Notes under the pieces: generated by a model | The model's input: only the letters and a program-made list of their open reading frames with translations | The model's database searches: none | Told to the model about the DNA's origin: nothing | Assembly: GCF_963675165.1 (NCBI RefSeq) | Contig: NC_087382.1 | Location: 1,922,001 to 1,986,000 of the forward strand | DNA length: 64,000 nt | DNA from: Halichondria panicea | Taxonomy: Eukaryota > Porifera > Demospongiae > Suberitida > Halichondriidae | Direction: 5' to 3' | Shown here: one piece after another, positions 1 through 64,000 of the stretch | Numbering within the stretch: the stretch's first letter is position 1 | Layout: the number at the start of each line of letters is the position of its first letter | Position numbers and translations under genes: made by a program

Positions 1-303
1 ATAGCTCTATCAAAGAGCTAATAAATGCACATTTTAGCAGCAAAGTTATAGATAGCTATCAGAACAGGTTAGTGTTAGCAGTTACCGTAGTGCTAAAAAT
101 GTATTCGTGATACAACTAATACGAGTGTCGCATCTGTATTGCATATAGCCATTATTCTCGGCCTGTACAAATCTGCATTACCATCGCGGTGTTGTTTAAT
201 AGAGGAAATAAATTAATAAATTGCACAACATTTTCGTAGCCTTTATAATTGGCCAAAACGCAATAATTATTTTATGCTCGCATAATTATAAGTATAATTA
301 TAC
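1..303. other. Unassigned AT-rich DNA left of the P3H copy
   Basis: No gene is recognisable. The first 60 bases resemble a short recurrent motif (TTTTGTAGCTCT with AGGGAGCTCT) also seen near 6150-6300 in a gene intron. Similarity to the second P3H locus starts only at 304, so this DNA probably lies outside the duplicated block. Confidence 0.4.
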
Positions 304-3300
304 CTGTAATCCCTCCAAGTGTAGGCAGGGGCCACTTTGTTACATTCTCCCGTTAGGTCGTCAAGGATACAGTTGTCAGAGTGGACGGGGTGACTTAGAT
401 CACGATGACTTTCCTGCTTACCTAGCGGGTCGCCATGGAAACAGGTGATTAACAACACAACAGAGGCGATCAATAAATTCATCACGTATCATAACCTCAT
501 AATAATTATAAACATAGAAACAAACAAAAATTTCTTTTGGCACGCATTTAATCCAAAGTTCAAAGGACACTCCAAGGTTCAAAGTATAGCCCACCCCCAC
601 ACACACCTTCCTTTGATGTACGACACACGAGATATGTATAAGAGAAGTAGAGAGGTGACTCCAACTTAAACACTTTGGCAACCATGTCTTTGCTCCACCT
701 ACTAGCATTGACATACAGCCAGGAGAGGGACGGCTCTATCTCACCGTACGATGATCTCTGTAAGTGGGTGGGGCTTATATAAGGGGGTGTGGCTTGCATA
801 TATACAACTATATATACACCCACATGGGAACAAGGGAAGGGTAGCCGAAATTATGGCCCAGCCAAATTAAAACACATCACTTCTCTCTGAGCTTATAATT
901 ATTGTTGAATTGCATGGGACAAAGTTATGGCTGTTGAAAAATGTTTCAATGGTTTGGGGACTCTTTCAGCTGTCATAAATTGAATCCATGATTTTCCAAA
1001 AGCTTAGAAAGAAACCTTTCAAATGGTGTCATCAAAGTTTATATTTGAGAGATAAAATTATTTGATAATAATTTGGCCGTACCATGGTCCAAGGCCGAAA
1101 AATGACAAATTATGGTCCCAACAAAATGTTGGATTTAAACACACCATTTAAAAGGTCTCTTTCTAAGCTTTCAGAAAATTTTGACATTGGATCAACGATA
1201 CTAAAGTTATGGCTGTTGAAAGATGTTCAACTACAACCCCCCCCGGCCCCGCTTAATAATGAGTAAGCACAGCACAGTACATGATGTAATGTACAAAATG
1301 GTAGTGACCTCTGACCTTTGCTGCCTCCAGAAGGTGAAGGCCTTCAAATTTCTCGTTCTCTGTATGCGGAGATTTTCTTTCGTATCCATCACCCTCCTTG
1401 CCGTACTGTGTGTGTATGTGTGTGTGTGTGTGGTGTAACTGAAAGCACCGTGGGTGCTGATGCCTCGGTGGAGATGCCAAAGCTACATAACATAAAGCTA
1501 CTAATAGCTTTATACAAAATATTAATGATGAACATTTTTGCATTAATTAATTTTGCTGCATGCAAACTCAACGAGTGGGTAATGATCGACCATGATTGTT
1601 GTTAAAAACGATCGATGCCAAAAGTTCAAGTCTAAATTAATGGCTGCCATCAGCAGAGCCTTGCAGCTCTTTTCTCACTCTTGCAGCTACCAATAGCTAG
1701 CGTTCTAGTGCAGAGCTAACTACTAAGTAGAGTAGCCAACACTCGGTGAACAATTTAATTTGGCTACGTGCTCTTCTGAAAAGGCTGCAATGGCATTCGA
1801 AGTAAGTAAAACTAGGCATAACTCGAGAACGAAGCATTATTTTGCAAATTGACGAATTAAAATCCAAGAAAACATGACTAGAAGCCTATAGAAACTCTTA
1901 CTTGCACTTCCTTCAGCAGCTGTAGTAGTCTACACACAGACACACACAAGTAGTCCACAGACACACACAGACACAGACACACACACAACCGTATACCTCG
2001 CTTGCGCATGCGCACCAAGGCATAATTATAATACATGTGTGTGCGTATGTAACCATGGATACTATAGATACACTGTTGCCACTCACTGATGCTAGTTGAA
2101 TGAGTTGGTCGCATTGTTGCTGAGTCAGCAGTTTATCCACCATCATCCTCTCTATTCCATCGTAATCATCAGACGTCTACACCACCACCGGCTGTGAGGG
2201 TGTGGAGTAGGCGGGTTAGAATTACGTACCACATAAACTATTACCCGAGGCGTGTGGGCGGCCACGGGTGTAGTATATAGTACTTTGGTTTGTTTGTCTG
2301 TAATTTGTGAATCTACTAGCTAGCTTACCTGGCTGCCACAGCACTGCTTACAGCATGGATAGCCTTCACACAATAAGTTATTAGTTTTAACAATGACGAT
2401 AGATTTTGATGTTAGACCTTTGTTGTCAAATAAAAACGAGCAAAAGCTATGAAGCTTGTGTCTGTGTCTGCTTACCTGGATGCTCTAGCACTGCGTTTAC
2501 AGCATGGATAGCCTCCACACAACAAGTCAGTACTTATTTTAAGAGTGGCAGCTTTCGGTGTTAAAGCTTCGTTGTCTAATAAAAGCGAGCAAAATATAGC
2601 TTAAACAGAACTTGGCACAGTACATACATGCGTTATTTATAACTGAAGTGATCTTGTACCAAGAACAATGGAACAGGGTCACTAAAGTAGAAAGCTAGAA
2701 TAATAGCTCCTGCTGTTTAGCCATGTTAGCTGACTCTGGGATCCTACTCCATGCAGAACCTGGAACCATACTTCTCTGAGACTCCAGGCTTCTTTGGCAC
2801 AGCAAAGACTTTGCTGTGATCCTAATCCACAGTGCATATATCTACAGTACCACTACTTGTTCTCAAATGTTTCAGCATGCCTCCAGTCTGGTTTAGTTTT
2901 ATTGCTCCTGAGTTGCTGTGCTAGACAGCTCAGTCATACATCACTAGATGCACTGCATTATATCACTCTTCTATAATCATGTCACCAGCCGAGGGTTTGC
3001 ACTAGTGCTCTAGTCAGACATTTTATAAAATTTTATTCAGCTCAAACTGTTTTCATACAGAGGACACTCTCATGTATACATGTATAGTGCTAGAATTATG
3101 CAAACAGTGAAAATTAGGAGCAATGTTAAATAATTTACTGCATGACATTTCGAGGGCTGAAAGACTAGCTATTAAAATGATGTAAGTCGCTAAAAGGCTC
3201 CAGCTGTTAAAATGTCTCATATTTGAGGGCGGCTATTTATAGAGGACCCACCTCAGGTTGTTCCTCCTTGTCAGACATAGTTGAGGAGGTGTCCATGAGC

Positions 3301-3332
3301 AGCACAGGGTATCTCTGATAGTCCATCTCAAG
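304..3332 (-). pseudogene. Partial prolyl 3-hydroxylase (leprecan) copy with a nonsense codon
   Basis: Five exons match the intact P3H gene at 27068-36248: 3252-3332, 2087-2191, 1316-1405, 607-757 and 304-421. Each has the same length (81, 105, 90, 151, 118 bp) and the same splice sites as its counterpart. The catalytic HPVHSDNC motif (metal-binding His and Asp) is retained in exon 304-421. In exon 2087-2191 the fifth codon is TAG at 2177-2179, where the intact gene has CAG (Gln), so translation would stop early. The exons for the signal peptide, the four CXXXC motifs and the C-terminal His/Arg are missing here. The block ends on the right in a (CA)n tract near 3372. Read as a non-functional segmental duplicate. 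Transcription as a non-coding or chimeric RNA cannot be excluded. Confidence 0.85.
1460..2023 (+). mobile_element. Non-autonomous inverted-repeat element, family A
   Basis: The ends carry inverted ATGCCTCGGTG (1460-1470) and CACCAAGGCAT (2013-2023, one mismatch). Further copies with matching interiors lie at 10545-11080 (inverted), 29268-29738 and 41428-41965. No coding capacity is visible. This copy sits in a P3H-like intron and was present before the segmental duplication, since both loci have it. Confidence 0.7.
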
Positions 3333-3372
3333 CTATGTGTATGGAGGAAGGTGATGGTCATTCAATACTGTA

Positions 3373-3373
3373 C

Positions 3374-3411
<38 letters not shown>

Positions 3412-3800
3412 ACCCACCTCCACTGCTAGTGAGTAGGTGCACATACACACACCTCAACTGCTAGTGAGTGGGCGCACACATACACACACCTCCACTGCTA
3501 GTGATTGGGCGCACACACACACACACACCTCCACTGCTAGTGAGTGGGCGCACACATACACACACACCTCCACTGCTAGTGAGTGGGCGCACACACACAC
3601 ACACACCTCCACTGCTAGTGAGTGGGCGCACACACACACACACACCTCCACTGCTAGTGAGTGGGCGCGCACACACACACACACACACCTCCACTGCTAG
3701 TGAGTGGGCGCGCACACACACACACACCTCCACTGCTAGTGAGTGGGCGCACACCCACACACACACACACACACACCTCCACTGCTAGTGAGTGGGCATA
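3373..3800. repeat. (CA)n microsatellite and CA-rich minisatellite
   Basis: A pure CA tract passes into about ten tandem units containing CTCCACTGCTAGTGAGTGGGCG joined by CA runs of variable length. It reads open in several frames only because the repeat contains few stop codons. It replaces the P3H exon expected at this place. Confidence 0.9.
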
Positions 3801-3978
3801 CTTGTTTAATCAACCAAGCGTCTCATTAGCTAGTCTGTTTTTTATGAAGTTGTGGCTATTTTCAATCCTAAATCAACACACAAAGTTGTCTATAATTAAT
3901 TTATAGGTGTGGTACCCTAGGAAGAAAAAACATAGCAACTTTTAAATTGCATTGTCTTGAGATGGAATTTTTTCTGAC

Positions 3979-4071
3979 CTTGATTTTTTGGTTGATGATG
4001 TCTGTGTCCTTGAGTAGCTCCAGTAGCTGTTGTTTAGTACCCGAGCCACACACAGTGAGTAGCCGTGACAT
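3979..4071 (-). other. Possible short first exon (31 codons), unassigned
   Basis: On the minus strand an ATG at 4069-4071 opens 31 codons rich in Leu, Lys and Asp (QQLLELLKDTDIINQKIK) and ends at an AAG|GTCAGA donor in phase 0. The next P3H-like exon to the left (3252-3332) also begins in phase 0, so a chimeric transcript is conceivable. There is no family match and the call rests on composition and one splice site. Confidence 0.25.
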
Positions 4072-4158
4072 ACATGTAATTTATAGTAAACTACGTCTCC
4101 TAGGGCATATCCGAGAAACATAACTATGCTTATGATGTTTCCCCCCCCCCCCTCACAG

Positions 4159-6883
4159 CAGAGGCAACCCTCCATCACTGGTGCACAAAGACCACGAAAT
4201 CTCTCCATTATCAGAAGAGGTTCTCTGATGAGCAAGGGATTGTCACTCACATCTGTTGATGATGCAAGCATGTACGTAACCAAGACAACCGCTCTACAGG
4301 TAAGTCGTCTGGCTGGAGTAGAATTGTATAATAAATATCGTATATCAGGTTTTGAATGCGACGTTACTTCGATTGCAAAATACGAATTTTTGCATACTTT
4401 GCGATCAAAAAAACCGCAAATAGGGAGCATATTCTATATTCCCATGTGCAGTATAGTTAGAAACGCAATCATATAATTATTCTAAACCTGATATTACGGG
4501 AAACAACTCCCCAATCTCCTGTGATTTAGATCTATTTTATGAGGAATGCGAAGTTTATGGTAGTTAGACCCGGCCCAGTTGCTATGATACAGACCCCAAG
4601 TGGCATGTGGAGTACATGGACCAGTCAGTGTGTGTACATCCCTGGAAGTATAACTGTAATACTTGATTATAATCTTTCAGGTAAGGAGTTCCTTCAAGCA
4701 TAAGATGAGCAAAAGCTGGGACATAACTCAACAACTCCTCTATAACAGCAGTAAGTTACTATAGTGCTCAGTGCACTCATCATCATCAAGTATTATGAAA
4801 GCCTAGCTATAATAATAATGGTGTGCTTGCTTATAATATCATTGTCTGTCTGTACGTATAAGTACAATACATGCAGTGATGTTGTTGCAGCTCTTACTAG
4901 TGACGCAGGTCATGCATACGCCAGCTAGTCTTCTTAGTTTAGGAATTTGCTGTACATGCATGCATAGTGTATATAAGTGGCTTGGCCCCTTAGCTTGAAC
5001 TTTCACATGAAGTTAGTCAGTCATGCCTTAAAGACAATAATTCATTTTTATGTAATGTACGTATTTAATATAATATCTTCCCGCACACACCCGCCCACGT
5101 CACACACACACACAGCTGCCTACGAACCGCCTCCTGATATTCTATTCGTTTCTCCGGTCCACAAGACAACCATCTCTCACGAGAACCCACGATTCTTCAG
5201 TGGATCCCACGACATCAAAATCAGAATATTCCCGGAACACTGGCCCCTTCAAACTCTGCCCCCTAACCCGTCCAAACTTGATCCAACCCCTCCAGCCCAA
5301 CCCCCCTCAATCGACCTGTGTGTGTGTGCGGCCATGCACTTGAACCAGCCCTTCGAATTCCCTCCCGGCTACACAATTGTCAGTCCAGTCTACTTCATCA
5401 GCTGCAAAACACCGCAACCTTGTCAAGTTGAACTGACCCTACCACATGCCGTAGCTTACACCAAAGACGAGGACAAGAAACGATTGCGTATATTATCAAC
5501 AACCACAGTTAATCCAAACTTACGTGATGTCTGGTCGCCTAGCGATAGAACGCTTACGGAGCTAGAAATGGATTCTTTCGAAGTTGATCCGTATCGTGTT
5601 AAATTCAGAACCAGTCTAGTCCACCCATCTCTGTATGCAGTGGCCGTTAACGATAGGGACTTTAGTTTAGAACCACATTTGCCGCTACGATGCTCTCTGT
5701 ATATCAGCTATCCCGTGTTGGAACCGACGGCCAGTGTCTCCGGACTCTATGTGACCTCTTATGTTGGCATGAAGTTGAAGACTGTGTACACTGTGAGTTT
5801 AATAGTAAACACATTTCATTAAGTAAACCCTGTACGTACTTGTCTAAACTGTCTGTTAAATTCTTTATCTTTTAGGCTGTGACTAACCAAACGACTGAAA
5901 ACAAGAGCAAGTTTGAGGAGAAGCACTTCACACTATTAGGGGACAGTGTTCGTGTGGACGCTGGCCTAACCAACCAATCAGATGAGTGGGTGATGACACC
6001 ATGTGACAGTGGAGAGGTAAGTGTGTGCTGTGGATGGTTGTAGAACTTTAACTGCGGATAACTTTAGTCTAGAATGACCATTTCCAAACTCAAAAACAAA
6101 CCAACGGACTACTATACCCGTGGCTGCCCATGCGCGCCTCGGGTAAAAATGCGTTTTGTAGCTCTAAGGGAGGTCTATGTGGTTAGATCAAAGATATGGG
6201 ACCAGTTAAAATCCATCGATATTAACCAGTCTTCAGCAACTATCTTTTACTGTCAAGTTTGGCTAAATGGTGCATTTTGTAGCTCTATAAGGGAGCTCTA
6301 TCACATGGATCTGAATTAGCAACTGGTTGAATATTTCCCTCTATCTTCCCTCCATGCATAGTTCACGTACAACCAGCTGGCTCTAACTCAAGAGACTGAC
6401 AAGGACTCCTACAGCCACACCCCCGCCTACCCTCCACACACAACGTTCTTTGTGGAGCTTCGCGGAGTGGCGGCAGCCGTCAGGTGCAGAGTGAAATTGT
6501 TATCAGGAGATGGGACAGAGATCAGTTACATCCAAGTGAGAGGTGTGTGTGCATGTATTAGTATAATTATTAATCGTTGATGTTACTGTGTACAAGTTAT
6601 ATATTGTTTGCTGTTTATTCTGACAACTAGGCTAGTGTCATGTCAGAACAACTTTTATATTTCTCTTCCGGCCTGTAATGACTTACGTACATGAAACAAT
6701 TTTCTAGACATCATAACCATCAGTTGTTTTGCATCCTAATAATGACTTTCTAGTTGTATACTGATTACCCATGCACACACACACACAGAGTTGACCCCGC
6801 CCCCAAGTCACCTGACGAAAAGCTACGTACCGCCCCCTCATTTCACACTTGCCCAATCTGACACTCGAGTAACCAACGTGTAA
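4159..6883 (+). CDS. ZU5-like domain protein, 5' end not found
   Basis: Six exons with consistent phases: 4159-4299, 4681-4750, 5116-5792, 5876-6016, 6362-6542 and 6789-6883, giving 434 residues to a TAA stop. The first visible exon follows a C-tract and CACAG acceptor, so at least one upstream exon is missing or lies in the rearranged DNA to the left. Residues about 100-182 resemble a ZU5-type beta domain (as in UNC5, PIDD and ankyrins): FPPGYTIVSPVYF, then a hydrophobic strand ending LTLPH. Residues 1-47 are Ser/Arg-rich (IIRRGSLMSK), possibly phosphorylated. There is no signal peptide or membrane segment in the visible part, so an intracellular scaffold role is likely. Two introns end in (CA)n-AG acceptors. 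The ZU5 assignment is by eye and moderate; the splice model is strong. Confidence 0.65.
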
Positions 6884-7030
6884 CTCTTTCTCTTTTTTTG
6901 TACCCTCCCTCAATTTTAACTTGCAATTCAGCTATTAATAATTATTGTATTGACTTTTCGCTATAAAAAACTTTTTTTTTGCTCAATGAAACGGTCGAGT
7001 ACAAAGGTCATAGGTTTTACAATAAGACAA

Positions 7031-7161
7031 GGTCAATTGCAAGGGTTAACCACAGCACACCTCCTCCCACCCCGTCACTGGTAGCACACCGTGCATGTTC
7101 TCCTTACCCGCAGAGAAGCCCACCAAGCGACCACACTCTGGCTTCTAACAGGCACCTGGAG
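7031..7161 (-). pseudogene. Fragment of the P3H last exon
   Basis: Closely matches the last coding exon of the intact P3H at 27068-27247, including the stretch around the distal catalytic His. It has an inserted base near its splice acceptor, another before the GGRRC region and an 8-base deletion in the ALWF region, so no frame is preserved. It is separated from the other P3H-like exons and out of order, lying right of them instead of left, which shows a rearrangement besides the main duplication. Confidence 0.75.
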
Positions 7162-8046
7162 TTTCAGACATTCGATCAACGATACAACGTTATGGCTATT
7201 CACCACCCTCCTCTGTTTAATCAATGGTTCGGGGACTCTTTCAGTCGCCATGCTTGAGTTCTATGGGCAACAATTTGGTGATTTCAAAAATATACTTTTA
7301 AATGGTACATGGTGTCATGCAATGAACCCCCAAAACAGACCAGGGTGGCAGGCAAAAAATTGGAGTTATGCACTCGCCCAATATTTCCCAAAAATTGCAG
7401 CAAAATTCGATGAATACACAATGTATCATTATAAAACCACAAACAGAGTCACAATAAACCACAAAAAGTCACTTTAACAAAACATTACTACGTTTTAATA
7501 GATCATGTGGCCATTTTGACCTCTGACCTGGACCACTAATCGGTTTTTTTTTGAAAATCAGTATGACCCGGAAAATCCGTGAAACATAAGATTAATTTGG
7601 TGTGGCCATACTATCTATGCTTGGACTTTTGGCATTCTAACAATCATGGTCAATCATTACCCACTCTTTGAGTTTCCCTGAGATCCTGGATTCTGCTTGC
7701 ATGCAGCAAAATTAATATGTTCATCATGATATAATAAATTATAATGTGTATATATAAGCTATTGCTAGCTAGCTATAAAGTAGTTTTATGTTATGTAGCT
7801 TTAACACCTCAACCGAGGCATCAGCACTCGCAGTACTTTCATTATAATATTATGATCTATATAATTATAGTAAATGTACATGTATATTGTATGCAACGAG
7901 AATGATGCGTAAGCACGTACAGTGCATGTAATAGTTTGGCCAACAAAGTGATGTAATGTACAAAGTGGGTAACCACAAAGTGGCATTGATATCTGACCTT
8001 GGCCGCCTCCAGAAGGTGAATTAAGGGTATACCAAATTAAGTTATA
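7162..8046. other. Intergenic DNA with repeat remnants
   Basis: 7166-7260 resembles a repeat also present in P3H introns (AAAGTTATGGCTGTTGAA type). About 7645-7845 is an inverted copy of the left third of inverted-repeat family A, ending in GAGGCATCAGCAC. No gene is supported. Confidence 0.6.
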
Positions 8047-8160
8047 GTTATAACACGGGCACGAGGGATGTATGGAATATATTGCACTGAAGCACGAGGG
8101 CGCCAGCCCCGAGGGCTGAGTGCAATATATGCCATGCAGCCCGAGTGCACGTGTTATAAC
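8047..8160. repeat. Imperfect 114-bp palindrome
   Basis: Outer arms GTTATAACACG and CGTGTTATAAC, inner arms ATATTGCACT and AGTGCAATAT; the centre is GC-rich (CGCCAGCCCCGAGGGCTG). It could form a long hairpin or cruciform and looks like a miniature foldback transposon. The ATTGCACT motif recurs at 8800-8875. Confidence 0.7.
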
Positions 8161-8161
8161 T

Positions 8162-8899
8162 AGTTTATATCCCGAGGGCATAGCAACATAACACTGTCCT
8201 AGTAACACAATATAAACAGCATAAAAAAAGACAGAGACAACTCTAGACACAGCTCTATCTCTTCTCTCTTCTAGACGCCAGTATCTGCAGCGTATAAGAT
8301 TGGCATGACCGACAAATGGCTTGACACAAAATTGTTGGAGTTTCAACTGAAATCTGCAAAACAGCCCCACCCCACTTCTGGTGCTGCAAAACAGCCCCAC
8401 CCCACTTACTGCTGCAAAGAAACAGCCCCACCCCACTACTCAGTGAATACATGGTATTAGCTGCTGGTCTACGCTCGGCCTCATAACCAAGCCAAGAAAG
8501 CTCGCTTCTACACTGCTGCAAAACAGCTCATACCCCCAGCAAAAAGAGCCACTTCTAGTGCTACGGTGAAGCAGAATTGACATGCATCACGATGTCGAGG
8601 ACTAGGTCGATCTAGGAACACAGAATCTTCCACAAAATGAATCTTGGACAACTTTAAAACCTGCATGGTTGCAAGAAGAAACTCCAGCAGTGCTGAACAT
8701 TCATTCCTGCATGGCTGGACATACTTTAATACTTGTTATTTCTCATGGGTATTAATTTAATTTTAATTTAATTGTCTGTCTAATTGCCAGAGGGGCGTTT
8801 TGCGGTCAGTGCAATATGACTTTGCGGTCAGTGCAATATGACTTTCAGCAGTGCAATATGCTTCATATTGCACTTGGCAACAACGTAGCAACGGGATAT
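8162..8899. mobile_element. Possible inverted-repeat element with GTGGGGCTG repeats
   Basis: TTATATCCCG near 8165 and CGGGATATAA near 8890 are inverted, with AGCAAC and GTAGCAAC beside them. The interior has three tandem AACAGCCCCACCCCACT units (about 8350-8435) and AGTGCAATATGCTTCATATT palindromes near the right end. No transposase is visible. Boundaries are tentative. Confidence 0.4.
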
Positions 8900-9044
8900 A
8901 AGGTCTTTAAATTTCTACAGAAGATTTTCTTTCGTATCCATCGCCCTGTCCTATTTACCTGTGTGGTGTGTAACTGTTGGCAACCGTCATAACTATCCTG
9001 TAACCAAGCATGAATATTAAATGTAATAATTTCCGTATAATTAT

Positions 9045-9237
9045 AGCGGTGTAAAAAATTCGTTATTTTCGTGAGCAAACTGCATGGCCTTGACGAAAAT
9101 TCGACCCACGAAAACCTAGGCGTGGTTTACCAGAATGTATGATATACGTTCCGGTAAACCATACCTAGGTTTTTGTTGTAAAAATTTCCCACGAAAATGA
9201 CCGCTGTTAAATTTTTTACCCCGCGAAAAAATTACCA
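9045..9237. mobile_element. Nested palindromic element (CACGAAAA type)
   Basis: Inner arms AAAACCTAGG..TGGTTTACC and GGTAAACCATACCTAGGTTT (about 9111-9175) are enclosed by outer arms containing TTTTCGTG and CACGAAAA. It resembles family B (ACCGTATA ends) internally but lacks its clear termini. Confidence 0.55.
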
Positions 9238-9723
9238 GCTGCATGTACAGTAGAGCTAGGGACGGTCACACCATAACACATAGATACATAATGCACATGA
9301 TCATCGCTTGTTTTTATGTTTCAACTTCCTCTGCACTGCTTGATAAAACAGTGGTTGAAAAATTATACGCTATACCTATACAAGTGCTAGTGTATTTGGC
9401 CTGAACGTTATGTGACCGCAATAACATCAATGCACTGAATTTGTAGTGATTCAATCGTGCACGCATGTCGGACCTCCTCTGGATGTAGACCAACACCCAC
9501 AAACATTAAAATATGTATTTTATTCGGCCTGGATTTGAGGCTATAGTGCACTATTATTATAAAGCGACTCACTTCACTCCGTAAGTTATCAAACTGATTA
9601 GTCTATATAGATGATTATAGTCTCTACTATAATTATCAAGGTAAGTAATAATCTACTGTTATTATTCTACTATGCTATATATAGCAACAAGTATCAGTTC
9701 TGCTCGGGGGGGGGGGTATGACA

Positions 9724-10579
9724 TCACCTTCGTGCTCTCTTGGCAACTGCAATTAGGATATAATTATACCATGCACACATGCCTCTACTCTATATACATT
9801 TGCATACCTTGTGGTCCATTGGCAATTTTTAAGATGGCGCCCTCAACGTCTGAGCACAGGTTGTCTAGACCCACAGCCTTTGATTCGAGAGCACTCAGGA
9901 AAGTTTCAAGGTAGCAGTTAGAACCGCTTTGAAACCACTTCAGCAGCATTGCACGGAAACAATCTCCAACATCCAAAGGATTGTTTGTCCTAATGGCACT
10001 CAAATCGTCCCCAGACAAACCCAGATTATTACCAATGTTTGACCACTTTCCCCTTCCCCTGTACGCAGCGTCATACAGAGCGTTGAGGTACGGCTTTTCA
10101 GAGGGGGAGAGTTGGACTGTAAAAATGAATACAGGCTTGTATATAATTATATGTACATGTACTTTATTAAGTGTAAGTTTGATGTCATTGTTGCAAGCTT
10201 CCTATACTACCGTATAGCAGGTAATTTTCGGGGGACAAAATATTCGTGGTTCAGCAATATTGAGACATTTCGTGGATAATATTTTCGTGGTTGCCGTGCT
10301 TGGATTGTAAGTAAAGGTAGGCAAGGCCGCTTCATTCGTGGGTAAAATATTCGTGATCAGACCTCCAACCACGAAAACCACGAATATTTTGCCCCACGAA
10401 AATTACCAGCTATACGGTATTAGATCTATACCCATGTAAGTGAGGATAGATGATAAACTTAAATAGCTGTATACATGCAGACTCAGGGTGCAATGTCTTT
10501 TTATGAAAGAAGTCAGCCTCCAATGCAGGAACAGTAGCATAATTATGCCTCGGTGCGCACGGCGCAAGCGAGGTACGGT

Positions 10580-10619
<40 letters not shown>

Positions 10620-13600
10620 TGTGTAGACTGCTACAGCTGCTCAAGGATGAATCAAGTGCAAGTAAGAGTTTCTATAGGCTTCTAGTCATGTTTACTTGGA
10701 TTTTAATTCGTGAATAATGCTTCATTCTCGAGTTATGCCTAGTTTTGCTTACTTGGAATGCCATTGCAGCCTTTTTAGAAGAGCATGTAGCCAAACTTGT
10801 TTACCGAGTGTTGCTAATCTACTTAGTAGTTAGCTCTGCACTAGAACGCTAGCTATTGGTAGCTGCAAGAGTGAGAAGAGAGCTGCAAGGCTCTGCTGAT
10901 GGCAGCCATTAATTTTAGACTTGAACTTTTGGCATCGATCGTTTTAACAACAATCATGGTCGATCATTACCCACTCTCTGAGTTTTTGCAAGCAGCAAAA
11001 TTAAATTGTTTTTATCATGTGCATAAAAGCTATTAGTAGCAGCTTTATGTTATGTAGCTTTGGCATCTCCACCGAGGCATCAGCACCTGCGGTGCTTTCA
11101 TTATCATAGCTATAACTATACCTAAAAAGGGTATTTGTGGTTTTACTATGATGCCCTCGCTCTGGACGAATTATAAGTATACATGTTGTGCAAACCATAA
11201 ATTAGTTGTATAGGCTCATGCATGCAGTTCCTAAGCATTAGGGACTAGAACAATCTTTACCAAGACTGAATATGTTTTGATGGTAAACATAACGTTATTC
11301 CTGTGCACTATAATTAATTGAATCCACTCACTTTGCCCGTAGGAAGGTACAACTCGCTGTGGGACTGAGCCTGATCCAAGTGAGAGCGTAAAAGATATAT
11401 AGACAGATATAAATTATATATATAGCCTTTAGGTAAAGCTTTTACTACTGTATATATAGTACTTACTGTTGTTTGGGGTCGAAGAGGCTGGTGACTCTCC
11501 TCCTAAAATCACAAAATGTAATGCATGAATCATATAAGTGAATGGACACACCGTAAATCTTTTGTAGAAAATCAAGATCTTTCTCTGAAGGCCCATCAGC
11601 ACAACTCCGATGTCTCTTGTGAATCCCTCTCAAAACTGTCTTTGCTTCTTCACTGAGACTTCCATCAGCCTCAACTTTTGATAGAGTCTCGTGCTCCTTC
11701 TTTTTAAGCCAGTTCACATCAAACCTATAGACATAGCACACAATAGTAATAATTATGTATATAGCCGTATATAGTGCAAAATTTTTGAGGCACTGAAATT
11801 TCGTGAAATAGCCTTATAACAGCATTTTAGTGAATAAATTTTGTGAGTTTAACTGCTTATATTGAAAGCCACGCCATTAATCTTTGCACGTAATTAGCAG
11901 ATTTCGTGCATATTCGTGTAGGTGCTAACCCACGAAACGAAAAGAGCGAAAATTAAACCTCTCAAAGATTTCGCTATCACTCCGGAATTGTTACAATTTA
12001 CCAGTAGTGCATGATGCTGTCTGGATCGTATGATGGCGATATTGTTGTGGGACCTTCTGACTGGATTTGCAAAATATCTATGTCAAAATTCACGTTCTTC
12101 ATACGAGAATCCTTTTTCATTTTTTCCACATCCAACAAGCTGTTCGCTACCTTCCAGAAGTCAGAACGCTGGTGCTCGTGGAACAGACCAAGAGCATGGC
12201 CAAACTCATGTATGACAAGATATTTCTGCACTTCGGGTCCTTGACCATTTAGTGAAAGAACCATTGTGGGCTTAGACGTATCTACGACTTTCGTCGCTTG
12301 GCTTCCAACCACGGAACAACATCTACCACCTGTGCGGCCAAACACTGCTTGGATTCAGAATCTTAAAATAGTTAGTATACCTTCTTCAAAGATGACTCTG
12401 ATGTCAGCTGAATCTGGCCTACCCGTCTTCTTAAAGATTGGAATCTTGGGACACTTCTTGGTATTCCAAGCGGCAGCCCAACTAAGGATATTAGTGGTGT
12501 TGAGTACACCATACTCACACTTCCAGTTTTCCTGATCAAGAATTTCGGGATTGAGAAAGTGGACATTCAGGACGTCCTTCCCAGTCCAGATGTTGGAATT
12601 TTGAGCGTAGGCACCAGCTCCTGCCTGGTTAGCATCACTTGAGGCTTTAGCTTTGTTTTTACCCAACGATTCCGTGCAGTATGTCTGTAAATATATACAT
12701 ACAGTAAAGTATGGGCATTTCCAATCAAATGCTTGCTTACAAAAGTTGGTGAAACCAGGGGCTCTTCAGTCGTGCCCAGGGAAACTACTGGAGTTGGCTG
12801 GTCTTGTGTCCTCTGCAATTAAATTACAGTATATACAGTAACTACATATATAGTACAGTAACTATACATATGGTGGTTTAGGGGTAAGGATATAAAGGAG
12901 CGCTATAGCTGCATGGGTCATTTTCTTTTAGCTTCTCAGATATGCAATTTTAGCTCAGCCGTGATTCTAAACTGTACACACCCATCATAATTATCGCCAT
13001 TTATGGAGCATAAAACGCTTTGCGCCCTCTTTCATCTATGATATAGTACCCCTTTCTCCATAAAATCCTGGCTACATCCCTGGCCTCAACACAACAAGGT
13101 AGTAGTTGTAAATTTGGCAGATTTTGATATCAATGCTTCATTGTCAAATAAAAGTGAGCAAAAGCTTGAATCTGCACGTTGGTATGGCCTACACACGGCT
13201 TTGACTCGAGACTGTAGACTCACTAAAACGCCGAGGGTTTGCACTTCAGTGCTCTAGTTGCATGCGAGTAGCTTTATGTTAGGTAGTTTTGACACATCCC
13301 CGAGGCATCAGCTAGCACCCACGATGCTTTCATTTTAGTAGAGATGCTGAGTAAATACAGTCGGACATATACGGTATTCATACAATCTGATCGAGACTTT
13401 CTCGCAAACAACTCAAAGGGGGTGTATATCTTGCTATACTCTACTTGCATCAAAGTCTGCAGTATCTACATGTACAATAACCCCATATGACACATATGTG
13501 TCTAAGTATCAATAGTAATACAAAACCCTGATAGATATAGCATTTGATTTCATACTCACCTTTGGCACTGCATTTATCTTGCATCCATCTTGTACCTCCT

Positions 13601-13793
13601 CGAAACTTGTCAGCTTTTTGTATTCATTAAACCTTTCACTCCATATCTGCAGATGAGAGATGCTGCCTTTGTCGAATGTGTTTTCAACAAGAACTTTAAG
13701 AGTATCAATGCTATTACATTCAGTAATATCAATCTCTTCATTGCTATTTTTGTCCCGGTTATAAACCACTAGAGCAATAGATTTAGCAGCCAT
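9724..13793 (-). CDS. Ubiquitin-like + astacin-like zinc protease + death domain protein
   Basis: Nine exons: 13560-13793, 12741-12812, 12381-12684, 12002-12344, 11552-11724, 11467-11502, 11332-11370, 9808-10116, 9724-9746. All junction phases agree and total 1,533 bp (510 residues plus TGA). Residues 1-78 begin MAAKSIALVVYNRDKN and end EEVQDGCKINAVPK, resembling a ubiquitin-like or DCX/PB1-type fold. There is no signal peptide and no astacin prodomain. Residues about 132-330 form an M12A-like metalloprotease: HEFGHALGLFHEHQRSD at 249-265 (zinc His249, His253, His259; Glu250) and Met-turn SIMHY at 313-317. Residues about 407-495 are a death domain (KWSNIGNNLGL, then MLLKWFQSG). The end is basic (AKRARR). 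The intron between exons 3 and 4 would be only 36 bp. Known astacins are secreted, so an intracellular, death-fold-recruited protease is inferred. The protease and death domain are well supported; the N-terminal fold is tentative. Confidence 0.85.
10208..10419. mobile_element. Miniature inverted-repeat element, family B
   Basis: Ends TACCGTATAGC (10208-10218) and GCTATACGGTA (10409-10419), followed inward by matching arms GGTAATTTTCG and CGAAAATTACC and further ATTCGTGG/CCACGAAT stretches. It lies in an intron of the protease-death-domain gene. Other copies are at 36807-36958 and 45541-45709. Confidence 0.85.
10545..11080 (-). mobile_element. Inverted-repeat element, family A, in an intron
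   Basis: Ends ATGCCTCGGTG (10545-10555) and CACCGAGGCAT (11070-11080). The interior is the reverse complement of 41428-41965 over nearly its whole length, with a TG-rich microsatellite near one end. Confidence 0.8.
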
Positions 13794-13948
13794 AACTTTT
13801 GCCTTGCTTTTGTTAAGCTATTAGCTAGCAAGATCATAGATTAGCTAGGATCAGGAAGCTGTTTATAAAGGGAAGAATGTGGGGGGGGGGGGGTTCCTGG
13901 GACTTTCCTTTGTGCAAATATCTTTACCTAATCATGCATGGGCTAATA
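13794..13948. other. Upstream region of the protease-death-domain gene
   Basis: Short spacer between the ATG at 13791-13793 and the first LTR, with a pure G run near 13880. It would hold any core promoter of the gene, but no TATA box or other element could be assigned. The LTR begins only 156 bp upstream of the start codon. Confidence 0.35.
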
Positions 13949-14399
13949 TGTTAGAATAATACTGTACACTTATGACTTAATCAGATTAGTGTTAGTTAGT
14001 TTTCATGGTTTGGTGTTATGGAATGTTTATTAGTTAATTATCTAGCCTCTGTACAGTTTCCTGGAGAAAAGCCTCCCTTAGTCTTTTGTTTTGTAGACAA
14101 TAGTTCTTTGTTGTGAAGAGGCCCTGCGTGTCTCTCTGTACCATACCCTGCATGCATATTCAGTTCTGTCAGTTAGTTTCCATGGTTTGGTGTTATGGAA
14201 TGTTTATTATTATCTCTGTACAATTTCCTGGAGCAAAGCCTCCCTTAGTCTTTTGTTTTGTAGACAATAGTTCTTTGTTGTGAAGAGGCCCTGCGCGTCT
14301 CTCTGTACCATACCCTGCATGCATGTTCAGTTCTGTCAGTTGTCCTCGTTACTATCATTGTTATCTAATTGTGTTGTGAAGCTAAACTAATCTCAAAGA
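13949..14399 (+). repeat. Copia LTR 1
   Basis: Begins TGTTAGAATAATACTG and is nearly identical to 16674-17126. It contains an internal duplication of about 190 bp (the CATGGTTTGGTGTTATGG section occurs twice). The 3' end is placed where LTR 1 and LTR 3 diverge, after AAAGATA. Confidence 0.8.
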
Positions 14400-16673
14400 T
14401 AGAGTAAGATCTACCAGGCCTCATACAAACGATCAAAACTCGATCAGAACTGTATAAAACCGTGCATGGCAAGGGCAAAAAAAACCCTTTTACGGCTGAG
14501 TGAGCATAATTATAGATTTACTTGCGCATGCGCATGACTAGGGTAATAGTAACACTTTTACAGCCAAAATAATAATCAACACTAATCATCAACAGCCAAA
14601 ATAATAATCAACACATAAAAATAATCATCAACACTTCATAATTTTCCACCAAAATAATAATCAACACTAATCATCAACAGCCAAAATAATAATCAACACA
14701 TAAATATAATCATCAACACTTCATAATTTTCCACATCCAGGTGCTGGAATACCTCTTTGGATACTCACCTCAAAGAAATGGGTTTTATCCAATCCACGAG
14801 TGACCCCTGCATATACATGGATGCAGGCGGAGATGTTTTCTTCATTGGCGTCTATGTGGACGACATTGTTTTGGCAGGACGATCCGATGAAAGAATCAAA
14901 GATGTAAAGGATGCAATCGCCAAGAAATTTGAAATCAAAGACATGCATGGGACAACTTCACTATTTTCTGGGCATGACTGTTATACAAAATGAGACAAAA
15001 AACTCTGTCTGGATTGGTCAGCCAACCTATACCGAAAAACTTTTAGAGAAGTTTGGAATGCAGGACTGTAACCCTGTTGGCACTCCAGTAGATGTCAGCT
15101 CAAAGTTGTTAGCAGCATCAAGTGAAGACGAAGGTATTGATCAACAATTGTACCAGTCTGTAGTTGGAAGCCTAATGTATCTATCTGTGAGTACAAGGCC
15201 GGATATAACGTATGCTCAGGGGCGGATCCAGGATTTAGGGAAGGGGGGTTCTTACTTCTTGGCCGCGCGAAGCGGCGAAATTTTTGGGTTGACCACGCCC
15301 CCTTTTACATGCCACGCCCATTAATTAACCAAATTCCCCTTCAACTTGAAAGAACACAAGGCAAAGCCATTCTCATGCTCTGGGATAGTGATTGCACTTT
15401 CTTCTCTTTCAGGAGAGCACCAATGTCCATTGGCTGATCCTCAGCGGAAGATCTCGTTGCTTGCTTCGATGAACACGGAGGGGTGATGGAGGTGGCTGGT
15501 GGTTCCAGTGGAGAGATAGTTGTGACTGGAGGAAAGATGGTTGTGACTGGAGGAGAGACGTTGATGACTGGAGGAGTGACGATGGTGGCTGGTGGTTCTC
15601 TTGAAGAGGAGACTGGCTGTAGACTTGACGCATCATCTAGATTATTATATTAGTCAATATAATTATTATAGCAATTATAATTAATCTATACAGTGTCTAT
15701 CATTCAGTATGCAGTGCCATGAACTCTCCCTTACCTGAAACTTTACTCCAGGAGTCAATGGAGGGTTGCAATCTAGCCTTTTGTTAGGATTCATGGCCAG
15801 GCTCAATTATCACTGTGACCATGTGGCTGGATGAGTCAATATAGCCAGCCCCACCCTCATATTATGCAGAGAGTACCAGCCCCACCCTCACATTATGCAG
15901 AGAGAACTTTGTACCCTATTGTCATGACAGTATAGTAAGCTAGCCAGGTGTATTAAATATAAAGTATCAACTTAGTGGAAGGGTAGTTCGTACGAACCCA
16001 ACGAACTACCTCTGGATCCGCCACTGATGCTGTATATAGGCAACCTGGCTCGATACACTTCCAAACCAACTAAAGCTCACTGGACAGCACTGAAACGTGT
16101 GCTGCGTTATCTTAAAGGTGCGACACACTATGGTATTCTATACAGTCGGAACAAATCTACTATTTGTGTTGGATACTCTGATTCTGATTGGGCTGGAGAT
16201 GTCAATGACAGAAAGTCCACATCTGGTTACCTGTTTCAAGTAAGTGGAGGAGCAGTTACATGGAAAAGCAACAAACAAAGCTGTGTTGCGCTCTCAACAG
16301 CCGAGGCTGAGTATGTAGCTCTCTCAAGTGCCGCACATGCAAGAGTCAGAAAAATTAAAATTGCTCAGAAAAATTATCGCCGAATTGGGGAGTCCTCAAA
16401 CAACCCCAACTACGATTTATGAAGACAATCAGTTCGCTATTGCAATGACTAAAAACCCACAATTTCACGGGTGTACTAAACATATTGATATTAAATATCA
16501 CTTTACTCGGGGAGCAAGTGAACAAAGAAAATATCGAACTTACATATTGTCCGACAGCTGAAATGGTGGCTGATATGTTTACAAAAGGACTGAGTCGTGA
16601 ACTGTTCTGCAAATTGAGAAAAATGGCAGGAATTGTCGAACCACCCTGAACTAAGTCTATAATTGAGGAGGAG
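14400..16673 (+). pseudogene. Deleted Ty1/copia body 1 (reverse transcriptase and RNase H remains)
   Basis: After a short leader and ATAATCAACAC tandem repeats, coding begins abruptly in the C-terminal part of the reverse transcriptase. The signature VYVDDIVLAG is at about 14850-14880. RNase H signatures (GYSDSDWAGD, STAEAEYVALS) follow. Gag, protease, integrase and most of the polymerase are absent. A 4-base insertion near 14943 and a frameshift near 16335 break the frame, and an 810-bp transposon interrupts it at 15217-16026. A purine tract (TTGAGGAGGAG) precedes LTR 2. Confidence 0.85.
15217..16026. mobile_element. Inverted-repeat transposon, family C, inside the copia body
   Basis: Ends CAGGGGCGGATCCAGG and CTGGATCCGCCACTG are inverted. 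ATGCT at 15212-15216 and again at 16027-16031 is the 5-base target duplication; the uninterrupted paralogue at 17940 shows the empty site. The interior has tandem GACTGGAGGA units and no recognisable transposase. Confidence 0.85.
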
Positions 16674-17126
16674 TGTTAGAATAATACTGTACACTTATGA
16701 CTTAATCAAATTAGTGTTAGTTAGTTTTCATGGTTTGGTGTTATGGAATGTTTATTAGTTAATTTTCTAGCCTCTGTACAGTTTCCTGGAGCAAAGCCTC
16801 CCTTAGTCTTTTGTTTTGTAGACAATAGTTCTTTGTTGTGAAGAGGCCCTGCGTGTCTCTCTGTACCATACCCTGCATGCATATTCAGTTCTGTCAGTTA
16901 GTTTCCATGGTTTGGTGTTATGGAATGTTTATTATTATCTCTGTACAGTTTCCTGGAGCAAAGCCTCCCTTAGTCTTTTGTTTTGTAGACAATAGTTCTT
17001 TGTTGTGAAGAGGCCCTGCGCGTCTCTCTGTACCATACCCTGCATGCATATTCAGTTCTGTCAGTTGTCCTCGTTACTATCATTGTTATCTAATTGTGTT
17101 GTGAAGCTAAACTAATCTCAAAGATA
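16674..17126 (+). repeat. Copia LTR 2 (shared by both bodies)
   Basis: Nearly identical to LTR 1, including the internal ~190-bp duplication. It serves as 3' LTR of body 1 and 5' LTR of body 2. Confidence 0.85.
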
Positions 17127-18573
17127 GAGTAAGATCTACCAGGCCTCATACAAACGATCAAAACTCGATCAGAACTGTATAAAACCGTGCATGGCAAGGG
17201 CAAAAAAACCCTTTTACGGCTGAGTGAGCATAATTATAGATTTACTTGCGCATGCGCATGACTAGGGTAATAGTAACACTTTTACAGCCAAAATAATAAT
17301 CAACACTAATCATCAACAGCCAAAATAATAATCAACACATAAAAATAATCATCAACACTTCATAATTTTCCACTTTTACAGCCAAAATAATAATCAACAC
17401 TAATCATCAACAGCCAAAATAATAATCAACACATAAAAATAATCATCAACACTTCATAATTTTCCACATCCAGGTGCTGGAATACCTCTTTGGATACTCA
17501 CCTCAAAGAAATGGGTTTTATCCAATCCACGAGTGACCCCTGCATATACATGGATGCAGGCGGAGATGTTTTCTTCATTGGCGTCTATGTGGACGACATT
17601 GTTTTGGCAGGACGATCCGATGAAAGAATCAAAGATGTAAAGGATGCAATCGCCAAGAAATTTGAAATCAAAGACATGGGACAACTTCACTATTTTCTGG
17701 GCATGACTGTTATACAAAATGAGACAAAAAACTCTGTCTGGATTGGTCAGCCAACCTATACCGAAAAATTTTTAGAGAAGTTTGGAATGCAGGACTGTAA
17801 CCCTGTTGGCACTCCAGTAGATGTCAGCTCAAAGTTGTTAGCAGCATCAAGTGAAGACGAAGGTATTGATCAACAATTGTACCAGTCTGTAGTTGGAAGC
17901 CTAATGTATCTATCTGTGAGTACAAGGCCGGATATAACGTACGCTGTAGGCAACCTGGCTCGATACACTTCCAAACCAACTAAAGCTCACTGGACAGCAC
18001 TGAAACGTGTGCTGCGTTATCTTAAAGGTGCGACACACTATGGTATTCTATACAGTCGGAACGAATCTACTATTTGTGTTGGATACTCTGATTCTGATTG
18101 GACTGGAGATGTCAATGACAGAAAGTCCACATCTGGTTACCTGTTTCAAGTAAGTGGAGGAGCAGTTACATGGAAAAGCAACAAACAAAGCTGTGTTGCG
18201 CTCTCAACAGCCGAGGCCGAGTATGTAGCTCTCTCAAGTGCCGCACATGCAAGAGTCAGTGTTGCTCAGAAAAATTATCGCCGAATTGGGGAGTCCTCAA
18301 ACAACCCCAACTACGATTTATGAAGACAATCAGTCCGCTATTGCAATGACTAAAAACCCACAATTTCACGGGCGTACTAAACATATTGATATTAAATATC
18401 ACTTTACTCGGGAGCAAGTGAACAAAGGAAATATCGAACTTACATATTGTCCGACAGCTGAAATGGTGGCTGATATGTTTACAAAAGGACTGAGTCGTGA
18501 ACTGTTCTGCAAATTGAGAAAAATGGCAGGAATTGTCGAACCACCCTGAACTAAGTCTATAATTGAGGAGGAG
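17127..18573 (+). pseudogene. Deleted Ty1/copia body 2
   Basis: Same internal deletion junction as body 1, just before a WNTSLDTHLKEMGF-like segment, and no inserted transposon. The frame runs from 17490 to 18323 with VYVDDIVLAG and GYSDSDW, then shifts. The remaining RNase H region with EDNQSAIAMTKNP continues in another frame to a stop at 18547-18549. The shared deletion and shared frameshift show both bodies descend from one defective element. Confidence 0.85.
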
Positions 18574-18855
18574 TGTTAGAATAATACTGTACACTTATGA
18601 CTTAATCAGATTAGTGTAGAGTTAGTTTCCATGGTTTGGTGTTATGGAATGTTTATTAGTTAATTATCTCTGTACAGTTTCCTGGAGTAAAGCCTCCCTT
18701 AGTCTTTTGTTTTGTAGACAATAGTTCTTTGTTGTGAAGAGGCCCTGCGCGTCTCTCTGTACCATACCCTGCATGCATGTTCAGTTCTGTCAGTTGTCCT
18801 CGTTACTATCATTGTTATCTAATTGTGTTGTGAAGCTAAACTAATCTCAAAGATA
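18574..18855 (+). repeat. Copia LTR 3 (shorter form)
   Basis: Starts with the same TGTTAGAATAATACTG after a purine tract but lacks the internal ~190-bp duplication, so it is about 170 bp shorter than LTRs 1 and 2. Confidence 0.8.
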
Positions 18856-19863
18856 CACGCTGTACCGCTGGTGCTTGTTAAACACTCTCATCAACATAAT
18901 AGACCACAGATTGCAGGATTCTCTGCACTAAAGATTGTCTGCCATACTACTGAAGGGGGTTGAAAAATTGTTTATTGAGTTGCACATGCCCATTAGCTCA
19001 GAATACGCCCACACTCACAGCAGCAAAATTAATCTGTACATCCAACATGACTAGAAGCCTACAGAAACTCTTACTTGCACTTCATTGATCCTTGAGCAGC
19101 ATTGATAATGGGTTCTAGCCTCGATCCCAGGCCGCATTGAAGATCAACTGTTTGCGCATGCGCCACATGATCCCCAGAAACTGGGAACTTTGGATATCAC
19201 GTATTATTATGCTCAGTAAAACCAATGGCTCTTTTTTTTTACCCTCTTTAATTAGCTATGACTTTTCACTATAACACATTTTTTAAAGGTCTTTATACAA
19301 TGAGGCAACGCTGGTGCTGATGCCCGGTGGAGGTGTCAAGCTAGCAATAGCTTTTATACACACGTTATAATTATCATGAACAAACATTAATTTTGCATGC
19401 AGAGAAATTCAAAGAGTAGGTAATGATCGACCATGATTGTTGTTAAAAATGTGTGTTGTGTGTACGTGTGTGTGTGTGTGTCGTCTGCTGATATGTGACA
19501 CAAATTTTCTGGCTGTTTGTTGACGAAGATTTAATCTTCCAAATTGAAAGCACTACTCTATCAGCATTTACCCAGAACATGAGAAAATTGTGCACTTCCA
19601 CAACATTACTTTTACTGAGGCTTTTATTTACAAATTGTTATTGTAGCTGGTCCTGATATATGCCCAGTTGATAGTGTTGTCATTTTGTGGTTGTCTGGTT
19701 GTCTGCCGTGTTGGCATAATACAGTGTACATTGTGCAAAATATTACCTGTGTGTGTGTGTCCAGAATACCGGCTGCCCATGTGTGATGTGCTGGAGTACT
19801 TATGGACTATACCATCGTACAGACCAAGCACTGACAAGCTGTGTCAAGAGAGGAATACATTAA
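18856..19863. other. Intergenic DNA
   Basis: Contains a fragment of family A near 19045-19110 and another near 19315-19440 (GGTGCTGATGCCCGGTGG) plus short TG runs. No gene is supported. Confidence 0.5.
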
Positions 19864-20875
19864 GGTTGCGGTAAACAGTTTGCTCATGAATAATTCATGA
19901 TTTTCTTATAATGATTTTTGTGAAACTATAAATGCCATGATATATAAAAATTTGAAGCACACACATGATAAATATATCGGTGTATCATCCTGTATGACAA
20001 GTATCAGTCTTCAAAACATTTTCCAGTGGAAGCTCTGAGCGATCATCAAGTTACTAGAAACAACACAAAACTAGTAGTCATTTTAAACTTCCAAAAACAC
20101 TTCTAGCTCTGTGTTCTTGGTCTTATATGATGCTTCTTACCATTCTGGAGGGCGTGTAGAAGCGTTTTTTTCTTTCTAGGCCAACAAACTCTCACAAAAT
20201 AATAATATGTAGACTAACTCCACTTAAAATGGCGGCCAGAGCCAAGGAAAACAGCCTCTTGTGAGCTTTCAGTAGCCTTTTTTCGAAATATCTCTTCTAC
20301 ACGCCCTTGGACTGCATTAATTTTAAAGACTACTTCAAACAGAACAAGGGTAACCTCAGATCCAACTCTCACAATCTTTTTATTCCTCAATCAAGTATCA
20401 ATGCCTTCAGATACTCCTACTTTGTTAATGCCACCCATGTATGGAATAAGTTACCATTTTCAGTTGTACAATCACAAGGACCTAGCTTTAAACAAAATTT
20501 ATTAAGTCATTTGTCAATAGGTTCTTTTAATTACAGTACTTAAAACTTCTCTTAATTATTTCCGTTTGTTTTGTTCGTTGTGTGTGTGTATATGTTATGG
20601 GAAGCACCTAGAATAGGACTACCTTTTGTGTAACCCTTTCCATGTATGTACGTATACATGCATGGATAAAATTATTTGAATTCAATTCAATTCAATATTC
20701 ACGCCCTGCATATAGTGAAGCTACAGTAGACTGTACCTAAGCTTTATAGTAAAAATGTCTATTCGAGCCATAAAATAACTACTGCGTTTCAGCTGGACTT
20801 CCAGCTCATTCTAGCTGGAAAAGATCACTAGATCTAGCTCATGAATAATTAATGAGCAAACGGTTGACCGTAACC
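19864..20875. mobile_element. TTAA-flanked inverted-repeat DNA transposon
   Basis: TTAA at 19860-19863 and 20876-20879 flanks inverted ends GGTTGCGGTAAACAG and its counterpart CGGTTGACCGTAACC, continued inward by TTTGCTCATGAATAATTCAT and a matching arm. TTAA duplication is typical of piggyBac and Kolobok elements. No transposase remains, so the superfamily is open. The element carries a LINE fragment. Confidence 0.75.
20308..20699 (+). mobile_element. 5'-truncated LINE insertion with (ATTCA)n tail
   Basis: Encodes the last ~78 residues of a non-LTR reverse transcriptase, ending at the TAA 20541-20543 with the usual pattern around HVWNKLPFSVV and FKQNLLSHL. It ends in ATTCAATTCAATTCAAT and is flanked by CACGCCCT at 20300-20307 and 20700-20707, the target-site duplication. 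It is nested in the TTAA element and therefore younger. Confidence 0.85.
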
Positions 20876-20955
20876 TTAATTGCTATCACACACAATCATA
20901 TTAATACGCTGCCCTACACACAATATCACATTAATGCACTAATTCTACAATTAAG

Positions 20956-21637
20956 TCCTATCATGGGTGAGGCATGCAGCATGCAGTGTTTCTAATCTCA
21001 TACATTAATTCTATACATCTTATACACGTAAAACTGTAACTTACGTATATGTACACATGTTAAAAATTGACTTACCATCATAATTCCTTTTCAACCCCCC
21101 CCCCCCAACACACCACATGCACACACTCCTCACATTCCACCCACTCCCCACCCACTCACACGAGCTACTGGGCACAACACCCATCTTTCTGAGCCGGGTT
21201 CCTCAACATGATCATCAACGATGTCACAGTGCAGCTGGACGAGGGACTAGCTAGAGGTGTGGTTAGGTTGCTATGGTCGCACTTACTTGCATACTTGAGT
21301 ATTGCCCCCCTCCGTTTATAGAACTTGTCCAAGATCAAGAAAGGAGAGGATATGATCGAGTCAGAGGAATATGACACACTCAGTGCAGAAGAGAAGAAAC
21401 AGGTAAACATTGCATGCATACATAATAATATATATACATGCACCTCCTCTATCTCATGTAATTAAGAGTTTTGTCTTATGGGGTATGCTATCGAGCTTAT
21501 AGAGTGGGGCCAGGAAGTGTCTTGGTTTTTCTAGTTACATTTAATTATTGAAACATTGCTGAATGTCCTAGCTGGCTTGTCTATGCATGAAAGGCCTTAT
21601 GATATCTTGTCCCTATATCTTTCAATCTGTTAGCATC

Positions 21638-21696
<59 letters not shown>

Positions 21697-22903
21697 ACAC
21701 CCACACATCCACACCCACACCCCACATACAGCACGAGCAGCAGCTGACCGAGGCGAAGGCAATGGCACGGAACAGGAATCTGTTGGGTAGTCGCACTGTA
21801 CACGCCCTCCAGTTCATCACCAAGGATACTCGTCAGGCATCTGTATCCCCCGTCCTATAGTGGAAAGGATGGCAGCCATGTTGAACTATGTACTCAGCAA
21901 GCTAGTGGGACCAAAGTCAAGAGAGCTGAAGGATGGGCTGTCACTTAGAATGATGATGCAATCAATCTACATGCAGCTGTAGACGGTGCAATTTTTTTAC
22001 CTGTACAAGTACATGTCTAGTGAAATAGTATGGTGGTCAACTAGTTATGATAATTATTGCATCAAGCTATTATGCAATACAGTAACTCTGTGTCGGTGTG
22101 TTGTGGGCCCCACTTTGTCTGCTGCCATATAGTAGCGGTCACATGTGTTATCAACTTGGCCATCTCATTCCCCACAACAACATCCATTGAATACACTTTG
22201 AAGAAAGGAATTACACTGAACACTTTCCTAGAATACAAAGTCAATATCTCCCTTGGTAACCATAGCGCTGATACATTTTTGTTTATAGGCCCGAATAGTA
22301 GAATAACTTTCCCACTGGAGTGTGTTTAGCAGGAACTATATAATTATGTTCCTGGTAACTATAGATTGCAGATGTAATGTTGCTAGGTTTCGGTATCTAT
22401 ATGGTTACAGTGTGTCCCTGGGGCTTTGTTACACACATAGATACCTCATGCCATGTACTAACTAGTAGAAGATCAAATGTATAACGCCTGTCCTACTACA
22501 ATATAAGGGAATTACATATCATTGTACAATGAAAACAAAGTCACTTTATCCCTTATTTACCTTGCTTATACGTAGGTCAAACCGTAGTAATAAGTATTAC
22601 TAATGAATGATTTTCTTTATCAAACATCATACCCCCTCTCCCTCTCTCTTTAGGTGAAGGATTCTTCTGAATACAATTTTGAGCCTCGTGAGTTATAATC
22701 AGTGGAATCATTGGCATCTATCTGAACCTAGGTCGAGGGTCGAGAGGAGACCTTCTTTGCCGCGTTGCCTAGAGAGGCCGCTCGTTCTCAATGGACCTCT
22801 TCACTCAAGAGAGTACTGAGGTCAGTCAGTGCCTGAATGATTCCACTGTCTCAAATTAGCTCTGGCCTTATAAACTTGTATGCACATAAAATAATAGCGG
22901 TGC
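20956..22903 (+). repeat. Tandem duplication, unit 1
   Basis: Begins at CTTATCATGGGTGAGGCATG and is followed directly by a second copy at 22904-24903. Both contain the same exons of a UBE4-like gene, and they differ by single bases, small indels and microsatellite length. Confidence 0.85.
21641..21720. repeat. (CA)n microsatellite at an acceptor site
   Basis: The CA run leads directly into CCCACATACAG, the acceptor of the UBE4-like exon at 21732. Confidence 0.9.
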
Positions 22904-23582
22904 CTTATCATGGGTGAGGCATGCATGCAGTGTTTCTACATTAATTCTATACATCTTATACACGTAAAACTGTAACTTACGTATATGTACACATGTTAAA
23001 AATTGATTTACCATCATAATTCCTATTCAACTCCCCCCCAACACACACCACATGCACACACTCCTCACATTCCACCCACTCCCCACCCACTCACACGAGC
23101 TACTGGGCACAACACCCATCTTTCTGAGCCGGGTTCCTCAACATGATCATCAACGATGTCACAGTGCAGCTGGACGAGGGACTAGCTAGAGGTATGGTTA
23201 GGTTGCTATGGTCGCACTTACTTGCATACTTGAGTATTGCCCCCCCTCCGTTTATAGAATTTGTCCAAGATCAAGAAAGGAGAGGATATGATCGAGTCAG
23301 AGGAATATGACACACTCAGTGCAGACGAGAAGAAACAGGTAAACATTGCATACATATATATATATATATACATGCACCTCCTCTATCTCATGTAATTAAG
23401 AGTTTTGTCCTATGGGGTATGCTATCGAGCTTATAGAGTGGGGCCAGGAAGTGTCTTGGTTTTTCTAGTTACATTAAATTATTGAAACATTGCTGAATGT
23501 CCTAGCTGGCTTGTCTATGCATGAAAGGCCTTATGATATCTTGTCCCTATCTTTCAATCTGTTAGCATCAACACACACACAC

Positions 23583-23674
<92 letters not shown>

Positions 23675-24903
23675 CCACACCCACACATCCACACCCACCC
23701 CACACACCCCACACACCCCACGAGCAGCAGCTGACCGAGGCGAAGGCGATGGCACGGAACAGGAATCTGTTGGGTAGTCGCACTGTACACGCCCTCCAGT
23801 TCATCACCAAGGATACTCGTCAGGCATCTGTATCCCCCGTCCTATAGTGGAAAGGATGGCAGCCATGTTGAACTATGTACTCAGCAAGCTAGTGGGACCA
23901 AAGTCAAGAGAGCTGAAGGATGGGCTGTCACTTAGAATGATGATGCAATCAATCTACATGCAGCTGTAGATGGTGCAATTTTTTTACCTGTACAAGTACA
24001 TGTCTAGTGAAATAGTATGGTGGTCAACTAGTTATGATAATTATTGCATCAAGCTATTATGCACAATACAGTAACTCTGTGTCGGTGTGTTGTGGGCCCC
24101 ACTTTGTCTGCTGCCATATAGTAGCGGTCACATGTGTTATCAACTTGGCCATCTCATTCCCCACAACAACATCCATTGAATACACTTTGAAGAAAGGAAT
24201 TACACTGAACACTTTCCTAGAATACAAAGTCAATATCTCCCTTGGTAACCATAGCGCTGATACATTTTTGTTTATAGGCCCGAATAGTAGAATAACTTTC
24301 CCACTGGAGTGTGTTTAGCAGGAACTATATAATTATGTTCCTGGTAACTATAGATTGCAGATGTAATGTTGCTAGGTTTCGGTATCTATATGGTTACAGT
24401 GTGTCCCTGGGGCTTTGTTACACACATAGATACCTCATGCCCATGTACTAACTATTAGAAGATCAAATGTGTAATGCCCGTCCTACTACAATATAAGGGA
24501 ATTACATATCATTGTACAATGAAAACAAAGTCACTTTATACCTTATTTACCTTGCTTATACGTAGGTCAAACCATAGTAATAAGTATTACTAATGAATGA
24601 TTTTCTTTATCAAACATCATACCCCCTCTCCCTCTCTCTTTAGGTGAAGGATTCTTCTGAATACAATTTTGAGCCTCGTGAGTTATAGTCAGTGGAATCA
24701 TTGACATCTATCTGAACCTGGGTCGAGGGTCGAGAGGAGATCTTCTTTGCCGTGTTGCCTAGAGACGGCCGCTCGTTCTCAATGGACCTCTTCACTCAAG
24801 AGAGTACTGAGGTCAGTCAGTGCCTGAATGATACCACTGTCTCAAATTAGCTCTGGCCTTATATAAACTTGTATGCACATAAAATATAGCGGTGCCTTAT
24901 CAT
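22904..24903 (+). repeat. Tandem duplication, unit 2
   Basis: Second copy of the block at 20956-22903. Here the exon near 24766 keeps the base that unit 1 lost, while the acceptor before the exon near 23725 is altered by CA/CCCA expansion. Confidence 0.85.
23571..23720. repeat. Long (CA)n microsatellite
   Basis: About 100 bases of CA with one CG interruption near 23586, then CCACAC-type units. It is longer than its counterpart at 21641. Confidence 0.9.
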
Positions 24904-25580
24904 GGTAGATGTTTCCCACCCTGGCTACAATTTTCTATTTAGAGCAATTCTTGGTAGATTGTTATTGAAGTAATGCGTTTCATGTATTGAGAACCACATC
25001 TGCATTCCGTAGTACACGCACATAGCTGTGCTATTACAGTATGTGTGAATGCGGTGTATACCGCTTATCAGATTCTATTGATGGACTGTTTTAAGGGAGT
25101 ACATTTTATGGTAATTCTATATTTGTAAATGCTACCCCTGGATTATGATTGATACCCCCAATTTCCTGTCATATATGTTTGTCATTCATACGTTTGTGGC
25201 TCTCACATGACCATGTTAGATGGGCGTGACCGTCCCCAGCCATAAAATGGGGGGACGGGTTTCTAGCATTCGTTCTGCTGCAGAAAACATGCAGCACCAA
25301 TCAGATTGCAGACTGCTTACGTAATGCACTTGAGCACCAATCAGATTGTATATCCCTTACGTAATGCATTTGTTGGCTTCCCAGCTCCTCCCCTTCCCTG
25401 CAGCCAAGCTGGGGCTCTGTGGTTAGAGGCACATATTAATGATATAAAAATTTGCCTGCCTAGGAAAGAGGCTATATATATAATTATACGTATTATGCTA
25501 TCCAGGTATGTCTTATTACATATATGCCTTATACTATATAAGGTTGCTGAACAAGTCCAACAAGATATGCTTGAGTTCAG
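24904..25580. other. Spacer within the UBE4-like locus
   Basis: Should hold the exon joining the FTQESTE segment to ALAERVRICQERLEK, but none could be placed. About 25293-25370 has two imperfect tandem copies of a GCACCAATCAGATTG..TTACGTAATGCA unit. Confidence 0.45.
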
Positions 25581-26139
25581 GCACTGGCTGAAAGGGTGAG
25601 GATCTGTCAGGAGAGACTGGAGAAGCAGGAACAAGCACTCGAGGATGTAAGTCATGTGATATACACCTGTGGTTTGTGCATGGTCACCCTCTATAAATAC
25701 AGCCAGCTGTTTTCCCAGCAACGCATCACCTATTTAGGTTTTACAGCCACATTCACTGTGGTCATTTGTACTTCCTTTCTAGATCAGTGAATTCGATTAC
25801 CCTTGCAATGATTGGCACAGTAAATTAAACTCTAACTCATATATTATACCCCCCCCCCCCCACCAGGCCCCTGAGGAGTTCATTGATCCACTGACACAAG
25901 AACTGATGAGTGATCCAGTTACACTCCCCATGTCAGGTTATGTCATGGACCGATCATCCATCATCAGGCACTTACTGAGGTGTGTGTTGTATATAATGTG
26001 TAATATAGCCATGTGGTTGCATGGTGCTAGTATAGCCAACATAAGTCATGTTCACTGCCAAAAGTCACTTGTGAAAAGGAAGTGTTTATAATACAGTTAA
26101 ATCGTACCCTCACTCACCACCCCCCAGGCCCTCTCTCAC

Positions 26140-26295
26140 GCACACACACACACACACACACCGTGACACACACACACACATCCGCACGCGCACGCGCACG
26201 CACACGCACACGCACACACCACACACGCACGCACGCACACACACACACCCACGCACACGCCCACGCCCACGCACGCACACGCCCACGCACGCACG

Positions 26296-26330
<35 letters not shown>
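26140..26330. repeat. Complex (CA)n/(CG)-interrupted microsatellite
   Basis: CACACA runs mixed with CGCACGCA and CCCACGC units, so a mix of CpG-rich and CA-rich repeat. It lies in the intron before the last U-box exon and ends in the CCTACAG acceptor. Confidence 0.9.
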
Positions 26331-26331
<1 letters not shown>

Positions 26332-27067
26332 CAGTGATCTAGCTGTCGGACCTGTTCAACAGAGCTCCACTGACAGCTGACATGTTAGTACAACCAAACA
26401 ATGAAAAACAATGAACTGAAGCAAAGCATTGAAAACAGGACACATCAGAAACTTGCTAAGACTTCAAGAGTGACTGTGTATGTGTAGTATATTGTGTACT
26501 CTCAATTGTGACTGTACTGTCTTCTGTAAATTTCTGATAAATGTCAGGCTGATATTAATTTTGTTTCAATTATAGGCGTTGACACATGCATGTAGTTCAT
26601 TTCTTACTGCATGGGAATTGTATAGTAACTATGGTATTGGTAACAAGACTCGATCTGTTTGCTTATGACATTCTGGTTTGTATTCACTAATGCTGACAAA
26701 GACATTTTTAACACTCAAAAATTGGTATTTAGCAAGTCATAATTATTTTTACAATATCAAAACAAGAGGGTGCTGATGCCGGTGGTCGTCACTGGAGGTG
26801 CAAAGCTACATAACATATACATAAAGCAACACACAATGACATCATAATTATCACTATCCATGCACTCCTAGATCCTGTTATTATATTCCAATGCATAATA
26901 AGACGTGCATGTGTATGGAAAGTGCATGTAATAAACAACAAGAATGAAAAATTAATTATTGAAATTATAACAGTTGGATGTGATTCCATAAGCCACACCA
27001 CCAGCGACCACACACAGAGTTTATTAGGTGATTTTTTCTTTTATTTACTAGGGTACGTGATTAGTTT

Positions 27068-29190
27068 CTATAGTGAGACTAGTAGATCCTCTGCCTGATC
27101 GAAGGCAGCCTCGCTGTGCTGGGGGTCAAGGGTGAACCACAGCGCCACAGCACACCTCCTCCCACCTGTCACTGGTAGCACACCGTGCATGTTCTCCTTA
27201 CCAGCAGAGAAGCCCACCAAGCGACCACACTCGGGCTTAACGAGTACCTGGAGTGTGTGTGTGTGTGGGGGGGAGGGGGCGTTAATTTAGGTGTTAATTT
27301 GTGTATTGTGTGTGTGTGTGGGTGTGTAGATCGGCCCCGGGATTATGCCATTATAGTGTGTACATGTCCGCAGTAGTACAGTAGAAACCAAATTAAGCTG
27401 GTTGGAGCTTAGCTTACCCAGCTCTACAGTATAATTATAGATAGAAGCGCTTTTTAACAAGGAATCCAATGGTACGTATATGAACCTTTGAATTTCAATA
27501 AAGTATAACAAAGTTATGACAACATTATGAAGGTCAACCTCAACACAAATAGACTTCAGTAACTCACACACACACACACACGCACACACACACACGCTAG
27601 TAACTCACGTCCGGGCTGAGGTCTTTGGTGGAGTGAGCGTAGAAGAATTCTCCTCCTTCAAAATCTTCCCCTCCATTCAAATAGAGCAAGGCACTACACA
27701 AAGGAACACAAAGGGACTGGTCAATTATAATTTCGAAGATATGGGCACGAAACCAATCATTGATCTAAACACGCCATCTTGTAGATCTAACAAAAGCTAC
27801 TAAATGCATCTTTTAACTGTGAAATTGGACAATCCCCAACTATAGTTATGGGCAGTCAAAGATACTTCTGTAGCGTTTTAGCACTTTTCACATAATATTA
27901 TTTTCTCCTACGTTTATACTGTTATATCTCTGCAGGGAAGGATCATGCACACCTGAAAACTATCTGCACAACTAGTTATTATACACATGCAGTGTTATGC
28001 TCTTTAAAAATGGAAGACTTTGGCCTATAAAAAGCAACATCAACTAGAGTGTGGCTGTCAATACCTATAATCCCTCCAAGTGTAGGCTGGGGCCACTTTG
28101 TTGCATTCTCCCGTCAGGTCGTCAAGGATACAGTTGTCAGAGTGGACCGGGTGACTTAGATCACGGCGACTTTCCTGCTTACCTAGCGGGTCGCCATGGA
28201 AACATGTGATTAACATAATAAATGTACACTATTTTATTACAACCTCATAATTATACAAATAGAAACAAACAATTTTTTCAAATACTTCTTTTGGCACGCA
28301 CTTTATCCAAAGTTCAAAGGACACCCAAGGTTCAAAATGCAACCCACCCCCACACACACCTTCCTTTGATGTACGACACACGAGATGAGTATAAGAGAAG
28401 TAGAGAGGTGACTCCAACTTAAACACCTTGGCAACCATGTCTTTGCTCCACCTACTAGCATTGACGTACAGCCAGGAGAGGGACGGCTTTATCTCACCAT
28501 ACGATGATCTCTGTAAGTGGGTGGGGCTTATATAAGGGGGTGTGGCTTGCATATATACAACTATATATACACCCACATAGGAACAAGGGAAGGGTAGCCG
28601 AAATTATGGCCCAGCCAAATTAAAACACATCACTTCTCTCTCTCTGAGCTTTCAGAAGATCGTACATTGTTGAATTGCATGGGACAAAGTTATGGCTGTT
28701 GAAAAATGTTTTCAATGGTTTGGGGACTCTTTCAGCTGCCATAAATTGAATATTCCATGGATCCGATTTTTTATGATTTTCCGAAAGCTTAGAAAGAGAC
28801 CTTTCAAATGGTGTCATCAAAATTTATATTTGAGAGATAAAATTATTTGTTAATTTGGACGTACCATGGATAATAATAGCCCATGGTCCAAGGCCGAAAA
28901 ATGACAAATTATGGTCATTTAAACACACCATTTGAAAGGTCTCTTTCTAAGATTTCAGAAAATCATAAAAATTTTGGATCAACGATACTAAAGTTATGGC
29001 TGTTGAAAGATGTTCAACTACGATCTCCCTTGGCCCCGTTTAATAACGAGTCAGCACAGCACAGTACATGATGTAATGCACAAAGTGGTAGTGACCTCTG
29101 ACCTTTGCTGCCTCCAGAAGGTGAAGGCCTTCAAATTTCTCGCTCTCTGTATGCGGAGATTTTCTTTCGTATCCATCACCCTCCTTGCCG

Positions 29191-29238
<48 letters not shown>

Positions 29239-31164
29239 CTGTATAAATGAAAGCACCGCGGGTGCTGATGCCTCAGTGGAGATGCCAAAAACTACATAAC
29301 ATAAAGCTACTAATACTGATGAAATTTTTATTTTGCTGCATGCAAACTCAAAGAGTGGGTAATGATCGACCATGATTGTTGTTAAAAACGATCAATGCCA
29401 AGAGTTCAAGTCTAAAATTAATGGCTGCCATCAGCAGAGCCTTGCAGCTCTCTTCCTCACTCTTGCAGCTACTAATAGCTAGCGTTCTAGTGTAGAGCTA
29501 ACTACTAAGTAGAGTAGTAACACTCAGTAAAGTTTGGCTACGTGCTCTTCTGAAAAGGCTGCAATGGTATTCCAAGTAGGCATAACTCGAGAACATTGCA
29601 AATTGACGAATGAAAAAATGACTAGAAACCTATAGAAACTCTTACTTGCACTTCCTTGAGCAGCTGTAGCGGTCTACACACAGACAGACACACACACACA
29701 CAACCGTATACCTCGCTTGCGCATGCGCACCGAGGCATAATTATAATACATGTGTGTGCGTATGTAACCATGGATACTATAGATACACTGTTGCCACTCA
29801 CTGATGCTAGTTGAATGAGTTGGTCGCATTGTTGCTGACTCAGCAGTTTATCCACCATCATCCTCTCTATTCCATCGTAATCATCAGACGTCTGCACCAC
29901 CACCGGCTGTGAGGGTGTGGAGTGGGTGGGTTAGAATTACGTACCACATAAACTATTACCCGAGGGACGTGGGCGGCCACGGGTGTAGTTGTACTTTGGT
30001 TTGTTTGTCTGTTAATTTGTGAATCTACTAGCTCACCTGGCTGCCACAGCACTGCGTTTACAGCATGGATAGCCTTCACACAATAAGTTATTAGTTTTAA
30101 CAATGACGATAGATTTGATGTTAGACCTTTGTTGTCAAATAAAACGAGCAAAAGCTAAGAAGCTTGTGACTGTGTCTGCTTACCTGGATGCTCTAGCACT
30201 GCGTTTACAGCATGGATAGCCTCCACACAACAAGTCAGTACTTATTTTAAGAGTGGCAGCTTTCGGTGTTAAAGCTTCGTTGTCTAATAAAAGCGAGCAA
30301 AATTTAGCTTGAACAGAACTTGCACAGTATATACATGCGTTATTTATAACTGAAGTGATCCTGTACCAGGAACAATGGAACAGGGCCACTAAAGTAGAAA
30401 GCTAGAATAATAGCTCCTGCTGTTTAGCCATGTTAGCTGACTCTGGGATCCTACTCCATGCAGAACCTGGAGCCATACTTCTCTGAGACTCCAGGCTTCT
30501 TTGACATAGCAAAGACTTTGCTGTGATTTTAATCCACAGTGCATATATCTACAGTACCACTACTTGTTCTCAAATGTTTCAGCATGCCTCCAGTCTGGTT
30601 TAGTTTTATTGCTCCTGAGTTGCTGTGCTAGACAACTCAGTCATACATCACTACACGCACTGCATTATATCACTCTTCTATAATCATGTCACCAGCCGAG
30701 GGTTTGCACTTTAGTGCTCTAGTCAGACATTTTATAAAATTTTATTCAGCTCAAACTGTTTTCTAAAAGAGCAATTTTCAAATACAGAGGACACTCTCAT
30801 GTATACATGTATAGTGCTAGAATTATGTAAACAGTGAAAATTAGGAGCAATGTTAAATAATTTACTGCATGACATTTCGAGGGCTGAAAGACTAGCTATT
30901 AAAATGATGTAATTGCGTATGATGTAATTGCGTCGCTAAAATGCTCCAGCTGTTAAAACGTCTCGTATTTGAGGGCGGCTATTTATAGAGGACCCACCTC
31001 AGGTTGTTCCTCCTTGTCAGACATGGTTGAGGAGGTGTCCATGAGCAGCACAGGGTATCTCTGATAGTCCATCTCAAGCTATGAGTATGGAGGAAGGTGA
31101 TAGTCATTCAATACTGTACACACACACACACACACACACCCCACACCCACCACACACCCCCCCG

Positions 31165-31216
<52 letters not shown>

Positions 31217-34200
31217 AAGGCAGGGTCCACCCCCTCACTCTCCACAATCCACTCTCCTGTCTTTGAATCTCGGATCACATGACCAGACTGGTTGTCAAGG
31301 AAACTACGATAATTCTCAACAGACTCCACCTTGAGCACCTCCAGTAGAACACCCTGTGCACGAGAAATATATCACTGGATCAAAAATATCCCTAAACAAT
31401 TTTTTAGGTTGTTTCTCTTGGGATGGTCAAAACTAAGCAATGCATTCTGTAGCTTAGAGAAAGCTCTATATAGCACATGACTTGCTTAGATCATAAAAGG
31501 AAAGACTAGCCTTAATTGCAATGATAGGTAATACAGTTACTGGAGATTGCAGAACTTTGCAACACATGAATAGAAGTGTGTTGAGCACTGTGTGGTTCCT
31601 TATAATTATGGGAAATGCTCATACATTAAAACAGACCACCACAAAATCCATATAAGGAACGCTCTACGCTTTTACTGGTGTGTTGCAAAGATTCTGCAAA
31701 CTCCAGTACACTAGCACAACAAACAAACATTATAATTATAGGGATTAATCAAAATCCATTAAAACGAAGGCTATAATTAATTATGCGTATTTTCTCACAC
31801 AGAAGCACTTATAACATTCTATCTTAATTACAACACTTGCTTAGCAACAAGCCCCGCCCACCTCGTCAAGCACTTGCTCCTCCAAACGCACGTCCTCCGT
31901 CTCTCTAAAGAACTTGCTCACACTGAGAGTGTCCTCTGACCCCGGGTCTAGACGCACCATCGCAGCGGCAGCTTGTACCGCCTTGTCCGTGTCATTCACT
32001 GGAGGGAAGGAGTTGTGTTATATACAAGTACCCTCGAAATAACGACATACGATAAACCAGCCTCTAGCCCGTTTTTTTCTCTAATTGAATGCTAGGTCAA
32101 AAAGTCGAACCCTTCTGTTTTAAGAAAAATTGGCCCTCGAACGAGGCTAGCATAAACATAATTATATAATACTACTGTACAAATAATTATACTGTATAGA
32201 GTACAGAGATAAATATACCAACGTATATAGATATATAATTATAGTATCAGAATTTTGAAGTAGAGGGGGGAAATAACTAGAACATTAATATTTTGCTAAA
32301 AAAAGGTCAACTGTTATTTCAATACTCTGTTAGTATGTAAAATTGCCAGCTATATATGGACACTCAGTCATATCATAGATAGAGTAGAGAGGGATTGGAA
32401 ACGGAAGTGACTCACGTGATGTTTTACAATGAAGTCTACGTAGTGGCTTTGGGACCATCCGTGTATCTCCTCATAACTCCCGCAAAAGCCCGGGAAACTT
32501 ATTGTGTCCAAAGCATACATCTCAGAGCTACCCCCATTACTGAATCACATGCCCCCTGATAGTAGGTATCAATTGGAAACAAAGAAAATATAATCTTGAT
32601 TGTCGTAAAGTAGCTAGAGGTACAAAGAGCGCTTTTTCATGCTTGTGTTCCTATAGTACCTTTGATATAGCTAAGGCTTTGTAACTAAATAGTGTCCTGT
32701 GTCCCAAATGGCCTCAAGTATTAGAGAAAGTTGATGTTTAGCAGCAGAACTGCTCGTGGACTTCTTTACAGAGAGCAAAACAATTCTCATGAATTACCCT
32801 CGTGTTAAAAAGTAAGCCTAGATTAAAACCGCGGAGATACACAGATGGTACTTCGAGGGTACTTCCGTTTCCAATCCCTCTTCTACTCTATCTATGGTCA
32901 TATACAGGGGGGATATCCCTCAGGCTCTTCCCCCCCTGTATGACACCCTGCTATGAATATCATTTGGTATTGAAGTTGAACATTCTACAATATTACAGAT
33001 TCGAGCACACACCTACTACAATGCTTACTGTTGTAGTAGCCGTACTGCAAATAGTTGAAGAAGCTTGCAAAGAAGTGACCAGCGACGTGCAATCTGAACT
33101 GTCCGAGCGTGTGCGGACATTTTGCCTGACAACTGACCACAATTAAATGTAGCTGACTCAGCATCTGTGTGTGAGGGTTGCTATAGTTACAATAACAGAA
33201 ACGAACATACTGGTTACATAGAATGAATATTTGTATATTTTTAAACTGCAACAAGTTCACTGTTCTAGTGCTATTACAACGAATAATCATCGTTCTAAAT
33301 CTTCAGTGAAACATAATATTACTGGGACAGTTACTTGCTTAGTAGCAAACTATTACAATTACATATTTTTTATTTAAACACGCACACCGTTTGTAAGGTC
33401 ATCCCAAGAACTTTTGATTAGATTTGAAATTGAACGATCTGAACACAAATTACGAACTCTCAAAGATAGCTTCCAATAATAATATAGACTTGTTATTGAC
33501 CCCCCCCCTCTGGCTTACCTGGGATAGGCCGAGAGTGGGTGTGGTCTTCTTGAGGGGGCTGGTGCAATCACTCCGACAGTCCTCCAGTGAACGATACAAC
33601 TCGAGCAATGCCTTCTCCATCCACTCAACCATTTCAGACGAATTTTCCGCGTAATAGGCATCATCACCATTCATAAAATACTCCCTCTAAATAGATAAAA
33701 GTAATGTTTAAGTTCTCGTAATGAACGCTCCTACATGTAACTATATACTAATTATATATTGTTACTGATAAAATACTCCCTAGAAAAAATTAGTTGAATT
33801 AACTCCTATACTGCATTACTAGCAAGCACCAAACATAATCATGCGAATTTTGCGAGTGTTGATTGCTAAAATCTAAAAAATTTATACTGTACGAAATAAC
33901 AATCCTTAATAGCCAGAACACAAGAGTTAGATAGCTGGCAAAGTGTCCAATGCTAGATCAGTAAGACCACTCTTTCGAACTCTTAAGTTAATCGCCATGG
34001 TTACTTTTGATGTGGTTTGAATGGTCCTTTGATATAGTGGTGTTAAATATTTACAAATCAAAGTCGATATTATGATGTAATTGTCTAGTCACAAACAACT
34101 GGGCGGTGGGTGTGGCCATGATGCAGGGTGACAGGTGAGAACAGAGGAGGTACACCGTGCCTCGATTAGTGCTAACTGCCTATGTAATAACCTTGAGTGT

Positions 34201-36248
34201 ATAATCATAGATAGAAGAGAAAGGGATTGGCAACGGAGTGCACTTCCGGTACCATCCGTGTTTCGCCTCGAGGCTTACTTCCAACGTGGGAGTCTAAACA
34301 TGAATAATTCATGAGAATTGTTTTTGCCGTCTGTAAAAAAAGTCTACAAGCAGTTCTACTGCTAAACATCAACTTCACCTCATTTGTGTGGCGATTTGGA
34401 GCACACTACTTAGTAACACAACCTTAGCTATATCATAGTTGCTATACACAAACATGAAAGAGCCTCTGACAGAGGCTCTGTGTACCTCCAGCTACTTCAC
34501 GAAAATCAAGATTATCATTTCTAAATGATACCTACCATCAGGGGGCATGTGTTTAAGTGTTGGAGGGGTCTTTGAGAAGTAGGCAATAAGTTTCCCGGGT
34601 TTTCGCGGGAGTTTTAGGGCGAACACGGATGGTTTCAGGCCCATCTGTGTACATTCAATGTAAAAACATCACGTGAACTGCCCCCGTTGCCAATCCCTTT
34701 CTCTTCTATCTATGGTATAATCAGGCATAATTACGCAGCTCATTGCAGAGACACACACACACCTCCTCTGAGGTGACAACAGATTTCCAGATTTTGTTTG
34801 TTTATTGCAATCAGGCCTCCAATTTAGCCTAGACACAAGTGTATCCAGGCTACTAGCAAGGGGGAGGGCCTTCCAGAAAGATCACACACTATTACATTAT
34901 ATAATTATGTATGTACTTATCTACAGTATGTCATGCCTTTTATAGGCAAGGTTCTCATGAGATGTTTGTGGGATGGGAAGTATGTCTGTGAATATCGTTA
35001 ATGCTAGCATTCCATGAAAGAAAGACGTGAAAAAATGAGGTGGATAATGGCCAAATGTGTGTTTTAGTTGATGACAGCAGCTTATAGCCTCGAATATGTT
35101 AAGTACACAAAATCCATATAAGGAACATGTAATACTCTACGCTTTTAAAGATTCTGCAACTAGAGTATATATAAATGGAGGATAAGAAGTGCTCACGTAT
35201 TTAAAGGTTGTGTTGGGTACAAGATCCGATTCTGTCACATCCTTCAGTGCTTTATAGTATTCAAAGTTGCTTCTTGAGTGATGGTCGTGCGGGTTATGGT
35301 AGTGGTACTGAGCAAAAGTTTGAGCTGCCTCTTTATTCAGGCCTTCCTGTATGTATGTAGGGGAAGAGGTTATAACAATGGTGAGGTCAATAGTGATAGC
35401 ATTGTAGGTGGTCTCAATAGAGAGGTGGTCTCTTTAGGGAGGTCAATAGTGATAGCATTGTAGGGGCAGTACTGAGGGATGGGCCCACACTGGTCGGTAG
35501 TGGTGGTTGGTACTAACCCAGAAGAGATACGACATGAGTTGAGCGTGGGCGGATAATTAGACACCCATCTCAACTCTATTTCAGAGGGTACACGTATTTG
35601 CTAGATTGAGGCACGGTGTCGTACTCCTCTGGTACTAACAACCCATAGACAAAAAACAACCACAGCTGGCCTACATCAGACAATGTGTTGAATTTTGATA
35701 TTGAAACTAGTCACACTTGGGCACAACCTCACTCACGTTATGCAAAGCCATCTGCAGATAATGAAGTCCTTCTCTCGTTTCAAGTTTCTTAAATATTTTC
35801 CGTGATACACCCCCTCTTGGTAGTAGCCCCGCCTCCTCCTCTGTACAGTGACGGACACAATGAGAGCGTTCCAATACAGAGCGGAAGAAATCAAGGTCCA
35901 CCCACTGAGTGGTGACCTTTGACCTCTTTCGAGAGCAGAGAGAGTAACAGTGACGTCTCGCCTCTTCTAATTTAGAGAACTCTTCCAGCGATCGTCTGCA
36001 AACAGACATTTAAAATAGCTCTAGTGATATAATTTATGTAGAGGCTGTAGCTATGATCACACCAGTTGCTGTATGTTAATACCATCTTGGTACCTCATAT
36101 GTTTGATAGTGTTTTTCCAATCTTGCTGCTTGTATGCGTCAGTTCCCTGCAAATACTGCTGCTCATAACTGGGCTCTTGACTGGAGGCTGCATAAGACAG
36201 TGCTGCCAGGCACAGGAACACAAACACTCGCATCTTCAGTAGCTGCAC
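27068..36248 (-). CDS. P3H: Prolyl 3-hydroxylase (leprecan family), complete
   Basis: Fourteen exons: 36094-36248, 35737-35995, 35197-35346, 33519-33686, 33029-33152, 31862-31998, 31216-31353, 30998-31078, 29802-29906, 29103-29192, 28360-28510, 28065-28182, 27609-27693, 27068-27247. They total 1,941 bp, 646 residues, with all phases matching. It is predicted to hydroxylate collagen prolines at C3 in the ER, using Fe(II) and 2-oxoglutarate. Seen: an N-terminal signal peptide (MRVFVFLCLAALSYA), then a helical region with the four CXXXC motifs of the family (CYSLC, CVRHC, CRSDC, CQAKC). The dioxygenase domain follows, with HSD at 533-535, the distal His608 and Arg618. It is slightly shorter than vertebrate enzymes (about 700-740). 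The end DLLVSL lacks a KDEL-type retention signal. A second Met (residue 6) could also start it. Two transposons of one family and one of family A sit in its introns. AATAAA lies about 23 bases after the stop. Confidence 0.93.
28065..31118. repeat. Segmental duplication, copy 2 (mate at 304-3372)
   Basis: Carries five exons of the intact P3H gene and the introns between them. It ends on the right in the (CA)n tract next to exon 31216-31353. This is probably the source copy, since it lies within the complete gene. Confidence 0.85.
29268..29738 (+). mobile_element. Inverted-repeat element, family A, in a P3H intron
   Basis: Ends ATGCCTCAGTG and CACCGAGGCAT. It corresponds to 1460-2023 at the duplicate locus, with internal deletions. 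Confidence 0.75.
31107..31215. repeat. (CA)n tract that forms a P3H splice donor
   Basis: On the gene's strand exon 31216-31353 ends CCTTG and the intron begins with a long GTGTGTGT run, so the microsatellite itself supplies the donor. It is also the breakpoint of the segmental duplication. Confidence 0.8.
32374..32896. mobile_element. Inverted-repeat transposon, family D, copy 1
   Basis: Ends CATAGATAGAGTAGAG and its reverse complement, continuing to AGGGATTGGAAACGGAAGT. The 7-base target duplication GTCATAT is at 32367-32373 and 32897-32903. It sits in a P3H intron. No transposase is seen. Confidence 0.85.
34206..34714. mobile_element. Inverted-repeat transposon, family D, copy 2
   Basis: Ends CATAGATAGAAGAGAAAGGG and the reverse complement. 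The 7-base duplication GTATAAT is at 34199-34205 and 34715-34721. It sits in another P3H intron. Confidence 0.85.
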
Positions 36249-36599
36249 AATCTGTTCACACTAGACAACTTCACACTAGACAAAGGCTTTTGTTTGTTAT
36301 TATGCTCCACGTGGGTGAAACACCGCGGCTTGATATCGAGACCCCACAAACTACGATATCCTCGTAATAAAAACACCCCCGCAAATTGTAGATCAGGTGA
36401 TCATCTTGTTGGGATGTGTGCATATGTGGTTCTGTTATATGCTCAAGCTGACATGCATGGGCTACTACATACATATAAAGTGAATCATAAACTAGATAGA
36501 TGTTTGGCATTTGATGTCATACATTAGAACATAAGATATACTAAAACTGAGCAATGATGCCTATAAACGTTTATCTCAATGACATAATTATTACATGTC

Positions 36600-36667
36600 C
36601 TATAATTCTACTTCCTCTCCTACTTCCTGTTCTACTTCCTGTTTTACTTCCTGTTCTACTTCCTGTT
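36600..36667. repeat. 12-bp tandem repeat after the UQCRB stop
   Basis: About five units of CTACTTCCTGTT begin directly beside the stop codon, so they lie in the 3' untranslated region of the UQCRB gene. On the gene's strand they read as a purine-rich AACAGGAAGTAG array. Confidence 0.8.
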
Positions 36668-37223
36668 CTACTTTCTGTCGCATTCTCTCCTCTCTTCTAG
36701 CTCAGCCTCAATTTGATGAATCATTGGCAATAAGTATTGCACATCCTGCAGATAACAGTACTAACACATAATAATATTATTATGGAGTCACATGCATGCA
36801 CTACGGTACCGTATAGAGGGTAATTTTGTCGGGCAAAATATTTGTGGTTTTCGTAGTTGAAGGTCTGACCACGAACATATATATATCCACGAAATGTCTC
36901 AATACTGCTGAACCACGAATATTTTATCTCCCGAAAATTACCTGCTAGCTATACGGTATATATACTAGTAGAAGGAAAATTCACAAAATAGCCAATCTGC
37001 GAAAAATTAGAGCCTCGAAGATAACTACGGTTATATGCACTTACGGCTTCGGGTGTAGTCCACTCTTCCCTCGGCAACTCGCCGCCCTTCATTTTGAGAT
37101 CTATGGCATGTGTGATTCGATATAGTCTCATGTATGCTTCTTTCTCCGGCAATTGACGGACTGCCTCAATCACCACTGGGTCCATCTCGTCATGAAGATC
37201 ATCAGATAAGAGGCCTGCATGTA
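36668..37223 (-). CDS. UQCRB: Cytochrome bc1 complex subunit 7 (UQCRB/QCR7), N-terminal exon not found
   Basis: The last exon is 36668-36745 (25 codons plus TAG). The preceding exon begins at 37045 and ends at 37214 or 37223, depending on the acceptor. Together they encode the core and C-terminus of the 14-kDa subunit of mitochondrial complex III: GLLSDDLHDEMDPVV, RLYRITHAIDLKMKGG, LPREEWTTPEA, then LLPMIHQIEAELEERREC. Order and spacing match the family (about 110 residues). The exon for the short N-terminal helix could not be placed and may lie right of 37223. A family B miniature element occupies the single visible intron. The gene lies head-to-tail with P3H, 420 bp upstream of its start. 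Confidence 0.85.
36807..36958. mobile_element. Miniature inverted-repeat element, family B, in a UQCRB intron
   Basis: Ends TACCGTATAG and CTATACGGTA, inward arms GGTAATTTTG and CGAAAATTACC with ATTTGTGG/CCACGAAT. Confidence 0.85.
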
Positions 37224-37406
37224 CTATAGAAAGAGTACATCTCATTTTAAACTATACGAAAAGGTTCCAGTTATATAGCGATACATGCATGTCAGTCATG
37301 TCTTTACAGTAAGTACCTCTTTTGAAATGTCTATCTAGAAGTGCTCAAATTGAATGTATCTACCACTCAACTGAGTCACCCATTAACTCAATTAAGACTG
37401 ATCCTA

Positions 37407-37545
37407 CATCAGCAATTATATACCATGCAAGGTCACCCCTAGGACAGTGCAGCATCAGCAATTATATACCATACAAGGTCACCCCTAGGACAGTGCAGCA
37501 TCAGCAATTATATACCCATGCAAGGTCACCCCTAGGACAGTGCAG
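37407..37545. repeat. Three tandem ~46-bp units
   Basis: Each unit contains CAGCAATTATATACC, CAAGGTCACCCCTAGG and ACAGTGCAG. Not coding by any other evidence. Confidence 0.8.
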
Positions 37546-37651
37546 CTTATAGTGAGGTGGCTGCATGCATTTCATAGCGCAACTAAAAAGCTGAATAATA
37601 TATAATGACAATAGCTAAATGCCATTATCTTTTCAATTGTATCCTCCAAAC

Positions 37652-38464
37652 CAGGGGCGGATCCAGGAAAAATGAAAGGGGGGCTAGTAGAGAGGGGCAA
37701 AGCCCCGTACGAGGGTGTCGGAGCCACCCAGGGGGTGGGTGTGGGAGGGGGAGCATCCCCCTCCCGCCTCGCCGGAGGCGAAATTTTTTGCTTTTTTACA
37801 ATTTGCTCACACTTTTACCTTTGAACTGTCATATTAATAAGTGAATACTGAATATGAAAAAGTTAATCAAAAAACTCGTTCTAATCAACAAAAGGATGTA
37901 TACTGCATCTACTACATTCATGCACTCTTGGTACTACATGAAAGAATCACAATGCCTACCCAGACTGCACTGAGAGTGAGAGGAGGTAAGGCTGGTTCCT
38001 TGCAACTAGCTGAAAAAGTCTGAGATCTGCTCCATGTTGCAGCTCAACAGCATGCACAATAGCCTCCTTCACAAGGCCTAGGAAGAGAGGCCTGGGATTA
38101 GCCTAGATTCCAGCGCCTTGTTCAAGCGGGCTGGAATCGAGGCTAGCCTGGGATATGATCGAGGCTACAAACATTGCACAAGGAGCTGACTCAGCAACAG
38201 CAATAGTTGACCTATGCACTTTTATATTAGAGCTACTAGCTAGCTAGTATGTACGTCCAGCTAGCTAGCCTACATCCTTTATACTCTTAGTAGCTAGACT
38301 TGGCTGTTGTCTAGCATCTCTTAAGTCAGTGAGTCTACATGCAGATGCATAAGTAACAAGGTTGGTGGCAAAATTGTTGTAACCTCAGACTAGCAATACA
38401 TAGGTAGTTTTTTCAAAAGGGGGGGGGCTTCAGCCCCTCAAAATCACCCCTGGATCCGCCCCTG
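37652..38464. mobile_element. Inverted-repeat transposon, family C, copy 2
   Basis: Perfect 16-base ends CAGGGGCGGATCCAGG and CCTGGATCCGCCCCTG, flanked by CAAAC at 37647-37651 and 38465-38469, a 5-base duplication. Its length (813 bp) equals that of the copy in the copia body (810 bp), although the interiors differ. The GCGAAATTTTTT motif is shared. Confidence 0.85.
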
Positions 38465-39540
38465 CAAACCACTTTATCTTCACACCCAAAACGTCATATC
38501 CGACCGTATAATAGTTTGGGGCAGCCAGTATATACGGAATAGCGAGTGAATTAAGGGCCGCATTTTAGGGCGAGTTTTGTGCAGCTTGTCAAAATTGGGA
38601 TATAATTATAGAAAGAGAATCTGCTGCTCATTTTCTTCTATCCATGCACATTTACCATGAGGCACATTACTGTGAGACATCAACACAGTTTGACACTAAT
38701 CAGATTTGGAGAGTATTAGCGCCTGGATGCCATCATCATGCAGGTCTAGCCATAAAATTAATCAGCCTTACCAAATTTCTCCTGTCCAGAAGGCTTTGGA
38801 ACAAGCCGCCTTATACTGACAACGTTCATCCGTGCAAGAAAACATACTCTTTTTCTTGAGAAAGCCATTTTCAATGATCACTTCACAAGACTAGATTTAG
38901 TACCAATATCGGAGAGTGAGCTCCCTCGTGTTTGATGCGCCCAGTGAATTTTGTCATCCTTGAGCATGCACGCAGTAGATTGGGGGGGGGGGGGATGGCT
39001 ATCAAAGTATGACTCCATATGAGTTTTGTAAATCTATGCTTACCACAGATATCTAGCTGGATTTTCTAAAATCAGAAGAGATCTCTCAAGAGCTAGAGCG
39101 TGTCAAAGCAGACAAAATGTTACCAACTTACTCCCATGCAGGCCGTGTAGTCTAGCTGCTGTGCAGTTTTAAATGCTATAGACTTCTATAGCTATAGATA
39201 CATCATAGTTTAGCTGCCTTAATGTAGACTATTGACTCATTCATTTCACCCTTTCTTGTCGTTTTGGAGCATGTGTATAATGTTAACCTTCATTTTTCTC
39301 TTGCTAATACATAATTATAATTATGGCATAATTATGTCCCTGCGGCCTATTATATATACTACGTACCCAGGCTATAATGTGGCAGCCTTAGGCAATGATC
39401 AGTGGTACAAGGCAGCTGTCCGGGTTCCATGCAGTGTGCCACATGCAATAATTACAATTAATAATACCGGCTACGCTAACTAATTATTATTAATATGTGA
39501 AAGTATAGACATGCATGCACATGTTATCGACCATGCATTG
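38465..39540. other. Intergenic DNA
   Basis: No supported gene. A G-run is at about 38983-38993. A 71-codon frame at 38644-38859 has no recognisable family or splice context. Confidence 0.5.
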
Positions 39541-39764
39541 TCAAAGTACACGATCCTCTGAGACTTGATAGTGGTCCATGCACACACGTCTCTTCCCGTA
39601 CAAAGCGATTATGGTGGCCACCAAGAAAAGAATCACCACCTGTGACAAGGGGGTGGGCGTTACTCATTGAATACACCACACAAAATTGCTATAACAGCAA
39701 TGCCAAACAAAATCTAGCTAATATGCTCCCAGTATACACATGTACAACATACCTTGACTCTCAT
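39541..39764 (-). CDS. Possible small single-pass membrane protein (36 residues)
   Basis: Exon 39753-39764 (ATG AGA GTC AAG, then a GTATG donor) joins exon 39541-39639 in phase 0. The product is MRVK followed by VVILFLVATIIALYG, then KRRVCMDHYQVSEDRVL and TGA. The hydrophobic stretch is a clear membrane segment followed by a basic stop-transfer triplet, giving a cytoplasmic tail with Tyr. An acceptor (TATAG) lies 12 bases upstream of the ATG and reads in frame (STTR). The exon pair could therefore be the C-terminus of a longer receptor with unseen upstream exons. No family recognised. Confidence 0.4.
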
Positions 39765-39880
39765 CCTGGTGGTGCTCTATAGGAGGGATGTAATAATAGC
39801 CTCATGCATGCATGTATAGAGCAGCTATCGTAAAACTAGAATGTTTTGCGGTCATCAAACATAATTATAATTATGCGAAC

Positions 39881-40646
39881 CAGAGATACAAAAGAAAGGG
39901 GATTGGAAACGAAATTTTTACGAAATTTTTGCGTGAAGCATTCCGCGTTATAGGGCGTGGCTAAAACTACAAAGGATTATATTTATAGTCAGCATGCTCA
40001 TTACCAGTCTTGACTGCTCTACAATGTGCTGTACATAGAAACAGTGAAATTGATCATTTTTAATGTTGATTTTTCTAAAAAGTAAAGAGAATTTAGCTCT
40101 AAAAAGTCGACTAAGCCATGCAGCCACTATTACTAGACAAATAAATGCAATGCAAGAAGAAATAGCCTTTACTATGAAGTCGTAGGAGGGACAGGCCCGT
40201 GGCGTGTCTAAAAGTATACTAAAGCAGTTTGAAGGACTATACTGCAAACGTTTATGAACAGTACAGCTTATTTATAGCATGAAGCCATTCTATGTAGCAC
40301 TTAGATACATAATAACCAAGTCAAGCAATGTCCTTTGCTGTTTTGACTTCACAGGAGGGACAGAGAAAAGTTGACATAGAGTAATTCAAGCTAAACTCAA
40401 AAAAATTGGGAACAGAGTAAAGACAACGGACTTAGAGCTTGTCAGTGGTATAAGCTTACTTCTCTCAAGTATCTCCCAGGCCCTGAGTGATCTCTAGTGG
40501 ATAGGAGAGCTAGAAACCAGGGATACAAAACTTTTCCATGTAATTATTTGCGAGCGCAATAATTACACGGAGTGCTTCACCGGATGTCAGTCCTTTTACA
40601 TAGGGCGTGGGCGGTCGTTTCCAATCCCCTTTCTTTTGTATCTCTG
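39881..40646. mobile_element. Inverted-repeat transposon, family D-related, copy 3
   Basis: About 30-base perfect inverted ends starting CAGAGATACAAAAGAAAGGG. The 7-base duplication TGCGAAC is at 39874-39880 and 40647-40653. The GGGATTGGAAACG core is shared with the copies at 32374 and 34206. No transposase found. Confidence 0.85.
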
Positions 40647-40653
40647 TGCGAAC

Positions 40654-41427
40654 TAAATTTGCGAGGATTGATCAATTTGCAACAATAAAATCGCAAAACC
40701 TAATAAAGTACACGCACATGCACGATCCTTGCCAGAAGCTTTGAACAGTCTCTGCCGGTTTCTTTCACATGCTAGGGCTGTATAGGAAGGCTTTGAGGTC
40801 CAAGTGAGTAGGAAGAAGAGTGGTGGACGGTTGCAGCAATCTAGCTATTGTAGACCATCACGCCTACACCGGTATACTGTCTACTGCGCATGTTAATTAA
40901 GGCGGGAGAGGCGTATCTTTGCACGTCACGTGTCTATAGTCTCTTTTTCGCGCAAAAAGTCCTGGCTTGCGTACGCGTAGACTACAGCTGCTCAAGCACA
41001 ACACAACAAATACTTGTGCCACAAGAAAAGCATCTAGAAACGGTAGATTATCCACAGCTTAGTACATGTAGCTAATAGACTATAGTATTAATAATAATAA
41101 TAATAATTATCATTGAACACACCAGGAATAGGTGTACATATTATATTACATGTATATAGTAATAGTATAGAACTATAGTGCAAGATAGTTAGTCCAACTT
41201 AAAGTCAATCGCAGCAGATAGAGTTAATTATCATTGATGTATCTTCACGCGAGTTGAAAGAAATGCGGCCAAGCCTGACATCCCGAACAAAGTCCGCACA
41301 AACCATGTCGTCACTGCTATAAACTTTAATAAAATTCCTTTTGATCAGGTTGTTAGCCCCGACTGCTGTGAATGCATGGCTAGACGCCCATGAGAAAACT
41401 GATCTAATGAAAGCACCGCAGGTGCTG
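40654..41427. other. Intergenic DNA
   Basis: AT-rich with an AATAATAAT run near 41090. No gene is supported. Confidence 0.5.
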
Positions 41428-41965
41428 ATGCCTCGGTGGAGGTGCCAAAGCTACATAACATAAAACTACTACTTTTATACACACATTGATTATTATTATC
41501 ATGATGAACATCTTTTATTTTGCTGCATGCAAATAGTGGGTAATCATCAAACCATGATTGTTGTTAAAAACGATCGATGCCAAAAGTTCAAGTCTAAAAT
41601 TAATTAATGGCTGCAAGTCAGCAGAGCCTTGCAGCTCTCTGCTCACTCTTGCAGTTACCAATAGCTAGCGTTCTAGTGCAGAGCTAACTACTAAGTAGAG
41701 TAGTAACACTCAGTGAACAAGTTTTGCTACGGACTCTTCTGAAAAGGCTGGCATTCCAAGTAAGCAAAACTAGGCATAACTCGAGAACGAAGCATTATTT
41801 TGCAAATCCACGAATTAATTAAAATCCAAGTAAACATGACTAGAAGCCTATAGAAACTCTTACTTGCACTTGATTCATCCTTGAGCAGCTGTAGCGGTCT
41901 ACACACACACACAGACACACAAACACACTACCGTATACCTCGCTTGCGCATGCACACCGAGGCAT
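41428..41965 (+). mobile_element. Inverted-repeat element, family A
   Basis: Ends ATGCCTCGGTG and CACCGAGGCAT. Flanking sequence diverges from the other copies just outside TGAAAGCACCG on the left and GGCATAAT on the right, which helps define the true ends. Confidence 0.8.
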
Positions 41966-42326
41966 AATGAGGGTGGATTTAGATGCTAAGCACGTGAAAT
42001 GAAGTTAGAATAAATATCTGGTATTCTATTAAACAAACTCTGAACTCCAGCAACACAATGGAGAATTCTTGTGTGACATTGACGAGGCAATCTCCAAATT
42101 TTCCTCAAAATATTGTTAAAAGCGGTTTCAAGAGCACGAATTTTCTTACTGTCAAGTCTCCACAAAACACAACCATATAGTGAAAGGCATTAACAGAGGT
42201 TCCACTGTATATGGCAAAATGATATTCACGCACAAGTTAATGAGATTCATTGGCTGCATGGTCATCTGACCTTTTTGTGCCTCCCCCCCTCAAGCTGTCG
42301 CAGACCTAGTTAGAGCATAGATAGAA

Positions 42327-44988
42327 ATGTCCGCCATTAAAGTCTACATTTTGCTCTCACTGTCTGTGCTGTGTATTACCAATGGGCAAGGTATGCAACA
42401 TAGATACCTATATTCTAGCTAGATCTGTATAGAGCTAAAAATCAACTGTTTTAGCATGCATCACTGAAATCTGTGTGGTCTGCAGGTCAGGGCCAGAGGT
42501 GCCTTGATGGGTTTCCTTCAGTCACTGACAACACCTGTACATTGTCAACATGCCCGATCCAGGGGATAAGTAGCTCCCGGCAACTACGACTCTTCCCTTC
42601 CATGAGGATTACCTGTAATGGGATGCTAGTGGGATTGTCTGTAGCAGGAGAGACTCTAAGTGGAGGAGATTACCCTATTCTACAGATCTGGAGACCCACT
42701 GGCCCCACACCCAATGACTATGAGAGAATCAGTGAATACACATTCCCAATTGGATGCACTCAGCTACCTAACAATGTCTGGCAGTGTAGAGTCAATTCCA
42801 TTGATGTTGAGGAGAGGGACATCATTGGAATTGATCTCCCTCTTGCCATTAAGACTGTTGCAGCATTTGGAATGTACTCCATGTCCCCGCCATCGTTTAC
42901 CAGCTACACACTAAGCAGTACAACAGAGAGAACATTCTCAGTGCCTGTGTCTGCTATAACTGACAGTGCTCAGCCATTGCTTACTCTGGATATTCAGGAA
43001 CAAGGTGATAATTATAACTATGCCTCGAGGTATACAAATCTATGAGTAGTTAACAGTAGTTAAGTTATCATAAGATTCTAAGAAATTGATTGTGTAAGTG
43101 AACGAATAAAATATTTTCCCAAACGTCATTATAGTCGGAAATTCATTTAGGTGAAAACAGGGTGATCGTAAAAATGTCGATTGATTTCTGGAAATAAATG
43201 TTTCTGGACAAGTTTTTCTTATCAAACGTTAGACAGCTACTCAGTGTAATTTTGAGACCTTAGCCGATAGATCTTCTTCAAATCTCTCCCTAACTGAAAT
43301 GGCACTAAAAACTAGCACTGCGGAGGATGACTTGCATGTGTAAAAAATATCGAACCTATAGCCTCGTTCCCGGCCAGAATTGAATGCTAAGTCAAAAAGA
43401 GGGCCTGGTACCTATTGCATGGGTGATAGTGCCGTAAATTAGTCCGTTTACTATGTTACGTAATACTTTATCTCTATGACTGAGTTCCGTGAAGCTGTGG
43501 CTTAATTATGCCATCTATTGCGCTGGTATAGAAGGCTTGAACACTATATAGTCTGCAGAAGACAGGAGAGGCTCAGTATCTCCGCAATTAATAATGTTCA
43601 GCGTAATAGTGAAAGAGACTTAACATCTATAAAGAAGTGTGGAGACCAGTTGTTGGGCAGAGAACTGTGCAGAAAACCATGCGCTCCTTCTATCAAGGCT
43701 CTTGGTCTGCTATAACCAGTATATACGCCTATTAGTTGATGTGCGCTTATTAAGTTCATTGTCTATATATAATTATGTCTACGATGGTCGTATAGCTGTA
43801 GCAGCACCATATACAGACTTGCCACAGCCTGTACAGATCCAAGCTAATACATCACGACCATACAACCATCATTATGATAGAGAGCCTCTTCTGTCTTCAG
43901 ACTAGTGTGAAAGCCTTCTGAACCAATGCAACCGAGAACTAAGCTGCTTTACATAAATAGAAACATATATAGAAAGGGGATTCCCAAATTCTGGTGAGTA
44001 AATTAGTGCATGCGCACTATCACACATGCATAAGGTACCAGGCCGTATACGAAGAAATTGGCCTGGGACCGAGGCTAACAACATTCAGATTCTATGGTGT
44101 TCATACAGTCATTGAGACCCCAACTACTGAGCTGACAACACAGACCCCTACTACTGAGCTGACAACACAGACCCCAACTACTCAGCAGACAACACAGGCT
44201 CAGCCGACAACACAGGCCCCAACTATATATACTCAGTGAACAACACAGGGCTCAACTACTCAGCGGACAACACAGGCCCCAACTACTCAGCTGACAACAC
44301 AGGCCCCAACTACTCAGCTAGAAGATCACACTACTGCAGAAGATATTGGGCAACCGACGGCTAGAGGTACAGAGATAGTTGGTCCGTTGGTTGGTGGTGT
44401 GGTTGGTGTGCTACTGTTGGTGCTGATTGTTGCACTGGTGGTGGGTTTGGTTGTATATATTCTTACGAGGAGGAGATTCACTAATAAATGGAAACCTGAG
44501 GTGGTATCTGAACATCAGCTTGCAGAGGGCAGTCAGAGAGGGGTGATCAGTAATGGTATCCACAGCGCTGAGACCGGTGAGTGCATGTGTGTGTTTGTGT
44601 GCTCGCAGATATTGTTTACCTTTATTCTCTCAATATACAATCCTTTGCTATAGCATAATTATAGTGAAAGTTGTGATTGTATGAAGTCGTTTAATTTTAA
44701 CCATGCATTCATATAAACTCTCCTACTCCACGCACACACACACACACACCCACACACACACACGCACACACACATGAAGTTATTGAGCTCGGCTCTCGAA
44801 GACAATCGACGGACAGTATGTCCAGCAATCCATTGTACATGCCCAACACAGATGCATCCATCAAGTATGAGGGAGAGCCTGAATATACTTACATTGATCA
44901 AAAAGATATACGCATTCTAGCAAGAAATCCAATTGTTGGTGTTGGTGAAGATGCAGACAATGTTGCATATAGCTTAACTACTCACTAA
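42327..44988 (+). pseudogene. Mucin-like single-pass receptor, copy 1, with nonsense codon
   Basis: Four exons: 42327-42390, 42486-43004, 44109-44576, 44780-44988 (1,260 bp, phases agree). Signal peptide MSAIKVYILLSLSVLCITNG; ectodomain of about 170 residues with six cysteines (CLDGF, NTCT, STCP, ITCNG, IGCTQ, WQCRV); short Thr/Pro/Gln stalk (PTTELTTQ units); membrane helix GVLLLVLIVALVVGLVVYIL; cytoplasmic tail. The tail has SSNPLYMPN (an NPxY motif, typical of PTB-domain docking) and EYTYIDQ. A TGA at 44237-44239 interrupts the stalk in frame, so only a soluble product could be made. The family was not recognised and may be sponge-specific. Function inferred only as surface adhesion or recognition. 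It is a tandem duplicate of the gene at 45842. Confidence 0.75.
43005..44108. other. Long intron of receptor copy 1
   Basis: No exon could be supported. It corresponds to the intron 46522-47880 of copy 2, with recognisable but interrupted similarity (for example ACTAAAACTAGCACTGCG). Confidence 0.5.
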
Positions 44989-45540
44989 TAAAAACTCTTT
45001 TTAGCCAATATCAGACAACTTTATATGCATAACAACTTTATACGCATGATTAAGTTTAAATGTCTTGTTATAAGCTATAGCTATAATTATAGATATAGGT
45101 AGTTGTTGTCATACAATGTTGTCAAAATTAATTGTGTGGGCGGCTGAAATTAAAGCATGATGGTGAAGGATGTAAACCTAATTCCTGCCACTATATGAGT
45201 GTATATATAGACTCTTATATACCACAAGCACCACAAAACATTTGCAATGTGAAAAGTTGCTACAGGATTGGCCGGGGGAAACACCAAAAAACGAAATCCG
45301 GCGAGAGCATAATTCCAATCCGTTACAACAATAACAACATGGACTGTGTACCTGTGCTCATCATGCATGCACAGCCACTAGCTGCATGTATTTCAATACC
45401 GTAGAAATTGGATTATTAACGCTTACTCGACTATAAGTGTATCTTTATTTTAGATAGGGGATAATTATTATCACGATTAAAGTATAGTTTGCATTATGCA
45501 TGGGTGTTAATTTAGGCTCGCTTAAATTAGTACCTGTATA
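44989..45540. other. Spacer between the two receptor copies
   Basis: No gene recognised. A 90-codon frame at 45132-45404 has no family match. Confidence 0.5.
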
Positions 45541-45709
45541 TACCGTATATATAGCAGGTACATTTCAAGGGTATAAACTTTCGCAGATTGACCGTTAGAA
45601 AGGTTTTTGCGGATTTAATTTTCGCGGAATAGCAGCCTTTCTGCAGCTTGATCAGTGAAAACCACGAACATTTATACCCTAGAAATAATTATACCCACTA
45701 TATACGGTA
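45541..45709. mobile_element. Miniature inverted-repeat element, family B (divergent)
   Basis: Ends TACCGTATAT and ATATACGGTA, with internal GGGTATAAA/TTTATACCC arms. It lies 130 bp upstream of the receptor copy 2 start codon, so it may be part of its promoter region. Confidence 0.75.
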
Positions 45710-45841
45710 CATAGAATAATTACAAGGAGGTCGATATTCACGCACAACTTGAGTTAATGAGATTCATACTGGGTCATCTGACCTTGTCGTGCCTCCCTCC
45801 TGTCGCAGACCTAAGACTTGGGCTAAGTTTAACAAAGAGAG

Positions 45842-48800
45842 ATGTCCACCATTAAAGTCTACATTTTGCTCTCACTGTCTGTGCTGTGTATTACCAATGG
45901 GCAAGGTATGCAACTAGTTCTATATCAAGAGTTCAGTAGGAACTCTTGTAAAACTATCTATATATAGCTCTGTTTTAGCATGCATCAAATCCTTGTGGTC
46001 TGCAGGTCAGAGCTGCCTTGATGGGTTTCCTTCAATCACTGACAACACCTGTACATCATCATCATGCCCCTTTCAGGGGATAAGTAGCTCCCGGCAACTA
46101 CGACTCTTCCCTTCCATGAGGATTACCTGTAATGGGATGCTAGTGGGATTGTCTGTAGCAGGACAGACTCGAAGTGGAGTAGATTATCATATTCTGCAGA
46201 TCTGGAGACCCACTGGCCCCACGTCCAATGACTATGAGAGAATCAGTGAATACACATTCCCAATTGGATGCTTTCAGCTACCTAACAATGTCTGGCGGTG
46301 TACAGTCATCAGTCCATCAATTCATGTTGAGGTGGGAGACATCATTGGAATCAATCTTCCTCGTAACAGAAGGACCGCTGCAGCATTTGAGATGTTCTTC
46401 ACGTCCCCGTCATCTTCTACCAGCTACATACTAAGCAATACATCAGTCTCAACATTTTCAGTACCTGGATCTACTGCTGCCAGTGCTCAACCTGTGCTTA
46501 CTCTGAACATTCAGGAACAAGGTATATATAAATTATGCCTCGAGTTGTACAGTGCTAGATTACCACAAAATTATGAGTTGTTATTATTTGTTGATACCAT
46601 TGTGTAGGTGAATGAAAGCTTCAAATATATTTCCCCAAGTTCTTTAAGGTGAAAATGGGGTCATCATAAAAAATGTAAATGTGTTTCCGGACAAGTTTTT
46701 TCTTCAAAAGTTAGACAGCTTACTCTGTGTAATCACCCTAACCGAAATGGTACTAAAACTAGCACTGCGAAGAATGTCTAGATATGTAAGCAACATCGCA
46801 TTCCCGTTCTATAATTGAACGCTAGGTCGAAAAAAGAGGGCCTGGTATATATATATTATTGCAGGGGTGATAGTGCGCATGCGCTTCATAATTACCCAGA
46901 ATATGGGTAATCGTACTACGAACGTAACTTAGTGAATTATACCTTATATAAACTAGTCCGTTTACTAAGAATAATAATGTTCCGTAATACTTTATCTCTA
47001 TGCATGACTAAGTTCTGGCGCACTATCAATACAAGCAATAGATATATATCAGGCTGTATTTTCCCCCTTCCTGTCTATTAGAAAAAAATTGGCCTGGAAC
47101 CGAGGCTATCAAACCTTTCATAAGATAGCCAAACTATCTAGATGTTGTGACAAAGTTTATGGAAACCATCTCCCTAACCGAACCCACTATAACAATTGTT
47201 TGCTGTTTTATTAATCACATGCACAAACCCACCACTTTGTGTTGGCATGGAGTAGCTTATTCATTCACCTACACATTGGTATCAGCACATTTCTTATACA
47301 ATCATAAGATATTTACATTTACGTACAACTTTGTGGTAATGGATGCACTGTAGTCGCACGAGGGATACGGTGTGTGTGTGTGCATGTGTGTGTCTATTCC
47401 AGCTGCATGTATAACTGCCCAACAGTGGCGTTTCTAGGAAATGAGTAATACACCCGTGCACCAGAAGCCACACCCATTTCCCCTGTGCATAACAACGTTT
47501 TTAAGGTGCAGTCTATCATTAGACGTGCAAAAAGCTTTATCTGAATATAGTGCTGCTCACCGTTTATGAATAGCTATATAGTTTAGCTTTAGGGGTGCTT
47601 GAGCCTATAGCTGGATACGCCACTGGCCCAATGATTGCAATGCCACGAACTAAGAGGCTTCTAGCCACGTTCTCATGGATTTTGATTCGTGGATATGCAA
47701 AATGAGCTTCTTTCACAAGTTAGGCTAATTTGACTCACAGTGAAGGCTGTTGCAGTACTTCTCTTTAGAATCTTTTATAGCATAATCTTGAGCAAAGTAA
47801 AACATATACTGAGAGGCATTAGCACAGCGCAGCTTGCAACATTCATTAAAATTAAGATCCTATGGTGTTCATGCATACAGTTACTGAGACCCCAACTACT
47901 GAGCTGACGACACAGGCCCCAACTACTGATCAGCTGACGACACAGGCCTCAACTACTGAGCTGACAACACAGGTCCCAACTACTGAGCCGACAACACAGG
48001 TCCCAACTACTGAGCTGACAACACAGGCCCCAACTACTGATCAGCTGACAACACAGGTCCCAACTACTGAGCTGACGACACAGGCCCCAACTACTGAGCT
48101 GACGACACAGGTCCCAACTACTCAGCCGACAACACAGGTCCCAACTACTGATCAGCCGACAACACAGGCCGCCCCAACTACTGATCAGCCGACAACACAG
48201 GCCCCAACTACTGATCAGCCGACAACACAGGCCGCCCCAACTACTGATCAGCCGACAACACAGGCCCCAACTACTGAGCCGACAACACAGGCCCCACCTA
48301 CTGATCAGCTACCAACACAGGCCCCAACTACTGATCAGCTGACAACACAGGCCCCAACTACTGATCAGCTGACAACACAGGCCCCAACTACTGAGCTCAC
48401 GACACAGGCCCCAACTACTGAGCTCACGACACAGGCCCCAACTACTGAGCTGACGACACAGGCCTCAACTACTGAGCTGACAACACAGGTCCCAACTACT
48501 GAGCTGACGACACTGGCCTCAACTACTGATCAGCTGACAACACAGGTCCCAACTACTGAGCTGACGACACACACCCCAACTACTGAGCTGACGACACAGG
48601 CCCCAACTACTGAGCTGACGACACAGGTCCCAACTACTGATCAGCTGACAACACAGGCCCCAAGTACTGATCAGTTCACAACACAGGCCCCAAGTACTGA
48701 GCTGACGACACAGGCCCCAACTACTGAGCTGACAACACAGGCCCCAACTACTGAGCTAACGACACAGGCCTCAACTACTGATCAGCTGACAACACAGGCA

Positions 48801-49503
48801 AGTACTGAGCCGACAACACAGGCCTCAACTACTGATCAGCTGACAACACAGGTCCCAACTACTGATCAGCTGACAACACAGGCCCCAACTACTGATCAGC
48901 TGACAACACAGGCCCCAACTACTGAGCCGACTACTCAGTCCACAACACACACTACTGCAGTAGATATTGGGCAACCGACGGCTAGAGGTACAGAGATAGT
49001 TGGTCCGTTGGTTGGTGGTGTGGTTGGTGTGCTACTGTTGGTGCTGATTGTTGCACTGGTGGTTGGTGTGCTACTGTTGGTGCTGATTGTTGCACTGGTG
49101 GTGGGTTTGGTTGTGTATATTCTTACGAGGAGGAGATTCACTAATAAATGGAAACCTGAGATTGTATCTGAACGACATTTTGCAGAGGGCAGTCAGAGAG
49201 GGGTGATCAGTAATGGTATCCACAGCGCTGAGACCGGTGAGTGCATGTGTGTGTTTGATGTGTGCTTGCTTGCAGATATTTTTACCTTTATTCTCTCAAT
49301 ATACAGCCATTATAGGGAAATTTGTGATTGTATGAAGTCGTTTATTTTAACCATGCAGTCATATCCTACTCCCATGCACACACATAGTAGATTATGAAGT
49401 TATTGAGCTCGACTCTATACGACAACCGACGGACAGTATGTTCAAGAATCTATCGTACATGCCCAACACAGATGCATCCATCAACTATGAGGAAGAGCAT
49501 TGA
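45842..49503 (+). CDS. Mucin-like single-pass receptor, copy 2
   Basis: Exons 45842-45905, 46006-46521, 47881-49236, 49388-49503 (2,052 bp, 683 residues). Signal peptide 1-21; six-cysteine ectodomain 23-193, closely matching copy 1; about 360 residues of PTTELTTQA and PTTDQLTTQA repeats, dense in potential O-glycosylation sites; membrane region about 570-607; cytoplasmic tail. The membrane stretch contains GVLLLVLIVALVV twice in tandem, so it is some 13 residues longer than in copy 1. The tail has YEVIEL and LSYMPN, where copy 1 has NPLY. Relative to copy 1 one base is inserted near 49499, producing TGA at 49501-49503. Without it the frame would stay open into the sequence gap and restore EYTYID. 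Whether this is biological or an assembly error is unknown. Confidence 0.75.
47423..47625. mobile_element. Small inverted-repeat element with 6-base duplication
   Basis: Ends CAGTGGCGTTTCTAG and CTGGATACGCCACTG, imperfectly inverted. GCCCAA flanks both sides (47417-47422 and 47626-47631). It lies in the receptor copy 2 intron and has ends related to family C but a longer target duplication. Confidence 0.75.
47881..48950 (+). repeat. Coding minisatellite (27/30-bp units)
   Basis: Roughly 38 units of CCAACTACTGAGCTGACAAC-type sequence, in 27- or 30-base lengths, all multiples of three. Array length can vary without breaking the frame. Copy 1 has only a few units. Confidence 0.95.
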
Positions 49504-49696
49504 ATATACTTACATTGATCGAGAAGATATACGCATTCTAGCAAGAAATCCAATTGTCTATCAAGATGAGAATAAAACAGACCAAGTAGCCACTTCAAGC
49601 AACGTTGCTACTGCTGACAATATTTGTTATGGGTCAGCTATTCCACGAGATCATGTGCCAACTTCTGACAATGTTGCGTATGGCTCAACTATTCAC

Positions 49697-49896
49697 NNNN
49701 NNNNNNNNNNNNNNNNNNNNNNNNNNNNNNNNNNNNNNNNNNNNNNNNNNNNNNNNNNNNNNNNNNNNNNNNNNNNNNNNNNNNNNNNNNNNNNNNNNNN
49801 NNNNNNNNNNNNNNNNNNNNNNNNNNNNNNNNNNNNNNNNNNNNNNNNNNNNNNNNNNNNNNNNNNNNNNNNNNNNNNNNNNNNNNNNNNNNNNNN
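49697..49896. other. Assembly gap of exactly 200 N
   Basis: The round number suggests a fixed-size scaffolding spacer rather than a measured distance. Receptor copy 2 sequence runs up to it on the left and telomere repeat starts immediately on the right. Confidence 0.98.
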
Positions 49897-51216
49897 CTAA
49901 CCCTAACCCTAACCCTAACCCTAACCCTAACCCTAACCCTAACCCTAACCCTAACCCTAACCCTAACCCTAACCCTAACCCTAACCCTAACCCTAACCCT
50001 AACCCTAACCCTAACCCTAACCCTAACCCTAACCCTAACCCTAACCCTAACCCTAACCCTAACCCTAACCCTAACCCTAACCCTAACCCTAACCCTAACC
50101 CTAACCCTAACCCTAACCCTAACCCTAACCCTAACCCTAACCCTAACCCTAACCCTAACCCTAACCCTAACCCTAACCCTAACCCTAACCCTAACCCTAA
50201 CCCTAACCCTAACCCTAACCCTAACCCTAACCCTAACCCTAACCCTAACCCTAACCCTAACCCTAACCCTAACCCTAACCCTAACCCTAACCCTAACCCT
50301 AACCCTAACCCTAACCCTAACCCTAACCCTAACCCTAACCCTAACCCTAACCCTAACCCTAACCCTAACCCTAACCCTAACCCTAACCCTAACCCTAACC
50401 CTAACCCTAACCCTAACCCTAACCCTAACCCTAACCCTAACCCTAACCCTAACCCTAACCCTAACCCTAACCCTAACCCTAACCCTAACCCTAACCCTAA
50501 CCCTAACCCTAACCCTAACCCTAACCCTAACCCTAACCCTAACCCTAACCCTAACCCTAACCCTAACCCTAACCCTAACCCTAACCCTAACCCTAACCCT
50601 AACCCTAACCCTAACCCTAACCCTAACCCTAACCCTAACCCTAACCCTAACCCTAACCCTAACCCTAACCCTAACCCTAACCCTAACCCTAACCCTAACC
50701 CTAACCCTAACCCTAACCCTAACCCTAACCCTAACCCTAACCCTAACCCTAACCCTAACCCTAACCCTAACCCTAACCCTAACCCTAACCCTAACCCTAA
50801 CCCTAACCCTAACCCTAACCCTAACCCTAACCCTAACCCTAACCCTAACCCTAACCCTAACCCTAACCCTAACCCTAACCCTAACCCTAACCCTAACCCT
50901 AACCCTAACCCTAACCCTAACCCTAACCCTAACCCTAACCCTAACCCTAACCCTAACCCTAACCCTAACCCTAACCCTAACCCTAACCCTAACCCTAACC
51001 CTAACCCTAACCCTAACCCTAACCCTAACCCTAACCCTAACCCTAACCCTAACCCTAACCCTAACCCTAACCCTAACCCTAACCCTAACCCTAACCCTAA
51101 CCCTAACCCTAACCCTAACCCTAACCCTAACCCTAACCCTAACCCTAACCCTAACCCTAACCCTAACCCTAACCCTAACCCTAACCCTAACCCTAACCCT
51201 AACCCTAACCCTAACC
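49897..51216. repeat. Telomere array (CTAACC)n, about 220 units
   Basis: 1,320 bases of perfect CTAACC repeat, the complement of TTAGGG. The C-rich strand reading left to right means the chromosome end faces left and subtelomeric DNA lies to the right. The absence of variant units fits a true terminal array or consensus-collapsed long reads. Confidence 0.97.
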
Positions 51217-51910
51217 ACAACTCTAGCTGTTGTTAGAGTACTTAACCACAACTCTAGCTGTTGTTAGAGTACTTAACCACAACTCTAGCTGTTGTTAGAG
51301 TACTTAACCACAACTCTAGCTGTTGTTAGAGTACTTAACCACAACTCTAGCTGTTGTTAGAGTACTTAACCACAACTCTAGCTGTTGTTAGAGTACTTAA
51401 CCACAACTCTAGCTGTTGTTAGAGTACTTAACCACAACTCTAGCTGTTGTTAGAGTACTTAACCACAACTCTAGCTGTTGTTAGAGTACTTAACCACAAC
51501 TCTAGCTGTTGTTAGAGTACTTAACCACAACTCTAGCTGTTGTTAGAGTACTTAACCACAACTCTAGCTGTTGTTAGAGTACTTAACCACAACTCTAGCT
51601 GTTGTTAGAGTACTTAACCACAACTCTAGCTGTTGTTAGAGTACTTAACCACAACTCTAGCTGTTGTTAGAGTACTTAACCACAACTCTAGCTGTTGTTA
51701 GAGTACTTAACCACAACTCTAGCTGTTGTTAGAGTACTTAACCACAACTCTAGCTGTTGTTAGAGTACTTAACCACAACTCTAGCTGTTGTTAGAGTACT
51801 TAACCACAACTCTAGCTGTTGTTAGAGTACTTAACCACAACTCTAGCTGTTGTTAGAGTACTTAACCACAACTCTAGCTGTTGTTAGAGTACTTAACCAC
51901 AACTCTAGCT
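51217..51910. repeat. 31-bp subtelomeric satellite
   Basis: About 22 almost identical tandem units, each containing ACTCTAGCTG and TTGTTAGAGTACTTAACC. ACTCTA and TAGAGT are inverted within each unit, so it can form a small hairpin. It follows the telomere without a spacer. The last unit is cut off by different sequence at about 51911. Confidence 0.97.
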
Positions 51911-52400
51911 CAAGTACTTTACCGCACACTCTAGCCAACTTTCCCACCCTCAGCCACGCCCACCCTCCTCCCTTTTTGCTCACTCTCTTTTATAGCAGAT
52001 GATGGCAATATTTCAGTACTTATGGTTTCTAAATTCCATAGATTATCTACTTTGGCTTCCTTTGGCTTCCTCTACTGCACTGAGGTACTACTTTTACTTT
52101 ACTTAAAATACAAACTTTTAATAAGCTAAACTACCTTCTGCACTTGTTTTCATAATTGCAAAACAACTTTGACTGACTTCACTTTTTTTTTCAGCAAACC
52201 ACTATTAACAAAACAACTTTTTTTTTCACTTAAACCAGCAAATACTGCATTAATAAAGCTAACCTACTTTTGTCTTTTCATCATCAAGCACTACTTAAGC
52301 TTATAAGCAAAACCACTTTTTTCTTTTCTTTTCATGTTTTACTGCACTTTTTTCGTCACTAAAACAAACAATGCACTAAGCAAAACCACTAATTTATTGT
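51911..52400. other. T-rich spacer between satellites
   Basis: Several T-runs and AAACCACT motifs. No gene is supported. Confidence 0.6.
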
Positions 52401-54595
52401 AAGGCTCCCTGTCAGAAGCTGGCTAAACCAGCAAATGAAATATTGCACACTATTTGCTCTCCCTTTTTGCCTAATGTTTTTTAGATTAGGGCGTGCAAGG
52501 CTCCCCCCGTCAGAAGCTGGCTAAACCAGCAAATGAAATATTGCACACTATTTAAATACGGGCTCTCCCTTTTTGCCTAATTTTTTTAGATTAGGGCGTG
52601 CAAGGCTCCCCGTCAGAAGCTGGCTAAACCAGCAAATGAAATATTGCACACTATTTAAATACGGGCTCTCCCTTTTTGCCTAATTTTTTTAGATTAGGGC
52701 GTGCAAGGCTCCCGTCAGAAGCTGGCTAAACCAGCAAATGAAATATTGCACACTATTTAAATACGGGCTCTCCCTTTTTGCCTAATTTTTTTAGATTAGG
52801 GCGTGCAAGGCTCCCGTCAGAAGCTGGCTAAACCAGCAAATGAAATATTGCACACTATTTAAATACGGGCTCTCCCTTTTTGCCTAATTTTTTTAGATTA
52901 GGGCGTGCAAGGCTCCCGTCAGAAGCTGGCTAAACCAGCAAATGAAATATTGCACACTATTTAAATACGGGCTCTCCCTTTTTGCCTAATTTTTTTAGAT
53001 TAGGGCGTGCAAGGCTCCCCGTCAGAAGCTGGCTAAACCAGCAAATGAAATATTGCACACTATTTGCTCTCCCTTTTTGCCTAATTTTTTTTAGATTAGG
53101 GCGTGCAAGGCTCCCCGTCAGAAGCTGGCTAAACCAGCAAATGAAATATTGCACACTATTTAAACACGGGCTCTCCCTTTTTGCCTAATTTTTTTAGATT
53201 AGGGCGTGCAAGGCTCCCGTCAGAAGCTGGCTAAACCAGCAAATGAAATATTGCACACTATTTGCTCTCCCTTTTTGCCTAATGTTTTTTAGATTAGGGC
53301 GTGCAAGGCTCCCCGTCAGAAGCTGGCTAAACCAGCAAATGAAATATTGCACACTATTTAAATACGGGCTCTCCCTTTTTGCCTAATTTTTTTAGATTAG
53401 GGCGTGCAAGGCTCCCCGTCAGAAGCTGGCTAAACCAGCAAATGAAATATTGCACACTATTTAAATACGGGCTCTCCCTTTTTGCCTAATTTTTTTAGAT
53501 TAGGGCGTGCAAGGCTCCCGTCAGAAGCTGGCTAAACCAGCAAATGAAATATTGCACACTATTTAAATACGGGCTCTCCCTTTTTGCCTAATTTTTTTAG
53601 ATTAGGGCGTGCAAGGCTCCCGTCAGAAGCTGGCTAAACCAGCAAATGAAATATTGCACACTATTTAAATACGGGCTCTCCCTTTTTGCCTAATTTTTTT
53701 AGATTAGGGCGTGCAAGGCTCCCGTCAGAAGCTGGCTAAACCAGCAAATGAAATATTGCACACTATTTAAATACGGGCTCTCCCTTTTTGCCTAATTTTT
53801 TTAGATTAGGGCGTGCAAGGCTCCCCGTCAGAAGCTGGCTAAACCAGCAAATGAAATATTGCACACTATTTGCTCTCCCTTTTTGCCTAATTTTTTTTAG
53901 ATTAGGGCGTGCAAGGCTCCCCGTCAGAAGCTGGCTAAACCAGCAAATGAAATATTGCACACTATTTGCTCTCCCTTTTTGCCTAATTTTTTTTAGATTA
54001 GGGCGTGCAAGGCTCCCCGTCAGAAGCTGGCTAAACCAGCAAATGAAATATTGCACACTATTTAAACACGGGCTCTCCCTTTTTGCCTAATTTTTTTTAG
54101 ATTAGGGCGTGCAAGGCTCCCCGTCAGAAGCTGGCTAAACCAGCAAATGAAATATTGCACACTATTTAAACACGGGCTCTCCCTTTTTGCCTAATTTTTT
54201 TAGATTAGGGCGTGCAAGGCTCCCCGTCAGAAGCTGGCTAAACCAGCAAATGAAATATTGCACACTATTTGCTCTCCCTTTTTGCCTAATTTTTTTTAGA
54301 TTAGGGCGTGCAAGGCTCCCCGTCAGAAGCTGGCTAAACCAGCAAATGAAATATTGCACACTATTTAAATACGGGCTCTCCCTTTTTGCCTAATTTTTTT
54401 AGATTAGGGCGTGCAAGGCTCCCCGTCAGAAGCTGGCTAAACCAGCAAATGAAATATTGCACACTATTTGCTCTCCCTTTTTGCCTAATTTTTTTTAGAT
54501 TAGGGCGTGCAAGGCTCCCCGTCAGAAGCTGGCTAAACCAGCAAATGAAATATTGCACACTATTTAAACACGGGCTTGCCTAATTTTTTTAGATA
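52401..54595. repeat. ~100-bp subtelomeric satellite
   Basis: About 22 tandem units in two length classes, with or without a TTTAAATACGGGC segment (about 103 and 93 bp). Each has the palindrome GCTGGCTAAACCAGC and a second hairpin GCCTAAT..ATTAGGGC, which includes one TTAGGG hexamer. Long open frames occur on both strands only because of the periodicity. Confidence 0.95.
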
Positions 54596-55676
54596 GCAGG
54601 CAAAACCAGCAAATAAATTATTGCACACTATAATGATGCTAGTCATCTTAATTGTATGTACAGCATGATATGTTTTACCTCCTTCTTTTTTAATTGTCTC
54701 GAATGAGCAAAAACATAATCACACTATTTACGACTAACGTTTGGCCTGGAGTCTCCTCTTGATTCTTGGTGTTTCTTGATACTTGGCGTCTTTGATGTCT
54801 CTTAATATTCTGATGCTCTTGTCTGTAAGAAAAAAAATACTGATTTAACTTAAGAATTTTATTTACCTAAAAAAAAGTGTTGAGCTGTTTTTGAACTTAA
54901 TACACGCGCCAGGAGAAGAATCGAGGCTAATTACTACCAGTCTCGATTTCAGGCCGCGACAAAAAATAAAAAGCTGCCATAGCAGGCGGCTTACATACAC
55001 ACAAGCTACAAGCTAAAGCCAGCGCTCAGCTGTAGGAGGCTTGAAGCTGACATTGGGAAGCTGACATTGGTAGGATTGAAGCTGGTAGGCAGCTATACCA
55101 ACACTTAGACACTGACCTGACACAAGCTACTTCGATCAGGCAATTAAGCTAACACAAAGCCAGTGCTAGCTAACACAAAGCTCTACAAACCTTATAGCTT
55201 GGAGCAGTACTGGGTTAGGTAGAGGAGATCTGATGGACATAGAGGCTGCTGGGTTCCTCAGTAGAGTATAGAGAAGGTAGAAGAGAACTTGAGGTAGAGC
55301 AGAGGTAGAAGAGGCTGAATAATGAGCTAGACTGCTGGGTTGCTAGTTAAACTAAAATCGTTCTCACTAAGGTTTCTCCAGCATTACCTTACATGGTAGT
55401 ACATCACATTCCATATTACAGAGTCTTGGCAAGGTTTCTCCAGCATTACCTTACTTGGTAGTACATTACATTCCATATTACAAGAGTTTAAAGGTTCATA
55501 ACTGTCAACACATTCAGATGACTAATAAAGATTAATGTACTAAATTGCTGTATAAATCATTGAAATTGCGGCACAAGTTCATAATGAATTAGCATACACT
55601 CGCTTTGGTTGTTCCACCCTAATTACTGTACACCCCTAGAGAGTACAGAACAAGGTAAACAGTGAACAGTAAGGTA
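54596..55676. other. Transition region with short duplications
   Basis: Two copies of an AAGGTTTCTCCAGCATTACC unit lie at about 55368-55490, and GCTAACACAAAGC-like repeats near 55145. No gene recognised. Confidence 0.55.
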
Positions 55677-58600
55677 TCATGTCTCAGAACAACATAGAAG
55701 GACATGTGGCATGCTCGGTACGATCATGTAGCTATTCTGCTGTCCAATCACCAGTAAGTGTCATTGCGCCCTCTGTTCCGATTTATAAATCCCAGGGTCA
55801 CAGCTAGTCCCTAAGGCAGGGCCTAGCACAGGCTCTACATCACCCTGAGGCATGATCCCAACTGTACAAAGCTCTAATCAGTACTAACCTAGATACAAAG
55901 ATAATGGGCCACCTGCCATGCACACAAGCTCAAAGCTATTTTATAATTAACACACAGTAACTTACCCACTGGAATAGGTAGCACTCAATGGAGGTTTCCT
56001 CCTGTTCAGATGATGGAGTGGTTGGTTGATCCATTGTATGGTGGTACTACCTCCGTTGCACATGAAGAGAGAGAGAGGGATAGAATAGTCACCCATACAC
56101 CACACAGCTACAAGCATAAGCACAGCATACACTCGCCTTGGTTGTACCACCCTAATTACTGTACACCCCTAGAGAGTACAGAACAAGGTAAACAGTAAAC
56201 AGTTAGGTATCATGTCTCAGAACAATATAGAACCTGTGCCAGGACATGTGGCATGCTCGGTACGATCGGGTCATGACAACGTAGCTATTCTGCCTCATTC
56301 CTGTCCAATCACCAGTAAGTGTCATTGCGCCCCCACTGGGCAGTATTGCTCTGTTCCGATTTCTAAATCCCATGCCTTCAGGGCTACCGATACCGCAACG
56401 CGATGGCAGGATCCCAAAAGCAAGGAATCTAGAAATCAAACAGAGGCTATACTGTCAAGTTTTCCCAAAGGTAAGGATCGCTCAAGACGCTCGACTTGCT
56501 GATCATACAACAGGTCAACAGGGTCACAGCTAGTCCCTAAGGCAGGGCCTAGCATAGGCTCTACATCACCCTGAGGCATGATCCCAACTGTACAAAGCTC
56601 TAATCAGTACTAACCTAGATACAAAGATAATGGGCCACCTGCCATGCACACAAGCTCAAAGTTATTTTATAATTAACCTTACCCACTGGAATAGGTAGCA
56701 CTCAATGGAGGTCTCCTCCTGTTCAAGTGGCAGGATGATGGAGTGGTTGGTTGGTCCATTCTATGGTGGTACTCCCTCCGTTGCACATGAAGAGAGAGAG
56801 AGAGGGATAGAATAGTCACCCATACACCACACAGCTACAAGCATAAGCACAGCATACACTCGTACCACCCTAATTACTGTACACCCCTAGAGAGTACAGA
56901 ACAAGGTAAACAGTAAACAGTTAGGTATCATGTCTCAGAACAATATAAAACCTGTGCCAGGACATGTGGCATGCTCGGTACGATCGGGTCATGACAACGT
57001 AGCTAATCTGCTTCATTCCTGTCCAATCACCAGTAAGTGTCATTGCGCCCCCACTGGGCAGTATTGCTCTGTTCCGATTTCTAAATCCCCTGCCTTCAGG
57101 GCTACCGATACCGCAACGCGATGGCAGGATCCCAAAAGCAAGGAATCTAGAAATCGAACAGAGGCTATACTGTCAAGTTTTCCCAAAGGTAAGGATCGCT
57201 CAAGACGCTCGACTTGCTGATCATACAACAGGTCAACAGGGTCACAGCTAGTCCCTAAGGCAGGGCCTAGCACAGGCTCTACATCACCCTGAGGCATGAT
57301 CCCAACTGTACAAAGCTCTAATCAGTACTAACATAGATACAAAGATAATGGGCCACCTGCCATTATTTTATAATTAACACACAGTAACTTACCCACTGGA
57401 ATAGGTAGGAGGTCTCCTCCTGTTCAAGTGGCAGGATGATGGAGTGGTTGGTTGGTTGGTCCATTCTATGGTGGTACTACCTCCGTTGCACATGAAGAGA
57501 GAGAGAGGGATAGAATAGTCACCCATACACCACACAGCTACAAGCATAAGCACTCGTACCACCCTAATCACTGTACACCCCTAGAGTGTACAGAACAAGG
57601 TAAACAGTGAACAGTTAGGTATCATGTCTCAGAACAACATAGAACCTGTGCCAGGACATGTGGCATGCTCGGTACGATCGGGTCATGACAACGTAGCTAT
57701 CCTGTATCATTCCTGTCCAATCACCAGTAAGTGTCATTGCACCCCCACTGGGCAGTATTGCTCTGTTCCGATTTCTAAATCCCATGCCTTCAGGGCTACC
57801 GATACTGCAACGCGATGGCAGGATCCCAAAAGCAAGGAATCTAGAAATCGAACAGACGCTATACTGTCAAGTTTTCCCAAAGGTAAGGATCGCTCAAGAC
57901 GCTCGACTTGCTGATCATACAACAGGTCAACAGGATCACAGCTAGTCCCTAAGGCAGGGCCTAGCACAGGCTCTACATCACCCTGAGGCAAGCTCTAATC
58001 AGTACTAACCTAGATACAAAGCCACCTGCCATGCACACAAGCTCAAAGTTATTTTATAGTTAACACACAGTAACTTACCCACTGGAATAGGTAGCACTCA
58101 ATGGAGGTCTCCTCCTGTTCAAGTGGCAGGAGTGGTTGGTTGGTCCATTCTATGGTGGTACTCCCTCCGTTGCACATGAAGAGAGAGAGAGAGAGGGATA
58201 GAATAGTCACCCATACACCACACAGCTACAAGCATAAGCACAGCATACACCCTAATTACTGTACACCCCTAGAGAGTACAGAACAAGGTAAACAGTGAAC
58301 AGTTAGGTATCATGTCTCAGAACAACATAGAATCTGTGCCAGGACATGTGGCATGCTCGGTACGATCGGGTCATGACAACGTAGCTATTCTGCATCATTC
58401 CTGTCCAATCACCAGTAAGTGTCATTGCGCCCCCACTGGGCAGTATTGCTCTGTTCCGATTTCTAAATCCCATGCCTTCAGGGCTACCGATACCGCAACG
58501 CGATGGCAGGATCCCAAAAGCAAGGAATCTAGAAATCGAACAGAGGCTATACTGTCAAGTTTTCCCAAAGGTAAGGATCGCTCAAGACGCTCGACTTGTT

Positions 58601-61600
58601 GATCATACAACAGGTCAACAGGGTCACAGCTAGTCCCTAAGGCAGGGCCTAGCACAGGCTCTACATCACTCTGAGGCATGATCCCAACTGTACAAAGCTC
58701 TAATCAGTACTAACCTAGATACAAAGATAATGGGCCACCTGCCATGCACACAAGCTCAAAGTTATTTTATAATTAACACACAGTAACTTACCCACTGGAA
58801 TAGGTAGGAGGTCTCCTCCTGTTCAAGTGGCAGGATGATGGAGTGGTTGGTTGGTCCATTCTATGGTGGTACTCCCTCCGTTGCACATGAAGAGAGAGAG
58901 AGGGATAGAATAGTCACCCATACACCACACAGCATACACTCGCCTTGGTGGTTGTACCACCCTAATTACTGTACACCCCTAGAGAGTACAGAACAAGGTA
59001 AACAGTAAACAGTTAGGTATCATGTCTCAGAACAACATAGAACCTGTGCCAGGACATGTGGCATGCTCGGTACGATCGGGTCATGACAACGTAGCTATTC
59101 TGCCTCATTCCTGTCCAATCACCATTAAGTATCATTGCGCCCCCACTGGGCAGTATTGCTCTGTTCCGATTTCTAAATCCCATGCCTTCAGGGCTACCGA
59201 TACCGCAACGCGATGGCAGGATCCCAAAAGCAAGGAATCTAGAAATCAAACAGAGGCTATACTGTCAAGTTTTCCCAAAGGTAAGGATCGCTCAAGACGC
59301 TCGACTTGCTGATCATACAACAGGTCAACAGGGTCACAGCTAGTCCCTAAGGCAGGGCCTAGCATAGGCTCTACATCACCCTGAGGCATGATCCCAACTG
59401 TACAAAGCTCTAATCAGTACTAACCTAGATACAAAGATAATGGGCCACCTGCCATGCACACAAGCTCAAAGTTATTTTATAATTAACCTTACCCACTGGA
59501 ATAGGTAGCACTCAATGGAGGTCTCCTCCTGTTCAAGTGGCAGGATGATGGAGTGGTTGGTTGGTCCATTCTATGGTGGTACTCCCTCCGTTGCACATGA
59601 AGAGAGAGAGAGAGGGATAGAATAGTCACCCATACACCACACAGCTACAAGCATAAGCACAGCATACACTCGTACCACCCTAATTACTGTACACCCCTAG
59701 AGAGTACAGAACAAGGTAAACAGTAAACAGTTAGGTATCATGTCTCAGAACAATATAAAACCTGTGCCAGGACATGTGGCATGCTCGGTACGATCGGGTC
59801 ATGACAACGTAGCTAATCTGCTTCATTCCTGTCCAATCACCAGTAAGTGTCATTGCGCCCCCACTGGGCAGTATTGCTCTGTTCCGATTTCTAAATCCCC
59901 TGCCTTCAGGGCTACCGATACCGCAACGCGATGGCAGGATCCCAAAAGCAAGGAATCTAGAAATCGAACAGAGGCTATACTGTCAAGTTTTCCCAAAGGT
60001 AAGGATCGCTCAAGACGCTCGACTTGCTGATCATACAACAGGTCAACAGGGTCACAGCTAGTCCCTAAGGCAGGGCCTAGCACAGGCTCTACATCACCCT
60101 GAGGCATGATCCCAACTGTACAAAGCTCTAATCAGTACTAACATAGATACAAAGATAATGGGCCACCTGCCATTATTTTATAATTAACACACAGTAACTT
60201 ACCCACTGGAATAGGTAGGAGGTCTCCTCCTGTTCAAGTGGCAGGATGATGGAGTGGTTGGTTGGTTGGTCCATTCTATGGTGGTACTACCTCCGTTGCA
60301 CATGAAGAGAGAGAGAGGGATAGAATAGTCACCCATACACCACACAGCTACAAGCATAAGCACTCGTACCACCCTAATCACTGTACACCCCTAGAGTGTA
60401 CAGAACAAGGTAAACAGTGAACAGTTAGGTATCATGTCTCAGAACAACATAGAACCTGTGCCAGGACATGTGGCATGCTCGGTACGATCGGGTCATGACA
60501 ACGTAGCTATCCTGTATCATTCCTGTCCAATCACCAGTAAGTGTCATTGCACCCCCACTGGGCAGTATTGCTCTGTTCCGATTTCTAAATCCCATGCCTT
60601 CAGGGCTACCGATACTGCAACGCGATGGCAGGATCCCAAAAGCAAGGAATCTAGAAATCGAACAGACGCTATACTGTCAAGTTTTCCCAAAGGTAAGGAT
60701 CGCTCAAGACGCTCGACTTGCTGATCATACAACAGGTCAACAGGATCACAGCTAGTCCCTAAGGCAGGGCCTAGCACAGGCTCTACATCACCCTGAGGCA
60801 AGCTCTAATCAGTACTAACCTAGATACAAAGCCACCTGCCATGCACACAAGCTCAAAGTTATTTTATAGTTAACACACAGTAACTTACCCACTGGAATAG
60901 GTAGCACTCAATGGAGGTCTCCTCCTGTTCAAGTGGCAGGAGTGGTTGGTTGGTCCATTCTATGGTGGTACTCCCTCCGTTGCACATGAAGAGAGAGAGA
61001 GAGAGGGATAGAATAGTCACCCATACACCACACAGCTACAAGCATAAGCACAGCATACACCCTAATTACTGTACACCCCTAGAGAGTACAGAACAAGGTA
61101 AACAGTGAACAGTTAGGTATCATGTCTCAGAACAACATAGAATCTGTGCCAGGACATGTGGCATGCTCGGTACGATCGGGTCATGACAACGTAGCTATTC
61201 TGCATCATTCCTGTCCAATCACCAGTAAGTGTCATTGCGCCCCCACTGGGCAGTATTGCTCTGTTCCGATTTCTAAATCCCATGCCTTCAGGGCTACCGA
61301 TACCGCAACGCGATGGCAGGATCCCAAAAGCAAGGAATCTAGAAATCGAACAGAGGCTATACTGTCAAGTTTTCCCAAAGGTAAGGATCGCTCAAGACGC
61401 TCGACTTGTTGATCATACAACAGGTCAACAGGGTCACAGCTAGTCCCTAAGGCAGGGCCTAGCACAGGCTCTACATCACTCTGAGGCATGATCCCAACTG
61501 TACAAAGCTCTAATCAGTACTAACCTAGATACAAAGATAATGGGCCACCTGCCATGCACACAAGCTCAAAGTTATTTTATAATTAACACACAGTAACTTA

Positions 61601-62230
61601 CCCACTGGAATAGGTAGGAGGTCTCCTCCTGTTCAAGTGGCAGGATGATGGAGTGGTTGGTTGGTCCATTCTATGGTGGTACTCCCTCCGTTGCACATGA
61701 AGAGAGAGAGAGGGATAGAATAGTCACCCATACACCACACAGCATACACTCGCCTTGGTGGTTGTACCACCCTAATTACTGTACACCCCTAGAGAGTACA
61801 GAACAAGGTAAACAGTAAACAGTTAGGTATCATGTCTCAGAACAACATAGAACCTGTGCCAGGACATGTGGCATGCTCGGTACGATCGGGTCATGACAAC
61901 GTAGCTATTCTGCCTCATTCCTGTCCAATCACCATTAAGTATCATTGCGCCCCCACTGGGCAGTATTGCTCTGTTCCGATTTCTAAATCCCATGCCTTCA
62001 GGGCTACCGATACCGCAACGCGATGGCAGAATCCCAAAAACAAGGAATCTAGAAATCGAACAGAGGCTATACTGTCAAGTTTTCCCAAAGGTAAGGATCG
62101 CTCAAGACGCTCGACTTGCTGATCATACAACAGGTCAACAGAGTCACAGCTAGTCCCTAAGGCAGGGCCTAGCACAGGCTCTACATCACCCTGAGGCATG
62201 ATCCCAACTGTACAATGCTCTAATCAGTAC
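55677..62230. repeat. ~700-bp macrosatellite with 2,810-bp higher-order repeat
   Basis: Complete monomers starting ATGTCTCAGAACAA begin at 56212, 56930, 57624, 58312, 59022, 59740, 60434, 61122 and 61832, with a degenerate one at 55678. The spacings are 718, 694, 688, 710, 718, 694, 688, 710. Monomers four apart are almost identical while neighbours differ, giving a 2,810-bp higher-order unit present twice plus a fifth-position monomer. Every complete monomer keeps a 96-codon plus-strand frame (MSQNNIEPVPGHVACSV), and most keep an 85-codon minus-strand frame (MPQGDVEPVLGPALG). Each has donor-like GTAAGT and GTAAGG sites. Whether any is expressed cannot be told. Confidence 0.95.
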
Positions 62231-62504
62231 TAACCTAGATACAAAGATAATCCATGCACACAAGCTCAAAGCTATTTAATAATAATATTAACACACAGTA
62301 ACTTACCCACTGGAATAGGTAGCACTCTCTCCTCCTGTTCAAGTGGCAGGATGATGGAGTGGTTGGTTGGTCCATTGTATGGTGGTACTCCCTCCGTTGC
62401 AGAGAGAGGGATAGAGTAGCCATCATGCTGCCATACACGTACACAGCTACAAGCATATTTAAAGCGCAGCACTCATAGTAAGTGGGCGGGGCTATTCTTT
62501 GGGA

Positions 62505-62610
62505 CAAAGGGCGACTCATTCATGAGACTACTATATCATATGCAGGCATGCATGTGGGACAAAGGACGACTCATTCATGAGACTACTATCATGCAGGCAT
62601 GCATGATTCC
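62505..62610. repeat. Two tandem GGGACAAAGG..CTCATTCATGAG units
   Basis: Two imperfect units of about 55 bases marking the edge of the macrosatellite. Confidence 0.75.
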
Positions 62611-62668
62611 ACTATAATTAATGATTAATTAATGGCAAAATTATTTTTATTATATTAATGGCAAAAAT

Positions 62669-62791
62669 GCAGTTAGGTGTCTATTATTGTGTGTCAGTCT
62701 CTTAGTTGTCCTGCGAGTGTCCATAATTATTCAATCCATGGGCAAGGGAGGGCAGCAAATTGTATCATGATCGTAATAAAAAGGCGTATTA
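62669..62791. repeat. Direct repeat, copy 1 (mate at 63875-63991)
   Basis: Starts GGTGTCTATTATTGTGTGTC and ends AAGGCGTATT. About 120 bases are nearly identical to the copy 1.2 kb to the right. Confidence 0.85.
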
Positions 62792-63874
62792 CATGGTATA
62801 GTAGAGTCTGTCCCGGGTGGTGTGCTGTCCTAGCTGGTAGTAGGTAGGTCTTGTAGTGTTGGTTAGTTGGTGATGCTGGCTCTTAGTAGAACTTGCTGCT
62901 CCCTCCGACTAGGTGTGGGGATAAAGACACGGATGATGTGTGTACTGTACACAAAAACACAGCATGTACGACACAATGCATGGGTGGAGGTGTGGTCAAG
63001 AGGGTTACCATGTATGGGGGTGTGACCACATATCAGTACAGTGAGTGGGGGTGTGGCCCCATATATACAGGATGTGCAGGTACAATGTGTGGATAGAGGT
63101 GTGGTCTGCACTGATAATAATGAAGTGATTCCATATGACCAGGTGAAAAACATAAAACAACCAAACCGACAATAATACTAGACTATAGAATGAACTAAGA
63201 ATGAACTAATTAAGAATAAGCTTAGCCTGCGTAAGCAAGTTGAAGGAAGAAGCTGAGCAGAACAGAAACCGATCCAAACAGTGGCATACATTAATTTAGT
63301 GTAATAATTATACAGAATAACTTCTCCTGCATTGGTCCATCAGAGCAGTGGAGCCATCATCAGATCATTGCCACCATGGGAGTCCTCTCTATACAAACTT
63401 ACAACACACTTCATGTAATATAAATGGAAGAAACTCCCACGCACCATGCAAAGCTATGGTTTCCTGGCATTGAAATATGAACAACTATACAACATTTCTC
63501 GAGGGCTCAAATAACGAACTTTTACGCTACACAGTAGTAGAGGTCAATGCATAAGTGGAGTTAACTACCTAATGCTGGTACAATAATAAAATACAACTTC
63601 TTAAGCCAAGAGTAGAAGAAATGTTTTAAACTGGCTAGTCAATTGCATCTGACCCAAAACAGAGAGTACCGTACAATAATTATTAGACTATACCTTGTGT
63701 GGCCGACTCCCTCTGTTTAGAGTAGCCTTTCCTGTCAGAAAATAACATACACTGCCTGCAGATTGAGTGATGAAGAAAGGGGAGCTCAAGATGCTACTCT
63801 ACAGTCAATTACTGATAATGTTGCGAAATGTACAAGCAACAGAATATTCGTACATGATACAGTAACTGGACCTT
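62792..63874. other. Unassigned DNA between direct repeats
   Basis: GTGTGG-rich stretch at 62980-63110. A 60-codon frame begins at 63763 but runs into the repeat. No gene is supported. Confidence 0.5.
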
Positions 63875-63991
63875 TGGTGTCTATTATTGTGTGTCAGTCT
63901 CTTAGTTGTCCTGCGAGTGTCCATAATCATTCAATCCATGGGTGAGGGAGGGCAGCAAATTGTATCATGATCGTAATACAAAGGCGTATTA
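63875..63991. repeat. Direct repeat, copy 2
   Basis: Second copy of 62669-62791. It suggests a further tandem unit of about 1.2 kb continuing past the window. Confidence 0.85.
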
Positions 63992-64000
63992 AGTCCCGGG

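Follow-up and report, generated by a model that had tools for sequence, protein, structure and literature searches.

An astacin-type (M12A) protease joined to a death domain in Halichondria panicea, and a family of related loci with predicted interchangeable adaptors

Initiator caspases are fused to CARD, DED or Death domains, and cFLIP acts as an inactive competitor of caspase-8; to our knowledge, caspases and their kin are the animal proteases that are coupled to death folds. Astacins are described, in the available part of a 2023 review, as extracellular multidomain proteins, the canonical members of which have a signal peptide, an aspartate-switch prodomain and disulfides (PMC9848320). Partner domains named in a figure legend of that review include some of intracellular type (SH2, TPR and ZF-UBR), with no Death, CARD or SAM in the portion available, and the word "death" is absent from the accessible portion of its main text. 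Marine animals, a sponge among them, are reported to have shuffled their death-fold proteins in a lineage-specific way, with TRADD-N joined to ankyrin, LRR, WD40 or GT4 modules (PMC8195603, in part), and bacterial ternary conflict systems are built on vWA, caspase and trypsin modules, with metallopeptidases as a rare effector domain (PMC7159879, in part). In a coral study "astacin" figures as a toxin-like match, apart from the death-domain list, in the sections available (PMC3750612). No report of an astacin-death-domain protein was found in the literature covered, which is mostly without subscription-journal papers and preprints and includes the available parts of PMC9848320, PMC8195603, PMC12909245, PMC8242945, PMC9798719, PMC12345144, PMC7159879 and PMC3750612; within that coverage, the architecture presented here is undescribed.

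The window analysed is a stretch of 64,000 nucleotides of the Halichondria panicea genome (C6:1922001-1986000; contig C6 has 7,592,338 bases, the genome 131 Mb), in which an Rfam scan gave no match. Its minus strand holds, at 9724-13793, a gene of nine exons that splice to 1533 nt and 510 aa (Table 1). All introns have GT/AG at both ends, the phases are consistent and there are no internal stops; the protein has, in order, a beta-grasp-like N-terminus, an astacin (M12A) domain and a death domain. Two other H. panicea proteins (P0001 and P0002) show 63% identity to it over 99% of its length and end in VAKKPRM, similar to the VAKRARR of the short exon 9, so that the exon chain is independently supported. 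The sequence-only reading had proposed a single phase-consistent nine-exon gene with HEFGHALGLFHEHQRSD and a SIMHY Met-turn upstream of a death domain. Splicing reproduces the interval exactly, both motifs occur in that position in the spliced protein, and the single gene agrees with paralogue models and with same-strand adaptors. The fusion is likewise borne out by Pfam matches in the window protein and by paralogue protein models of the same architecture, with a conserved exon order, and we hold the architecture of the gene as read with high confidence. No protein from contig C6 occurs among the database matches listed, which applies to the window gene and to its tandem neighbour, and therefore places a caveat on the expression of the window copy.

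Table 1. Exons of the protease-death-domain gene, in window coordinates.
Feature	Position	Strand	Content
Exon 1	13560..13793	-	Start codon and UBL-like (beta-grasp-like) domain, 78 aa; fold support weak
Exon 2	12741..12812	-	Linker; P0001 has a small counterpart exon (residues 76-101)
Exon 3	12381..12684	-	Cys105 (TYCT, candidate latency cysteine), linker and N-terminal part of protease domain
Exon 4	12002..12344	-	HEFGHALGLFHEHQRSD zinc site and Met-turn SIMHYW
Exon 5	11552..11724	-	Protease domain, C-terminal part (ends ..DLDFLQKIY)
Exon 6	11467..11502	-	Short linker
Exon 7	11332..11370	-	Short linker
Exon 8	9808..10116	-	Death domain; Pfam Death 25.5 bits scanned alone
Exon 9	9724..9746	-	Final codons VAKRARR and stop; matches VAKKPRM of P0001/P0002

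Pfam Astacin matches residues 208-318 of the window protein (E 3.6e-10; 40.3 bits, cut-off 22.5). The pattern HExxHxxGxxHExxRxD was found in 12/12 proteins (the window protein, P0001-P0010 and P0012); the ExxRxD of the full EXXRXDRD signature is there, and the RD that should follow is missing in all 12. A Met-turn of the form SxMHY is present in the window gene and, as S[IV]MHY, in 34 of 37 loci of the family described below. The catalytic-domain profile and the fold both place the protein in M12A, its nearest relative by catalytic domain being myroilysin (PDB 5zjk, 5gwd, 5czw), with 20-24% identity in structural alignments. The window protein is thus M12A by its catalytic domain, yet not a canonical secreted astacin.

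Over the whole window protein, Pfam Death scores 22.1 bits, just below the cut-off of 22.6, and the death region scanned alone exceeds it (25.5 bits, E 1.5e-5); this PF00531 match and the death fold assign the region to the death domains. In the predicted structure of P0001 the domain matches the death domains of FADD and TNFR1. Among ten proteins scanned, Pfam Death lies above cut-off in P0003, P0006, P0008 and P0009 and below it in P0001 (14.0), P0005 (19.7) and P0012 (17.7), with no row for P0002, P0004 and P0007. The N-terminus of the P0001 model runs strand-strand-helix-strand-strand at pLDDT 50-59. Profile matches of the N-terminal domain are weak: ribosomal L23 comes first (E 0.037), ahead of chains of UBL5, ubiquilin-3 and the N-terminus of BILBO1 (E 0.05-0.31); PB1 was matched at E 0.0038 in 1/11 members, and window exon 1 gave no match against Pfam. 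Of the domains proposed earlier, then, Pfam recovers the astacin and, in the region alone, the Death domain, and the model of the P0001 paralogue gives both folds; a ubiquitin-like (beta-grasp) N-terminus agrees with the strand pattern of that model and is plausible, if weakly so.

Beyond what the sequence-only reading could show, the window gene belongs to an expanded family of about 46 loci, in which the predicted adaptors (UBL-like, SAM, CARD or Death) are interchangeable and some members are predicted to have lost catalysis. Genome searches with P0004 and P0001 recovered, together with one further copy from the local scan, 46 loci with a zinc-site exon of one divergent M12A type, to which a weak Astacin match on C13 would add a 47th; C3 and C1 carry tandem clusters. 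The 37 loci examined in detail, in 10-kb stretches, have HExxH in 31 cases and HQxxH in six, and lack S[IV]MHY in three. The glutamate of HExxH is catalytically essential (PMC9848320, part available), so the six HQxxH loci are predicted pseudo-enzymes.

Adaptors were sought in stop-free frames with local profiles built from H. panicea proteins, so the training set is the family; where an adaptor lay between two protease genes, it was allotted by order and distance. At least one same-strand adaptor (UBL-like, SAM, CARD or Death) accompanies 23/37 loci, flanking the protease on one side or on both. By class, with loci possibly counted twice, there are 11 with a UBL-like module upstream, 13 with Death downstream (two partial), six with Death upstream, six with SAM and three with CARD or a CARD-like module. 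A recognised adaptor is absent in 14/37, where some may sit beyond the 10-kb stretches. All 50 adaptor exon matches at most 3 kb from a protease exon share its strand, with 0 on the opposite one, and fusions of these kinds recur in publicly available H. panicea models of paralogous proteins. For CARD, the exon of L029 scores above the Pfam cut-off and that of L027 has no Pfam match. A three-sequence SAM profile retrieved the SAM structures of DGK-delta (E 1.5e-4) and Shank3 (E 2.7e-4), single SAM segments falling below the Pfam cut-off. Among 85 proteins scanned, P0058 and P0059, both single open frames, combine the protease with weak Death-like ends (E 0.0012 and 0.0018), and the 558-aa frame of P0059 also has a weak SAM_1 match (17.1 bits, E 0.0075; cut-off 23). 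Genome-wide matches, which are frames and not genes, amount to 33 for caspase (C14), 27 for CARD and, for Death, 148 of the 150 scored among 503 candidates.

In a tree of 63 rows, one branch splits off the 36 family rows (100/99) and another the seven secreted sponge astacins (100/100); the tree leaves out the secreted locus L003, which has no frame, and rows shorter than 200 aa, namely two fragments and one HQ copy. The M12A sequences around the family are bacterial or unlabelled, one of them fungal, and the secreted sponge astacins are not its neighbours; a topology that unites the two sponge groups is not rejected (p-AU 0.4), and support for the deepest branches is weak. A recent acquisition from bacteria was considered and rejected, with no close relative in prokaryote genomes among 80 of the 121 confirmed matches. 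Within those 80, the best-scoring prokaryote row (Pseudomonas mandelii) reaches 35% over residues 68-190, and none exceeds 44%, that one over a short segment. Halichondria is the one animal genus named in the protein matches listed, many of which are without a name; two of the searches behind them extended to at most 8000 candidates.

The explanation that we judge best, and consider reasonably probable, is that these are predicted cytosolic, adaptor-recruited M12A proteases working like death-fold caspases; our estimate was lowered slightly because the Pfam Death scores of several paralogues fall below cut-off. The enzyme would be made latent in the cytosol; homotypic contacts between death folds (or SAM/UBL modules) would build up a receptor or adaptor complex that draws it in and concentrates it. 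Latency would be lifted, perhaps by displacing a cysteine ahead of the catalytic domain, and the active enzyme would cut intracellular host or microbial proteins, while the HQxxH copies would compete without activity, much as cFLIP competes with caspase-8. The intracellular effector recruited by death-fold contacts that the sequence-only reading put forward is thus the likeliest role, and a part in cell death or innate immunity is a possibility.

A cysteine does lie shortly upstream of the protease domain in most proteins, often in an F/Y-C-T context, at pLDDT <50 in the P0001 model. Under a rule set beforehand (Cys 12-45 residues upstream of the domain) it was found in 29/30 HE and 5/6 HQ loci, which does not separate active and HQ copies (p 0.31). 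Narrowing the interval by hand afterwards to 18-31 residues gave 28/30 vs 2/6 (Fisher p 0.003), a post hoc result that is not counted as evidence. This pre-domain cysteine could act as a latency switch, as an unproven hypothesis.

The family may be real and the window copy, having arisen by recent duplication, nevertheless decaying or silent as selection on it relaxed, a reading to which we give an appreciable though minor chance. The gene is 95.1% identical to its C6 neighbour L018 over 3448 columns, introns included, and dN/dS for the pair, computed as in all such comparisons on five exons per gene with linker exons left out, is 2.29 (44.5 nonsynonymous and 5.5 synonymous differences). The departure of this value from 1 is not significant (p 0.11), and the comparison therefore gives no evidence of constraint on the window copy. 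Decay would also fit the absence of C6 proteins from the database matches listed, and the occurrence of HQxxH in 6/37 and loss of S[IV]MHY in 3/37 family copies. However, frame, motifs and splice sites are intact in the window gene, its death exon is 98.9% identical in protein to that of L018, and nine other pairs show dN/dS of 0.48-0.80, with 7/9 below 1 at p < 0.05, the pairs not being independent. In the pair L009/L011 the death exon is 57% identical vs 81-91% in the other four exons tested, as if it had diverged or been exchanged.

The proteins could also be cytosolic anti-microbial or protein-clearing enzymes and not signalling effectors, the death fold targeting invaders or aggregates, which we regard as unlikely but worth serious consideration. 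In its favour are the number of loci, some of them in tandem clusters, and the rapid change of the proteins, both of which recall conflict genes; against it, CARD and Death are partners typically met in signalling complexes.

Extracellular action of exported proteins, as in other animal astacins, either leaderless or with a leader exon that was missed, the adaptors being baggage or extracellular binders, appears distinctly improbable. It would accord with the description of astacins as extracellular in the available part of PMC9848320 and with the hydrophobic N-terminal stretch of the divergent relative P0058, owing to which the lack of secretion may fail for some relatives; P0012 has a strongly hydrophobic stretch as well, an inner one at residue 170. 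Yet in-frame stops lie directly 5' of the window-gene ATG, Kyte-Doolittle means over 11 residues peak at 1.64 within the first 40 residues of the window protein, and by hydrophobicity alone no signal-peptide-like N-terminus is seen in this protein or in P0001-P0009, in keeping with the earlier statement that no secretion signal is visible. SAM, CARD and Death are, moreover, intracellular domains. The secreted H. panicea astacins have four Cys columns in 7/7 copies, whereas in the family a single Cys column reaches half of the rows (20/36) and the canonical disulfide cysteines are not conserved. The FxGD aspartate-switch motif is absent in 12/12 family proteins, which says little, because the same scan of eight secreted loci, one without a frame, found it in just 1/7 catalytic frames. 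The N-termini, upstream stops, cysteine loss and adaptor types point to a cytosolic location, as far as this can be predicted from sequence.

Wrong joining of a protease gene to an adjacent death-domain gene, which the 148 Death matches in 150 scored candidates (of 503) make conceivable as chance neighbourhood and which the lack of a protein record for the window copy among the matches listed would suit, is highly improbable: paralogue protein models with the same fusion and the strand control (50 adaptor matches vs 0 within 3 kb) speak against a chance or artefactual fusion, exon 9 is conserved with P0001/P0002, and in P0059 a single 558-aa frame joins the protease to a weak SAM and to an end that weakly resembles Death.

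If adaptor-recruited, caspase-like action of these M12A proteases is correct, an animal has joined a second protease fold to death-fold signalling, and astacin-type enzymes can act inside cells; the family would then supply candidate effectors for many Death- and CARD-bearing sponge proteins, and the questions raised are whether a metzincin can serve as a signalosome effector and by what latency device. More speculatively, and as a minority possibility, H. panicea may possess a second, caspase-analogous system of dozens of latent cytosolic metzincins, recruited through CARD, Death, SAM or UBL, cysteine-switched and tuned by HQxxH copies, which would serve immunity or programmed cell death alongside its caspases.

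Compared with described systems, the conflict systems of PMC8195603 and PMC7159879 share death-fold shuffling or a metallopeptidase effector with the sponge family, and "astacin" occurs once in the available part of each paper, in a reference title; the metallopeptidase effectors of PMC7159879 may offer a distant precedent for the logic. From canonical astacins (astacin, BMP1/tolloid, meprins and the secreted H. panicea proteins) the sponge family differs in forming a group of its own in the tree, in showing no visible leader, in not keeping their cysteine pattern and in its adaptor modules (UBL-like, SAM, CARD or Death). Myroilysin, a bacterial M12A enzyme, stands apart by the adaptors and by its 20-24% identity, and its cysteine switch has a candidate counterpart in the sponge proteins; we know of no death-fold adaptors on myroilysin. 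Initiator caspases (CARD, DED or Death) and cFLIP follow the same logic, a protease on a death-fold recruitment domain with catalytically dead relatives, but caspases are cysteine proteases, whereas the catalytic domain of the sponge family is that of an unrelated zinc metalloprotease.

The gene under study (9724-13793) has a tandem copy, L018, about 16 kb away, which is 95.1% identical to it over 3448 aligned columns and shares its UBL-protease-Death order. Two other members of the family have unusual gene models. In L022/P0004, a paralogue, the model is continued by a Mob1/phocein domain (Pfam E 1.1e-42), reflecting either a genuine further fusion or two genes merged by annotation. L017 is a copy lacking the Glu of the HExxH zinc site; the public model P0024, likewise Death-Death-protease, stops short within the first protease exon. 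Separately, ordinary astacin exons form a large tandem cluster (G000:C3:4783703-5010224).

Features of the window and related loci of H. panicea (G000)
Feature	Position	Strand	Basis
L018, tandem copy	G000:C6:1912501-1922500		genome search, alignment
L022/P0004, UBL-protease-SAM	G000:C14:4245876-4252003		Pfam
L017/P0024, Death-Death-protease, HQxxH	G000:C3:1383501-1393500		genome locus, public model
Two reverse transcriptase/RNase H fragments	14700-16500; 17460-18323		motifs
Open frames	42455-43045; 45918-46607; 47856-49397		window sequence
(CTAACC)x220, telomere-type, perfect	49897-51216		window sequence
31-bp x 22.5 array, perfect	51212-51910		follows (CTAACC)x220
102-bp x 21 array	52456-54576		follows 31-bp array
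Direct repeats, 8-10 copies	55591-62416	frames on plus, in places minus	window sequence

Just upstream of the gene lie two retroelement fragments, Ty1/copia-like judging by their motifs, the first apparently split by another insert. Farther along the window, the telomere-type array, adjoined by a run of N, and the two tandem arrays after it look like a chromosome end within the scaffold, possibly a misjoin. The direct repeats, most spaced at ~700 bp, carry open frames that resemble exons, 109 aa long on the plus strand and, in places, 93 aa long on the minus strand; Rfam gave no match to them or elsewhere in the 64-kb window. Among the remaining open frames, two are mutually related and contain cysteines, and a long TTQAPTT-repeat frame is followed by a hydrophobic stretch, a predicted product resembling a mucin-like membrane protein.
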